From Zopfochytrium polystomum (lineage: Eukaryota > Chytridiomycota > Chytridiomycetes > Chytridiales > Chytridiaceae), in assembly GCA_025765615.1 (NCBI GenBank), contig JAIVFJ010000241.1, positions 26,632 through 90,631 of the forward strand: 64,000 bases of DNA, written 5' to 3'. A program made the position numbers and the translations under genes. The notes beneath the pieces are model-generated. The model was not told the DNA's origin. It searched no databases and was given only the letters and a program-made list of their open reading frames with translations. Positions 1 through 64,000 of this stretch are shown here, one piece after another; the stretch's first letter is position 1, and each line of letters opens with the position of its first letter.

Positions 1-804
1 CATGTGAGACTACACCGAGGTCTCAGTGATAAAGTCTAGGATTTTATTCGCAAAAACAAGCGTACCTGTCATAAAACCGCAAGGATCGGGACCCCTATTA
101 TTGCTCCCGGTTCTTTAGTTTCCAAGGCGTTATCAAAGTGTATTTGCGGCTAACCCGTCTTTATTATTGGGTCTGCTTTTACTACTTTCGTCTTAACAGT
201 TTCCGTTGCACCAGGGTTTCCTCAACATATTTTCTTTTTCGGTGACTAACGGAGACTGCCCGACTGCCGAGGGATGGGGTGCCTGACAGGCTGTACCCCA
301 AGCCCGCCTAATTTATTATTTATTTTTGGCACTTGTACATACATGCATAGGGTTGGGGGGCACTTAGAGCATTTGTGGTGGATGCTCCAAGTCAGGGGGG
401 TTGACTTGTCAATTTTCTCTCTCTCTGTTTTTGGGCCATTTCTCTTTTTCCTTTTTTTCTTCAATCTGATTTCTGTCCATTGGCACCAATACAGAGTCCC
501 TTCAAATCCATCTGGCTTGCAAAGGTGAGGGTCGTGAGAGATGGTACACACCCGGGTGTGTACATGGTCCCTTCGTGGGGCTCCTCTTAAGGGGCCGAGG
601 GTGGGGAATGCAGCTGGCCCCACCAGCGACTGTGTGACATTGCCGGCTCTGTGTTGGAGTGAGGATCCCTGGCGCTTGCCCGCCGCGACGACGGTGGTGG
701 TGGTGGTGGCGACGACGGCGTCGTTGTCCCCCACCTTCCCGTCCCCGCGAGGGTGTTGGTGGCTGCGCCTGGTGCAGCCCCCGACGCCTGAGAGTTCGAT
801 CTAC
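1..804. other. Region without recognisable gene
   Basis: Open frames here are low-complexity and run on both strands over the same bases (for example a CCGCCGCGACGACGG-rich stretch near 680-720), so I do not call them. I see no domain, tRNA or intact repeat. The first 240 bases are of mixed composition with no homology to other parts of the window. Confidence 0.5.
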
Positions 805-965
805 AAGCGCCTGCCTCAGTCCTATTGCTGTGAGGGCGAGATGTGTGAGTACGAGTGCGATGCGATAAAGCCCGTTGGTCGAGTGATCGTGCCGACGCAG
901 CCCGGCGGGGTGCGTGTACGATTGCAGGTGTTTCCGCGTGCGAGTTCCCTGCTGGCGACCTTCCG
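805..965 (+). repeat. Dispersed ~150-bp sequence, copy 1 (pairs with 13290-13455)
   Basis: Read on the + strand this stretch is clearly similar to the reverse complement of 13290-13455. Both contain a reading frame starting MCE-ECD, then KPVGRV, then an LATFRPL motif, with most differences at scattered bases. The other copy abuts the 3' flank of the orphan LRR block; this one lies about 0.5 kb from the broken end of TIR-kinase copy A. It could be a fragment of a repeated gene or part of a larger mobile or duplicated unit. I do not recognise the encoded sequence. Confidence 0.5.
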
Positions 966-1455
966 ACCCCTACATAGTCGACTCCCTTCTCTCTCTCCCC
1001 CCCGTCGCTGGCGACGACGAGGGCTCCTGCAGCACTGTCCGCGACGAGGGGCGCTAGGTCGCGCCCTGTCCGTCCCGTCGCTATTAACCGCTCCTGTTGT
1101 ATTTGAGATTAGGTTCCTGAGATAAAAACCCCCATTTCCCTCTTCTCTCTCTTTATTCTGCGGTTGTGTTGCGCCCTCGGGAGTGCCCTTCCGTTTCCCC
1201 TCGCATCGGCCCGCGGCCCCGCGAGTAATCGGTGCTCTGGCACCGATCCTTCAGAGGATTGTCCCTCTGAATGTTCATTCTTTGTGTTTGAGACCCCTGT
1301 TAGACAGATCAGTAGGGATACTTCGTGGACTAGGCAAGTAGTAGGGTTGAAACACCCCCTAGACAACAGCCCAATAAAGTTAGTTTTAGCCTATTATTTG
1401 CTTTCCCTCACTCTAGGGCCCAGATCCCAGGGTCAAAGGAGTGTGTATAGTCTCA

Positions 1456-3564
1456 CAAACACAACTGACTGGAGCTCTTGCAGGAGGTTATCACGATCAT
1501 TTGGAAATCGCAGCGCATCGATAAAGCCTTGCAGGTTGATCTCTGAGTCCTCCCAGGGGATGCCGTACGCGCCAGCCCAACTTAGCACCTCTGTCATAAG
1601 AACTGCAAAAGAGTAAACATCATTCGCAGTGGAGACCTGCGCATTTTGAGGAAAAGGGAGGGCACTAAGTTCTGTTTGGATGCAAAACAAATACAAAAAT
1701 ACCTTTGGACGAACACTCTTCAGTTCTGGAGCCAACCACAGTATTGATCCAGCAGCTGCAGACAATGTGCTGCGAGTCATTGTCTCTGTTTTGATCTTGC
1801 TCAGGCCAAAGTCCGTGATCTTTGAGACAATCGACCCATCTTGATATGTCTTTGTGAGAAGGACGTTGAGGCTCTTGAGGTCATTGTGCATAATCTTGAG
1901 TGTGTCATGGAGATACGACATGCCAGCAGAGACTTGGATTAGGAATGTGAGACGCTGCTTGAGAGGCGTGTCCTCGTTGTCTGGGTTCAGGTAGTAGTCG
2001 TGCAGGGAACCAAGTGAGGCAAACTGCAGGGTGATTGGGATGGTCGACGAAAAATGAAGAAGAAAAATTAGCACAATACCATGCAATGAAAATGAATTTT
2101 GAATGTGATCTCATTGACATTGCACAAACCTCCAAAACCAACGAAAGGTAGTTATTGATATTGATGACGCCGTGAAATCCAATGATAAAGGGATGGCGAG
2201 ACTTTTGAAGGATGTTTGCTTCGTTGATCAGTTCGAGTTTTGATTTTTCACTCAGCTTTGACAGCTTCAGGGTCTTGACTGCGACAGGGATTGACTCCAG
2301 ATACAGACCCTTGCGCACCACACCAAATGAGCCTTCCCCAACAATGCTGTCATTGTTGTCGGAAACAACAACGTCAGTGCTTGAGATGGTGATGGCCTCA
2401 AGGCTTGTTGTGGACAGCTTGAAGATGCTTGCTGCAATGGCCTCGTGTGAGTTTGCGCCAACACCCTTGGTGAGGTCGATGTCTAATTAAGAAAACGAAG
2501 TTTGGAAAGGAAACATCAGTTGTCAGCAAAAAGAATATATAAATTGGAATTGAAAGCACAAGAAAACAGCCACTCACAAAGCTGGCCGGCAGTCACAAAT
2601 GCTGCTGCACTAAAGGCCACTTCCTCGGTGCTGGCCAAGCGCACTGGGATGATGGGCTTGTGGATGTCGTTTGCAAACTTGATCTCGAGCTTGCAGTTGT
2701 GGGAAGCAATGTAACTGTCTGAGAGGAAGGCGACAACAACTGCAGCACGACAGATGCCATCAATAATGGCCTCGTTGATGTCGCTCCCCATGTTATTTAC
2801 ATCGATCCACACACGCACATTCATGCGCTCCAGCTTGGTGACGAGTGGGCGCACGAGGTCCTTGTCTGCCCAGGCGTAGCTGATCATGGCCTGTGTGGGG
2901 GAGCAGGAAGCAGGGTGGGGATTTCGTGTGGTTACATTTTGTGTCAGTCGTGTCAATGGTGCAAGAAGAAAGTTTGTCATTGTAAAGCGAGTAAACTCCA
3001 CGTGAGCAGCGCCAAAAATCGGCAAAAATGGAAATAACGTAGTAGCAGGCCAGAGATCACGTTGCGCCGCTGCCGCTGGGTGGTGAGCCAAGTGAGGCCG
3101 GAGGATCTTTCGTTGTGGTTGGGTGTGGAACGAAGACACAAAAAAAAAAAGAAACCAACAACATAGAGAGGTTTTGTGTGGAAGAGGCGACACAGCCATG
3201 CAGCGCAAACGCCGGGTGAAAAAGGGAGAAGGAAAAAAAATGAAAGAACGTCGGACAGTGGGATCGGGGGCGGACGGGGCGAACGAGGCGGACTCGCATC
3301 AAAATCAAATTTTTTCGGCTGAGTAGCGGGCGGGGCGCCGCCGGGAGGGCGTCGTCTGCCGGCGACGGGGCGGGGGGCGGCGGAACGGTCGGGGGCGGCA
3401 TGATGGGCGCCGCCCTGGCAGTCGTGGACGGTGGCGATGTCGGCCGGTAGGGCCAGGAGCTGGTCGATGGTCAGGCCTCTGGGGATGGTGGAGAGGCGGC
3501 GGAGGACTCGGGTGGAGTCGTTGTCGTCCTTGGTGGCGGCGGCGGGGGGCGAGATCGTCGTCAT
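1456..3564 (-). pseudogene. TIR-kinase-LRR family copy A, 3'-truncated
   Basis: Five exons match the intact copy D: 3564-3298 (N-terminal segment, 89 aa), 2890-2578 (TIR), 2482-2130 (kinase N-lobe), 2023-1703 (hinge to APE motif) and 1636-about 1456 (kinase C-lobe). The TIR starts MISYAWADKD and keeps the CKLEI glutamate. The kinase has GEGSFG, VAVK, HND and DFG. Homology to the paralogues stops abruptly near 1456 inside exon 5, so the end of the kinase, the linker and all LRRs are missing. Exon frames up to that point are open. The first intron has a GC donor (GCGAGT) where B, C and D have GTGAGT. A truncated transcript could still encode TIR plus most of a kinase, but the call is a rearranged pseudogene. 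Confidence 0.8.
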
Positions 3565-4262
3565 CGTGGCTGCGCCTTGTTGCGGCGGCGGCGGCGGCGG
3601 CGACGGCGGCGTTCCTTCGTTCGTTCGTTCGTTCCTTCGGATCTGGTTTTTGCCTTGTCTTCTCCTCCGCTTCCTCTTCCTCTTCCACTTTGTTTGTCGA
3701 CAAGGGAAGGGTAATTCGCGCATGATCTTTGCTCTGCTTTGTCTTCTCCCTTGTCGACAAACAAGAGAAAAAAAAGAAAAGAAAGCAAGTGGCTTTCGGA
3801 GGAGCCTGGGCGAGTGCCTTTCCCCACGACGCAGCAGAAGCCGATCTCGACACACGCCTCGGATCCCCACCACCACCTCCTGATTACCGTTTCCAGCACG
3901 ACCACGCTTGAGCGCGCAGAGGCGACTCCGTTTCCCAGTTTACCGCATGAATCGACCAATTGTTTGGTCTTGCCGCCAATGACCAACGCCAGCGGATTCA
4001 AGCGGACGGACGGACGCTCTCGTGGCATCCGAGTGGCAGGCCGATTCCCGCGCCGGCAGAAGATTCTGGCTGACCGGGAACCCCGTCCGCCACTCCCACG
4101 TACCAAATGGGCAACCGAGGCTGTTGTGTTTTTTTCTTCTTTTGTTGTTCCAAGAGAAAGAGCCATCAATGGTGAACCGCAATGGACTACGTCCAGGTAT
4201 CACCTCAGCAAACCCACCCCATGCGCTACAGACTTACAGGGTCGTCAGGCATCTCCACCACA
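3565..4262 (-). promoter_or_regulatory. 5' region of copy A with paired TTGTCGACAA palindromes
   Basis: This upstream region is similar to the upstream regions of copies B and C for about 200 bp. It carries a perfect 10-bp palindrome TTGTCGACAA twice, at 3694-3703 and 3751-3760. B has it at 45697-45706 with a one-mismatch partner at 45760-45769, and C has it at 51389-51398 and 51482-51491. Conservation of a paired palindrome ahead of three paralogues suggests a binding site for a dimeric factor; this is inference. The segment is otherwise pyrimidine/purine-rich. Homology to the LINE begins further right. Confidence 0.45.
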
Positions 4263-4544
4263 CATAAAGCCACAATGATCAAAGGAGAAGGGGAAAACAC
4301 AAAATCAAGAAAATAGAGAAGTGAGTCGAAAGGAGGTCAGTGTAAGAGAGGGGAGCATCTGTGAAAGATCGGAGGGTTGGGATAAGTCAGATTAGGCAAC
4401 AGCCCATGTCAAGATTGAGAAGGGCAACAGTGGCTCAGTGAACGTTGGGGGGCTCAGCAGGAGATGGGTGACAAGTGGCTCTTGCTTGTTGGCGTGAGGG
4501 GAGTTGTATTGTGTGGTGAAGCCAGATAATGCCTGCAACAAGTT

Positions 4545-7475
4545 TTATGCGGCTGAGGTAGTGGTCAATCCATCTGGAAGAAGCCTTGGTGCGCAAAAGC
4601 CAGATGCCTGGGCAAGTGTCAGTGGAGTGCTGGCGACTACATGTGGTGCAGTGAGGTTGAGAGGGTTGTGAAGAGCTGTTATGAGTCCTGTGGATGATGG
4701 AGTGGGAGGGAGGGAAGAGTTGATGTTTGGAGAAGACAGTGGGTGAGAGGCTGTGGAGCGAGGGTGAGAGGCCTGGGAATTTGGTGGAGGGGATCTGCAG
4801 GGCTTGGAGCGCTTGTCAGAGGGCTTGATGGACTTTGACTTCTCCCAAGAGATAGTGTCGTCGCAACAGGGGATCCAAATAAGTCGATGGGTGTCAAGAA
4901 GGAGCTGATGGAAAGCGGTGACAAGGGTTTTAAGGACAGAGGCAGCAGGGTTATCATGTGAGAATAAGGAGTCATAAAAGGATTGAGGGATGAAGCCACG
5001 AAGGAGGGAGGAAAAATTGATACAAGATTGATGATCAAAGAGAAATTCAGGGCGGGAGAGCCAGTAAATGGAATGGGCTTGGGGAGGAGAGCGACCATGA
5101 GGTGCAGGAGGAACAGAGGAGGAAAGAGTTTCAGCAAGGGTGTTGCGAATCATGGCAATGGCGTCAGCAGCTGCAGGGCATTGCCAGACATGCTCTGTGG
5201 TTTCCAGAGCGTGGTGGCATCGACGACAGAGCCCATCAGGGTAGACTTGAGGGTGTCGTTGGTGTAGAACTTTTTGAGTGGGCAAAGTGTTGCTGAGGAT
5301 TTGAAGTCGATACTTGCGACAAGCAGAGACAGGGAGGGTGCCAAAGAGGGAAGAGGGTTTAATACCAGAGTGGAGAACAAGAAATGTGGCTTCCCAATGA
5401 ACAAGGTCAGGGTTGTGGGTGATGTGGGCAAAGCCTGAGGTGGTCAGAAGAGCAAAATGATGAGAGAGACCTGTGAAAAGACGCAGTTGTCGTCAAAGTT
5501 GGCCCAAGACCAGGGCATTTGAGATGAAGGAGGTGGCTGGGAGGATCTGTTGTGAGAGGATTGGTAACAAAGTTGGGTCGGAAGTCGAGGGTACAGATGG
5601 TGCCAGTTTGTCTGCTTGTTCCTTGTCAGCGTCGCCGTTGTGTCCACAAACCCAGGAAACTTGTGGAGGGGGGCCGATCCAAGACTGTAGAGTGGCTGCA
5701 ACGCATGCCCAAAGGGTGGGGTGGGAAGTGGTGTGCAAAAAGACGATGGAAGGAATCAGAGAGAGGGGGTGTGTTGAGCTCACTGTGCGGATGGGGACTA
5801 AAGGAGTTTGAGGGAAAGAGTTTCTCAAAGGTGTGAACCACTCCAAGATTGTCAAGTCGAAAAGTGAGGGGCAGGGAAAGCTTTGCAGTGATGGTGAGGC
5901 CAGCAAGGAGAGCAGCAATTTCAGCAGTTGTGGAAGAGGCAGAGAGTGGAGGGAGGGCAAAAGAAAATTCAAAGTTAAGCTCAAGGCAAACAACAGAGCC
6001 AGCCATGAAGCCCTCTTTGAAGGGAGCCAGGGGGAGCCATTGGTGTCAAAGGTCAAGGATGGGTGGGTATGAACAAGGTCAGCAGGAAGGAGGGGCACGT
6101 CCATTGGTTGAAAGCAGGGATTCGTGAAGGGAGCTGGATTGAAAGTGGAGTGGCGGGAGGTGAGGAGTGGGAAAGGTGTGTGTGTGAAAACGGTGGTTGG
6201 CGAAGGCGCGTCAACAAAGAAGATGGACGTTGCAGTAGCAGTTGTGCGGCTGCTGATGGGGACTGTGTAGGTGGAGTGTGCAAGGGAAGTTGGATTGTAG
6301 GGAGAGATGTGCTTGCTACAGGGGTAAGAGAAGGGGGGTAGCCAATGGGGCAGCCAAGGCATTGGACCAAGTGGAAATTGTAGGAGGAAGGGTGAAGGCG
6401 TTCAGGGAGCCTGGAGTAGTGATGAGAAATGAGTTGGGGGTTTGGGAGTGTGTGAGTCCAGTTAACAATGCGGAAGAATTCCACTTGTGGTGGGGTCATC
6501 AGACAGAAAAAACTGCCACGAGCAAGGGGGGGATGGTGAAGGGGATCCAAAGAAGATGGGTAGAAGGGATTGTAAAGAGGACCATCAGGAGGGCTGTGGT
6601 AAAAGACTGGAGAGCCAAAGGTGGGAGCAGCGAAAATAAAGGTCTTGATGATGTGGTACACTTCACTGAGTTTATCAGGGAGAGGGCTGTCTTTGTAGGA
6701 GGGACTGGTGAGGCGGAGGTCAAAAAGTTGTTCAAAAAAGAATACAGAGTGTGAACCGAGAGTGGGAAACACTTTGAGGAACTAATGAGTTGATGGAGTG
6801 AGTGTGAACAGAAAATACGGGTGGACCAGAGTATTGGAAGGATGTTTGTTGGTTAAAAAGGAGGGGAATGCGAGACTTGGTGAAGTGTTTTTTTGGCTGG
6901 GACAAGGGTAAGGGATGTGAGAAAACTGGAGCTCCAGAGGCCAGGTCAAGTTGGAGGCGGTGCATCATGATACGGCTTATGTGGCCAATTAGAGAGGGGG
7001 AGTTCATGCGAGAGTTGAGGTCAACAATCATGTCAGAGCAGTATTCATTGTAAAAGTCAGGGAGGTTATGGGTCATGGGGTGATGGCGGAGGGCATTGGG
7101 AAAAGAGGTGCAGTAGCCAACCAGACGTTTGAAATTTTTGTGACAGAGTGTGGTGAGGTTGTTGAGGAAAGTACAGGGGAGAATGGCAGTTTTCCACAGA
7201 AAGCGGACACGTGGGAGGAGGACGTTACGGATGAGGTAAGAAGCAATTTTGGCACCCATCTTTTTGTGTTTGATAATGTCAAGGAAATGGGTGGTGGTGG
7301 AAAGGATTTGCTGCCGTGCTGCTGAGCTCATACCGTCTGCTGTGAAGTAGTTGCCTAGGTGTCAAAAGGTGATGTTTGGGGGGTGGATGGGAAGGACTGT
7401 GGTGCCTCAGTTGATGGTGGTTAGTCAAGTGTGTCACTTGCCCCCTTCATCATAGCCTCCAACCAAGTTGTCATT
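4545..7475 (-). mobile_element. LINE (non-LTR) retrotransposon, 5'-truncated and frameshifted
   Basis: Read 7475 to 4545, successive frames give a coherent LINE ORF2 C-terminus. First comes the end of the reverse transcriptase and its thumb (HLGNYFTADG, then AARQQI, RFLWKTAILP). A type-I RNase H follows around 6080-5570, with FDTNGS, TTAEIAALLAGL, RLDNLGVV and GHNGDADKEQADKLA holding the D-E-D-D residues. Then comes a zinc-binding motif (CRRCHHALETTEH) near 5230-5180 and a tail ending with a stop at 4545. The ORF is spread over several frames (7331-6732, 6772-6053, 6362-5493, 6006-5626, 5431-5150, 5285-4545), so it is dead. The fingers/palm with the YADD box and ORF1 are absent. The 5' end stops exactly at the Ty3 LTR edge (7476). 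No poly-A tail is obvious between 4545 and 4262. Confidence 0.8.
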
Positions 7476-7772
7476 TGTCAGGAACATGGCAGGACAGGAC
7501 AAGGCAGACAAGGAACTGAGAGGAGTGATGATTGTATTGTTTCCAATAATTCACTTGAGGGATGGGACAGGTCCCCCATCCCCTTTTATACCTTTTGAGA
7601 GTCTTGCTTGTCAAGACTCAAAGAAAGAGCAATTAGTAATACAATGATACCAATGACACCAATGACAACAAGACAAGTCAGGAAAGCAAAGAAGGTTCCA
7701 GAATGTTCCACAAGGTTCCATGAAGGAATGTTCTAGAAGGTTCCAGAGGTTTCCAGAGGGTGATTCATAACA
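7476..7772 (-). repeat. Ty3 chromovirus 3' LTR
   Basis: On the - strand it starts TGTTATGAATCACC and ends TTCCTGACA, with TG..CA ends. It contains a TATAAAAGG box and repeated TTCCA/TTCTAGAA blocks. Near-identical copies lie at 8854-9161, 60345-60645 and, partial, 29535-29683. A purine-rich tract (AAAAGGGGGAGATGA) lies immediately before it on the - strand, as expected for a polypurine tract next to a 3' LTR. Confidence 0.85.
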
Positions 7773-8243
7773 TCATCTCCCCCTTTTAGGCCTCTTCTGC
7801 AACTTGGTGGGGTACCTGGTCTTGAACTTGAGTAGAAGGTCTTGGCAGTGAGTGAGGTTTGACTCAGGTTCCCAGGTGTTGTCAGCATCTGAGTAACCTT
7901 TCCACTTAACAAGGAGCTTGAGTGTCCTTCCAAACCACTTGGCATCCAAGATTTGTTCAACCTCAAATTCCACTTCACCTTCTACCTCAACTGGAGGAGG
8001 AGGAGGAACAACTCTGCCTGGAATGGAGTTGGCCACAAACTTCTCCAAAAGGCTGACATGGAAAACTGGGTGGATCTTCATGGATGCAGGGAGATCCAGC
8101 TTGAAGGTGACTGGATTGATTTGCTCCAAGATCTTGAAAGGTCCCAACTTGAGGTTGTCTAGCTTGGGACTTGGTCTTGTGGTCTGCAAGTTCTTCCTCA
8201 GAAGCCAAACTTGCTGACCCACAGCAAGGTCATGGTCCATTCT
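7773..8243 (-). mobile_element. Ty3 integrase C-terminus with chromodomain (fragment)
   Basis: A frame of about 155 codons (8240-7773) encodes the integrase C-terminal module (VGQQVWLLRKN, LGPFKILEQI, HPVFHVSLLE). A chromodomain follows (VEQILDAKWFGRTLKLLVKWKGYSDADNTWEPESNL), ending next to the LTR. This identifies a chromovirus, the Ty3 clade that targets modified chromatin. Nothing upstream of the integrase C-terminus remains; sequence diverges near 8245. The 57278-60645 element lacks exactly the integrase end present here, but roughly 150 residues of integrase are in neither piece, so the two may be independent truncations. Confidence 0.8.
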
Positions 8244-8245
8244 GT

Positions 8246-11236
8246 GAACATTCTACTCTGAGTGGGTGAGATAAAGGAGTGAATGAAGTGGAGATGTGTG
8301 TTTGTGGGTGGTCCTTCTCCCAATTTGGAGAGAAAAGAGAAAAAAAAACTCTGTTATGAATTATTGATGCATGATGATGATATACACACTGTAATAGTTG
8401 CTAGGCAAGCGTGACCGGCACAGGGTAAAAACCTCTCCTATATTATCTGATTGAGCAGAGGAGGAGGAAAACTGTTGACACCAGGTTTCTGTTCCACTTA
8501 ATACTCAGAGTATTTGTCAACAGCACAAGCCAGTGCCCAGGTCTGCATTGGCAGTGGCTCGCTCTCCCATGGGCATTGTGAGAACGATAACTGACAGTCA
8601 CAATTGGTTCGGGTCCATCTTGTGCCTCTTGCTGCTAACCAGTCAGTTCCCACTAACACCCCCCAGCACAATGGCCATGGGTGTAGCACCCGTTATGCAA
8701 AGTGTGCGTAAGCGTCTGAGGCTTCAACTGAAAGGGTGTTCGAAAGGTCAGAGCAGGGTCGGAGGCCAAGTAGTGAGGTCAGTTGCTGGTGCTGAGACGT
8801 CAAGAGTGGTTTTGTGAGAATGTCTGCAATCTGGTCGCTGGTTGGTACGTAGCTGTTATGAATCACCCTCTGGAAACCTCTGGAACCTTCTAGAACATTC
8901 CTTCATGGAACCTTCTGGAATCTTCTGGAACCTTCTTTGCTTTCCTGACTTGTCTTGTTGTCATTGGTATCATTGGTATCATTGTATTACGAATTGCTCT
9001 TTCTGGAACTTTCTTTGAGTCTTGACAAGGAACACTCTCAAAAGGTATAAAAGGGGGATGGGGGACCTGTCCCATCCCTCAAGTGAATTATTGTTTCCAA
9101 TACAATCATCACTCCTCTCAGTACCTTGTCTGCCTGGTCCTGTCCTGCCCTGTTCCTGACAGCTAGGAGCCATTGTGCTTCTTGGAAGGCTTCAGAAAGT
9201 GAGTAGTATTCTGCTTCAGTGGAGGATAGCGATACCTGATGTTGTTTGCATGAGACCCAAGAGATGGCGGCGCCCATGATGAAGAAGACATATCCAGTGC
9301 GCAATGTGCAGTCTCCAGGTTCGCCCCCATAAGATGCATCAGTGAATGCAGCTGGTTCAAGGGTGTCATTTGTGAAGAGCTGTAGCGGCTTGTGGCTCTG
9401 CCTGTAGAATAATCTGTAGTCCCAGGTGCCTTGGAGGTAACGAAGCAGGCGGCAGAGTGCATTGCGATGGCACTGGCGTGGCTTCAGTTGGAACTGGGAG
9501 AGTACATTTGTTGCAAATGCGATATCTGGTTGAGTTTGTGTTGCGAAGTATTGAATTTTCATAAGTGTGGATCAATACCAGCTTGAGTCACTCTCGCTGA
9601 GTTCGATTGACGTTTTGTCATGCATAAAGGTGATAGACATTGGAGTTGATGCAATGGCGAGGTCATCCCACATTTTCTCTTCAGTGAGAATTGTCCTGGT
9701 GTATTTGTCTGGGCCCATCCAAATGCCTTCGGTGTTGTGCTCGAGGTGGATGCAAATCACTTGGCTGACAGTGGTTTCCTCGAGGGACATGCTGTACTCA
9801 GCATGAAAAGCATCCTCAATTTTTGCGACAAGAGCTGGGGTGTTGGCCATGACATTGATGTTGTCGACAAAGACAAAGATGATTTCAAACGTTTGCTGCT
9901 GAGGGTCTACTCGAAAGAATAGGCAGGACTCAGCAAGAGATTGATTGAAGCTGAGTTTCTTGACAATGAACTTGCGAAGGGTCAGGAACCAGTTTCGCCC
10001 AGATTGATGGAGTCCATAGAGGCTCTTGAGGAGTTTGCAGAATAGTTTCTTTCCATCTGGAGTGAATCGCTCGTGGCCTTTTGGTGGATGCATGTAGATG
10101 ACTTCTTTGAGGAAAGCGTACAGGTAGGCTGTGTTGACATCCATGCTGTGGTACTCGAGGTTAAAAGCAAGGCTGATTGCAATGAGCAGTCAGATGGCCT
10201 GGATCCGGACGGCAGGAGAAAAGGTGTCTGTGTAGTCGATCCCTTCGCGCTGAGTGTTTCCACATGCGACAAGACAGGCCTTCCATCGCTTCAGCCAGCC
10301 AAAGGGGTCGAGCTTGTAGGCATAAACCCTTTTGCAGAACATTGCGCGTTCGCCAGGAGGAAGAACTGCCCATTCCCAAACCTTGCGCTCGTCCACGAGA
10401 GAGTGAAGTTCCTCAAGCTCAGATGCAGTCCATTCTTCATTGTAGTCTGATGTGTGGGCTTCCTTGTGGGAACGTGGCACTGGTGGGAGTTGTGATTGGT
10501 GGATTGGTTGTTTAGGGAAGCACTTTGGGAAGCGTGGTTCTGGTTTAGCTGATGCAAGGTAGAGTCGGAAGAGATGGCGAGTGATTGTTCGATTTGCAAG
10601 TAGCTTGCGAAGTCCACTTGGTGCATCTTTGATGTTGACAATGACGGATGGTGGAAGTGGTGATTCAATGACAGGTTCCAGTTCAGTGTTGATGGATGCT
10701 GCTATGCGGTCTGCTGTTGGAGCAAGGCTTTCTTCAGGTTCGTCTTCATCTTCGCCCAGGACGACAGCAAATGTGTATGGGGTTCCAACCACAGTTGTCA
10801 TCATCATCATCGTCTTCCATATCTTGGGGAAGAGTTGGAGGTTGATCTGAGGTGTTTGTTGATGATGATGGCAGCTGTCCCCCTCCAGAAGCCTGGCACA
10901 GCTGCTGGCGAGTACGAGAGGAGGGAGCACCATCAAGAAGAGAGTTGGACAATCGACGGTAAGAGTCAAGTGGTGGCTCGACAGGCTTAGCATTGCTGCG
11001 GACAAGGCCAGGAAAGATATGCTCATGCAGGTTATAGTGGCGTGTCCCAAGAATGGTATTGTGTTGCACGTAGTGATGAATCTGTTGCAGGAGAAAACAA
11101 GTACCTGGAAAATTTGGAGGAGTTGCTGGACAGTGCGGCAGTGACAAATAGTGACTCTAGGAGTTGTTTGATGCTGCACTTGATAGAGAAATGGTCCAGG
11201 ATAGAAGATGTGTGTTGCACACAATGCCTGTTGCAA
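8246..11236 (-). mobile_element. Ty1/copia retrotransposon, degenerate
   Basis: Read 11236 to about 8520. First is an acidic linker. Then comes the copia reverse transcriptase start (WEWAVLPPGERAMFCKRVYA, KARLVACG-like, GIDYTDTFSPAV), followed after a frameshift near 10190 by DVNTAYLYAFLKE, LYGLHQSGRNW and FVFVDNINVMA. RNase H follows (FTDASYGGEPGD, GAAISWVSCKQHQVSLSSTEAEYY) and then a tail at 8850-8750 (YVPTSDQIADILTKPL). The catalytic YVDD box reads FVDN, and the frame is broken at several points. A Ty3 solo LTR (8854-9161) sits between EAQWLLA and YVPTSDQ, and about 40-50 residues expected between these are missing. A TGTTGACA ... TGTCAACA pair at 8473-8522 may be remnants of copia LTR ends. 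The rest of 8246-8470 shows nothing clear. Confidence 0.75.
8854..9161 (+). repeat. Solo Ty3 LTR nested in copia element
   Basis: A full-length LTR in + orientation (TGTTATGAATC...TTCCTGACA) lies inside the copia RNase H region. The flanking pentamers are GTAGC and GCTAG, so there is no matching target-site duplication, and copia coding sequence is missing at the junction. This fits LTR-LTR recombination plus a local deletion rather than a simple insertion. Confidence 0.8.
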
Positions 11237-11239
11237 GCT

Positions 11240-11380
11240 GATTGATGGGTGAAAAATTCTTCGTCGAGGTGGTCCGTCAGCTTTGACAGCTCTTGCGGCG
11301 GGGAGCCCGAGGAAGGAGAGTCCTGGGAGAGGAGAAATTCGGCGGGGACGTTGTTCGCCAGTTCGTTGTACTTCTGCATG
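11240..11380 (-). other. Possible exon fragment, GC-rich
   Basis: On the - strand the sequence after GACATGCAG opens a GC-rich frame (KYNELANNVPAEFLLSQDS, then LSKLTDHLDEEFF) unlike the AT-richer copia sequence it adjoins. Composition suggests host coding sequence cut by the copia element. I do not recognise the protein, and no partner exon is visible. The ~90 bases to its right (11380-11507) are purine-rich with an A-run and hold nothing clear. Confidence 0.25.
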
Positions 11381-11507
11381 TCAAGGTCAAACCATCAAAC
11401 AGATGGAGGGAAAGAAGGGGAGGGAGGTGGGGGAAGGGGGTGGGAGCTACGTTCGTTACAAGCGTCTCTCTTCAACAACCAAACAAAAAAAAAAAAAAAA
11501 AAAAGTG

Positions 11508-11999
11508 GATCACGTTACAAAGTCAAAGACCCCATCCCACGACTCGCTCAGCGCCGAAAACCCTTTCGCCGGTGCCGGCGCCGGCACGACCATCGCAAAG
11601 CCCCTAAACACATTGCCCCACCTCGCCGCGTACTTTGCCGGGTCGGCCCGCTTGTACACAAACAGCGCATTGTTCAGCGCCACCACGAACCGGTCGCCGC
11701 CCAGCGCCGCGAACCCGCGCGCCTGCCTGCTGACGGGGAAGTCGAGCGTCTGCGACGTCAGCCGCGTGGACTGCGTGTCATACGTGTATGCGACCGTCGG
11801 GATCAGCTGCCCGGCGTCTTCCATCGCGCCCGCGTTCGCCGGTTGCGCGAGGATGAGGAGCACGTCGGCGGGCCCGCTTGGATCGTAGGCAAGGAAGCGG
11901 GGCGCCCGGGAGCGTGAGAACCGTGGTCACCGTTCCGTTGGCGTAGTGCACCATCAGGGAGTTGCCGTTCTGTTTGCCACAGGAGGGATAGTTAGCCAT
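11508..11999 (-). pseudogene. Truncated and frameshifted gene of unknown function
   Basis: A GC-rich coding stretch begins MANYPSCGKQNG at 11999 and runs SLMVHYANGTVTTVLTLPGAP. It then needs a one-base frame change near 11905 to continue as RFLAYDPSGPADVLLILAQP and on to RWGNVFRGFAMVVPAP and a stop at 11508. The strand-like repeats (FVVALNNALFVYKR, VAYTYDTQS) resemble a beta-propeller or kelch-type C-terminus, but I cannot name a family. No AG/GT pair explains the frame change, so it is either a real lesion or a sequencing error. The 5' end stops at the junction with the orphan LRR block (about 11997), so an upstream part has been lost. Confidence 0.45.
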
Positions 12000-13077
12000 T
12001 TGGAAATGACATGTTACGATCCCCGTAAGTTCTCAGACACCATTCCGAGAATTTGCTCACTTTGCCTCAGACAAAGAATTGAAGGAAGTTGGGGCTCAAG
12101 TAGCAGCTGTAGCACTCAGGGCCAACAGCACCCTCCAGAGTATTGGTCTTTCTTGTGAGTACGACCACCAGTTCTCATTCAGGGCATCAACTGTCCAGAG
12201 TTTTGTCAAGCCTTGTCCCTGATTGTGCAGATGGAAACCTCACTGATTCTGTTCTTTCTCTCATTTCTTTATTTGCACAACTTGATTGATTCCAGGGAAC
12301 GCCATTGGTCAAGAAGGTGCAAAAGCCCTGGCAGATGCCCTGAGGACCAACACCTCCCTCAAGAGCATTAATCTTTCCTGTGAGTGCATTCCCCAGTTTC
12401 ATAAAGAACGACAACCTTTCTGAGTTTTGTCCAGCCTTGTCCCAGATCGTGCAGATGGAAACTTCACTGATTCTGTTCTTTCTCTCTGTTTTTTCCGCAC
12501 AACTTGATTCATTGCAGCCAATAGCATCGGTGATGAAGGTGGAAAAGCCCTGGCTGATGCGCTGACGGTCAACAGCACCCTCCAGAGTATTGATCTTTCT
12601 TGTGAGTGCATCCCCAGTCCTCATCAGAGCTTCAAATGTTCAGAGTTTTGTCGAACCTTGCTCCTGGTTGTGCAGATGGAGACCTCGCTGATCCTTTGCT
12701 TTCTTTGTTTTCTTTATTTGCACAACGCGATTGATTGCAGGGAATGGCATTGGTCAAGAAGGTGCAAAAGCCCTGGCATTTGCCCTGAGGACCAACACCT
12801 CCCTCAAGATCGTTGATCTTCGCTGTGAGTGCATCTCCCAGTTCTCTTAAATTGTCAACATTTCAGAATTCGGGCAAGCCTCGTCCGCAACTGGGCGGCC
12901 ACAGATGGAAATCTCACTAATCCTTTTTGTTCTCACTTCCCATTTTTTTTCTCAACGTATTTGATTGTAGTGAATGAAATGGGTCCAGTAGGTGAAAAAG
13001 CCCTGGCTGATGTTGAAAAATGCAAGACCACTCTCAAGGTGCAACTGTACCCAACAATGCCAACAACGAAAAAATAA
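11997..13077 (+). pseudogene. Orphan LRR exon block of the TIR-kinase-LRR family (+ strand)
   Basis: The homology to copies B and D starts at CATTTGGAAAT (about 11997). It includes the end of the linker exon (to 12154, GAQVAAVALRANSTLQSIGLS). Three 84-nt LRR exons follow at 12296-12379, 12518-12601 and 12741-12824, each between AG and GTGAGT, with a last exon at 12971-13077 (GEKALADVEKCKTTLKV then a tail and stop). Introns match those of the tandem array, and the exon period is 222-230 bp. The repeat motif is the NLRC3/ribonuclease-inhibitor type (IGQEGAKALADAL..NTSLKSINL). There is no TIR or kinase to the left; an unrelated gene on the opposite strand abuts it. It is opposite in orientation to copy A and 10 kb away, so it is not simply A's missing end. 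Confidence 0.8.
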
Positions 13078-13290
13078 TCAACTCTTGGAAGAGTACTGCT
13101 TTTGGTCCCACTTTCATCGTCTGGGTCGAAACTCCTTGAACTCTCAGTTGAAGAGGATTGGAGGAATGTTTTTTTTTTTTCTTCGTTCTTTTGTATGGTT
13201 GTTGAATCTGGTGTGGATGGGCAACTGTGCGCTTTTGGTGATTGAGCTTTTGAATGACTTAAAGGGCATGAGCAAGTTTCGAAGGGGCCG
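13078..13290 (+). repeat. 3' flank of the LRR family (orphan block copy)
   Basis: Downstream of the LRR stop, the sequence CAACTCTTGGAAGA..., a T-run and GATTGAGCTTTTG match the reverse complement of 47960-48140 (3' of copy C). Weaker matches lie 3' of B and D. So the orphan block moved together with its downstream flank. Confidence 0.6.
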
Positions 13291-13455
13291 GAAGGTTGCA
13301 AGCTGGGAACTTGTGCACAGAAACACCAGCAATCGGGCAGGTGCTGCGCCTGGCCACATCCACCCGACCACTCGACCGACAGGCTTTACCACATCGCACT
13401 CCCGCTCACACAACTCTCTCTCACAGCAGCAGGACCAAGGCGAAATGGGGAGGGA
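13290..13455 (-). repeat. Dispersed ~150-bp sequence, copy 2 (pairs with 805-965)
   Basis: On the - strand this gives CERECDVVKPVGRVVG, then FLCTSSQLATFRPL, matching the copy at 805-965. The match ends where homology to the LRR-family 3' flank begins. From 13456 to 13770 I see nothing beyond T-rich stretches. Confidence 0.5.
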
Positions 13456-13774
13456 ACCTTTGAAGAGTCAGACAAAGGAGTTTGTTTGCCCCTCCTTTTT
13501 GTTGCAAAATGTTGTTTTTCCCCCTATTTGGGGCCTCTGTCGGTCCCAGTCTGAAGCAAGGCTTTCTCAGTTTTTGCTGTTAGTGGGAACCTCTGCATGT
13601 CGAACACCCAGTGCAAAGTGCAATTTTCCCTTTTTTTTTAGGCGCGTAAAACAGTTTTTTTTGGGGGGGGCGCAGATTAAGTCAAACAGCGAGAGGATCC
13701 CCAATATTTCCAAACACTTTCTCTCCGGAGATTCCATCCTTTTTTTTCCTCCTTTCTTCGCTTTGAGCAGTTTT

Positions 13775-13786
13775 AACCCTAACCCT
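13775..13786 (-). repeat. Short interstitial telomeric repeat
   Basis: AACCCTAACCCT, two exact telomeric units in C-strand orientation, lie between the LRR 3' flank and the kinesin 3' end. Two units can occur by chance, but the site sits at the boundary between the rearranged region and the host-gene island. Confidence 0.4.
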
Positions 13787-14086
13787 GTTTGAGGAATTTC
13801 ACTAATTAATTCTTGTACCCACCGTCGTCTCTTGCAGCGGTCAATATGACAGAACACTGCTCTGTTGTTGCAGTTGTTGCCACCTTTTAGACCCCATGTT
13901 CTTTATTCTTGTTTCCTCCCAATCAACAAAAATAAGAAAGCTCAAAACGAAAGCGAGATTGTAAGAAAAAAATGAACCACACAAAACCAAAAACCAAGTC
14001 AATAAGACGAAATCGAGTACAGAAAAAAAAAAAAAAGAAAATGTAAAACCAACTGACAAATTTAGTGAGGAGAGAGAGCGAGAAAG

Positions 14087-14090
<4 letters not shown>

Positions 14091-14123
<33 letters not shown>
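14091..14123. repeat. Poly(A) tract, 33 bases
   Basis: An uninterrupted A-run about 125 bases beyond the kinesin stop codon (poly-T on the gene's strand). Similar long homopolymers occur at 29194-29228, 34245-34294 and 62264-62287. Confidence 0.9.
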
Positions 14124-14125
<2 letters not shown>

Positions 14126-14247
14126 CTACTCCCAAGCGACCACCATAACCTTAACCAGACCAAGCAAGAAGAATACCAGAAGAAGAAGAGAATGGAGTGG
14201 CCAGCACACAAAAATCACACATACACAAGCGCCGGCCCCTCCTCCCG

Positions 14248-17200
14248 TCACTGACGGCCCCCGTCCCCTCCCACCGCGGCCGGCGCCGTCAATGCCCCGG
14301 CGCCGCCGCCGCCGCCAAACGCGCCAAAGTCCGAGCTGCGGCGCGACAGGATGGCCGCCACGTGCAGCGGGTCCAGCGCCGTCACCCACTTGTCCATCTC
14401 CTCCTTGCTGGCCGCCAGAAGCAGCAGCGACGAGTACTTTGTCAGCAGCGCAAACGCAAACGGGTGTTGCTGTCCAATAGTCCCCAGCGCCGGGCCGTAC
14501 TCGACCAACGAGTCCTTCAAGCTAAAAACGGCAATCTCGTCAACGTCCGTCGCCTTTGCAAACACGTGCAGGCACGGCCGCCGCAGCAAAAAGTACCGCC
14601 GCACCCAACTGCCTTGGTCGTCCGGCGTGTACAGCCACCCCTTCATCGACATCGGTCCCACCCGCGAGACGGGCTTCAGCGCCGCCTTGACCCACAGCAC
14701 GGGCTCCTCGTCCTGCGCAAACGCCTGCGACGGCGGCGTGCCGTACAGCAGCTTGTCCAGGCACGGGTCGCGCATCCACGCAGGCCGTCGCCACAGGTCC
14801 ACGCACTTGCGCAGCAGCGCGTACTGCTCGCGCTCAGACGTGCTGGCATGCTCTCCTGCCCCCGTCGCCGACAACGACGACGAAAAGGGCGACGACGTCG
14901 CCACCAGCGCATTGTTCCCGGGGCCACCGCCGCTGCCGTCGACCGACACGCCCATGCCCACCGCTGCGGTGCCAAACAAGTCCTCGAGCCGCTGCCGCCA
15001 CATTTCGACCTCCATAAACCAGCGGCGGCGCTCCCTGCCGACCCAGTACCGCAGCACAACCTCCTGCCCGCCGGGCACCCAGCCGCCGAGGCACTCCTCG
15101 CCGCGCACGTACTTTGTCCGCGCGTCAATGGCTTTCCACGACCGGCGCCGTCCCGCCGGCCGCACAATCACCTCGGACCCTTCCTCTGTCGACGCCATCA
15201 GCGTGCTGCCGATCGGCTCGGGCGACGACACGGCCGACATGAGCGTCAGCGACGACGCCGCCAGCCGCACCTCGCTCAGCAGGCTCAGCGAGCTGTGATA
15301 CCGCAGGCCCGTCACGGGCATCCCCGCCGTCGCCATCATCTCCATAAACTTGGCCGACGCCCGCAGCTTGGTGTCGCGGTCGTTGACAATCACTCCGACC
15401 GTCGCCTCAAAGTGGACCGGTCCGCTAAATAGCAGCCACCGCGTCGACGCGTCCTCGTCTTCGTCCCCACCGCCGCCGCCGACGCTGCCGTGGTCAGAGC
15501 CAAACGACGCGATCGACGACACCGACCCGCTGCGCGAGCGGATCGGGTCCCCGCCGTCGCCCGTGCTGTTCCGGCGGCCGCGCGTCGGCTGCGCTGCCGG
15601 GCCGGTGCCAAACATCTGGGACGCGCCGCCCTCGTCGCAAATCGCGTCCACCTCGACGCCCCACGCGATCGTCATTTCGAGCCGTACGCCGCGCTTGGAC
15701 GGCCGGTTGAGGTGCACGCAGTTGTGCAGGCTAGAGTCCCACGGGACAGACACTTCCAGGCGCGACCGGCCGTCCGAGCTGACCACGGGGCGGTTCTCGC
15801 CGGGCAGCCCGGCGGCGGACGCCGCCCCAGACTCGTCTCCCGCGCCCGCGGCGGGCAGCGCGAGCTCGACGAACCCGGCGTACGGCAACGAGTCGTCGAG
15901 GTCCTCTTCGAGCGGCAGGCCCGTGCGGACGTTGACGCGGCGGATCCTGCCGACGCGGACGTACGAGATGCGGCGCCAGGGGAAGCCCGTGTGACCCGCG
16001 GCGTGCGACAGGCGCAGCGAAATCCGGCGCTGCATGCCCTGGCGGAGGAGGAACTGGTTCGAGGACGGCGACGGCACCGACGACGGCTTCTCGGCCGCCG
16101 GGGTGGCAGACACGAGCGACTGCACGGGCACGCCCACAAACTCTCCCGACCCTTGCGAGAGCTCGGCGACTTCGACCTGCGAGAGGATGATGTGGCGGTG
16201 GCGCGCCATGATCGCCTGAGTTGGGTTCGCCACAGTCGGTTTCATCGACGCGGCAGAGCGGAGCGAGGCGATCGACAGCGCCTTGCGGATGCCTGGAGAG
16301 CTGCCAAAGTTTGACGAGGACGAAGACGACGACGACGTCGAGCCGCCCGATTCGATTCGAGCGCCAACGACCATTCCTCCCGAAGCGGACGACGGCGACG
16401 ACGTCGGCGCTGCGGCCGGGGCCAGGAGCCCGCGCGGGATCGACTGGCTAACGGCGCCGGCTCCCGCCGACGCAGCGGCCGCGTACGCCTCCTCGATCAC
16501 CGCGGAGATGGGCTTGACCCGGCGGCCAAACACGTCGAACCGCACCAGCCGCCTCGAAATGACTTCTTGCAGCCCTGGTGTGACGCGCACCGTCAGCGTC
16601 TGCGAAAACTCCCACCGCACGGGGTGCTCGCCAAAGTCGGATTTGGGGTCCGTCGCGAGCACGCGCAAGTGGTCGCTGCCCATCCCCGGCACGCCGCCAA
16701 TGCCAATGCCGACGCCGCCCCGGCCGCCGCCGCCGCCGGCACGACGGCCCGCCCGCAGGGTGTCGCTGGGACTGTCGGCGTCGTGCGGCCGCTCGAATTG
16801 CGACGCTCGGAACTGGCAGTGCACCTGCGTGTACTCGCGCTCCGAGATCCCCGTCATCTCCAGGATCGACACCTCAAAGACGAGCGTTCCGCCGTCCTGC
16901 AGATACGACTCGGGCCGGTCGCCGTCGTCTGAAGCCGCCGCGGCCGCGGCCGCTGCCGCGGCCAGCGCAGACCGCCGACGCCGGCTCGTCGACTGCAGGC
17001 TGCGGTTGAAGATCTCGGTAAAGCTCATCTGGCGGGACCCGCGCCGCCCGGCGGCCGCGGCGCGGTACGGTGTTTCGGCAGGGCCGTCAACATCGCCGCT
17101 GGCGTCCAGTGCTTCGACGTCGTCGTCATCGTCCTCGTCGTCCTCTCCGGCGTCGGGCGGTTCCGACGAAATGGGGGAAACGACGATGCGCAGCCAGCCC

Positions 17201-20200
17201 TTGACGGCGCCCGAGCTCGCATCGACGACCGGACACCTCGTTTCTCGTGCAAATCCAAAGCCGAGGCCCAGGACGCCCACCATGGCCGACCCGATCAGGT
17301 CATAGTACGGTTTGCGCCGCGAAGACGCCGAAGTTCCGCTTGCGCCGCTTGCAGACGAATTCGAGGAGGCGTTGCCCAGTGCGCCACTGCTGCTGACGTT
17401 CGTCGAGCCGACCATCACCCCTGGCGGCAGTGGCGGAGGGAGTTTTGGCGTCGGCCCGGAAAAGAGCTGTTTCAGTGGGCTGAAAACCGACGCCGTGGAA
17501 GCGGACATGGCCGAGGCACCTGCAGAACCGGAAGATCCCGCGGACGCTGAAGAGCCGGGGACGAAGGCGCCCGAGGAACCCGCCTTGTCTGGAGCACCGG
17601 GGAGTGGCGGCCGCTTGGCGAGGGGCACGCCGCTGCCTCCGGCGGCTTGGCCCGCCAGCCCGCTAGCAGCAGATTGCGCAGCAGAGTTTGCCGAAACCGA
17701 CACGACGGGCACGTCGTCCGCCGGTCCGGCCACATCGTAAAAGCATCCGTCCGAGCCCGGTGCGCGGCGCTGCACGTAAAATGTCGCCGCCATATCCGAG
17801 ACTTCGTACTGCGCCCGCATGATCGGAACGCGGACGGGGAGCGCCGTTAGCGGCCAGTGGTGGATCGAGTTGTGGCGGCCGTCGAGGACGCGCACGGCAA
17901 TGACTGGGCGCGGGCGTGGCGGTGTCGTAGCGGCGGGGTTGTTGCTGAGCGCACCCGAAGATGATAGCGGCGAGGCCGTTGGGGTGGAGGATGCCGAGGG
18001 AGGGAGGAACCGTGAGGCCAGACGGCTGCTGGCCGGGGACGGCGAGGCGAGGGAGAGCATGTCCGACGCAAAAGTCGGGTTGGACTCCCAAAAGGAAACT
18101 GGGTTGAGGTGGGATGCGTCGTCAACGACAACGAGCTCGTACATGACGTTCTTGTTCAATTCGCGGGCAATAATGTTGGCTTCCTTGACCAGTGCCGCGT
18201 ATTGAAGGATCTTTTTAAAATTTTCACATCGGTTAGCAATCAGCGAAAGAAATGGAAGAAGAACAAAAAAAAAAAAACAAAAAAAAAAAAAAAATGGTTG
18301 CCACTCACATCTTCGGCAAGGCGGACGACACACCGCCACCTCCACTGCCGATAAGCACGCCACACCGCACTTCGCTGGCGTTCAGTCAGCTCCTCCACTT
18401 CGCCCGCCGCGCCACCAATGGCGCTTCCGCGCTTCGCCTGCAAACGCCGCAACCGCGCCTCGTAGGTCTGCTTTTGCACCTCCAAGACTTTGCGCATCTT
18501 CTCCTTTTCCTGCGCAAGGTCCACCTCCAGAGCGCGCACGCGCTCCTCGACCTCGCTGACGTAGCCTGCGGACGACTGAATGGTCGGACTGAGCTGGGAA
18601 TTCGATAGTGGAGGGGACACGGTCGTTGCTGCGGCCGCCGCCGCCGCGTAGGCCGCGAGAGAATTTTGGGCTGAAGGGTGGCCGGATTGGTTCACGGGCG
18701 GGAAAGGGAGTATGGATGACAGAGCGGACTGGTCCAGCAGCCACGACAGCCGCTGCGCGGCCGCGGCCGCCGCGACGGGATCGGACGGGTGCCCGACTTG
18801 CGGTCCACCCACCGCAATCTCCTCGTAGACAGTCTTGCGGGGGTCGACCAGGGCCGCGCCAGGTTGCGCTCCGCCGCCCAACGCTTGCGCCAGCCGGATC
18901 CGAGCCTCCACGTCCATGAGCAAGGTCGCACGAAGATGCGCCGCGGCAGCGCTTAGGACAGCTGCTGACGTTTGTGGGTCGATGGGTGTTGGTGCGGGAG
19001 TGGTCGGCTCGCCGCGACGGGGAATGACCGGTGGAGGCCCGCTGTCGGTGTCTATCGAAAGAGAAGGATTCGCATTGTCGGCAAAGGGCACTGGTGGCCA
19101 TGGAACATCCAAGGAGGCGTTTGAGACGGACGCATCGTCGCTGCCGCCATGGAGAGCACCGGCGGCAACGGCCGCGGCCTCGGCCCTCCCGTCGTCGTCT
19201 TCGTGCATGGGACTGAACCAATCCGTTCCGCTCCCGCCGGAGCGCTGTGCACCAGCCCCGCTGACACCTGGTGTTCCAGGGCGGGAGGTGGTTGCCGTGT
19301 CAGAGCGCTGTGTCGAAGGAATCTGGATGGGCGGTGGAGGCGGGGTCGTTCTCGTGGGACCCTGAGTTGATGATTCGGTTGTTGGAGGCGCGCCCTCCAT
19401 GGGCATGGGTGAAGCTGTTCTCGTCCGCGTCCCGGTAGGTGGCGCTTCTACGAACGAGACCGGCCGCGATGGAGCAGGGGAGCTCAGCGGCGACGGCGCT
19501 TGCATCGAATTCGGCCGCCAGCGCCGCGACGATGGAGACCGGTCGGACGGATTTGAAAAGCGGAATAAATGGTATTGGCCGAATCCGACGCGTGCGCCGG
19601 AAGCTAATCGCACGGACGGCCCCGTCACAAGTTGCCCGTCGACAAACGTCATGGATCCGGGTGCTGCGTGAAGTGTGACGATCACCTGTTGGTTGGGAGA
19701 AAGCGACGCGGAGGCTGAAGTTGGTGGGCTCGTGTCTGTCGTCGTTGTTGCCCCAACGGCAGTCCCCGCGAGTGCGACACCGTCCGTCGACTTTGCAGAA
19801 TCGGCGTCTGAGCTTCCGCTTCCGCTGGGACTCGTGGACGCACCCCCAGCGATCGCGCATTCAAAAGAGGCGTGGTTCTCCAAGATGTCTTCACCCTCAA
19901 GGCGAATAGTCGCTTCTGGAGAGCTTCCAACAGTGTGGGTTCCAGGGGGCAGGCGGTAGAGGACGCATTCCGACGGCAGCAAGTCTTCGCTGAGATTGAC
20001 GAGGTGGGGCACGCTGCGCGGAACTTGAACACCCATGGAAAGGAAAGCTGACATGGGATTGTATGAAGGAGGTTCCATCGGACTGGATCGACCCGAGACC
20101 GGTCGATCCCTCTCCAGGAGGGTCATGTCCTGCTTCGCGATACGTTCTGTCTTTTCCTGCAGTAAGGAGAAAAAACGAGGCAAAGGTTTCAGTCATTTAC

Positions 20201-22701
20201 CAAAGGACGATGGACATGAGAAACAACACGAAGAAAAACCCACCAGTTTTTCTGACAATGAGGACGTCATTTCGTCGATAAGCTTCTCACTTGCCATGAG
20301 CTCTTCCCGAAGCGACGCCATGTCGACACCTGCATCTGCCCCACCTGCCGCGGTCTGATTCGTCAAAACGGTAGGGGCGGCTGTCATGTTCGACAGCGAC
20401 CTCATTCGGCCGATTCCAGCGGTGCGAGGAGTCCGAATAAGAGTTGGCGAGGCCCTCGAGTCGTCGTCGTCGGCTGAACGTCCGACCGGCACAAGGTTTG
20501 AAGCAGAGTCACCGGAAAGCGCGGCTCCGCCGCCTCCTGCGGCGGCCTCGTAGTTGGCAACGATCGCTTTCAGTCTCGCCACTTCTTCCTTCAACAGCCG
20601 AACGGTTTTCCCCGTCTCGTCTTCGTTAACGACAGCACGCGTCTCGATGCGCTTGGCGCGTTCAGCAAAACGAAGCGTCGAAAGGGTCTCGTCGTACGAC
20701 GTGTCTGAGGGGGACAGCGCCGCCAGCATCACAGTCTTGGCGTTCCCACCCAGAGAGTCCTTCAAGAGCCACGTCAGGACCGAGTCGCGGTAAGGGATGA
20801 AGGCGGCGGCAGCTTCGGGCTTAAGCTTGCGAGTGCTTGGCCGGCGGTTGAGATTGGGACCCGCACCAGCCGCTGCAGAGCCTGCTGGGCCACCGGCACT
20901 TTCGCGGCTGGAGCCGGCCTCAGCAAGCGCGGAAATCACTTTACCCAGTGTAGTTAGACTCTTGTTGATGGCAGATCCCTCTTTTAGGCGGACTCCCTTT
21001 GCTCCCGTGGCATCGGCACGCTCGGATCCAGCAAGGTCCACAAGGGAAATACGAGAGGTGCGTTCGGTACGCTGAGTGGCGCCGTTGGCTCCAGGCGCGG
21101 GGGTCGTCGCAAGAGGCTCGGTTCTCGTTTGGGTGAGAACGAGTGTGAAGACGGCGTGGGAACGTGACGAGGTTTCATTCATGTTTGTGGATGCGACGAT
21201 GCGTGCCTGAATTTTCGCGTGGTCGTGAAATGTTGGTGTTAGGTGTGCCTCTCAAAACAACTCGCTCCTCTTGAACCTTATTCCCAATCTCCATGAGCCT
21301 CTCAACGCTTTCGTAGGAAGTGACTGCTAATTTTGACAGATCTTCTACGTAGGGTCCTAGTTGCGGGTGCTCGCGAATGCGAAGGTTATTTTTGTTCGAC
21401 GGATTCAGCAGATCGCGGACGCGTTCGTTGTAAATCTGCGAACATGTTTCAAAGAATCAGTTGCGAAGGGGAAAATGCGTCCTCGAGCCAAGCAACCTTC
21501 ACTGCAGCGAGCAGAAATGAACTGTACCTCAATGTAGCTGACGGTGACTTCGTAGGTAGTGTTTGGCACGGTGTCGGCACTGATTCGTTGAAAAATGTCC
21601 TCGCAAACACGAGGAATGACGCCTCTGTTCGAAGGGGATCCCATCATCGTGTAACTTTTGCCGCTGCCCGTCTGGCCGTAAGCAAACAAGCAGACATTGT
21701 AACCACCAAAAGCGTGGTCCAGCAGCCCCGATCCAACCGTGGTGTAGACGGTCTCCTGCGACGCGCAGTTGGGGCTGTCGGGGAAGCAGCTCCAGAACAC
21801 TCCGTCGAACGTGAAGTTTTTGATGTCGTCTGCCTGGGGCGAGAGCGGAGAAGAGTCGTTGGAGGACGCTCCACCGCCTGGAGACGAGCCATTTGTGAAG
21901 GCGGTGGACGAGGACAGGTGGCTGATCGTGGAAATGACGGAGGTGCGATCGCCGGGCGTTCCAGAGCGCGGCGGGAGGCTTCCTTGGGAGGGCTGTGGAG
22001 GAGCGGGGCCGCCGCCGCCGGCCGCTCCGGGAACCGACGACGCAGGGAGGGAGGGGCGGCAGATGGACAGCGTATCGGGGGACTGTGTTTCTTTCAGGAT
22101 GATCTGAGCGTTGAGCGAAATTTCGCGCGAGTTGAGGGGGCGGATCCGGACGTGAACCTGGGAGTGCGAACGGGGAGGTGGGCGTATGAAAGGATCAATC
22201 AGAAACGGGTGGGTTGGGTCATCAACACGCCGTGTGGGAGGTGCTGGGAAGGGCGATTACTTATGGCGGCGCAGCGCTGGGCAAAGCGATCACCAGCACT
22301 CGGCGCGGCAGCAAAGCAGCTGGGAACGAGATCGGAGGAGGAGTGTCGGAGCGTGATCCAGCGCTGGGTGGCTTTCCTAGGCGCCTCTCCCACCCTCCAC
22401 CATCAATGCCGCCGCATTCATCCAATGAAGGCTTGCGAAGGCGAGACGCTCTCCGAAATCGACAGAGAAACGGAGCGTCCTGATGCGCACCCTAGCGCTT
22501 TGCCTCCTGCTCGCTCAAGGGGGAGGCGGGGCTCATTGCATGCAATCGGATGGAAGGGGGGGCGGGTGGTCGTGGAGGAGAGGTCGCGCTGTCAGTGCCT
22601 CTCACCTGCACTTTGGACGATCCGTGCGGGGCGTGCGCGGCGTCGTCTGGGTAGCCGCCACCGTCAAGGGGCGCCGCGGCGGCTGCCGGGTCTAAAGGCA
22701 T
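14248..22701 (-). CDS. Kinesin-3 family motor protein (Unc-104/KIF1-like)
   Basis: Plus-end-directed microtubule motor for vesicle or organelle transport. Six exons join in phase: 22701-22606, 22157-21528, 21435-21277, 21206-20244, 20156-18309 and 18210-14248, giving 2552 residues. The N-terminus [14 protein letters not shown] is the kinesin start. The P-loop GQTGSGKS is near 193, switch I NETSSRSH 305-312, switch II DLAGSE 352-357, and [12 protein letters not shown] follows loop 12. An FHA domain lies at about 660-790 ([20 protein letters not shown]). A KIF1-type central region and long Ser/Gly-rich stretches follow, then a C-terminal PH domain from about 2419 ([21 protein letters not shown]), which in this family binds phosphoinositide membranes. 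Oddities are an ~80-residue Ser/Gly/Pro insertion in the motor (about 62-143) and a loop 12 that lacks the usual lysine run. It is longer than animal KIF1A (about 1700 aa). The ATG at 22701 is the only one giving a proper start. Confidence 0.93.
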
Positions 22702-22997
22702 GGCGCAAGAGCGCGGGCGGTGGAGGGAGCGGGGCGGGTGGGTTTGCCGAGCAGGGCGTCGTTGTCGTCAAGCGGGCGGCGGCGGGCGTGCGAGGTGGGT
22801 GGTGGGGGAGGGACGGCGACGGCACGACTCGCTCGCCGTCTTCGCCCTCTCTTTCCTCTCTCTCTCTATGCTTACAAAAGATTGCGCAGGTGGACAGACA
22901 GTGTGGGAAGCTTGCTGCCTGCCACGTTTGGCAGGATGGAGAGAGAAAGAGAGAGAGACCGACACCAACAGAGAGAGAGAGTGTGTGAGAGTGAGAG

Positions 22998-23043
<46 letters not shown>

Positions 23044-23678
23044 CACGCCAAAGGAGATGGAGTAGGCGCGTCTGTCTCGCGGTCTCAAGACGCGATTTGG
23101 GTTTGGGGAAATGAATGCTGTTGGGCGAGAAAGATTTTTTGCCGGTTTTTTTTTTCACCCTTTTTTCGTCGCTCGGCGCATGATTGGTCAGAGCGAAAGG
23201 GGTGAGACAAACACGGCGCGCCGTGTGAGCGGTATTTTTTTTTTTAGTGTGGCATTCACGTTTGTTTCTGGGGAGTTTTCTTCTGCTGCATTGCGCGCAT
23301 TCTTTGTCTGTCTGGCCCTCCCTTGCACTTTTCTATCGAGCGACTTCCAAAAAAGAATTCCATCGAGAGCGAGAGACCGCGCACACGCGCACACGTGCAC
23401 TTCAACTCCCGTCCGGTTCTCACGTTTCTCTCTTTCTGCATGTTTCATGCCAATCCAATCCAACGCACGGATCGACCGTTGATCGACAAAACAACAACAA
23501 GGATGACGTCGCAAAGGGGCGGGGACTGGGGGACTGGGGGACTCCAGCTCGGCATTCCGCGCGAGGTAAGAAAGTAAAAAAAAAAAAAAAAGGTAAACCG
23601 CGTCGAGTCCAAAACATTATCGCAAGGTTCAACAAAAAGACGGCACACGGCCGCCCCTCCCCGTTTCTTTATCTTTGC
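22702..23678. other. Intergenic region between kinesin-3 and oxygenase, with GA microsatellite
   Basis: This is the kinesin promoter side and the 3' side of the oxygenase. It contains a pure GA run at about 22998-23036 and pyrimidine-rich blocks. No gene or RNA was recognised. Open frames across the GA run are repeat artefacts. Confidence 0.6.
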
Positions 23679-25006
23679 TCAGTACGTGACCCGCAGCCTC
23701 TCCACCAAGTGGTCAAACGCGCGGATCGGCGGGTACTTTGCCGCGTCGCCGCCAATGCCCGGCAGCGACTCGATCACCGCGTTCGGGTTCGCGTTGCAAA
23801 AGTACGGGATCGAGTACCGCGCCGGGTACGACGCCGTCTGCGCCCCCTCCTCCTCTGTCGCCGTCGTCGTAGGCGGCGGCGCGACCACCCGGTGCATCGT
23901 CGACTTGATCACGTCGTTCGACCACCGCATCAAAAGGTCGCCCGCGTTCACCACCACCGTGCCCGGAATCGGCGTCGCGTCCACCCACTCTTGACGCGTC
24001 CGCTGCACCTGCAGGCCGCCCGCGCTGTCTTGGAAGAGGAGAGTGATCGTGCCGTAGTCCGTGTGCGCTCTGTTGGTGAGGCCCGCGGGGGAAAAAAGAA
24101 GGGAAGTAAGGATGTGCAAAATGAACCTATGCATGCGAACTCCCACAACCTACCCCGCCCGCATCTGCTCTTCCTTCTGGAGAATCGTCTTTTCGACCGC
24201 CGGGTAGTGCAGCAGCCGCAGCGTATTGTCCTTCTCGTCGATAAACTTGTCAAAGTAGAACTCGTCGAGACCAAGGCCCACGGCGACGGCGCGCATGATT
24301 TGTACGTGCAGGTTCTGGCCCGACTGGGTTTTGATTTGATGTTTTTTTTTTGTTTTTTTTTTTTTTTGTGAAGACAAAAACACAAAAAAGTGAGTGGGGA
24401 TTGATCCGAACGAGGAAACCCAATCCTCATCTCGACCACCGCACCCCACCCACCCACTCACCTCAAAAAACTCGAGCATCGTCTCCCGAAACCCGTCGAT
24501 CCCGTCCGGCCAGCGGTTCCGGTACGTCTCGTCCTCCTCCCTGCCAATCTCAAACGACTCCTTCAGGTCCGGCACCGCCTCGCGCAGCGCCTGCACCCCG
24601 GCCGCGTCCGACACCTGCGTCACTTTTTCCCGCCCGGGCTCGCTGTACCCGCGGTTCGACTCGGCAGACTCCCATTCCATCGTCATCTTGGTCGAGTACG
24701 GGAGGGCGAAGAACGTTTTCGCCTGAGGGGGATTCGGTGAGTGTTCTCGCCAAGGCAGGCAACAACCGGGAAAAAAACAAGAACATAGACATGTTACTCA
24801 ACGTGTGCGTAGACCTTTGCCAGCGCCGCGTCGGGCACCCCGTGGTTCGCGAGAAACACAAAGCCAATGTCGCGGAACGCCGCGACCACGGCGTCCGCCG
24901 TCTTTTTGCGGGCGTCGGCGTCGGCGCCCGGCGTGAGGAACGGCGCAAAGTCGACGACTGGGATCGGCGACGGCGAGGGCGTGGAGGCGGGGACGGCGGC
25001 GGCCAT
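23679..25006 (-). CDS. 2-oxoglutarate/Fe(II)-dependent oxygenase (isopenicillin-N-synthase-like fold)
   Basis: Cytosolic non-heme iron oxygenase of the DIOX_N/2OG-FeII_Oxy class; substrate unknown. Four exons, 25006-24803, 24722-24462, 24323-24154 and 24069-23679, join in phase to 341 residues, the usual size for the family. The N-terminus has PIPVVDFAPFL and GFVFLANHGVP; exon 2 starts AKTFFALP. The double-stranded beta-helix carries the metal triad H214-x-D216 (AHTDYGTITLL) and H271 (STMHRVVAP). The 2OG-binding RxS is R296-Y-S298 (ARYSIPYF). All junctions have GT and AG, with donors GTTGAG, GTGAGT and GTAGGT. Relatives act in secondary metabolism, hormone and flavonoid-type oxidation. No biosynthetic cluster surrounds it, so the role stays open. 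Confidence 0.9.
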
Positions 25007-25715
25007 GTCAGTGAGGAGGGGAAGGGTGGGCTTGTTCTGGTTTTCTTGTGCTGGATCACCATCGGTCTCACTCTATTTATATGCCATGTCTCGGTGGGAT
25101 GATAAGCTTATCAATGTCCGAAGACACAACTCAAAGAAAAAGGGAGAAAAAAAAAAAAAAAGTAAAAAGTAAAAGACCTTTGTGTCCTCAGCGTGGTCGT
25201 TGCATTTCTCGTTATCGCCAAGGTAGATGAAATGAATAGGAGCACCAACACAGAAAAAAAAAGAAAAAGGAAAAGGGAAGCGGACGAGTGGAAGTAACAA
25301 GGTTGTTGAAAAGGAACATGGGGGCACGTACTGTGGCAGCGTCCCGTCTATAAAGACTTCCTCGATCATAGTGTTGGTGCACGCTGTCGAGCGAAAGAAA
25401 CACAAAGGGGACGAATGAATTGGAAAGGATTGAGCTGAACTCAGAAGTATGTTGGAGAACGTCGAAAGAAAGAAAAGGGAAAACAGAGAAAGATGAAAAA
25501 GGAATTGAGGGAAGCGTTAATCTCAATAATATGACTGTTGGGCTCTGCTGAGCCGTCGCCCATTGCCCTTGAAAGACAGCGGACTGGTCTCTCGTACAAC
25601 ATGCAAAAGTAAACGTTTCCACCAATAGGAAGAGCGTTGGATTGAAAGAAGAAGAAACGAAAAAGAAATGGAAAAACAGGGAACATTTTTAAAAGAACCA
25701 ATAGAATCTCACTTT
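25007..25715. other. Intergenic region with a possible orphan exon (25337-25388)
   Basis: On the - strand a short segment is preceded by CGCTCGACAG and followed by GTACGTGC. It encodes ACTNTMIEEVFIDGTLPQ. The ACT.TM...FIDGTLP pattern recalls the C-terminal TAP-like region of secreted alpha/beta-hydrolases (typically followed by PGTVC). No partner exons are visible, so it is either a relic or chance. The rest of the interval is A/T-run-rich and empty. Confidence 0.25.
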
Positions 25716-28700
25716 TCAGAATCCAATCTTTACCACAGGTGTCTCAATTATGTCAAAGTTGTCGTCAGCAGTGTACCGCCCGGGCGTCATGTGCTTCATG
25801 CCCTTCATTCGCAGAACGTACTCGCCTGGCGGTAAAGAGACAATCGGCGCCAGCATTGTCGGATCCGCGATGACGTCGCCACGCCAGTACCACCGCTGCG
25901 GAGTCGTGATCCCGGCCCCCCCGACGGGCGAGTTCCGTCGACCGATACCGTACTGGATGTACGACGCCCGGTCGTCCGACGGCGATCCCGCCAGTACGAG
26001 GTACCCCTGGTTCGTGCCGTGTCCGAGGTTCAACTTGTTCAGCTGGCTTTTGACAGTCTGGTTCGTTCCGACGTACTCGGCCTCAAAGTACGCCAGCCGG
26101 GTCGTGGTGGCGTAGATCGGCGCAACCACTATGGGGTCGGTGGTAAGGTTGACTTGGTCGTTTGCGGACAAAGCGGCGGCTGGGGGACGCGGCGGACCGC
26201 CCGCGAACGAACGGTAGAAGCCGGAGGAGTAGCCGAACGTAGTGAGCGCGTTGCGTGAGAAGATGCCGGCATCCGTCCAGTTTCCGACCATCCCCGCGTA
26301 CGGCACGGTCACCGTGTCGTCGTCAAAGTTGTTTGTGACCCTGACGAACCCGGAAAAGATTGGGAAGCGGCGAGGATCGGCGTTCGGCGGTTGCGTCACG
26401 TCAATGTTGACTTTGACCGACGCGTTCGCCTGCACTACGGTCGAATACACGGCTTCTTGCTTGTTGCCGAAACCGAGAACGGCGTAATCAGTGGTGTATT
26501 TGGTGCTCGAGGCTGGTTGTATGAAATCCTCAACCCCGTCGAACATGTACACCGTGGCAGCCCCGACATTGGTGAATGTAAACGCGACAGCCGAGGAGTA
26601 GTAGCTGGTGAGCGTCAGGGTGTAATGAGTCTTGGAGGTAAACTGAGAGTCGTTCAACGCCAAAAATGAAGGTGTGATGACGCTTTTCGAGGTAATGGTG
26701 CTGTAGACATTCACGAGGCCTGCTCCCTGCAGCGCAACCGAGTCCATCATATCGCTCTTGTACATTTTAGTCGGAATAGCGTTGTTTTGGAATGCCGTGC
26801 GTACGGTTTCAAACGTCGGTTTGACGCCTGATTGACGACTTTGGAGGTAGAGCGCCACGGCTCCTGCAAAGTATGGTGAGGACATTGAAGTACCGGTTTG
26901 GAGCGAGTAAGGAACTGCGAGGTTTTGCTTCTTCGCAGCGTAAGGAGAGATGCACGAGTAAACGTTCGACCCGATTGCCCCAATATCTGGCTTGATGTGA
27001 AGCTCGGCGTCCAGGCCAGTTGAAGTAAAAGTGGACGCCGTCGCCCCTGAGGGATCGGAGAATTGGCTTAGAGTTTGCTTCGAAATGACAACCTTTCTCG
27101 TTGAAGAGGCCACAATCGCAGCGCCAGCGTTCGATGGGATAGATGCAGTAGGGATAGGCCCGCCAGTCAAGATGATGTTTCCCTCCGTGTTCATATAAAC
27201 AAGGCAGTTCTTTGCGCCAGCTCTCTGAGCGTTGGTGCAACGAACGACCGAGCCGCAGCCGCTACCGAAACGAAGCAAAACCGTTTTCCCTTTGGCACCA
27301 GCACCAATAGTAGTGCAGCCGTCATCCACGATATCGTTTTTGATGGCATCCGGGTTGTTCACAAAGATGTCGAGGGATTCGGAGGGAACTCCAAAGTCGC
27401 TGTTCGTGGCGGCAGCAATCCACGAGAAAGGTACGTCGTCGACGGTGATCGTCGTCTGCAGATTTGACAGGCCGTCGTAGCTACGGGTGTAAGTGTTAGT
27501 ATCCGCTGATAATCCAGTATTTGCGTGAAATTAAGCGTCTAGGTACCTTCCGACCCCAAACCCGGTGAGTGATCCCCCGGGATTGCCGCTTGACATGTAA
27601 CCCTGGGCGCCCTCGTTGCCGTTCGAGGCAACAACGATCACGCCTACGAGTTCGATGAGAAGTGCGCACAGAGGAGTGTATTCCCTCTCGGGGTCATAGC
27701 AATCACAGACACGGCAACTCACCAGCGGCACTGACGCGGTCGACCGCGGCTGCCTCTGCTTGATCAGGTAGCGACGGTCCATTGCCAATACTTCAGCAGC
27801 AACGAAAAAAATTTTAGGAAGGAAGCGTTATTGTAAATCACCTTACACAAACCTCAAATTGATGATATCTGCGCCGTCGGCGGCCGCCTGGTAAATAGCA
27901 GACGCGATGATATCATCGAAGGTTCCATCTGCGGCGCAGCCGAAGATCCGGTACGCGCCGATGGTAATGTCTGGAGCTACGCCCGACCACGGCATTTCAG
28001 GCAAAAACGCCGGGTCAGTGATGTTGAGCGCGTTGCCGGCTAAAATTCCAGCCACGTGAGTGCCATGGGCGCCGTCCGAGCAGTCGTCGATGGGGTCGTC
28101 GTCCATAGCGACGGTGGGGTTTCCAGCGCTGAGTGCGTCGCCGACTAGGTCCAGACCAAACGCGACCTTGCAGCCCGGGCCGAAGCAGCCGCCGAGTGCC
28201 GGGTGCTTGTAGTATACGCCCGTGTCTAGGATGGCGACCTTGACGCCCTTTCCGGTAAGGCCCAGCTTGTTGCGGGCATCGTTCACGCCCGTCAGGACGT
28301 GTATGGTTTCGGGGGCGGCGCCGTCGTTCCGCGGTTGAATTTGAATGGCCTTTGGGGCTGACCGCTTCGACACCTTGAAGGAGTTAACGACGGGGGACTT
28401 AATCTTTGCGACAATGCTCGCGGCTGGAAAAAAAGGTTGGGAGGAAGGTTGGGAGGAAGGTTAATAACGCGATGGGAAGGGTGGTTTTTTGGGTGGATTT
28501 GTGTTGTGTTTTTCCATTGTGTGTGAGACCGAAATGAAAAATTGCGCGGGTGGATGAATTCCCTTTTTTGGGTTTGGTCTGTTTTTTTTGGGTGTTTTTG
28601 AGGAAGGGAAAGGGCCAACACCACACAAGCGCCTGGCGCGCTACCGCCCACATGCACACCTTCACATTCGCATAGGGTATTTACATAGGCATCCGATTGA

Positions 28701-28722
28701 GCCGAGCATACGCGCGTGCACG

Positions 28723-28785
<63 letters not shown>

Positions 28786-29166
28786 GGTGTTCACTGTTCA
28801 CAGACCTGCGACGGCGGGATCGCACCCGAACGACATGCCGCAGAAGAGCGCCGTCTCCGTCCGTGTGCGGACAGCGCAACCCGCGGCACCCACCACCGAC
28901 GCGGCGTCGGCGAGCGACGGCCCGCAGCCAGCGCCGGTCGCAAACTCGACGTGCCCAAAGTTGGGCACAACGGCGGCGGCGGCGGCATCGCTGCTGACAT
29001 CGGAGGCGGCGGCGGCTGGCGCAGCGGATGCAACGGATGATGCAACGGCGAGACCCAGGCCAAATGCTGCTGCTACAGCGAGCATCGAAGCCGTCGTCCT
29101 CGGCGTTGTTGGCGCCGTCGTCATGGCGCGGGCACCGGAAGTGGCGGCGAGGGGGGAGTTCGCCAT
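25716..29166 (-). CDS. Secreted subtilisin-like serine protease (S8, PA-domain containing)
   Basis: Extracellular endopeptidase. Five exons, 29166-28806, 28423-27853, 27790-27723, 27643-27547 and 27480-25716, join in phase to 953 residues. The N-terminus has a hydrophobic segment (SMLAVAAAFGLGLAVASSV) typical of a signal peptide, followed by a propeptide-like region. Catalytic residues are D187 (VAILDTGV), H240 (GAHGTHVAGIL) and S564 (QTGTSMSSPYFAGA); the oxyanion Asn is in VVASNGNEG. Between His and Ser there is an inserted protease-associated domain (ITVDDVPFSWIAA ... VLLRFGSGCGSVV ... CLVYMNTEGNIIL). The C-terminal ~350 residues look like Fn3-type beta domains. The layout matches the minor-extracellular-protease/Vpr-like and plant-type subtilases common in zoosporic fungi. 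Intron 1 contains a (CA)27 microsatellite. The ATG at 29166 follows a long A-run on the coding strand. Confidence 0.92.
28727..28780. repeat. (CA)27 microsatellite in subtilase intron 1
   Basis: Pure dinucleotide run inside the first intron of the subtilase, about 25 bases from the exon 1 donor (TG repeats on the gene's strand). Likely length-polymorphic. Confidence 0.95.
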
Positions 29167-29190
29167 GACAATGAGGGTGGAGCTTCTCTT

Positions 29191-29193
<3 letters not shown>

Positions 29194-29228
<35 letters not shown>
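29194..29228. repeat. Poly(T) tract just upstream of subtilase start
   Basis: About 35 T (A on the gene's strand), ending roughly 28 bases before the ATG, i.e. in the 5' leader or core promoter. A short GA-rich run follows at about 29355-29372. Confidence 0.85.
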
Positions 29229-29534
29229 CATCGCGAACAAACATCCGGCAAGATGAGAGGCTTTTCCTCTTTCTTTGCTTGTCTGTCTCTGGGTCGTCTA
29301 GATCTATAGTAAATTTTATAAATTTTAGCGATTGAGGGAGAGAGTGTGTGAGAGTGAGAGAGAGAGAGAGGAGGGAAAGAGGGGAGACAAACGTCGTCCA
29401 TCTCTGCCTGTCTCACTCGGCTGACCTTGTCTTCAACCTCTGTGGATGAACCACTTGCGTCCGATTGGTCGATCTCCGCAGCACTTTTCGCAAAAAAAGA
29501 CAAAGAAACACATCCACCCAAACATTTCTTTGTT

Positions 29535-29683
29535 CTTTGAGTCTTGACAAGGAAGACTCTCAAAAGATATAAAAGGGGGATTGGGGACCTGTCCCATCCC
29601 TCAAGTGAATTATTGTTTCCAATACAATCATCACTCCTCTCAGTTCCTTGTCTGCCTTGTCCTGTCCTGCCCAGTTCCTGACA
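29535..29683 (+). repeat. Partial Ty3 LTR (3' half)
   Basis: Matches the right half of the LTR at 8854-9161 from TCTTTGAGTCTTGACAAGG to TTCCTGACA, including TATAAAAGG and GGGACCTGTCCCATCCCTC. The left half is absent; sequence diverges before 29535. Confidence 0.85.
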
Positions 29684-30500
29684 ACTCCTTCCACTCACTC
29701 ACTCAGAGTAGAGTGTTTACAGTACTTACTTTCAAGATTATGTAAATGGTTAAACAAAGTTGGGCTCCTTGGCTACATAGACTTATTTGTAACCAAGGAG
29801 CCAAATCGTACTTTCACTATGAACGATAGTGAATCTTAATGCCGTAATTGGGGCGGCATTTTCTTACAAAACCAAAAATAAAGTCTACTTAGTGGAAATA
29901 TGTATAAACATTGTGGGAGCAACTGGAATTAATCCCTCTTTATGATAGGGTCATTCTTGCTTTCATATGAAAATATTTATGTGTTATCCTGTATCATAGT
30001 AAAGTAATTGTTTATGAACGTAAACTATGACCAGCACCTAATGTGAAATATGTACTTGCCCAAGTTGAGAGAGGCCCTAGGGAGTGGGAGTGTCCAAGAG
30101 AGACAGAGAAAGATTGACAAATGGGCGAACGAAAAATTGTTCCTCTTTTCCAGTCATCCCTATCTCTGAGCCTGTCAAGGGGTTCCTGAATGCCTTGTTT
30201 GTGGAGTAATGGTACTCACCCACTGATCATCATGAATTGTGAGGTATAAAGATTCAGACCAAGAAGTTCTTGAGCTCCTCTTTACAAAACTATGGCAAAG
30301 TTGAGCAGACCACATTTCCAGGATGAATAACATTTCTAATGTATTTTTAATGGAAGATCCTCTTTTTGGTCATTTATCGAAGTTGACCACCATTTGATTT
30401 GGTTCAGAAACCTTTTGTTAGATTGAACCGTCAAAATGCTGGGTGGTCGCTCTGCGAAATTTTGCCTTTTCGATTGTTTCCCAAGGCATTGGTTTGTGAC
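29684..30500. other. AT-rich intergenic block, no gene seen
   Basis: The composition shifts to clearly AT-rich, without the homopolymer/GC pattern of neighbours (for example 29730-30050). No open frame of note, no tRNA and no repeat from elsewhere in the window. It starts at the end of the LTR fragment and reaches to the promoter of the AT-hook gene. It could be imported or AT-biased mutated sequence. Confidence 0.4.
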
Positions 30501-33254
30501 ATGGCAAGCAGATCGGCGGGGGCCGCCACGGCGGCGTCGTCGTCATTGTCGGCCTCTTCAACAATTGCCGGTGCTGCATCCGGATCCACGTCCGGGGCAT
30601 CCTCCGTAGCGGCGTCAGCAACCGGTAGTGCAACAGCAGCGGCAGCAGTGGCGGCGGCAGCGGCGGCAGCTGCAGCGGTGTCAGATGAGGTAGGTGCGGC
30701 CAGAGAGGTAGCGGTGGCCGCCGCCGTCGCGGCAGCAGCGTCGACGGCATCGGCGATTGCCCGATCCTCCCAGCTGCGGCATCCACAGCCACGGGTCGTT
30801 CCTCTTCCGTCTTCATTGCAATCGGACCTGGCAAGCGCGGCTTCTTCGTCGCTGTTCCATGGTGACTTCCACATCGGTGAGGAGTACGCCGGGGCAGAGG
30901 AGGAGGATGATGAGCTCGATGCAAACGAAGAGGAAGAGGAGGAAGAAGAACTGGAGTTTGACCAGCAGCCTGGAGCGGATGATGCCGATGTGCAACAAAA
31001 CGTTCTTGGGAACCAAACGAGCTACATCGAAGCAGACTCATCCAAGCCAGTGCTTCCGAGTGCAATACTTAAAATGGAAGGGGAAGCGGTTCTGCAACTT
31101 GAGGACGAACCGATGCAGAAGCGGACTGATGAAGAGGAGCAAGGCGTCCTTCTTTTAGCCACACCAGCCCTGATGCTCTCTCGAGCCTCCTCCCCAAGCT
31201 TGCAGACCTTACTGCCCGACACCGTCACAGAAACCCCAACATCATTAATCAACTTTCCCGATGGCGAAACTACCCCAGGAACTTTGGCCACGCCCACCCG
31301 CAGACCTCGAGGGCGTCCTAGAACTCGTCCCCTAGCACCTAATGCGGACTCCATCGCGGCAGCACAAGACGCCACCCCCTCTGACACAGCCCTTCGCAAA
31401 CCAAGAGGCCGTCCTCGCACTCGACCTGCTCCCAACGACGATGACAAGATGGTGCACACCGACACCAACCCCGCCACCCCCATTTCTCGCAAACCTCGGG
31501 GCCGCCCCCGTACTCGCCCAAGGACTTCAGACAATGCGGCAACCGGTGACCCCACCCAAACTCCATTAACCACTTTCGTTACCCCCGCAATCGCTGCCTC
31601 CGACGAGACTCCCAACACTCCGGTAGCACCGCCACGGCGACCACGAGGCCGCCCTCGTACTCGTCCCCGCGAGGAGGACGAAGACGGGAAGAAGCCGGTC
31701 AAAAGGCGGCGGAAGAGTGCAAAGTCCCAGTCGCCTTCGAAGGTCGGGCATCAAGACCTAGTAAATGATCTGGATGCTGCCTTGAACTCTACTGTCCTAG
31801 CTTATACCCTGGAGGCCGGGTCATCGGCATCGACCACTTCTGCCGAGCACTTGTTAGCACACCAAGAACACGCGGATGCACTGCTTGCGCCAGTGGCACA
31901 AGACATCTCGGACGCAAGCAAGGTCCATTTGCCCAACATGGATTTGGATGGCGCAGATGGGCATTTCCTCCAGCTCTTGGGTCCGTCCCACGATATGGAT
32001 CACAGTGCGAGCAACGGGAATATCATGGACGCCATGGGGGATCACGGTCATTACAATGATGGCGAACTAGATGTCAACCTGGACCACCACGATCTATCAG
32101 CAGCTGGTGATGGTGACCTTGGTGCCGCGGACGGCGAAGCCAATGGAGAGCGTCCCCGTCGTACCCGTCACACATTCAACCTCGCCTTCAAACTGAAAAC
32201 TATTGAAATGGCCCTGAAGATTGGCAGAAACAAAGCTGCCGCCGAAATGGGCGTCCCTCGCACCTGCATCACAGGATGGGTCAAGAACAGGCTGATGCTC
32301 CAATCTTATGCATCGGTTAAGAATCCCGTTCGCCTTTCCCGGCTTCCTAGAGGCTACAGTGCCTATTTCGACAATGACGAATCCGAAACGCAAGAGCGCG
32401 AAACACCACCGTATCCCTACTCCTTTGCGCTGGCTTCGAAGTCTTCTGGGGCAGAGGACGAAACCGGAGCTGCGGCTTCTGGATCGTCCGGAGCGACAGC
32501 CTCGGCTGCAGAGGGTATGGTTGTCGAAGGTGATGCCCAGGCCAACCATGCAGGAGTTGGCGGCTCCGCGGGTATGATGGAGGCGGGCGCTATCACTTCC
32601 CTTGCCGCCGCAGCACTAGCCAGCGCTGGCGAAGTTGGCGTGGGTCCCGATACGGACGGATCTCAATCGTCTTCGTCCAACAGCTGGATCGCGACGTCCC
32701 CGACCGGACAGCAATCGGACTCGGTGCGAAATGCAATGTACTGTCTACTTCAGTCTTCCAATGACCTGGTCGTCGCGACTGCGGCAGCAGCAGCCGCGGT
32801 GAACACTAATAATTCCGCTGTCTCGGCCGCTGTTCCCGGCGCCGCTGGATCGGCTAAAATGGGTTCGATTGCCGGAGGAATGGGCGTCCCAAGTCCCACC
32901 TCTGGAGGCATCTCGGTCGTCGCCAGCGACGCCCTCGCGATGATGCACCAACGCACGAGTGCCGAGTCGCAGCTTGCGCTGCCTATCGCTCTACCACTCT
33001 CGTTGGCATCCCAACAACAACAGCACCAACAACAACAGCATCTCCAGCAACAGCACCAGCAACAGCAGCACCAGCTTCATCAACAACAACAGCAACAGCA
33101 GCAGCAGCAGAGCAGCCAGAATGCGTTTGCAAAGTTCTCATCCGGAATGGGCGGTATCGCCGAGGCTGTTGCAGCCGCGGCGGCCGCGAGCGCCCCGAAC
33201 GCCGCGCTGCTCCCGCCGGGGCTGTTGAACGCCGCAGAAGATTGTGTGTTGTAG
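30501..33254 (+). CDS. Nuclear AT-hook protein with psq/Brinker-like HTH and polyglutamine tail
   Basis: A single open frame of 917 residues from the first in-frame ATG at 30501; the frame is open further up but only with non-ATG codons. After an Ala/Ser-rich start and an acidic stretch (EEEEEEELEFD), four AT-hooks with core RGRP follow, at about 267, 299, 330 and 379 (each RRPRGRPRTRP or RKPRGRPRTRP). A basic KKPVKRRRK segment comes after the last one. At about 553-600 a helix-turn-helix reads FNLAFKLKTIEMALKIGRN, then AAAEMGVPRTCITGWVKNR, resembling the psq/CENP-B/Brinker DNA-binding group. A Gln/His tract lies at about 835-872. Predicted role: minor-groove plus HTH DNA binding, a chromatin or transcription factor. 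I cannot assign targets. Low-complexity regions are long but the frame is unbroken. Confidence 0.8.
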   Translation: MASRSAGAATAASSSLSASSTIAGAASGSTSGASSVAASATGSATAAAAVAAAAAAAAAVSDEVGAAREVAVAAAVAAAASTASAIARSSQLRHPQPRVVPLPSSLQSDLASAASSSLFHGDFHIGEEYAGAEEEDDELDANEEEEEEEELEFDQQPGADDADVQQNVLGNQTSYIEADSSKPVLPSAILKMEGEAVLQLEDEPMQKRTDEEEQGVLLLATPALMLSRASSPSLQTLLPDTVTETPTSLINFPDGETTPGTLATPTRRPRGRPRTRPLAPNADSIAAAQDATPSDTALRKPRGRPRTRPAPNDDDKMVHTDTNPATPISRKPRGRPRTRPRTSDNAATGDPTQTPLTTFVTPAIAASDETPNTPVAPPRRPRGRPRTRPREEDEDGKKPVKRRRKSAKSQSPSKVGHQDLVNDLDAALNSTVLAYTLEAGSSASTTSAEHLLAHQEHADALLAPVAQDISDASKVHLPNMDLDGADGHFLQLLGPSHDMDHSASNGNIMDAMGDHGHYNDGELDVNLDHHDLSAAGDGDLGAADGEANGERPRRTRHTFNLAFKLKTIEMALKIGRNKAAAEMGVPRTCITGWVKNRLMLQSYASVKNPVRLSRLPRGYSAYFDNDESETQERETPPYPYSFALASKSSGAEDETGAAASGSSGATASAAEGMVVEGDAQANHAGVGGSAGMMEAGAITSLAAAALASAGEVGVGPDTDGSQSSSSNSWIATSPTGQQSDSVRNAMYCLLQSSNDLVVATAAAAAAVNTNNSAVSAAVPGAAGSAKMGSIAGGMGVPSPTSGGISVVASDALAMMHQRTSAESQLALPIALPLSLASQQQQHQQQQHLQQQHQQQQHQLHQQQQQQQQQQSSQNAFAKFSSGMGGIAEAVAAAAAASAPNAALLPPGLLNAAEDCVL

Positions 33255-34243
33255 AGGCCAGGGCATCCTTCGAGTGATACGGCAGTTCGCGAGGCGCAGC
33301 AGCTTCTCTGATTGCCTCTCCTGTACGTAGCGACCTGATGGTGTTTGTTTTGTCTGTTTTTTTTTTTGTTTCTTTTTCGGTTCCTTCACTCTTCTTACTT
33401 CTGTTTTCCTCCTCCAGTTTTCTTCCTCCCCCCGCCCACCCTTTCCGTCGTATGCTACTAGCCTCTCTTTTCTTTTTTTCTACTTTCTTTTATTATGTCG
33501 AACGGCCCCTACATCCATCCTTGCGATCGGTCACAACCTGCTCTGTGCCCCCACACGTTTTCCTTCTTCTCCGTTTCCACAATAAGTTGTTTTTTTCTTC
33601 TTTTTCATTACCCAACTCTGTCCCTCAACCACCCGCGCGCTCTGCGCACGCTCTTGCACTTTTGTTTGTTTTCCCTCTAGCTCCCCGTCTTTCCTTCCCC
33701 GCCTCGTTGGTCGTCAGAGTTCTACATCCCCATCCGCTCTCCCTTGGATCCGGTCCTACCCCAACTACAACGCTCCTTATTTCGAGGGCGAGTGGGGGCT
33801 GGAGGGAGTAGGAGGAGGTGCCAGAATATGGATGTCGAGTTGGAGGAGGCAGGGAAATCGGTGAGGGGGCCGAACGCAGCATTTGGGAGTGTGAAGTTGG
33901 TTGTGCCCCCCTGGGGAAGGCGGGTGGCGGTGGCGCGTGGGGTGTGCATGTATGGGCGAAGGTTGGGTTGGGTTGGGGGGAAGGGGGTTGCGCGAGGACG
34001 GAAGAGGGAATTTGTTTAATTGTTCTGCTCGGTGTGCCTTTACGTTTTCGGTTTGGTTTTTTTTCTTTTTTTTTTTTTTCGCCCGGAGGTAGAGAAGTTC
34101 GAGAAAGCGAAAATCGCGCGGGCGAAGGAAAATGAGCGAGAGTCGCAAATCTGGGGGGGGGGGGAAACTAAGAGTGTTGTCCGGAAAAAGGGGGGGTACC
34201 TTTTCCGGACTGTGTTTCCGGACGTGGTGGTGAATGGAACGCC

Positions 34244-34244
<1 letters not shown>

Positions 34245-34294
<50 letters not shown>
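34245..34294. repeat. Poly(A) tract, 50 bases
   Basis: Uninterrupted run of 50 A; no coding gene ends next to it on the + strand within ~900 bases. Confidence 0.95.
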
Positions 34295-34295
<1 letters not shown>

Positions 34296-34700
34296 AAAGA
34301 TCTCCCCTTTCCTTGTCAAACAGACTACGTCTGTTGAACGGCTCCTATTGGCAGGCTTCAGGCACAGCATAGCGTACCAAATGGAGCAAAGAAGGGTACC
34401 TCCGCTCTGGAAACCACGGCCAGTAAAAGCGAGCGCTAGAAAAGCCCTCAGGCCGGACACAACTGTCTACTTTTATTCCCCGCGCACGGGGTCGCCGTCG
34501 CCGTCCCCCCCGTAAACACCGAGTGGGTGTTTAAGTGGACCGAGGATGGTTGGGAAGGAAGCGGGATGGCGCAGCGATATTGGGCATACTCATTGTTTGT
34601 TTTTGTTATCTGTCTTTGAAGATAAGCGTATCGCCTTCCCCCACTCCACACTCGCCGCGCGGAGGGGAGAGACAGCACAGACGAGCTCAAAAGCAAACAC

Positions 34701-34704
<4 letters not shown>

Positions 34705-34753
<49 letters not shown>
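34705..34753. repeat. (AC)n microsatellite, about 24 units
   Basis: Pure AC run roughly 290 bases upstream of the Sfp1-like start. Confidence 0.95.
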
Positions 34754-34758
<5 letters not shown>

Positions 34759-35042
34759 AGAACACACAGATCACACCACAGAGAAGTAGTAACACACGAC
34801 CAAACAGAACACACGCTTACTCACTCGCTCACTTCCTACGCGTACTGCACTCACTCTCGCTCGTGTTGTCTTTCCTTCCGCTCTCCTCCAGTGTGCATTG
34901 AATTGCAGGCTCGGTGAAAAATCCGTGAAAAATCCGGTCCATAGAAAGAATGAGAAACAAACACAAAAAGGGGAAAAAAAATTTTTTTCTTTTTTCTCAA
35001 AGTGTGGGAAGACGTGGGCCACACACACACACCGCACACACA

Positions 35043-36005
35043 ATGTCCACGGTCATTGCAATGGGGGCGAGCAGGATGGCCGCCGAGCGAAGGGGAGGCG
35101 GCGGCGGCGGCGGCGGCGCCTCAGCGTCGTCTACTTCCACCACCACCGCCACCGCAACAAACTCCACAGCAGCAGCAACACCAACAACCGCAACGGCCCC
35201 ATCAGCAACATCAGCAGCCTCCGCGACCGTCACCATCGGCTCGAACGCCCATAATAATAGTGCATCGTATTCCAAAGGGTCAGCGACTGCCGCCGTCGTC
35301 GCCGCAGCCGCAGCCTCCAATCTCACCTCAGCCCCGAACGCATCCGCTGCCGGCAATGCCAGCAACAGCAGCGTCCACTCTGGCAGTGGCGGCGGCGGCG
35401 GCGGTGGGTCAACTCAACCTGGTGGCGCCGGTGCCGTCCGGAGGGAGAGTCCGCCCGCATCGTCGCCCGTCCCCATCCGGCCCTCGCCACATTCATCGTC
35501 GTCGGTGGCCCAAAAGACCGGGCAGCCTCCCCTGCCACCAGCATTCCACCATCGGTCCAGCTCGTCGCAGAGCCAGACGGGGTCGTCGTTCTCAAGGATC
35601 AAGTCGTCGTCTTCGCTCCCCCGCTCCGGGAGCGGTCTCATCAGCGTCCCGTCGTATCCGACCCTTCTCGATCTCTACAACTTCCACCTCGCAAGCTCGC
35701 CTGGATCTCCGTTTACGACTTCGCTGCTGGCTCAGAGCCCGTTGCGGCTGTCGAGCAGCAGCAGCTCGTCGCTTCATCAGCGTGCCGTTGCGGCCATGGC
35801 TGCACAGTCTAGCAGTGGGGGCAACTCAGCCCCTGGCTCCCACACTTCGTCCCTGACAAGGTCTTGGCTTGCAGACGATCTCTTTGAGCCCCCCTCAGCC
35901 AAGGTCGACGGCCGGGCGAAGGATGCTACTGGATCCAATGACGTGGAGATGGAGTTTCTTGATATGATGAAAGCCGATCCAACCTCTGGCGCCAATGTAA
36001 CTTAA
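35043..36005 (+). CDS. N-terminal part of Sfp1-like factor (probable first exon)
   Basis: An open frame from ATG at 35043 encodes about 320 residues, almost all Ser/Ala/Thr/Gly low complexity. It includes islands such as SVPSYPTLLDLYNFHL and SWLADDLFEPP and an acidic end (NDVEMEFLDMMKADP). It runs to a stop at 36005 just past a GTAACT donor (about 35997). The next frame (36115-39966) starts with the family's N-terminal zinc-finger-like motif, so I read both as one gene. An AG acceptor before ATCCAACCC (36103) is the natural partner, but the join is one base out of frame because of a seven-C run at 36121-36127. Either that run has one C too many or these are two units. Confidence 0.55.
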   Translation: MSTVIAMGASRMAAERRGGGGGGGGASASSTSTTTATATNSTAAATPTTATAPSATSAASATVTIGSNAHNNSASYSKGSATAAVVAAAAASNLTSAPNASAAGNASNSSVHSGSGGGGGGGSTQPGGAGAVRRESPPASSPVPIRPSPHSSSSVAQKTGQPPLPPAFHHRSSSSQSQTGSSFSRIKSSSSLPRSGSGLISVPSYPTLLDLYNFHLASSPGSPFTTSLLAQSPLRLSSSSSSSLHQRAVAAMAAQSSSGGNSAPGSHTSSLTRSWLADDLFEPPSAKVDGRAKDATGSNDVEMEFLDMMKADPTSGANVT

Positions 36006-36114
36006 TCGGAGTTCTTTTTCCTTTCTTCGCCTGGCCCAACCTTGCTAATGTCTTTCTTGCCGACCGTTTTTCCCGCTGATTCCATTTCTCATCGCAACGT
36101 CTAGATCCAACCCA

Positions 36115-39100
36115 ATGCGACGGCCCCCCCGACCAGGCAGCGATTTAAACACCAGCGATGTCAAACCGTCGTTTTCAACAGAGTCCCTTGGCTTGGGTCG
36201 GAGCTTTTCCTGTTGCGACCAGGTGCACATGAGTTTTGAAGAACTTCTTCGGCACTATGAAGTTTATCACCCCGGCGCGGCGGGTACAGCAACAGAGGAC
36301 TCGAGGCTCGGCATGATGGACTTGGACTCTGGGCAGCTGTCGACTTCCTTTCTTCAAAACCGGCTGTTGCAGGACTTGTCCCAAACACTGGGGCCCGGGG
36401 ACGAACCTGCAAGTCAACAGAAAGTGAGCAAAGCTACCTCTGCGAATCTGAGCGTTGGGCTGTCGTCCACCGACCCGCCGTCTGCCGAGCCCTCTTCGTT
36501 TGATCAAGCCGCTTTCGCTGACTTGCTGGCCATGTTCGGTTCTGATCCATCAGGGCCAACGGACGTTGATTCATCAGCGCCTTCTCTCCACACATCTACT
36601 CAGCTACCGCAGTCACAGCTTTCGCTACTGCCACTACCGAATACGGTACCACAAAGCCAGCCTCCATCTTCCCTTACACAGCAGTTCCCGTTTGCTCCCG
36701 TCCCACCAACCAATTTCCCGATACCAGCCTTGACGGGAGTTGCTCCTCGCTTCCCCCTCGGGAGAGGCAACCCGGATGCCGACCTCTCCCTTCTTCTTTC
36801 CCAGGAACCCTCGATAGAAGACGATATGGGGGATCCACTGTTGAGCAACAAGAGGCGTCTCTCTGCAGCAGCATTCTCGTTAGGTTCCTACAGTGATGCT
36901 GATCTGAAGCGGTTTCGAGATGACTACAACTTCAGCGGGATTGATCTGGAGCAGATTCTTGTGTCGCTCGATGAAGACGACGACGACGAAGAGGAAGACG
37001 ACGATGGCGGCGCTCTCGAAATGCGCTTCAGCGGTAATGTGCGCTCGTCAAACTCAATCGCCGTCCCGTCCCCTCTTGGCGCCCCGACCAATCCGGCCAA
37101 CGGACCGGCCGCGAAGACATTACCGAAGCCTATCCAAACTCAAGTGCCACCACCGTCGACCGTTCCTGGCATGCCGTTCCCTTTCCCACCGCTTCCGCCT
37201 GGGTCCTCGATGCCGTTGCAGCCGCTGGCGTCGCCCACTTCTCGTGTGAACAAACGGCACCTGTCTGACCTTGCAGCCCCCGTCGACCTTGCGTCATTGA
37301 CTCCTGAAGAACACCTTCAGCGACTGCAACACGCTCACCAGCTTGTGCAGCTCGCCCGTGCGCTGGGGCTAGCGACGGCACCAACTCCAGCGAGCATGGG
37401 GGCCGCCGGTGGTAAACCACAGGGTGCAGGAGCTAATGGTGCTGGTGGTGCAGCGGTGGATGTGGCACAGCTGCTGAATCTTTTGCAAGTGCTCACTCTT
37501 CAGCAGCAACAGCAGCAACAGCAGCAACAACAGCAAGAGCAGCAGCAGCAGCAGCAAATGCAAAATCAGCAGCACGAAATGGGAGCTCCTGGTGTACAGA
37601 GGGGATTCGAGCCCCAGCGTTTGCAGCAGAATCAGCTAGCACAAAACCCACAGCAGCCACCTCCCAGTCGTCAAAATCCGAACGCTGCCAAAGCATCACA
37701 TGCGGCTGTTCGGCAGCCGAATTCAGCGATTGTCCAGCAGCCACAGCAACAGCAACAGCAGCAGCGACTGATGACGCAGCCCACACCGCTGCAACCGGCT
37801 CCCTTGCCACAAACACCGAACGTTGCGCAAGATGCGGTCTTGCGACAACAAGTTACGAATCTTGTCCAAGCACTGCAAGTGGCAAGTCAAGGCGGTCCCA
37901 ACGCTCAAGCGGCAACAGCAGCTGCCCAGGCAGCCGCTGCAGCCATTGCAGCCTCTGCTAGCGCCGCGGTGATGGCTGCAGCGGCTGCATCTGTGGCCGA
38001 GCAGCCCAACCCCCCGCAACAGCCGGGCCGACCGCAATATCAGCAGCCGCGCGCTCAGCAGGCGCAGCCAAACCAGCAAGTTCAAAACAAGGCCCGCCCG
38101 ACGGCGCTTCCGGCGTCTTGGAGGCCAAACGGATCAAGCGGAGCGCGGAACGGAGTTGGAGCAAACAATCAGACCAAGCACAATCCATATCAGCCCGTGG
38201 CGGTGCTTCCACCTAACGCTGGGGCTTCTCGCCCCACTTTAGGCGGACCATCGTCCGGAACCGCAGGTCCCATTTCCAATGGTGCTGTTAACCCTATCAA
38301 CTTTCGGCAGATGGGCATTGTTCGCGACGCCGGCAGCGGCGCGCTGCCATCCACCAGTGTGGGGGGCACTTCGATGCTTACTCAAACGCTTCGAACAGCC
38401 GCTGCGGCCGCTGCGGCGGCCTCCGCCACCGCCTCATCCAACGTGGCCGGGACGACGTCCAGCCCCAATATCCTCGTCTCATCCGCGTTCCCCAATCAGA
38501 CCATGCAGAATACTACAGTGCCTGTTTCGCTGCAAGGTTCGCAGTTTGTTCACCACCAACCTTTCCCGAAAACTTCTCCGCTCCTCACTCCGGACCTACC
38601 GCCGTCACCCGACTTGGAGGCTGCGGCGGCTGCGGCAGCCGCCGCGGTCGCCACGGCAGGCGACTCAGATGCACAGGGCTCGGACGACCCGACGGCGCGG
38701 CTGTCGGAGCCAAAGCAAAAGCTGGCAAAGGCACTCGCGGCGCAGTTTATCCACCTCGAGCTGCAAAAGCGCGAGGCGGCGGCAGCCGCGTACCTCACCG
38801 AAAGGGTCAAGGGCATTTGGGGAAACACGCCATCCCCGACCCTCGGCGGAGGCAACTCGAACGGCGGCAATACCACCCCCTCACCGTCGCTCGCAGTTCC
38901 CGGAGGCAGCGCGTCGACCAGGTCATCGTCATCGCCAGAATACGATGCGGCTGGCACAGACACGCCGTCGGACCAGATGGACGCCGAGTCGGACTCGGAG
39001 GCCGCCGCCGCCGGCCTGGGAATCGACTTGCTCGGACTCTCCCAGCAACAAGTGCGACAGTTTAATCAGTCGCACCAGCAGCTACAGCTCCAGCACCAGC

Positions 39101-39966
39101 AACTGCAGATGCAGTTCCCGCAACAGCAGATGCAGCATTACCAACAGCCGCAACACCAGCAGCCGTTACCCGTGTTCCAACAGCAGCCCGCACCGGTGGA
39201 CCCAACCCGAAAATATGTCTGCCGCCACCCCGGCTGCGACCGCGCGTACAAGAACCTGAACGGCCTGAAATACCATCTGAAAACCTCTCACGGCGGATCC
39301 CCGCCACCTGCCCCTGCTTCATCCTCGACATCCGCTACTGCCCCTAACGCCGCTGGCTCCTCTCTCTCCTCCGCTGCCTCCACTACCAACACCGCCACCA
39401 ACCACGCTCCACACACGTCGTCCCACTTTGGAGTGTCGCTGGCACAACCACCAGCACAATCAGCGGCGCCTGCGCCGTCGTCGATGTCCCCTGCGCCGAA
39501 ACCCTCCATGCTCACCTCTTCCGGAACAACAGCGGCATCCGCCGGCGGAAGTGTGCCGGGGGTCGCATCAGCAGCGCCCACGCCGACCGGCGACGAGGTC
39601 GGTGGCGGTCCCGGCGGCGGTGGCGGCGGTGGCGGCGACGGGATGGCGAAGCCGTTCCGCTGCCGCATCGACGGTTGCGGGCGGTCATACAAGACGGTGC
39701 AGGGGCTGCGCTACCACATGAAGAACTCGCACCAGATGACCGGCAAGGGCGTCATTGCCGGGTTCAACGGGGGCCTCGGCGCGAACGCTGCGGCGGCTGC
39801 TGCTGCTGCTGCGGCTGCGGCGAACGCTTCGGCTGCGGCGACGGCCACGGCGGCAACGGCTGCAGGCGGGACGACGGCGACAGGTGGTGGTGTGGTTGAT
39901 GTGGACGGGTTGGGAGTCGGGGATAGTGGCGCAATGTTTTGGGACGGGGAGGTCGAGGAGATGTGA
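36115..39966 (+). CDS. Sfp1-like split C2H2 zinc-finger transcription factor, main exon
   Basis: A frame of 1283 residues. Near the start (about 32-52) is SCCDQVHMSFEELLRHYEVYH, the N-terminal CC..H..H motif of fungal Sfp1-type factors. An acidic stretch (DEDDDDEEEDDD) and a long Gln-rich middle with several polyQ runs (37500-37560, 37740-37770, 39040-39190) follow, with poly-Ala blocks. Two C2H2 fingers lie at about 1033-1059 (YVCRHPGCDRAYKNLNGLKY) and 1181-1206 (FRCRIDGCGRSYKTVQGLRY), separated by a low-complexity spacer: the split-finger layout of Sfp1, which in yeast controls ribosomal protein and growth genes. The start at 36115 is just the first ATG of the frame; see the preceding entry for the probable upstream exon. 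Confidence 0.8.
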   Translation: MRRPPRPGSDLNTSDVKPSFSTESLGLGRSFSCCDQVHMSFEELLRHYEVYHPGAAGTATEDSRLGMMDLDSGQLSTSFLQNRLLQDLSQTLGPGDEPASQQKVSKATSANLSVGLSSTDPPSAEPSSFDQAAFADLLAMFGSDPSGPTDVDSSAPSLHTSTQLPQSQLSLLPLPNTVPQSQPPSSLTQQFPFAPVPPTNFPIPALTGVAPRFPLGRGNPDADLSLLLSQEPSIEDDMGDPLLSNKRRLSAAAFSLGSYSDADLKRFRDDYNFSGIDLEQILVSLDEDDDDEEEDDDGGALEMRFSGNVRSSNSIAVPSPLGAPTNPANGPAAKTLPKPIQTQVPPPSTVPGMPFPFPPLPPGSSMPLQPLASPTSRVNKRHLSDLAAPVDLASLTPEEHLQRLQHAHQLVQLARALGLATAPTPASMGAAGGKPQGAGANGAGGAAVDVAQLLNLLQVLTLQQQQQQQQQQQQEQQQQQQMQNQQHEMGAPGVQRGFEPQRLQQNQLAQNPQQPPPSRQNPNAAKASHAAVRQPNSAIVQQPQQQQQQQRLMTQPTPLQPAPLPQTPNVAQDAVLRQQVTNLVQALQVASQGGPNAQAATAAAQAAAAAIAASASAAVMAAAAASVAEQPNPPQQPGRPQYQQPRAQQAQPNQQVQNKARPTALPASWRPNGSSGARNGVGANNQTKHNPYQPVAVLPPNAGASRPTLGGPSSGTAGPISNGAVNPINFRQMGIVRDAGSGALPSTSVGGTSMLTQTLRTAAAAAAAASATASSNVAGTTSSPNILVSSAFPNQTMQNTTVPVSLQGSQFVHHQPFPKTSPLLTPDLPPSPDLEAAAAAAAAAVATAGDSDAQGSDDPTARLSEPKQKLAKALAAQFIHLELQKREAAAAAYLTERVKGIWGNTPSPTLGGGNSNGGNTTPSPSLAVPGGSASTRSSSSPEYDAAGTDTPSDQMDAESDSEAAAAGLGIDLLGLSQQQVRQFNQSHQQLQLQHQQLQMQFPQQQMQHYQQPQHQQPLPVFQQQPAPVDPTRKYVCRHPGCDRAYKNLNGLKYHLKTSHGGSPPPAPASSSTSATAPNAAGSSLSSAASTTNTATNHAPHTSSHFGVSLAQPPAQSAAPAPSSMSPAPKPSMLTSSGTTAASAGGSVPGVASAAPTPTGDEVGGGPGGGGGGGGDGMAKPFRCRIDGCGRSYKTVQGLRYHMKNSHQMTGKGVIAGFNGGLGANAAAAAAAAAAAANASAAATATAATAAGGTTATGGGVVDVDGLGVGDSGAMFWDGEVEEM

Positions 39967-40014
39967 GTGGTTGGAGTGTGCGTTGAGTGTTTTCTGTTTC
40001 TTTTTCTTCCTTAC

Positions 40015-40689
40015 CCACCAGCGATTGTTACCGTTTCTCCTTTTTGTTTTTCTTATCGAACGCAGCTCGCAGCCAGCCCTTCCCCGCGCTGAACTATATA
40101 TGAATTTCCTTTTTGCTCACTGCACCCGACCGAAGCACACCCACACACTCTCCCATCGTTCTCGCAGCCGCGTCCCTTTTTCTCTTTCTCTTTGTGCCTG
40201 TTACCTCAAAAAGCCTAAACTTTCCTTGGTTGTTGTTGTTGTTGTCGTCCTCGTGCCCCACTTCGTCATCACCTCTAGTCTTTTTTTTTTTTTTTTTTTT
40301 TGTTCTTACTCTCGTCTTATCTGACCTACCGGCCCCTTCCGTCTCACACATAAACTCACAGTATACGTTAGCGTTTTCCTTCTGTTTCGTTTCAGTTTTT
40401 TTTTTTTGGTTTTTCTTTCTCCTTCACCACCGTACCGTTTATTTGAATTGTTATTTTTTTCTCTTTCTTTTTTCTTTTTGTTTCCGTTTTCGTGCGCCTT
40501 CGTTCAAGTCGCCCACATGCTGATGGTTTGCCATTCCCTTTTTTTTTTTTTATGTTTTGGTCGTTCTTCTCCGCAATCCTCAAGAATCAAGAAGCAAAGT
40601 ACAACAACATAGTATTTCCCTACTTTCCAGGATTAATAATTGCACGATGCGTGTTCTCTCTGTGGAAGTGGCTGACCGGATTGTGAGTT

Positions 40690-40720
<31 letters not shown>

Positions 40721-41019
40721 CCCCGGCGAGAGCGCCAGAGAAGGAATGTCCAAGTGGAACAGCTGGTAAGTTGAAACAGACCACGCAAAGTTTCCTTCAA
40801 GCACAATCACCAACAACAAACTCTCGCCCACCAGATTAGAGAACAATAAAGAAAAAAAGGAAAAACGAAAAAAACCGAAAAAATCCCAAAAATCCACTTC
40901 CCCTGGGAGTTTAAGAGATTCGATCCAAAAGATCAAAGTGCGACTGAAAGCAGTTTTCTTCCGAGAGTTGTTTATTTTCTCGTTGCTGTGATTGGAAATT
41001 TTTTTTTTTTTTTTCACAT
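40015..41019 (-). repeat. 3' flank module of the TIR-kinase-LRR array (copy at B)
   Basis: From CCGTTTCTCCTTTTTG (about 40025) to the B stop codon. Blocks recur in the same order 3' of C (47430-48143), 3' of D (51590-52225) and, without a gene attached, at 56700-57277. Shared blocks include TTTTTCTTATCGAACG, CCTCAAAAAGCC, TATACGTTAGCGTTTTCCTTC, TTCAAGTCGCCCACA, CTCAAGAATCAAGAAGCAAAG, GGAATGTCCAAGTGGAA and the terminal TTGTTTATTTT..CGTTGCTGTG next to the stop. The module begins only ~50 bases after the Sfp1-like stop codon. Contains T-runs and no gene. Confidence 0.7.
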
Positions 41020-42372
41020 TCACCATTCCACCTTGAGAGTGGTCTTGCCCTTCAAAACATTAGCCAGGGCTTTTTCACCATTTTGACCTATTCGATTGTC
41101 TGCAATCAAACAAGTTGTGAAAAGAAAGGAAACGAGAGAATGAAAAGAATTAGTGAGGTTTCCATCTGCAGCTGCCCAGTTAAGGACAACGCTTGCCCAA
41201 ATTCTGAAAAGGTGATGCTCTTTATGAAAACAGGGGTGATGCACTCACTGCGAAGATCAATACTCTTGAGGGATGTGTTGGTCCTCAGGGCATCTGCCAG
41301 GGCTTTTGCGCCTACTTGACCAATACCATTCGCTGGAATCAATTGAGTTGTGCAAACAAAGAACAGAGAGAAAGAATAGAATCAGTGAGGTTTCCATCTG
41401 CACAATCAGGGACAAGGCTTGACAAAACTCTGAACAGCTGACGCTCTGAATGAAGACAGGGGATGCACTCACCAGTAAGATTCATACTCTGGAGGGTGGT
41501 ATTGACCTTCAGTGCATCAGCCAGGGCTTTTGCACCTTCTTGACCAATGTGATTCCCTGGAATCAATCAGGTTGTGAAAATAAAGAAAAGAGAGGGATAA
41601 CAGAATCAGTGAGGTTTCCATCTGCACAATCAGGGACGAGGCTTGACAAAACTCAGAACAGCTGATGCTCTGAATGAAGACGGGGGGATGCACTCACACC
41701 AAAGATCAATACTCTGGAGGGAGTTGTTGACCCGCAGTGAATCAGCCAGGGCTTTTGCACCTTCTTGACCAATGTGATTCCCTGGAATCAATCAAGTTGT
41801 TGAAATAAAGAAAAGAGAGGGATAACAGAATCAGTGAGGTTTCCACTGTACAATCAGGGACGAGGCTTGACAAAACTCTGAACAGCAGATTCTGTGAATG
41901 AAGACGGGGGGGATGCACTCACAGTGAAGATCAATACTTTGGAGAGAGCTGTTGACCCTCAGTGCATCAGCCAGGGCTTTTGCACCTTCTTGACCAATGT
42001 GATTCCCTGGAATCAATCAGGTTGTGAAAATAAAGAAAAGAGAGGGATAACAGAATCAGTGAGGTTTCCATCTGCACAATCAGGGACGAGGCTTGACAAA
42101 ACTCAGAACAGCTGATGCTCTGAATGAAGACGGGGGGATGCACTCACCAGAAAGAACAATACTCTGGAGGGAGTTGTTGACAATCAGTGCATCAGCCAGG
42201 GCTTTTGCACCTTCTTGACCAATGTGATTGTCTGCAATCAATCAAGTTGTCCAAATAAAGAAAAGAGAGAACGAAAAGAATTAGTGAGGTGTCCATCTGC
42301 ACAATCGAGGACAAGGCTTGACAAAACTCTGAACAGGGATGCCCGGAATGAAGACTGGGGGATGTACTCACG
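41020..42372 (-). repeat. Copy B: exon-per-LRR array, 225-bp period
   Basis: LRR exons at 42231-42148, 42006-41923, 41781-41698, 41556-41473 and 41332-41249 are each exactly 84 nt, bounded by AG and GTGAGT-type signals. The last exon, 41099-41020, ends in the stop; the linker exon ends at 42372. Start-to-start spacing is 225, 225, 225, 224 and 233. The introns (~141 nt) are nearly as conserved as the exons, with the same GATTGATTCCAG or GATTGCAG ends. Each exon encodes one 28-residue ribonuclease-inhibitor-type LRR in phase 1. Confidence 0.85.
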
Positions 42373-45300
42373 GGAGAGATTAATACTCTGGAGGGTACTG
42401 TCGGCCCTCAGTGCTTCAGCTATTACTTGAGCCCCAACATATGTGAATTTGTTGTCTGAGGCAAAGTGAGCAAATTCTCGGAATGGTATCTGAGAACATA
42501 CATAGAGAGCTTATTTCCAAATGCGTGACGCCATAAAAGAGTTTTAAAATTTTTTCTTTGCTGAGAAATGTTGGCCCTAGTGCACCAAGAAGTTTTTTGC
42601 CTCGAATGTATTGCTTCAGTGCTGAAGGATTTCCATTCAGTATACTGCGAAAGCAGTGCAAGATGTTTTTCACCTGATACATCTTCGGGTTTCATATCCA
42701 CTCTGGTGGATGATTTTGATTGTGGCAGAGCTGGTTTTGGAGCAGCACCATCATTGCGAGGTGTTGGACGTGTCGTCACAGGGAGAGCAGGTGCTGTTTT
42801 GCTAACAACATCAGGAGCAGTGGTTGTATGGTGGAGTCCAATGAGGGTGTCTGCTGTCTTCGTGTCTATTTGATGATTCTTAACATCGATCAGCAAGTCT
42901 GCAAAAATATAAGATTACAGCTTATGTGCAAATGACCAGCATAACCATCTCCTGGAGTCTCCACCTGATCGACAGACTTGCTTCCATCATCATCTGAACA
43001 CTGCAATTTTTTCGCAGCAAGAATTTGTCCCTCCAGCTCGTTCACAAGTGTCTGGGCAGCAGACAGTACTTGTGATACATTTGCACCATTAGCTTTTTTC
43101 TGGGGAGCGAGGTGTGTCCTTACCATTTGGGGCAAATGTTGTGGCATTGAGAGTTTACTCGGCAGTGAGTGTTTCTGCTAATTCTGCAAAATCCATCGTC
43201 GCAGCTGACCCAAAGGAAACTGATGCAGCAGTGTCTGTGGCATTCCTCTCAAGCTTGATTTGGTGAAGGTGGCGAGCATCAACAACATCTTGCGGAAGGA
43301 AGGCAGCTTTGGGTGCACCTGTCAAACACAGGTGAATGCATGAAGCAGGAATTTTCAACTAACCTTCAGCGGTTTTTGCAACGTCAGGCTGTGTCTCGAC
43401 AAGCTCAGTCAGCGCCTTGAGCTCAAGCCAAATTGCGGAAAAAACGAGGTCGGTCTGAAATTTCCAGGCCAGCAGCGCTTGAACAAGCTGGAAAGCGCAG
43501 CACCAGCTGCTGTCTCTGCCTGGAACACAACCGACTGGAGCTCTTGCAGGAGGTTTTCACGATCATTTGGAAATCGCAGCGCATCGATAAAGCCTTGCAG
43601 GTTGATCTCCGTGTCCTCCCAGGGGATGCCGTATGCGCCAGTCCAACTTAGCACCTCTGTCATAAGAACTGCAAATGAGTAAACATCATTCGCAGTGGAG
43701 ACCTGCGCATTTTGAGGAAAAGGGAGGGCACTGAGTTCTGTTTGGATGCAAAACAAATACAAAAATACCTTTGGACGAACACTCTTCAGTTCTGGAGCCA
43801 ACCACAATATTGATCCAGCAGCTGCAGACGATGTGCTGCGCGTCATTGTCTCTGTTTTGATCTTGCTTAGGCCAAAGTCAGTGATCTTTGAGACAATTGA
43901 CCCATCTTGATATGTCTTTGTGAGAAGGACGTTGAGGCTCTTGAGGTCGTTGTGCATAATCTTGAGTGTGTCATGGAGATACGACATGCCAGCAGACACT
44001 TGGATTAGGAATGTGAGACGCTGCTTGAGAGGTGTGTCCTCGTTGTCTGGGTTCAGGTAGTAGTCATGCAGGGAACCAAGTGAGGCAAACTGCAGGGTGA
44101 TTGGGACAGTCGACGAAAAAAGAAGAAAAATAAGGAACACAATACCACGCAATAAAAATGAATTTTGAATTTGATCTCATAGACATTGCACAAACCTCCA
44201 AAACCAACGAAAGGTATTCATTGATATTGATGACGCCGTGAAATCCAATGATAAAGGGATGGCGAGACTTTTGAAGGATGTTTGCTTCTTTGATCAGTTC
44301 GAGTTTTGATTTTTCGCTCAGTTTTGACAGCTTCAGGGTCTTGACTGCAACAGGGATTGACTCAAGATACAGACCCTTGCGCACCATGCCAAATGAGCCC
44401 CCCCAACAATGCTGTCCTTGTTGTCAGAAACAACAACGTCAGTGCTTGAGATGGTGATGGCCTCAAGGCTTGTTGTGGACAGCTTGAAGATGCTTGCTGC
44501 AATGGCCTCATGTGAGTTTGCGCCAACACCCTTGGTAAGATCAATGTCTAATAAAGAAAACGAAGTTTAGAAAGGAACAAACAGTTAACAGCAAAAAGAA
44601 ATAAAGTGGAGTTGAAAGCACAACAAAACAGCCACTCACAGAGCTGGCCAGCAGTCACGAAGGCGGCTGCACTAAAGGTCACTTTCTCAGTGCTGGCCAA
44701 GCGCACTGGGATGATGGGCTTGTGGATGTCGTTTGCAAACTTGATCTCGAGCTTGCAGTTGTGGGAAGCAATGTAACTGTCTGAGAGGAAGGCGACAACC
44801 ACTGCAGCGCGACGGATGCCGTCAATCATGGCCTCGTTGATGTCTCTCCCCATGTTATTTACATCGATCCACACACGCACATTCATGCGTTCCAGCTTGG
44901 TGACGAGTGGGCGCACGAGGTCCTTGTCTGCCCAGGCGTAGCTGATCATGGCCTGTGTGGAGGAGCAGGAAGCAGGGTGGGGATTTCGTGTGGTTACATT
45001 TTGTGTCAGTCGTGTCAATGGTGCAAGAAGAAGGTTTGTCATTGAAAAGCGAAAAACTCCACGTGAGAAGCGCCAAAAATCGGCAAAAATGGAAAAAACG
45101 TAGTAGCAGGCCAGAGATCACGATGTGCCGCTGCCGCTGGGTGGTGAGCCAAGTGAGGCCGGAGGATCTTTCGTTGTGGTAGGGTGTGGAACGAAGAGAA
45201 AAAAAAGAAAAAAAAACCAACAACACAGAGAGGTTTTGTGTGGAAGAGGCGACACAGCCATGCAGCGCGAACGACGGGTGAAAAAGGAGAAGGAAAAAAA

Positions 45301-45608
45301 GAAAGACCGTCGGACAGTGGGATCGGGGGCGGACGGGGCGAACGAGGCGGACTCACATCAAAATCAAATTTTTTCGGCTGAGTAGCGGGCGGGGCGCCGC
45401 CGGGAGGGCGTCGTCTGCCGGCGACGGGGCGGGGGGCGGCGGAACGGTCGGGGGCGGCATGATGGGCGTCGCCCTGGCCGTCGTGGATGGTGGCGATGTC
45501 GGCCGGGAGGGCCAGTAGCTGGTCGATGGTCAGGCCTCTGGGGATGGTGGAGAGGCGGCGGAGGACTTGGCTGGAGTCGTTGTCGGCGGGGGGCGAGATC
45601 GCCGTCAT
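41020..45608 (-). pseudogene. TIR-kinase-LRR family copy B (multiple lesions)
   Basis: Same exon order as copy D. Exon 1 45608-45357 (84 aa), exon 2 44952-44640 (TIR), exon 3 44547-44196, exon 4 44089-43769, exon 5 43702-about 43376. A linker exon from 43318 (APKAAFLPQDVVDARHLHQI), a second linker exon ending KSVDQVETPGDG, a third containing STRVDMKPEDVSG, one with ALKQYIRGKKLLG, then six LRR exons. Lesions against D and C: one base lost in the glycine loop (run of C at 44398-44404), two bases lost and one gained in exon 5 (about 43470 and 43439-43444), and GAG-GAA changed to GAG-TAA near 43157. Several involve homopolymers, so some could be sequencing errors, but together they argue for a pseudogene. 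TIR and the HND/DFG kinase motifs are otherwise kept. Confidence 0.8.
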
Positions 45609-46340
45609 TCGTGGCTGCGCTTGTTGTGGCCGCGGCGGCGTCGTTCGTTCGTATCTCGTATTTGCCTTGTCTTCTCCTCTTCCTCTTCGAATTTGTTTGT
45701 CGACAAAGGATGCAGCGACGAAAATTCGCGCATGATTTTGCTCTGCTTTGTCTTCTCCCTTGTGGACAAGGAAAAGCAAAAAGGAAAGAAAGCACGTGGC
45801 TTTCGGAGGAGATCGGAAGCCTGGGCGAGTGCCTGTCTGAAATCGCGCACGACGTCGATCGCAGGCGGTGACAACCCTCGGGACTGCTGAGCGGGCCATT
45901 GATGAGCTCCAAAGCGCACGGCACGCCCTGCGCCGGAGTCTGCCAAAGTTTACGACGGCGGTTGGAAGCGGAGCCGTCGCGGCACTGTTCGGGCAGGCTG
46001 CACTCTAATCGTCGGCGGTTACTGGAACATTTTCGAGAGGCCAAGGACGACCGTTCCGTGTGGCTGCACTTGCTGCAAAAAGGTGAGTCTCTTGCCCGTA
46101 CTCCTTTTTTTTACTCGATCAAAGGGATGGTCTCAAATCTCGCTAGATGCTTTTTGCCGCCTCCATACCAAAATCAACCTTCAGTGCATCAGTGCATCGA
46201 CAAGTGAATCGCCAGATGTAACGTCGTGACCTCCAGCTCAACTTCTCCCGTGACCTGCGGACATTCTCGTGGCGCCGAGGATGACCGTTCCGTGCGTCCA
46301 CAGTAGCCTGTGGAATGGTGAGTCTCCGGCTCATTTTTTT
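45609..46340 (-). promoter_or_regulatory. 5' region of copy B with TTGTCGACAA sites
   Basis: Shares ~200 bp with the 5' region of copy A, including TTGTCGACAA at 45697-45706, TTGTGGACAA at 45760-45769, CTCTGCTTTGTCTTCTCCCTTGT between them, and GTGGCTTTCGGAGGAG beyond. Further upstream it becomes diverged. Confidence 0.45.
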
Positions 46341-47429
46341 TTGGCTCGAAAAGGTCTCTAATCTCATCCCCAGTTGTGCTTCCACTCTTCCGCGACCTGC
46401 CCATAACGCCTTCAGCAAATCTCCGCGTCCCACAACACGTCCTTGGCGCACTCGCTCATGGCCACCGTCGTCGAGCGTTTCGCCCGGCTCGACGTAGTAG
46501 ACAGCTACTCCACTCACACAAACCTCCTGTGGCACCAAAGGACGCGACCGCAGAATCGAGGCCGTCGCTGCAGACGCTGCTTCGTTGCTTCAGCTCGCGG
46601 GCAGGCGACCCGCAGGGGTCAGAGGCAGAACGGACCCAAGCTTCAAGACCCCGTCGAATAGCAGCCCCACAAACCCTCTCGCTTGGATGGCTGGATCGAG
46701 ATTTTAATTTTTTGTCCTATGGACTTTGCCCTTCGAGGGAGCCCATCATCAGAACGCAGCAGTTCCCTTGGCGGCTTTGTTCTTGGAGCTTTCGCAAACA
46801 TTTCCAACCAGCCCACACACCCCAGAACCGGTAATATATGTTGTGCCGTTTGCAGCGGGGCAATTACGATCTGGCTGAAAGCTTCGTGCCAGGCAGAAGC
46901 CGGCGCTGTGAGTCGAGGACTGAAGACGGAACAGCCCGCATGGCCGAATTGCACCAGGACTGGGCCAAATTAGGGATGACGACGCCATCAAACAGGCATA
47001 TTCGCTGCGCTCATTGGCCTGTAGTTTGAGGCTGCCAACTGCACCTGAGACCACTGCGAGATTCGTGGTGGCTGTGACAAAAAAATGCTCTCACCACAAG
47101 TCCCGGTGCGAACGACCAATCGACACAGGTCAGAGCGACGATGCACATTTGCGCTGGGCAGTCTCGCACTGCAGCCGGCGGCGCCCGCGACGTCGTCCTG
47201 CTAAGGTATCGCCGCCCTCAGGGAAGATTCATTGTCAAACGCTGGAACGGCTCTGGAGCCTCCCCTTGCGGACACGTTAGCCCACGGCAACGCCCCAAGC
47301 GTCGACCCCTCAGGCCTCCGCGATGCCGCAGCCTGCTCAAACGCCTGCATCAGCCTCTCTTGTCTCGAGTTGCACCACTGAAGCGGTGCCATCGACAAGA
47401 AGGTCATCAAGTTGCGACACACCCGCACC
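46341..47429. other. Diverged 5' flank of copy B; no gene seen
   Basis: Patches match the flank upstream of copy D at 56370-56710 (TTCCGCGACCTGCCCA, CCCACAACA, CCCATCATCAGAACGCAGCA then TTCCCTTGGC), showing that the duplication unit included this region. Open frames are interrupted in both copies, so coding is unlikely. 46800-47400 has no counterpart I can see. Confidence 0.5.
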
Positions 47430-48143
47430 GTCCTTCCGCTTCAACCACACATAAACTCACAGTATACGTTAGCGTTTTCCTTCTGCTTCATTTCGCATTT
47501 CGCTTTTTTTTTTTTGATTTTGTTTCTCCTCACCCGCGTACCGTTTGTTCGAATTGTTATTTTTTTCCCTTCTTTTTTCTTCTTTTCGTTTCCGTTTACG
47601 TGCCCATTTGTTCAAGTCGCCCACACACTGATGTTTTTGCCACTCGCTTTTTTTTTTTTTCCCCCTAATCTTTTGGTCTTGTTCTCCACAATCATCAATC
47701 CTCAAGAAGCAAAGTACAGCGACTCAGAATTTCACTTCTTTCTGGGATTGGTAATTGCACAATGCGTTTTCCCTCTATGCAAGCGCTCAGACCAGATTGT
47801 GGGTTTCTTTTTTTTGGACCGAGCAACTTCAAAGAGGACCATCGGAACCACTGACTGTCAGAGAAGGAATGTCCAAGCGGAAAAGCTGGTCAGTTGAAAC
47901 ACACCATGCCAAGTTTCCTTCAAGCTACCTGGCTTCAAACTTGCCCATGCCTCTTTTGACATGCAAAGGCTCAATCACCAACAATGCACAGTTCCCCATC
48001 CACGCCAGATTCGACAACCACAAAAAAAACGAAAAAAAAAACAACAAAAAAACATCGCAACAATCCTCTCCACCTGGGAGTTCGACGGGATTCGTTCCAG
48101 AACATGAAAGTGGGACCGAAAGCAGTATTCTTCCAAGAGTTGT
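47430..48143 (-). repeat. 3' flank module of the array (copy at C)
   Basis: Same ordered blocks as 40015-41019: CACACATAAACTCACAGTATACGTTAGCG, TTCAAGTCGCCCACACACTGATG, CTCAAGAAGCAAAGTACA, GGAATGTCCAAGCGGAAAAGC, GCTCAATCACCAACAATGCACAGTT, TTCCAAGAGTTGTTTATTTTTCG. It is shorter than at B. Confidence 0.7.
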
Positions 48144-51100
48144 TTATTTTTCGTTGCTGTGCTTTGAAATATTTTTTTTTTCCTTGAGAGTGGTCTTGGC
48201 CTCTACAGCATCAGCCAGGGCATTTTTACCTTCTTCACTAATATCATTGTCTGCAATCAAACAAGTTGTGAGAAAAAAAGGAAAAGAGAGGACAAATAGG
48301 GTAAGTGAGATTTCCATCTGCCGCTGCCCAGTTAAGGGCAAGACTTGCCCAAATTCTGAAAGGTTGACGCTCTCTATGAAAACAGTGGGGATGAACTCAC
48401 TGTGTAGATCAATACTCTTGAGGGAGGTGTTGGTCGTCAGGGCATCTCCCAGGCTTCTGCACCTTCTTGACCGATCCTGTTGTCTGCAATCAATCGCGTT
48501 GTGCGAATAAAGCCCAGAGAGAAAGAGCAGAATCAGTGAAGTTTCCATCTGCACAATCAGGGAAAAGGCTTGACAAAACTCTGAACAGGTGATGCTCTGA
48601 GTGAAGACTTGGGGATGCACTCACAAGAAAGATCAATAATCTGAAGAGTGCTGTTGACCCTCAGGGCATCTGCCAGGGCTTTTGCACCTTCTTGACCAAT
48701 GCCATTGACTGCAATCAATCGAGTTGTAAAATATTAGATTACAGCCTCTGTTGCGATGACCAGCATTACCATTGCTTGGAGCCTGCACCTGATGCACTGA
48801 CTTGTTTGCATGAATATCTGAACCGAGCAATTCATTGGCAGCAAGAGTTTGTTCCGCTTGCTCATTCACTAGTGTCGGCGCTGAAGACAGCTCTTGTGAT
48901 TCTTTGTTTCCACTGTTAGTTTTTCCTGCCAATCATCTTGTGTTCTTACCGTTTGACACAATTGTCGTGGGATTGAGAGTTTCCTCAACTGTGAGCGTTT
49001 CTGCAAATTCTGCAAAATCCGTCGTCGCAGCTGACCTGAAAGAGACTCTTGTAGTGGCATTTCTTTCCAGCTCGATTTCGTGAAGGAGGCGAATATCAAC
49101 AACGTCTTGCTGTGGGAAGGCACCTTTGGGTGCATCTGTCAATCACAGGTGAATGGATGATGTAAGATCTTCAACAAACCTTCAACAGTCTCTGCAACGT
49201 CAGGCTCCTTCTGCACAAGCTGAGTCAGCGCGTTGAGCTCATGGTAAATTGCGGAAAAACGAGGTCGGTCTGAAATTTCCAGGCTCCAGCAGAGTTTGAA
49301 CAAGCTGGCAAGCGCAGCACCAGCTACTGTCTCCGCCTGGAACACCTCCGACTGAAGCCTTTGCAAGAGCTCATCACGCTGCTGTGGGTCCCGCAGCACG
49401 TCGATGAAGCCATGCAGGTTGATCTCTGTGTCCTCCCAAGGAATGCCATAAGCGCCGGTCCAACTTATCACCTCTGTCATAAGAACTGCAAAGGAGTACA
49501 CATCGTTTGCAGAGGAGGCCTGTGTATTTGGAGGAAAAAAAGTAAATGCTCTGTTTGGATGCAAGGCAGTCACAACAAACTGCGATAAAAAAAAATACCT
49601 TTGGAGAAACCCTTAGTTCTGGAGCCAACCACAATATTGAACCAGCAGCTGCAGACGATGTGCTGCAAGTCATCGTATCGGTTTTGATCATGCTCAGGCC
49701 AAAGTCAGTGATCTTTGAGACAATCGACCCATCTTGAAATATCTTTGTGAGAAGGACGTTGGGGCTCTTGAGGTTGTTGTGCGTAATCTTGAGTGTGTCA
49801 TGGAGATACGACATGCCAGCAGAGACTTGGATAAGGAATGTGAGACGCTGCTTGAGAGGCGTGTCCTCGTTGTCTGGGTTCAGGTAGTAGTCATGCAGGG
49901 AACCAAGTGAGGCAAACTGTGGGGTGATTGGGACGGTCCACAAAAAAAGAAAAAAAAAATTTAACTACAATACTACGCAATGAAAATGAATGTGATTTCA
50001 TGTTAGCACAAACCTCCAAAACCAACGAAAAGTTGTCATTGATAGTGGTGACACCATGAAATCTTATGATGAAAGGATGGTGAGACTTTTGAAGGATGTT
50101 TGCTTCGTTGATCAGTTCGAGTTTTGATTTTTCGCTCAGCTTTGACAGCTTAGACGGCTTAATGGTCTTGACTGCGACAGGAATGGTCTCAAGATACAGG
50201 CCCTTGCGCACCATGCCAAATGAGCCCTCCCCAACAATGCTGTCCTCGTTGTCGGAAACAACGACGTTGGTACTTGGGATGTGGATGGCTCCAAGGCTGG
50301 TGCACGACAGCAGGAAAATCCTTGCTGCAATGGTCTCGTGTGAGTTTGTGCCAACACCCTTGGTGAGGTCGATGTCTAATTCAGGGAACGAATTTTAGAA
50401 AGGAACAATCAGTTGTCAGCAAAATAAACAAAAATGGAGTGGAAAGCACAAGAAAACAGCCACTCACAATGCTGGCTGGCAGTCAAGAATGTTGCTGCGC
50501 TAAAGACCACTTCCTCGGTGCTGGCCAAGCGCACCGGGATGATGGGCTTGAGGATGTCGTTTGCAAACTTGATCTCAAGCTTGCAGTTGTGGGAAGCAAT
50601 GTAACTGTCCGAGAGGAAGGCAACGACGACTGCAGAGCGACAGATGCCGTCAATCGTGGCCTCGTTGATGTCACTCCCTATGTTATTTACATCAATCCAC
50701 ACACGCAGATTCATGTGCTCCAGCTTGGTGACGAGTGGTCGCACAACGTCCTTGTCTGCCCAGGCGTAGCTGATCATGGCCTGTGCGGGGGAGCAGGAAG
50801 CATGGTGGTGATTCCGTGTGGTTAGGTTTTGTGTCAGTAGTGTCAATTGTGGCGGAACGAAGAGACAAAAACACCAAAGAAACAGAGAGGTTTTGTGTGG
50901 AAGAGGCGACACGGCCATGCAGCATAAACGACGGGTGAAAAAGAGAGAAGTAAAAATGAAAGAACTTTGGACGGTGGGATTGGTGGCGGACTGGGTGGAC
51001 TCACAGCAAAATCAAAGTTTTTCGGCTCAGTGGCGGGCGGGAGGGCGTCGTCTTCCGGTGGTGGTGACGAGACGGGATGGGCGGCTGCGGCATGATGCGC

Positions 51101-51268
51101 GTCGCCCTGGCTGTCGTGGACGGTGGCGAGGTCGGCCGGGAGGGCCAGGAGCTGGTCGATGGTCAGGCCTCTGGGGATGGTGGCGAGGCGGCGAAGGATT
51201 TGGCTGGAGTCGCTTCCGTCGTTCGCGGCGGCGGCGGCGGCGTCGGGCGGCGGTGGGATCCTCCTCAT
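48144..51268 (-). CDS. TIR-kinase-LRR family copy C, predicted pseudokinase, LRR frameshift
   Basis: Exons: 51268-51005 (88 aa N-terminal segment), 50780-50468 (TIR), 50375-50014, 49916-49599, 49519-49180 (kinase), 49135-48950, 48925-48770 (linker), then LRR exons 48708-48625, 48483-48401 and 48250-48144. All frames join up to the first LRR. The catalytic loop reads HNNLKSPN where A, B and D have HND, so the catalytic Asp is Asn; DFG and VAVK are kept. The second LRR exon is 83 nt: one base missing gives a stop (after EMP), so the product would end about one and a half LRRs in. It lacks the two linker exons (STRVDMKP and ALKRYIRGK) found in D. It may be a decaying gene or a shortened TIR-pseudokinase. 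Confidence 0.75.
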
Positions 51269-51589
51269 CGTGGCTGCGCTTCCTGCGGGCGGCAGCGGCG
51301 TTGCTGTTGGTTTCGTTTGTTTGTTTGTTCGTTCGTTCTTGTTTTTTTTTTTTTTTTTTTTGGCTTCTCCTTTTTTCTTCGAATTACTTTGTCGACAAAG
51401 CATGCAGCAAGGCAGTCATTGACCCTGAGGACTCGAAAAGGAAGTGTGCTTTCGCGTTGCTTTGTCTTCTTTCCCGATTAATTGTCGACAACAAAAAACA
51501 AGAAAACACCGAGCGAGACCTCGGAATGCTCGGATACCTTGGCGTGCCTGCCTGCCTGCCTGCCCACGTGCCTGGCATAGCGTTTCCCT
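51269..51589 (-). promoter_or_regulatory. 5' region of copy C with two TTGTCGACAA palindromes
   Basis: Perfect TTGTCGACAA at 51389-51398 and 51482-51491, with TTTGTCTTCT between them as in A and B, and a T-run near the start of transcription. It is directly followed (to the right) by the 3' flank module of copy D, so the whole C-D intergenic space is only about 0.96 kb. Confidence 0.45.
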
Positions 51590-52225
51590 TCCGTTTCGTT
51601 TTTTTTTTGGTCTTTGTTTCTCCTTCACCACTGTGCTGCTTTGAATTGTTATTTTTGTTCCTCCTTTTTTCTTCTTTTCGTTTCCGTTTTCGTCCCCCTC
51701 TGTTCAAGTCGCCCACATGATGACGTTTTGCCACTCCCTTTTTTTTTTTTTAATGTTTTTGGTCGTTCTTCTCTGCAATCCTCAAGAATCAAGAAGCAAA
51801 GGGGTGCAAAGTACAACGACGCAGAATTTCCCTCCTTTCAGCGATTGGTACTTGCAGGATGCACCTTCCCTCTGTGGAAGCAATTGTGTGTGTCTTTTGG
51901 ACAGATCGTCTTCACAGAGACCACTGAAGGAATGTCCAAATGGAAAAGCTGGTCAGTTGAAACAAACCATGCAAAGTTTCGTTCAGACCTGACTTCAAAA
52001 CGTGCTCACGCCCTTTTTGACATCCAAAAGCTCAATCACCAGCTGCACAAAGTTGCCCATGCACACCAGATTGGACAACCATAAAAAAAAACAGAGAAAC
52101 AGAAAGAAAAAGAACTCCCCAATAATCCTCGTCACCTGGAACAAAGTGAGACTGAAAGCAGTTTTCTTCCAAGAGTTGTTTATTTTTTCGTTGCTGTGAT
52201 TCGACAATTTTTTTTTTTTTCACAT
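51590..52225 (-). repeat. 3' flank module of the array (copy at D)
   Basis: Blocks as at B and C: CCGTTTCGTTTTTTTTTTGG, CTTTTCGTTTCCGTTTTCGT, TTCAAGTCGCCCACATGATGA, AATCCTCAAGAATCAAGAAGC, GGAATGTCCAAATGG, AAGAGTTGTTTATTTTTTCG and CACATTCACCATTCCACC at the stop. Confidence 0.7.
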
Positions 52226-53126
52226 TCACCATTCCACCTTGAGAGTGGTCTTGCCCTTCACAGCATCTGCCAGGGCTTTTTCACCTTCTTGGCCTATTTC
52301 ATTCTCTGCAATAAAACAAGTTGTGAGAAAAAAAGGAAAAGAGAGAACGAAAAGAATTTGTGAGATTTCCATCTGTGGCTGCCCAGTTAAGCACAAGGCT
52401 TGCCCAAATTCTGAAAGGTTGATGTTCATTATGAAAACAGGGGGGATGCACTCACCGCGAAGATCAACACTCTTGAGGGAGGTGTTGGTCCTCAGAGCAT
52501 CAGCCAGGGCTTTGGCACCTTCTTCACCAATGGCATTCCCTGCAATCAATTGCGTTGCGCCAATAAAGTGAGAAAGCAAAGGATCAGTGAGGTCTTCAAC
52601 TGCACAATCAAGGACAAGGCTTGACAAAACTCTGAACAGTTGATTCTCTGAATGAAGACTGGGTGATGCACTCACCCCAAAGATTCATACTCTGGAGGGA
52701 GCTGTTGACCATCAGGGCTTCAGCCAGGGCTTTTGCACCTTCGTGACCAATGCCATTGTCTGCAATCAATCAAGTTGTGCGAATAAAGTAAGGACAGGAA
52801 GAAGAGAATCAGTGAGGTATCCATCTGCACAATCAGGGACAAGGCTTGATGAACTCTGCCCAGTTGATCCTTTGAATGAAGACTGGCGGGATGCACTTAC
52901 AGCGAAGATTAATACTCAGGAGGGAGGTGTTGACCTTCAGCGCATCAGCCAGGGCTTTTGCACCTTCTTGACCAATGCCATTGTCTGCAATCAATCAAGT
53001 TGTGCGAAGAGAGAAAAGAGAGAAAGAACAGAATCAGCGAGGTTTCCATCTGCACAGTCAGGGACATGGCTTGATGAAACTCTGCACAGTTGATGCTCTG
53101 AATGAACAGTGGGGTATGCACTCACC
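52226..53126 (-). repeat. Copy D: exon-per-LRR block
   Basis: Linker exon end (53126) followed by 84-nt LRR exons at 52984-52901, 52759-52676 and 52539-52456 and the terminal exon 52305-52226. Starts are spaced 225, 220 and 234. Every exon is phase 1 in and out, so units can be added or lost without breaking the frame. Confidence 0.85.
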
Positions 53127-55895
53127 CCAAAGATTGATACTCTCAAGGGTGCTGTCGGCCCTCAGTGCTTCAGCTATTACTTGAGCCCCAGCATCCTTCA
53201 ATTTGTTGTCTAAGGCAAAGTGAGCAAACCTTGAAATGATGTCTGAGAACGTACATTGGTCACCAAAAGAACTTATTTCGAAATGTGTGACACCATAAAA
53301 GAGTTTTAAAATTCTTTTTCCGCTGAGAAATGTTTGCGCAAGTGGACCAAGAAGTCTCTTGCCTCGAATATATCGCTTCAGTGCTTCGGGGATTTCCAAT
53401 CAATATGTTGCGAAAGCAGTGCAGATGTTTTTCACCTGACACATCTTTGGGTTTCATATCCACTCTGGTGGTTGATTTTGATTGTGACAGTGCTGGTTTT
53501 GAAGTAGCACCATTGTTGTGAGGTGTTGGCAGTGGAGTCACAGGTAGATCCGGTGCTGATTTGCTAACAGCATCAGTACCAGTGTTTGTAGAGTTGACAC
53601 CAATCGGGGTCTCTGCTGTCTTCACCAAGTCTGCAAAAATATTAGATTACAGCCCACGTTGGAATGATCAGCATTACCATCTCCTGGAGTCTCTACCTGA
53701 TCAACAGATTTGCTTCCTTCATCATCTGAACACTGCAAGGCAGCTTCAGGTGCAACTGTGAAACACAGGTGAATAGATGAAGCGGGAATTTCAACTAACC
53801 TTCAGCAGTCTCTGCAACGTCAGGCTCTTCCTGGACAAGCTCAGTCAGCGCCTTGAGCTCATAGTAAATTGCGGAAAAACGAGGTCGGTCTGAAATTTCC
53901 AGGCTCCAGCAGCGCTTGAACAAGCTGGCAAGTGCATTGCCAGCTACTGTCTCCGCCTGGAACACCTCCAACCGAAGCCTTTGCAAGAGCTCATCACGCT
54001 GCTGTGGGTCCCGCAGCGCGTCAATGAAGCCTTGCAGGTTGATCTCCGTGTCCTCCCAAGGAATGCCGTATGCGCCTGTCCAACTTAGCACCTCTGTCAT
54101 AAGTACCGCAAATGAGTACACATCGTTTGCAGAGGAGACCTGCGTATTTGGAGAAAAAGTCAAGGCTCTGTTTGGATGGAAGGCCTTTACAACAACAAAC
54201 TGTGAAAAAAAATACCTTTGGAGAAACCCTCTTCAGTTCTGGAGCCAACCACAATATTGATCCAGCAGCTGCAGACGAAGTGCTGCGAGTCATTGTCTCA
54301 GTTTTGATCTTGCTTAGGCCAAAGTCAGTGATCTTTGACACGATGGACCCATCTGGAAATATCTTCGTGAGAAGGACATTGAGGCTCTTGAGGTCGTTGT
54401 GCATAATCTTGAGTGTGTCATGGAGATACGACATGCCAGCAGAGACTTGGATTAGGAATGTGAGACGCTGCTTGAGAGGCGTGTCCTCATTGTCTGGGTT
54501 CAGGTAGTAGTCGTGCAAGGAACCAAGTGAGGCAAACTGCAGGGTGATTGGGACGGTCGACGAAAAACGAAGAAAAAAAAATTAACTCAATACCATGCAA
54601 TGAAAATGAATTTTGAATTTGATCTCATGGATATTGCACAAACCTCCAAAACCAACGAAAGGTTGTCATTGATATTGACGACGCCGTGAAATCCAATGAT
54701 AAAGGGATGGCGAGACTTTTGAAGGATGTTTGCTTCGTTGATCAGTTCGAGTTTTGATTTTTCGCTGAGCCTTGAGAGCTTCAGGGTCTTGACTGCAACA
54801 GGAATCGACTCAAGATACAGGCCCTTGCGCACCATGCCAAATGAGCCCTCCCCAACAATGCTGTCCTCGTTCTCGGAGACAACGACATCGGCGCTTGGGA
54901 TGGTGATGGCGTCAAGGTTTGTGTGCGACAGCTTGAAAATCCTTGTTGCAATGGCCTCATGCGAGTTTGCACCAACACCCTTGGTGAGGTCGATGTCTAA
55001 TTCAGGGATCGAATTTTAGAAAGGAACGATCAGTTGTCAGAAAAAATAAACAAAAATGGAGTAAAATAACAAAACAGCCACTCACAAAGCTGGCCGGCAG
55101 TCACAAATGCCGCTGCACTAAAGACCACTTCTTCGGTGCTAGCCAAGCGCACCGGGATGATGGGCTTGTGGATATCATTTGCAAACTTGATCTCAAGCTT
55201 GCAGTTGTGGGAAGCAACGTAACCGTCCGAGAGAAAGGCAACGACAACTGCAGAGCGACGGATGCCGTCAATGATGTCCTCGTTGATGTCACTCCTCATG
55301 TTGTTCACATCGATCCAAACACGCATGTTCATCTGCTCCAGCTTGTCGACGAGTGTGCGCACAAGGTCCTTGTCGACCCAGGCATAGCTGACCATGGCCT
55401 GTGCGCGCGAAAGGAGAAGCGGGAAGGGTTGTCATTGAAAAGCGAGAAAATTCCACGTGAGCAGCGCCAAAAATGGAAATAACGTAGTTGCAGGGGGCGC
55501 ACGGATCACGCGCCGCCGCTGTCGCTGGCGAAAGGAGACGGGACGAAGAGACAAAAAAAAAAAAAAAAAAAAAAAGAAAGGGACTTCGGACGGTGCGCCT
55601 CGGGGGGCGGACGAGGCGGACTCACATCAAAGTCAAATTTTTTCGGCTGAGTAGCGGGCGGGGCGCCGCCGGGAGGGCGTCGTCTGCCGGTGGCGGCGGG
55701 ACGGGCAGTGGCGGGATGGGCTGCGGCGACATGATGGACGTTCTGGCCGTCGTGGACGGTGGCGATGTCGGCCGGGAGGGCCAGTAGCTCGTCTATGGTA
55801 AGGCCTCTGGGGATGGAGGCGAGGCGGCGGAGGTCTTGGCCGGAGTCGGTGTCGTCGTTGGCGACGGCGGCGTCGGACGTCGGGATCGTCGTCAT
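52226..55895 (-). CDS. TIR-TKL kinase-LRR receptor-like protein, intact copy D
   Basis: Twelve exons join in phase to 819 residues: 55895-55626, 55398-55086, 54996-54644, 54536-54216, 54139-53800, 53755-53678, 53630-53436, 53383-53126, 52984-52901, 52759-52676, 52539-52456, 52305-52226. Residues 1-90 are a family-specific segment (IPRGLTIDELLALPADIATV). TIR 92-195 has MVSYAW, RVWIDVNN and CKLEIKFA, with Glu159 at the NADase-glutamate position. Kinase is about 235-535: GEGSFG 243-248, K264, HND 358-360, DFG 383-385, APE 410-412; the Arg of HRD is Asn, i.e. non-RD. Linker 533-680 is polar. Five LRRs of ribonuclease-inhibitor type end the protein (IGQEGAKALADAL). No signal peptide or transmembrane segment, so likely cytosolic. 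Role inferred as ligand-sensing signalling; closest logic is plant/animal innate-immune receptors, but without an NB-ARC/NACHT domain. Confidence 0.85.
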
Positions 55896-56699
55896 GGTGG
55901 CTGCGCTTCCTGCGCGCGGCGCTCGTTGGTCGTTCTTGTTTTTTTGTCTTCTCGTCCTCTTCCTCAGTGTTTCAGCAGGGAATTTGACTCGAAAAGGAAA
56001 AAGCTTGGATAATTCCTGTATGATTTTGATTTGCTTTGTCTTGTCCCAGAATATCTAGCTGGCGTCGGGACCGCCATCGAAGAAGAGCCCACTATGCGGG
56101 CCCGGCGCCCGTTCGTTCTGGACGAGAAAGATCTGCCAATCGGATCGGTACACTGCAGTTTTTGCGGCGGCGAGAGAAACGGATTTCCGGCTGGCCCGGC
56201 GGGGCGGCACGATCGGCGCTGGCGTTTGCGGGAACTGGAAGCTCTGGGCGTCGCTGCAGGGTTAGAGTCGCAAATCCTATATTTCTTTTTGAGCTCAATT
56301 ATCCAATCTCACCACGTACTACTCGCCAAGTCAAACCCCAGTGCATCGACGAACGGTGTTGACCTCCGGTAAATTCTTCCGCGACCTGCCCACTGTGCCG
56401 GCAGTACACCTTTGTCGCCCACCGTCCCACAACATGGCCTTGTCGCGCTCGCTAATTGCTGCCGTTGTCGAGAGCTCCGCCCAACCCGGAGAAGTCGATG
56501 AGCCACGGCCACCGAACCCACGCAAGCCGCCTGTGTGACCAAAGGCGTGACAAGACGCAGCCGTCGTTGCCGGCTGTTCGTTGCTTCGACTCGTCCGCGG
56601 CAGAAGGGGCCGCGCCACGCTCCAGGACGCCTCGAGGGGCGCATAGAGCACTCTTCCGCGGCCTGCCCATATAACCCATCATCAGAACGCAGCACTTCC
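55896..56699 (-). promoter_or_regulatory. 5' flank of copy D
   Basis: Lacks the TTGTCGACAA palindromes present upstream of A, B and C; only short matches (TTGCTTTGTCTTGTCCC, ACTCGAAAAGGAA) remain. From about 56370 it shares blocks with the far 5' flank of B (46376-46790). No gene; open frames here are interrupted relative to the B-flank counterpart. Confidence 0.35.
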
Positions 56700-57277
56700 C
56701 TTGGCCGATTTTTAGCGTTTCCCCTTTCTTTGTTTTTCTTATCGAACGCCGGTAGCAGCCCACACTTTCCCACTCTGTGTATATATGTATGATTTTCTGT
56801 TTTTCTTCTGCGATTCCTTACACCCGATCGACCCACCCACGCCCACCCACGCCCACACACTCCCCAGCGCTCTCTCTGCTACATCCACTTTTTTTCTTCC
56901 TTTTTTATCCCGTTACCTCAAAAAGCCCAAACTTTCCTTGGTTGTTATTGTTGTTGTTGTTGTTGTCGTCGTCGTCGTCGTGCCCAACTTCGTTATCACC
57001 TCCAGTGTTTTTGTTTGTTTCTTTTTGTTTTTTTTTGTTTCTTTTGTTTTTATTTTTAAATTATTATTGTTATTTTTTTTTTTTTTTTCTGCTCTGGTGT
57101 TTTCAACCCGGCCCCTTTCGTCTCCCACACACAAACTCACGGTATATGTCAGCGTTTTCCTTCCGTTTCGTATCAGTTTCAATTGGTTTTTGTTTCTCCT
57201 TCACCACTGTACCGTTTATTTGAATTGTTACTTTTGTCCCTCCTTTTTTCTGTTTTCGTCCCCTCTGTTCAAGTCGA
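56700..57277 (-). repeat. 3' flank module of a lost fourth array member
   Basis: Ordered blocks of the array's 3' flank (TTTTTCTTATCGAACGCCGG, CCTCAAAAAGCCCAAACTTTCCTTGGTTGTT, TATGTCAGCGTTTTCCTTCCG, CTGTTCAAGTCG). It stops inside the block TTCAAGTCGcccaca at about 57277, where truncated Ty3 integrase begins. The matching gene copy that should follow is not in the window. Confidence 0.65.
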
Positions 57278-60200
57278 CTGGGTTAAATTCTGCCAGCGGA
57301 AGGAGGGTGGGCCAATCATCCTGTTGATAGCTGACATAGCACCTTAAATACTGCTCCAGAGTCTGGTTTGTTCTTTCTGTTTGTCCATCAGTCTGAGGGT
57401 GATAAGCAGTTGACAGTTGAGATTTGATTCCAAGGGCTGCTGTGAGTGCTTTCCAAAATTGAGATCTGAACTGAGGTCCTCTGTCACTGATGATTGACTG
57501 AGGCAGCCCATGGAGCCTGAATATGTGCTGCAAAAACAGGTCTGCTGTTCCTTGTGCATCTACATCCTCAGTGCAGGGGATGAAATGGGCCAACTTTGTC
57601 CTTCTGCAGATGACAACAAGGATAGAGTCAAATCCATGGGATGGGGGCAGTTTCACAATGAAGTCCATGGATATTGATGACCAAGGGCTGATGGCAATTG
57701 GGAGGGGCTCCAGAAGTCCATAGGGCTTGTGTCTGCTGGATTTGTTTCTTTGACAGGTTTCACAGCTGCTGACATAGTTCTTGATGTACTTCCTCATGCC
57801 TGGCCAGTAGAAGTCTCTGGAAACAAGCTCATATGTCTTGTGCTCTCCTGGGTGTCCAGCTGTTGCTGCATCATGCCTTGTCTTGAGTATCTCAAGTTTT
57901 TCCTCCTCTTGGCTGATTTGAATCTTGTGAGGCTTGGGGTCCTTGGAAATAGCATGGGCCCACACACTGTCAGGAAGCAATGAAAGGTGTGTCTTGGATG
58001 GTGGGGTGAAACCATCTCCCCCTTCAGGTGCAAGGTCTGTTCTTCTTGACAGGGCATCAGCCACAGTGTTAAGGTGGCCAGGAGAATAGCACAGCTTAAA
58101 GTCATACTCAGAGAGCAGTTCAGCCCACCTGGCATGCCTCTGCTGGAGCAACCTCCTTGCCCTGAAGAAGGTGAGGTTCTTGTGATCAGAATAGACAGAG
58201 ATGCCTTTAGAACCAGCCAAGTAGTGTCTCCAGAATTTGAATGCTTCCACAATTGCAAGCAACTCCTTGTCATGGACTGTGTAGTTACACTCAGCACTGT
58301 TCAGCTTCCTGGAGTAATATGCCACTGGATGCAGAGGAGCGGAGGGGTCCTGAGAGCTTGGCTGGGACAGAACAGCACCAAGGGCATAGTCTGAGGCATC
58401 AGTTTCCAAGGTGAAGGGAAGCAAGGGATCCACATGCTTAAGGAGTGGTGCACTTGTGGTTGCTGTCTTAAGAGCTAGCCAGGCTTGCTCTGCTGCTGGG
58501 GTCCATTCAAACTTGGTGGTCTTCTTGGTGAGATGAGTGAGAGGCTTGGCTATGGCAGAATAGTTGGCAATGAATGTTCTGTAGAAGTTGCAAAACCCAA
58601 GGAAGCTTCGAACATCCTTGATGGAATTTGGAGCCTTCCATTCAAGAATAGTTTGGATCTTGTCTGGTGCCATGGAGATCCCTTTGTCAGACACAATGAA
58701 CCCCAAAAACTCAATGGAGGTCTTGTGGAATTCACACTTCTCCAGCTTTGCATAGAGGTGATGCTGTCTGAGTCTCTCCAAGACAGTCTTGACATGTCCC
58801 ATATGGGTTGCAGTGTCGGACGAAAATACCAGGATATCATCCAGGTAGACAATGACAAAAAGGTCCAGAATATCCCTGAAGATGTCATTCATCATGCCTT
58901 GGAAAATAGCTGGAGCATTGGTAAGTCCAAAGGGCATGACCAAGTACTCAAAGTGACCGTGTTTGCATCTGAAGGCAGTCTTCCATTGATCCTGGGGCTT
59001 AATTCTGACCAAATTGTAGGCACCTCTGAGGTCAATCTTGGAAAATATCCTTGCATGGCTCAGTTTGTCCAGTAATTCAGAGATGAGAGGCAGTGGATAG
59101 CAGTTCTTGACTGTCATCTCATTGAGATCTCTGTAGTCCACGCAGGGTCTCAGCCCCCCATCCTTCTTCTTGACAAAAAAGATGGGAGCTCCAGCTGGTG
59201 ACTTGGAAGGTTGGATGAATCCCTTGTTCAGCATTTCTTCAATGTATTCTTGGAGGGCCTTGGCTTCTGGTGGAGAGAGGTGGTACAGTGGCTTGAAAGG
59301 TGGGCTGCAAGTTTCATCCTTGAGTGGGATTTCACAGTCATAAGGTCTCTGAGCTGGTAGAAGGTCTGCCTTGGTCTTGGAAAACACATCAGCATAAGGG
59401 AGATATTCTTTTGGTAGCTTGGATGCCAGCAAAAGGTCTGATGGGTCCAAGTTCCTGTGCTCTTCAGCAGTGGGGCTTGAATTCTTGACTGGGAACTGTG
59501 ATTCTTGAATCTTTGACTGAGAGTTCTGTTCTTGGCAAAGACTGTGAGCTGTGGAACTTGAATCTTGAATGTGGGCTGTGAACTGTGGTACTTGAATCTT
59601 TGACTGTGGGTTCTGTGAACTAGAGTCTTGGCCATGACTGTGAGCTCTATGAGCTCTACTTGAATCTTGACTGTGAACTGCGAACTGTGGAACTTGAGTC
59701 TTGGCTGGCTGTGAATCTTGAATGAAGGGCTTGAGAGCATGAGACTTGGGGGCTTGACTTGAGTTTTGGGTGACTGTTCCGATTGGTGGAGGTTGGACTT
59801 GACCAGTGACCCAATCAATGGCAGGGTTCTGGGCTTGCAGCCATGGTAATCCCAGGATGACAGAGAATGTGGATGAGCCAAGATCCAATACTTCCAGGTT
59901 GGCCATGGATGGTGGAAAGTCTTGGATGTGGAGGTTTAGCTTGGTTTCATGGCTGATTTCCTTGAACAGAGCATGATTGGCAAAGTGGACCTTGGGGTGT
60001 GGATTTCTTGATGGTGGGAATGGCACAAGAATTGACAAGGGTGGCATCAATGATGTTGCAGGATGATCCAGAGTCAATAAGTGCCTTGGTTGTGATGGTT
60101 GACTTGGGTGAGAGTTGAATCTTGACATCCATGGTGAGTTGGTGGGGCTTGGAATCTGAGGTGTTTGTGGTGCTGGTGGTGGTGATGAAACAGGGGCAGC

Positions 60201-60345
60201 TTGGAGGAGGGTCCAGGGAATTGCCCCTCAGTGAGCCTGGACCTGGGAGTTTCGGTGCTTCTTCAGGCAGTTGCATCAGGGAAGGTGTTGTTTGGGTCAG
60301 ACATGATGGCAGAGAGTAGTAGGAGAGGGTGAAGTGAATTATGAT
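57278..60345 (-). mobile_element. Ty3 chromovirus pol, 3'-truncated, nearly gag-less
   Basis: Read from 60345. A short start MSDPNNTFPDAT (60306) runs into a stop. A protease region follows with ALIDSGSSCNIIDATLV, one frameshift near 60000, and then a long frame 60128-57278. This carries the end of the protease, reverse transcriptase (RPCVDYRDLNEMT, AIFQGMMND, VIVYLDDILVFS), RNase H (LETDASDYALGAVLSQ, HKNLTFF), the integrase zinc module (H..H..CETCQRNK) and most of the DDE core (WSSISMDFIVKL, IISDRGPQFRSQFW, STAYHPQTDGQTERTN). Catalytic residues are kept, so decay is recent. Sequence breaks off in integrase at LLPLAEF (57278), and the chromodomain end is absent. Between the LTR and protease there is room for only a few dozen Gag residues. 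A Pro/Gln/Ser-rich run with repeated SQDSSSQ-like units lies between protease and RT. Confidence 0.85.
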
Positions 60346-60645
60346 GTCAGGAACATGGCAGGACAGGGCAAGGCAGACAAGGAACTGAGAGGAGTGCTGA
60401 TTGTATTGGAAACAATAATTCACTTGAGGGATGGGACAGGTCCCCCATCCCCCTTTTATACCTTTTGAGAGTGTTCCTTGTCAAGACTCAAAGAAAGTTC
60501 CAGAAAGAGCAATTAGTAATACAATGATACCAATGACAACAACATGACAAGTCAGGAAAGCAAAGAAGGTTCAGAAGGTTCCACAAGGTTCCATGAAGGA
60601 ATGTTCCAGAAGGTTTCAGAGGCTTCCAGAGGGTGATTCATAACA
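60345..60645 (-). repeat. Ty3 chromovirus 5' LTR
   Basis: Reads TGTTATGAATCACC ... TTCCTGACA on the - strand, very close to 7476-7772 and 8854-9161, and is directly followed (leftwards) by the element's internal sequence. It has TATAAAAGG and short TTCCA-type direct repeats. Confidence 0.85.
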
Positions 60646-61039
60646 ACTTTTGTCAGTCTTGTGTTTGTCTTTATACAAAACTGTTACAAGGACCATCACT
60701 TGCAAAATGCTGCAAGTCATCCTTGCAGAGCACTATCGTGTCAAAGCTCCTGCACACTGCTTACACCAAAAGACCCAAAACTTACACACCCCCCTAAGCT
60801 GTGGGCAGGAGCAAAGGCTGGCATGGAGGAAAACCTTAAGCCATAGTCAACTTAAGGAAACAGTACACTGCAGAAAGAAGAATCACAAACATGTTTGACT
60901 GGCCATCAGATGGCAGAATAGAAAGGACAGACCACATTAATGAAAATAGATAGGGGCAGGGTTCCTAACCTCAGAGGTAAAAGAAATTAAGTCAAAGTAA
61001 TGAAAAGGAACAAAGAAGAAAACAACTCACAGATAAGAA
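60646..61039. other. Region without recognisable gene
   Basis: Short frames only; no homology to the rest of the window noticed. It may be the 3' part of the decayed copia element that follows, but no LTR is visible. Confidence 0.4.
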
Positions 61040-61680
61040 AAACAAACCAGAGGTAAGAAATGAAACAAAGACCAATGCGACTCAAATGATATTCACTGAG
61101 GGCAGCTGAGAGGGATTTTGTCATAAAATCTGCTGGCTGTTCTCCTCCAGCAATCCACTTAGTTGTACTGCTTGCTCATCCACAAGGTCTCAGATATAGT
61201 GATACTTTACCATGATATGCTTCAAATGATTTGTATAGAGGTTGGTTGAGTTGAGATTGATCACGACGTTGTTGTTAGTGTGAATGACAAGTGGCGTTGG
61301 AGATGGAAGCTGAAGTGCGGCCCTGAAACTTTCGTTCAAGTTCTGACACTGCAACATATTCTGCTTGCTGAGGCAACAACACAATGGTTCTGGTCTGAAC
61401 AGATGTCCAGATGATAGTTGGTCCTCCAAAAAGAACATTGTAGCTGAGCTGTGATTTCCATCTGAGTGGACACTGTGGGCAGTTTCGGTGCAGCCAGCAA
61501 CATTGCGAATTCTCATATGCTGCTCTCTGTGATCTTTGCTGAAAGCACTGAGATACCAAAACTACTGGAGCGAGATCCCCAGTTGCGTGTGTGTTGCCAG
61601 GTAGTTGATGCTGCCAAGAATTGCCTGATATAGCTTCTGATCTGCAGCTGCTCACCAAACCCCTAGATTGCAATCAAAGT
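61040..61680 (-). mobile_element. Decayed Ty1/copia RNase H fragment
   Basis: On the - strand, pieces in different frames give a copia C-terminus in order: a GGPTIIWTS..T.VLLPQQAEYVAVSE match to the GAAISWKS..STEAEYMA motif, then PLVIHTNNNVVINL and HLKHIMVKYHYI (matching the DNQSAI...KHIDVRYHFI region), then GGEQPADFMTKSLSAALSEY (matching the ..ADIFTKPL.. end). The frames are heavily broken and several active-site residues are replaced, so this is an old copy from a different lineage than the element at 8.5-11.2 kb. Confidence 0.6.
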
Positions 61681-61728
61681 ATGGCTCCAAGAAAGGGTAG
61701 GAGATCAGCAAGCAGCAAACACCAAGCC

Positions 61729-61803
61729 AAGGGTGTGTGGCAAAATGGTTACCGCGCTTGACTACGAATCAAGAGATTCCAGGCTCGACCCCTGGCACTC
61801 TTG
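61729..61803 (+). tRNA. tRNA-Arg (anticodon ACG)
   Basis: The acceptor stem AAGGGTG pairs with CACTCTT (seven pairs, one G-T). The anticodon arm CTTGA-CTACGAA-TCAAG pairs fully with anticodon ACG, and the T arm CCAGG-CTCGACC-CCTGG pairs fully. The A-box-like part is TGGCAAAATGGTTACCGCG, and the D stem is weak by eye. The overall sequence closely resembles fungal tRNA-Arg(ACG), including the AGATTCCAGG variable/T junction. The T loop starts CTC rather than TTC. It is followed by several T-poor bases, with no clear poly-T terminator in the next 20 bases. It may be a gene or a young tRNA-derived sequence. Confidence 0.65.
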
Positions 61804-62719
61804 CTCGAACACCCAGCCTTGATGGCGCACAAGGGGCGTTAAAAAAGGAATCTGGGCTGTGAGGATTTGCAGAGAGCTGAGGGCATGGCACCTAATGCAA
61901 GGTGCCAGCTGAGATTGTTAGGACCGTGACAGAAGTGACGGTGGCAACAACAAGAGCGTCAAACACAAGGCAGACAGAAATCAGCTTCAACCTCACCACC
62001 GCACCTTCAGTAGTGTACTTCATCCATCCCCACAGTGGCCAATCAGCCAAAACCTGAACAGCGCTCTCGTGCATGGGACACAGGACCTTGAACCTTTCTG
62101 ATTTGCCATGGCACATGACCAACATATAAATGGTAGCAAAATTATTTGTTTGTAGGAGGAAACCTTCTTTTCCTGCCACACCATTCCTTGGTGCAGCCAT
62201 GCCCTTGGCAGCAAACTGTAAGGACCACGTTTGTGGACAAAACTCCGCATCAGATCCTCTTTCAAAAAAAAAAAAAAAAAAAAAAAAGAGGAAAAGAAGA
62301 AAGCTTCCTTTTCTTCTTCTTTTTGTTTTCTTACGCAACTCAATTTTCATGCTCCTATGTTATTGGCCACAGAGCTGAGTTCTGTTTGTTGCTGCCTGTT
62401 GTCTGCCATCACCCTTGCTTCCCAGTCCTTGTGCTGTATGGAGCGTCTAGCAGGCCACAAACCTGAGCGGACTAAAATGGCAGACCAGGCAGTGTTCAAA
62501 CCTTCCACAACTTGAGAACGGGAACCTGCAGTGCCTTTGTGGCGGTCTGTGCCACTTAGTGATCTGGGTGAGTCCTTATCGTTTCCAAGACGAATTTTAT
62601 GGAATGCAGGATATCTGGCAGTGGACAAGTCATGACAATCCATTGCGCATGATTTCCATGGAGTGTGAAATGAGCGTGACAAAAATGTAATAATTCAAAT
62701 CTGGAATGGTTATTATGTG
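61804..62719. other. Region without recognisable gene
   Basis: Short frames on both strands with no domain; includes a 24-base A-run at 62264-62287. Nothing else seen. Confidence 0.5.
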
Positions 62720-62790
62720 GACTCCTTAGCTCAATTGTAGAGCATTCGACTCCAGATAGAAAGGTTGCGTGTTCTAATCACGTTGGTGGC
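62720..62790 (+). pseudogene. tRNA-Trp-like relic (anticodon CCA)
   Basis: GACTCCTTAGCTCAATTG...ACTCCAGAT...AAGGTTGCGTGTTCTAATCACGT has the layout of tRNA-Trp, with loop CTCCAGA (anticodon CCA). The T arm GCGTG-TTCTAAT-CACGT is almost perfect, but the acceptor stem has about three mismatches, the anticodon stem one, and the B box has TTCTAATC instead of TTCGAATC. Best read as a tRNA pseudogene or the head of a SINE. Confidence 0.5.
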
Positions 62791-62996
62791 ATCTGAGCAC
62801 CTGTTTGAGTTATGCAGTTCCTGTTCACTTTCCGCTGCCGGTGCAGGGAATGTCTGGAGACCAAAGTGTGGATTCAATTTGGTCAGGTGTGACGATCGAG
62901 AAAGATTTCCCAACTCCATCAAAGAGCCCTCCAGCCCCAAGGAGAGAAAAACTGTCATCCGCTTATCTCTATTGGGTTTTTTTCCTTTTTTTTTTG

Positions 62997-63287
62997 ACTA
63001 ACTCCACCAAAAAAATTTGTAAAATTTTGCCAAAGTGGGCATAAAATACGCCTCGGAGTATTTCATATTGTGTCCAAAATCCAAAGAAATTTAATTGAGA
63101 AAATAACAGGAAAAGGTAAAGTATCCTAATTTTCTGCTTCTTGTTGGATATTTCAGATAATCTTGGATATTTCTTGTTTTCCATAAAAATTTGTTCGGTT
63201 TTACTGTAGGCACGCAATGTGATATTTCAGTGCCCATTTTATGCCAACTTTGGCCAGATTTTAAAATTTTTTCGGCAGAGTTAGTAC
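62997..63287. mobile_element. Foldback/MITE-like inverted-repeat element
   Basis: Termini ACTAACTCC and GAGTTAGT begin long imperfect inverted repeats. The left arm (CCAAAGTGGGCATAAAAT...TTTCATATTGTGTCC) matches the reverse complement of the right arm (GGCACGCAATGTGATATTTCAGTGCCCATTTTATGCC...). Arms of roughly 90 bases or more nearly meet, so the ~290 bp could fold into one hairpin. AT-rich, no coding frame of its own, in keeping with a non-autonomous DNA element. No clear target-site duplication. Confidence 0.6.
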
Positions 63288-63540
63288 AACAAAAAAACCA
63301 ATTTATCTGTGATAAGCAGACCGCAGCCTTTACAGGAGAGTGGAGGCTTAGTTTGGGTGAGGCTGCCCTCTCTATTGGCACTGAGTCTTTGGGGCAACAG
63401 TCGCAAACAGGACACTTAACAGCCAACTGCCGCATATCACCAACGGCATACACTTTTCCCCGTCCTCTCTCAACCACCACTCACCGCACACACAACACAC
63501 GCACCCGAGTGAAATACGTCGTGGCAACCAGCACACCACT

Positions 63541-63606
63541 CCTACTGACATCCACCATCCGCGAACAGTACGAGCTGCAAGCCCTGACATTGAACCACAG
63601 AGAGAG
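63541..63606 (+). repeat. Subtelomeric direct repeat, unit 1
   Basis: CCTACTGACATCCACCATC...CAGTACGAGCTGCAAGC...TTGAACCACAGAGAG is repeated at 63729-63794, 188 bp to the right, with about ten differences. It lies directly inboard of the telomeric array. Confidence 0.8.
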
Positions 63607-63728
63607 AAGCGAGAAGAAATGACACACTTCCCATGAAGCCGGGCAAGTTTTTAGAACCGTACTATCCGCGGAAAGATCGAAGGGAGTGGGTGGTTAGTGG
63701 AAGAGGGCTTGTTGTAGGTGCAACCCTA

Positions 63729-63794
63729 CCTTCTGACATCCACCATCTGCAAGCAGTACGAGCTACAAGCAATGACGTTGAACCACCAGAGAGG
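63729..63794 (+). repeat. Subtelomeric direct repeat, unit 2
   Basis: CCTTCTGACATCCACCATC...CAGTACGAGCTACAAGC...TTGAACCACCAGAGAG, the second copy of the 63541-63606 unit; it ends two bases before the first TAGGG. Confidence 0.8.
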
Positions 63795-63795
63795 A

Positions 63796-64000
63796 TAGGG
63801 TTAGGGTTAAGGTTAGGGTTAGGGTTAGGGTTAGGGTTAGGGTTAGAATCAAGGTTAGGGTTAGGGTTAGGGTTAGGAGGGTTAGGTTAGGTAGGGTTAG
63901 GGTTAGGGTTAGGGTTCGGCAGGGTTGGGTTAGGGTTAGGGTTAGGGTTAGGGTTGGTTAGGGTTAGGGTTAGGGTTAGGGTGGGTGGGTTCGGTTCGGG
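63796..64000 (+). repeat. Telomeric repeat array (TTAGGG)n with variant units
   Basis: About 205 bases of TTAGGG units running 5'->3' towards the window's right end, with interspersed variants (TTAAGG, TTAGAATCAAGG, TTAGGAGGG, TTAGGTAGGG, TTCGGCAGGG, TTGGG). The orientation is that of a right-hand chromosome end; variants are expected in the centromere-proximal part of a telomere or from sequencing error. Confidence 0.95.

Follow-up and report, generated by a model that had tools for sequence, protein, structure and literature searches.

Copy D, a gene of the chytrid Zopfochytrium polystomum, encodes a TIR domain, a TKL-like kinase and leucine-rich repeats (LRRs) in a single chain and is probably an intact member of a family of cytosolic recognition receptors in which a kinase gates the TIR output. 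Table 1 presents an overview of the gene and its neighbors in the window, that is, the whole stretch of 64,000 nucleotides that was analyzed. On the minus strand (55895-52226), 12 exons are spliced in the model into an intact protein of 819 residues with the order TIR_2, kinase and five LRRs. All 11 introns are GT-AG and the single stop codon is terminal, which bears out the reassembly proposed in an earlier note on this DNA. The 12-exon model is preferred because the paralogue P0002 supports its exon 8 start; a splice of 761 residues with a later exon 8 start was dropped on the same evidence. A Pfam search of D, made on the 761-residue version and hence without 58 residues of exon 8, matched all three parts (TIR_2, E = 3e-21; PK_Tyr_Ser-Thr, E = 1.5e-44; LRR_6, E = 5e-20). 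At the genomic level, the TIR-kinase-LRR architecture that the note had described is therefore real. Since other loci show the three domains in the same order and the dN/dS of the TIR and kinase parts lies between 0.12 and 0.28 (D against eight copies compared of 12 loaded, with dS saturated in two comparisons), this architecture is also more than a chance arrangement.

Table 1. Exons of copy D and other family features of the window
Feature	Positions	Strand	Basis
D exon 1: N-terminal leader with the start codon, residues 1-90	55626..55895	-	related leader in other TIR-kinase copies by profile
D exon 2: TIR domain in a single exon, residues 91-194, Glu in CxxE motif	55086..55398	-	TIR_2 E 3e-21; AlphaFold2 pLDDT 91; matches to TIR structures
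D exon 3: post-TIR linker and kinase N-lobe with VAVK lysine	54644..54996	-	splice model, Pfam, motif scan
D exon 4: kinase catalytic loop HND, DFG, APE	54216..54536	-	splice model, Pfam, motif scan
D exon 5: kinase C-lobe	53800..54139	-	splice model, Pfam
D exon 6: linker	53678..53755	-	splice model
D exon 7: Ser/Thr/Pro-rich linker	53436..53630	-	splice model
D exon 8: pre-LRR cap and LRR 1	53126..53383	-	start backed by paralogue P0002
D exon 9: LRR 2, 84 nt, phase 1	52901..52984	-	splice model, LRR array comparison
D exon 10: LRR 3, 84 nt, phase 1	52676..52759	-	splice model, LRR array comparison
D exon 11: LRR 4, 84 nt, phase 1	52456..52539	-	splice model, LRR array comparison
D exon 12: last LRR, TLKVEW-stop end, same in copy B	52226..52305	-	splice model, LRR array comparison
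Copy C: TIR, kinase with HNN for HND, LRR exons partial or broken; decayed	48183..51202	-	profile scan, copy comparison
Copy B (P0002 in the annotation): TIR, kinase exons with two frame breaks, 7 LRR exons	41029..45569	-	profile scan
Copy A (probably P0005 in the annotation): TIR and kinase with a truncated third kinase exon; no in-line LRR	1454..3507	-	profile scan
Orphan array: four family-type LRR exons, no TIR or kinase	12106..12817	+	LRR exon scan
Telomere-type repeat, (TTAGGG)n, where the contig of 90631 bases ends	63796..63982	+	repeat scan

Profile and structure agree that the first domain of D is a TIR, as had been claimed. The TIR_2 profile scores 76.5 bits against a curated cut-off of 28, and the AlphaFold2 model of the TIR exon (pLDDT 91.2) finds its best Foldseek matches in the TIRs of TLR15, RPS4 and MyD88 (probability 1.00, best E = 2.9e-4, TM 0.64-0.71), with Roq1 and RPP1 also among the structural matches. 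The glutamate of its CxxE motif, which we take to be the catalytic residue, is E70; it aligns with the CxxE of RPS4 and Cat1 and is invariant in all 19 rows of TIR alignment A1, which does not include the divergent TIR of locus L034. Turning to the kinase, VAVK, HND, DFG and APE motifs are all present, and because no Arg precedes the catalytic Asp it is of the non-RD kind, again in line with the note. From these motifs, the D kinase is an active-looking, TKL-type, non-RD enzyme. HND, DFG and APE occur together in 15 of the 18 catalytic-exon matches scanned; of the others, copy C has HNN, a kinase that lies 5 kb away from the L029 TIR has HHD, and a fragment of L017 lacks the catalytic-loop motif. 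With regard to the NLR criteria, D has C-terminal LRR repeats (LRR_6, E = 5e-20) and no central NACHT or NB-ARC at E<=0.1 in the Pfam search of the 761-residue version. Of 86 listed NACHT matches in the genome, none falls on this contig (JAIVFJ010000241.1). A membrane segment is likewise absent by hydropathy, the top 19-residue Kyte-Doolittle mean being 1.40 versus 3.14 in a membrane-segment TIR control protein, and inspection by eye revealed no signal-peptide-like N-terminus. On all three absences the earlier reading stands.

The same kind of TIR exon is found at five further loci (L018, L022, L023, L027 and L028), where it ends at the identical position and is followed by a STAND/NB-ARC ATPase and then LRRs, the layout of plant TNLs. 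P0125, an annotated TIR-NB-ARC-LRR protein, scores 69.4 bits for TIR_2, 25.4 for NB-ARC (cut-off 23.5) and 95.9 for LRR_6, and by pattern it holds a P-loop, Walker B, LITTR, GLPL and MHR. P0126, L018, L022 and L023 are likely to be TIR-NB-ARC-LRR genes as well. The annotated P0126 model has no NB-ARC at E<=0.001 and misses the Walker B stretch, with P-loop, LITTR, GLPL and MHR present; one frame of its locus, L027, reaches an NB-ARC score of 22.6 bits, slightly below the cut-off. In these STAND/NB-ARC genes a DUF7779-like region also lies in the place of the kinase. Outside Zopfochytrium, Physocladia obscura P0127 and P0129 are TIR-NB-ARC proteins (NB-ARC 33.8 and 30.7 bits) with a single LRR at the extreme end, their models being marked partial on contigs of 5.5 and 3.0 kb. 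PADLOC (P0125, P0127 and P0003) and NCBIfam gave partial or sub-cut-off likenesses at most.

These sister genes, which resemble D in their TIR exon and also carry LRR exons, hold a STAND/NB-ARC module where D has its kinase, and this lends the phrase "NLR-like logic without a nucleotide-binding domain" used in the note more support than the sequence alone could give. In the TIR tree, the NB forms lie outside, the Sel1 and kinase forms group together (96/89), and so do all kinase forms (85/88); the tree has 106 columns, unsettled bootstrap values and long NB branches for L018 and L022, and its midpoint root falls on the pair of TIRs in L032. It suggests that the kinase took over the position of the NB switch, and the D family is apparently a derivative of chytrid TIR-NB-ARC-LRR proteins with a kinase in the NB-ARC place. 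Published surveys and a 2025 review, in their available text, record LRR-type NLRs in none of the fungi covered; against that background, Z. polystomum has one annotated TIR-NB-ARC-LRR protein, four more such loci and a larger kinase-bearing sister family. If a kinase can indeed serve between the same sensor and effector, the long-standing question of what the NB switch contributes becomes testable.

Phase-1 exons of 84 nt make up the LRRs in D, B, L016, L017, L020, L021, L024, L034 and the orphan array, and thus in all eight loci checked among the 11 with TIR, kinase and LRRs (all but C, L025 and L031). In the NB class, the two loci checked of the five, L027 and L028, follow the same rule, save for the first of the seven L028 repeats. 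Within an array the repeats differ mainly at four codons (x5, x7, x8 and x+1), which fall on the predicted beta-strand or directly behind it, and the TIR and kinase exons are conserved. In the LRR part of the P0003 model (pLDDT ~90 from residue 731) the strand covers x22, I, x5 and sometimes x7, with x8 and x+1 following; the full-length P0003 fold was unusable outside the LRRs (mean pLDDT 52.9). For L020, pN is 0.496 at the four codons versus 0.043 in introns and 0.030 in the remaining codons, and heterozygosity is 0.443 at the variable codons versus 0.036 (p = 1.6e-12). The same heterozygosity test gave p = 1.2e-7 for B, 1.8e-5 for L016 and 9.9e-6 for L017. Relative to intron divergence, pN at the four codons is about 12-fold in L020 and L021 and 1.8- to 4.3-fold in D, L016, L017 and B; it is higher in six of seven arrays and about equal in L024. 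The pN and heterozygosity tests were run without the two terminal repeats of an array.

When the four codons were ranked among all 20475 sets, leaving out the first repeat and repeats without an AG/GT frame, one set was as high in L020 and likewise in L016; in D, with three usable internal repeats, the number was 485. Since the four codons were chosen after the arrays had been viewed, the arrays besides L020 are no blind hold-out, and the high pS at the same codons keeps the pattern from being a formal dN/dS proof. Repeat number also changes: L020 has 20 LRR exons and L021 has five, despite a TIR and kinase dS of 0.033 between them, and the TIR and kinase exons of both are unbroken. With as many as 20 almost identical exons and few variable codons, such arrays offer a compact natural system for studying how a recognition repertoire originates and is renewed.

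A recognition role for D, which the note had also put forward as an inference, is still something we infer; LRR residues that diverge more than introns do, beside conserved TIR and kinase exons, strengthen it. In the proposed mechanism, the D exons would be joined by splicing into one transcript. The variable LRR face of the protein may bind a partner, which could be a non-self protein, one from a pathogen or parasite, or a self protein that any of these has altered, and this binding would cluster copies or free the kinase. Autophosphorylation could then be the counterpart of nucleotide exchange in NLRs, and the clustered TIRs would cleave NAD+ or make ADP-ribose-type signals leading to cell death or defense. 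Duplication and loss of LRR exons would alter the arrays and so renew the recognition surface. A more ambitious proposal, to which we give somewhat less than even weight, is a class of innate immune receptors free of a STAND ATPase: in an early-branching fungus, the NB-ARC of a TIR-NB-ARC-LRR protein would have been swapped for a kinase, the TIR effector would be gated by phosphorylation, and the LRR surface would be renewed through duplication of 84-nt exons that are almost identical and vary chiefly in the codons facing the ligand. Within the reach of the searches, this proposal would also bring the first report of LRR-type NLRs from fungi, and with it a further origin of the TIR-NB-LRR layout outside plants.

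The same observations can be read as an LRR-guided signaling kinase with a non-immune task, such as zoospore function, development or nutrient sensing, where the TIR serves oligomerization only and the LRR differences reflect relaxed constraint and unequal exchange. This is unlikely. The intact kinase motifs would suit it, as would the adaptor TIRs (MyD88) and TLR TIRs among the structural matches, the growth and shrinkage of LRR arrays, and the variable arrays that B, L016 and L017 keep in frame-broken copies. However, relaxed constraint alone cannot bring four codons to about 12 times intron divergence and leave the other 24 at intron level (L020; L021 for pN), and both the invariant CxxE glutamate and the TIR-NB-ARC-LRR sister genes argue for the recognition receptor.

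The family to which D belongs comprises at least 18 TIR-kinase loci in Z. polystomum on at least 14 contigs, several of them damaged; at least 11 have LRR exons and keep the order TIR, kinase, LRR. This census comprises the best 25 of 85 TIR_2 matches together with L034, L037 and L038, which came in by way of kinase matches or lower-scoring TIR rows. Four kinase relatives without a TIR (L033, L035, L036 and L039) were set aside. In B, L016 and L017 the kinase exons have frame breaks, L038 is a damaged copy, and the divergent L034 TIR is interrupted and lacks the CxxE glutamate. Two pairs of loci, L024/L025 and L020/L021, may be near-duplicates. The window itself holds four TIR-bearing copies, all on the minus strand, of which only D is unbroken. 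With A cut short, B frame-broken and C carrying HNN and broken LRR exons, this is the tandem, partly decayed array that the note had seen, and its subtelomeric position, also proposed there, is borne out by the (TTAGGG)n repeat in which the contig ends. For the family as a whole, enrichment at contig ends is not significant (KS p = 0.095, n = 25; p = 0.114 with one locus per contig, n = 20).

Clustered copies, variable repeat number and partial decay would also suit allorecognition or killer-type genes that police self and non-self between strains or nuclei, or kill competitors, rather than sense pathogens, and fungal NLR genes with conserved repeats underlie heterokaryon incompatibility in the available parts of PMC12881547 (repeat evolution, PMC4986451). 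Such a role for D is distinctly unlikely, since spread over at least 14 contigs goes beyond the need of a single killer locus. An annotation artefact or dying family, with neighboring exons not co-spliced or D a recent pseudogene, is very unlikely: the annotated models P0006 (L021), P0123 (L016) and P0124 (L017) do end before the LRRs of their loci and so weaken the fusion reading, A, B, C, L016, L017 and L038 are damaged, and D is absent among the annotated proteins listed, yet P0002, P0003 and P0004 unite all three parts, order and exon phase are kept across loci, and D is stop-free under low dN/dS.

Protein searches revealed no TIR-plus-kinase relative outside Z. polystomum, so the form may be young. 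The TIR part alone retrieved seven proteins, all from Zopfochytrium, and a search with TIR, kinase and LRRs was dominated by LRR proteins. One rotifer protein named as a kinase (P0136, pats1) has a TIR and a COR domain in its Pfam list and no kinase domain. Among known systems, plant TNLs (RPS4, ROQ1, RPP1) resemble D in their N-terminal TIR with the CxxE glutamate, C-terminal LRR sensor and multigene family, and they pair a variable LRR with a conserved signaling part. In contrast, D is fungal and has a kinase for the NB-ARC and LRRs of the ribonuclease-inhibitor kind in 84-nt exons. The Zopfochytrium TIR-NB-ARC-LRR genes and the partial Physocladia P0127 and P0129 share the TIR family of D and differ in having STAND/NB-ARC and the DUF7779-like region for the kinase. 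Animal NLRC3-type NLRs share ribonuclease-inhibitor-type LRRs, with LRR-only coverage of ~20% behind most matches listed, whereas those listed carry NACHT and neither TIR nor kinase. Fungal NLRs with WD40, ANK or TPR (HET-E, HET-D, HET-R) are described in the available parts of PMC4986451 and PMC12881547 as having highly conserved repeats under positive selection and in changing number; the D family is like them in its conserved repeats of changing number, while D has TIR for HET, LRR for WD40/ANK/TPR and no NACHT/NB-ARC. Finally, plant receptor kinases, Batrachochytrium LRR-kinases and the metagenome proteins P0038 and P0114 combine LRR and kinase in one protein as D does, and those of Batrachochytrium, in the part of PMC2939053 available, also have no membrane segment. 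Unlike D, these LRR-kinase proteins have no TIR, and in P0038 and P0114 the LRRs precede the kinase.

Copy D is a real gene at the DNA level, unbroken and a member of a family. As the earlier note had proposed, it is intact, with 12 exons and 819 residues; its introns are GT-AG and it has a single terminal stop. A splice of 761 residues was rejected as short because its exon 8 started too late, and the paralogue P0002 (the annotated copy B, whose residues 1-181 match the window at 100%) backs the longer exon. A Pfam scan, run on the 761-residue version, placed TIR_2 at residues 92-204 (E 3e-21), PK_Tyr_Ser-Thr at residues 241-513 (E 1.5e-44) and LRR_6 (E 5e-20) in one chain. Neither NACHT nor NB-ARC was found in that version at E up to 0.1 and hydropathy gave no membrane segment, all of which agrees with the first reading. 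When the TIR exon was modelled together with 18 relatives from the same genome, the mean pLDDT was 91.2 and the best solved-structure matches were the TIR domains of TLR15, RPS4 and MyD88, so the identity of the first domain is upheld. The glutamate of the CxxE motif, catalytic in TIR NADases, is invariant across 19 of 19 rows of a TIR alignment from which the TIR of locus L034 was left out, and it aligns with that of RPS4 and the CRISPR-associated TIR Cat1. Of the kinase motifs, VAVK, DFG and APE are retained, and HND stands at the HRD position, as expected of the non-RD kinase claimed earlier. The kinase's best 60 of 2052 PDB matches mix tyrosine and TKL kinases (EGFR, CTR1, Eph, SYK, MLK), and its KSxN motif suggests the TKL group. 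Over TIR and kinase, dN/dS of copy D is 0.12-0.28 against eight compared copies of 12 loaded, with dS saturated in the comparisons with L020 and L024, two loci elsewhere in the genome.

Profiles from the family were used to scan the window and 20 ten-kb loci (jointly covering the top 25 of 85 TIR_2 matches), followed by seven smaller loci. In the loci scanned, a TIR precedes a kinase 18 times over 14 contigs; four of these cases are in the window and the other 14 outside. LRR exons stand in line at 11 of the 18, namely window copies B, C and D and L016, L017, L020, L021, L024, L025, L031 and L034. The remaining cases, seven in number, are window copy A, L019, L037, L014 (two kinases after the TIR), L015 (at a contig end), L026 (bulk of the kinase 4.2 kb off) and L038 (a broken copy). 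Every TIR and kinase exon gives a one-piece match in D, L020, L021, L024, L025 and L031. Frame breaks lie within the kinase exons of window B, L016 and L017, and window copy C has an HNN motif and broken LRRs; the window array is partly decayed, as had been described. Close pairs among the LRR-bearing loci are L024/L025 and L020/L021. The latter two are near-identical in TIR and kinase (dS 0.033), yet have 20 and 5 LRR exons, respectively, a difference that may be read as rapid array growth or loss. The TIR of L034 is divergent and interrupted, with a glycine/aspartate-rich insertion and without the CxxE glutamate, and both kinase domains of L014 (P0001) are complete and in tandem. Three further loci (L033, L035, L036) hold related kinases but neither TIR nor LRR; downstream of each kinase come a 268-aa ORF, related among the three, and internally repetitive frames.

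Protein searches scored 8000, 303 and 8000 candidates, one of them yielding the best 120 of 463. The copy D protein was not among the proteins listed, and no match listed from outside this genome joined TIR and kinase in one protein; P0038 and P0114, from metagenomes, have LRR and kinase without TIR. A TIR-profile search of 5.8 billion proteins gave at least 28 proteins. The pairing of LRR with kinase, taken by itself, has a precedent among chytrids, since four LRR-kinase genes with no sign of a membrane region are listed for Batrachochytrium dendrobatidis (PMC2939053). No paper on TIR-kinase-LRR in fungi or chytrids was found by title or abstract in searches that covered few subscription papers; the architecture is new as far as searched.

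Within several arrays the repeats are near-identical but for the codons x5, x7, x8 (which is split) and x+1 (which follows the conserved Asn). At these four codons of L020 pN is 0.496, and at the other 24 it is 0.030, against baselines of 0.039 (synonymous) and 0.043 (introns). Taken site by site with no codons preset, the nine top-variability exon bases of L020 all fall within x7, x8 and x+1. Heterozygosity there is 0.443 at the four codons (12 bases), 0.030 at the other 72 exon bases and 0.036 in introns. Four-codon pN and intron values are 0.473/0.038 in L021, 0.521/0.120 in B, 0.437/0.107 in L017, 0.516/0.220 in L016 and 0.424/0.232 in D. The excess is about twelve-fold in L020 and L021 and two- to four-fold in B, L017, L016 and D; L024 (0.558/0.527) has none over introns. 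All 20475 four-codon sets were ranked against the preset four, a test that was not blind because the codons were chosen after the arrays had been viewed. Sets at least as variable number 1 in L020, 1 in L016, 10 in L021, 26 in B, 86 in L017, 221 in L024, 472 in L034 and 485 in D (kinase class, by the module after the TIR exon), 286 in an orphan array, and 18 in L028 and 232 in L027 (nucleotide-binding, or NB, class). pS is likewise high at the four codons, and the variability could come either from selection acting repeatedly or from mutation focused on these sites. The structural model of P0003, in its LRR part, puts x5 inside the strand, x7 at the strand's end or directly past, and x8 and x+1 beyond. 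Ribonuclease-inhibitor type LRRs bind ligands through this face.

Five loci (L018, L022, L023, L027, L028) have an ATPase between a TIR exon belonging to the same family and the LRR exons. By Pfam, three of them (L022, L023, L028) have NB-ARC over its cut-off; in L018 DUF7779 alone exceeds its own, the STAND families falling under theirs, and in L027, split across two frames, the NB-ARC score is marginally under. Annotated P0125, on the L028 contig, has TIR_2, NB-ARC (25.4 bits, cut-off 23.5), LRR_6 (95.9 bits) and DUF7779 marginally under its cut-off, together with P-loop, Walker B, LITTR, GLPL and MHR motifs; its ATPase part resembles bacterial NB-ARC-TPR proteins (NCBIfam, 109 bits where the cut-off is 300). 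P0126, the L027 model, passes the TIR and LRR cut-offs and contains NB motifs, with no NB-ARC by Pfam. The L022 and L023 copies, both TIR-NB-ARC-LRR, have identical TIR sequences and lie in opposite orientation on one contig (C250), with about 40 kb between. Such genes, in the TNL layout, stand in a chytrid against published reports of no LRR-type fungal NLRs: none of the fungal proteins was identified as having both NB-ARC and LRR (PMC2939053), the LRR motif occurs in 0 of 5616 fungal NLR candidates (PMC4986451), and a 2025 review repeats that NB-LRR is apparently missing from the fungal genomes analysed (PMC12881547). TIR has been noted in Chytridiomycota NLRs (PMC9815663). Two partial models from Physocladia obscura (P0127, P0129), with TIR, NB-ARC, DUF7779 and one terminal LRR, probably represent TNL-like genes cut short, from another genus of chytrids. 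A separate TIR-NACHT class is suggested in the present genome by 11 contigs (C18, C67, C436, C428, C418, C57, C11, C98, C19, C43, C120) on which low-scoring TIR_2 matches and NACHT matches are no more than about 1 kb apart. Sel1 repeats follow a TIR exon like that of the kinase and NB loci in L013, L029 and L030.

A phase-1 donor, GT after the same T of the same codon, ends 21 of the 23 TIR exons compared; those of L027 and window copy C are trimmed 1-2 residues before the junction. Annotated P0122 (Sel1 class) and P0125 use this common junction, and 84-nt, phase-1 LRR exons are common to eight loci of the kinase class and to L027 and L028. In a TIR tree of 25 rows and 106 columns, whose bootstrap had not settled, in which two NB branches are long and whose midpoint root lies on the two TIRs of L032, the NB forms fall outside, while Sel1 forms group at 98/92, Sel1 with kinase forms at 96/89 and all kinase forms at 85/88. 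The simplest reading of these sequences would be that a kinase replaced the NB module.

Beyond the anatomy, we infer the receptor steps. A partner would be bound by the variable LRR face, the kinase, standing where NB-ARC would be, may act as the gate, and clustered TIR domains would provide the output, with NAD+ cleavage the likeliest form. With NB-ARC found in sister genes and with hypervariable codons in the LRRs, the case now exceeds that of the earlier note. The main rival to such a receptor is a signalling kinase with a non-immune task, followed by an allorecognition or killer role. An artefact is least likely; in its favour, three annotated models (P0006 of L021, P0123 of L016, P0124 of L017) end upstream of the LRRs, and against it, the annotated P0002, P0003 and P0004 join TIR, kinase and LRR.

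The window occupies positions 26632-90631 of a contig of 90631 bases (C241), in a genome of 80 Mb and 761 contigs. Its other coding features are listed below.

Coordinates of copy D, its window neighbours and two loci elsewhere in the genome
Feature	Location	Strand	Remark
Copy D	window 55895-52226	minus	
Long ORF encoding reverse transcriptase, RNase H and integrase domains	window 57228-60227	minus	between copy D and telomere repeat; labelled here Ty3-like retroelement
TIR and tandem kinases, L014	L014:5172-8467	minus	
TIR of L034	L034:4532-4912	minus	TIR-kinase-LRR locus
RVT_2 reverse transcriptase likeness	window 10190-11380	minus	under cut-off
ORFs with kinesin motor, kinesin-associated, DUF3694 and PH domains	window 14248-21251	minus	probably a single kinesin gene
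Subtilase-type peptidase with PA and Fn3-like domains	window 25716-27530	minus
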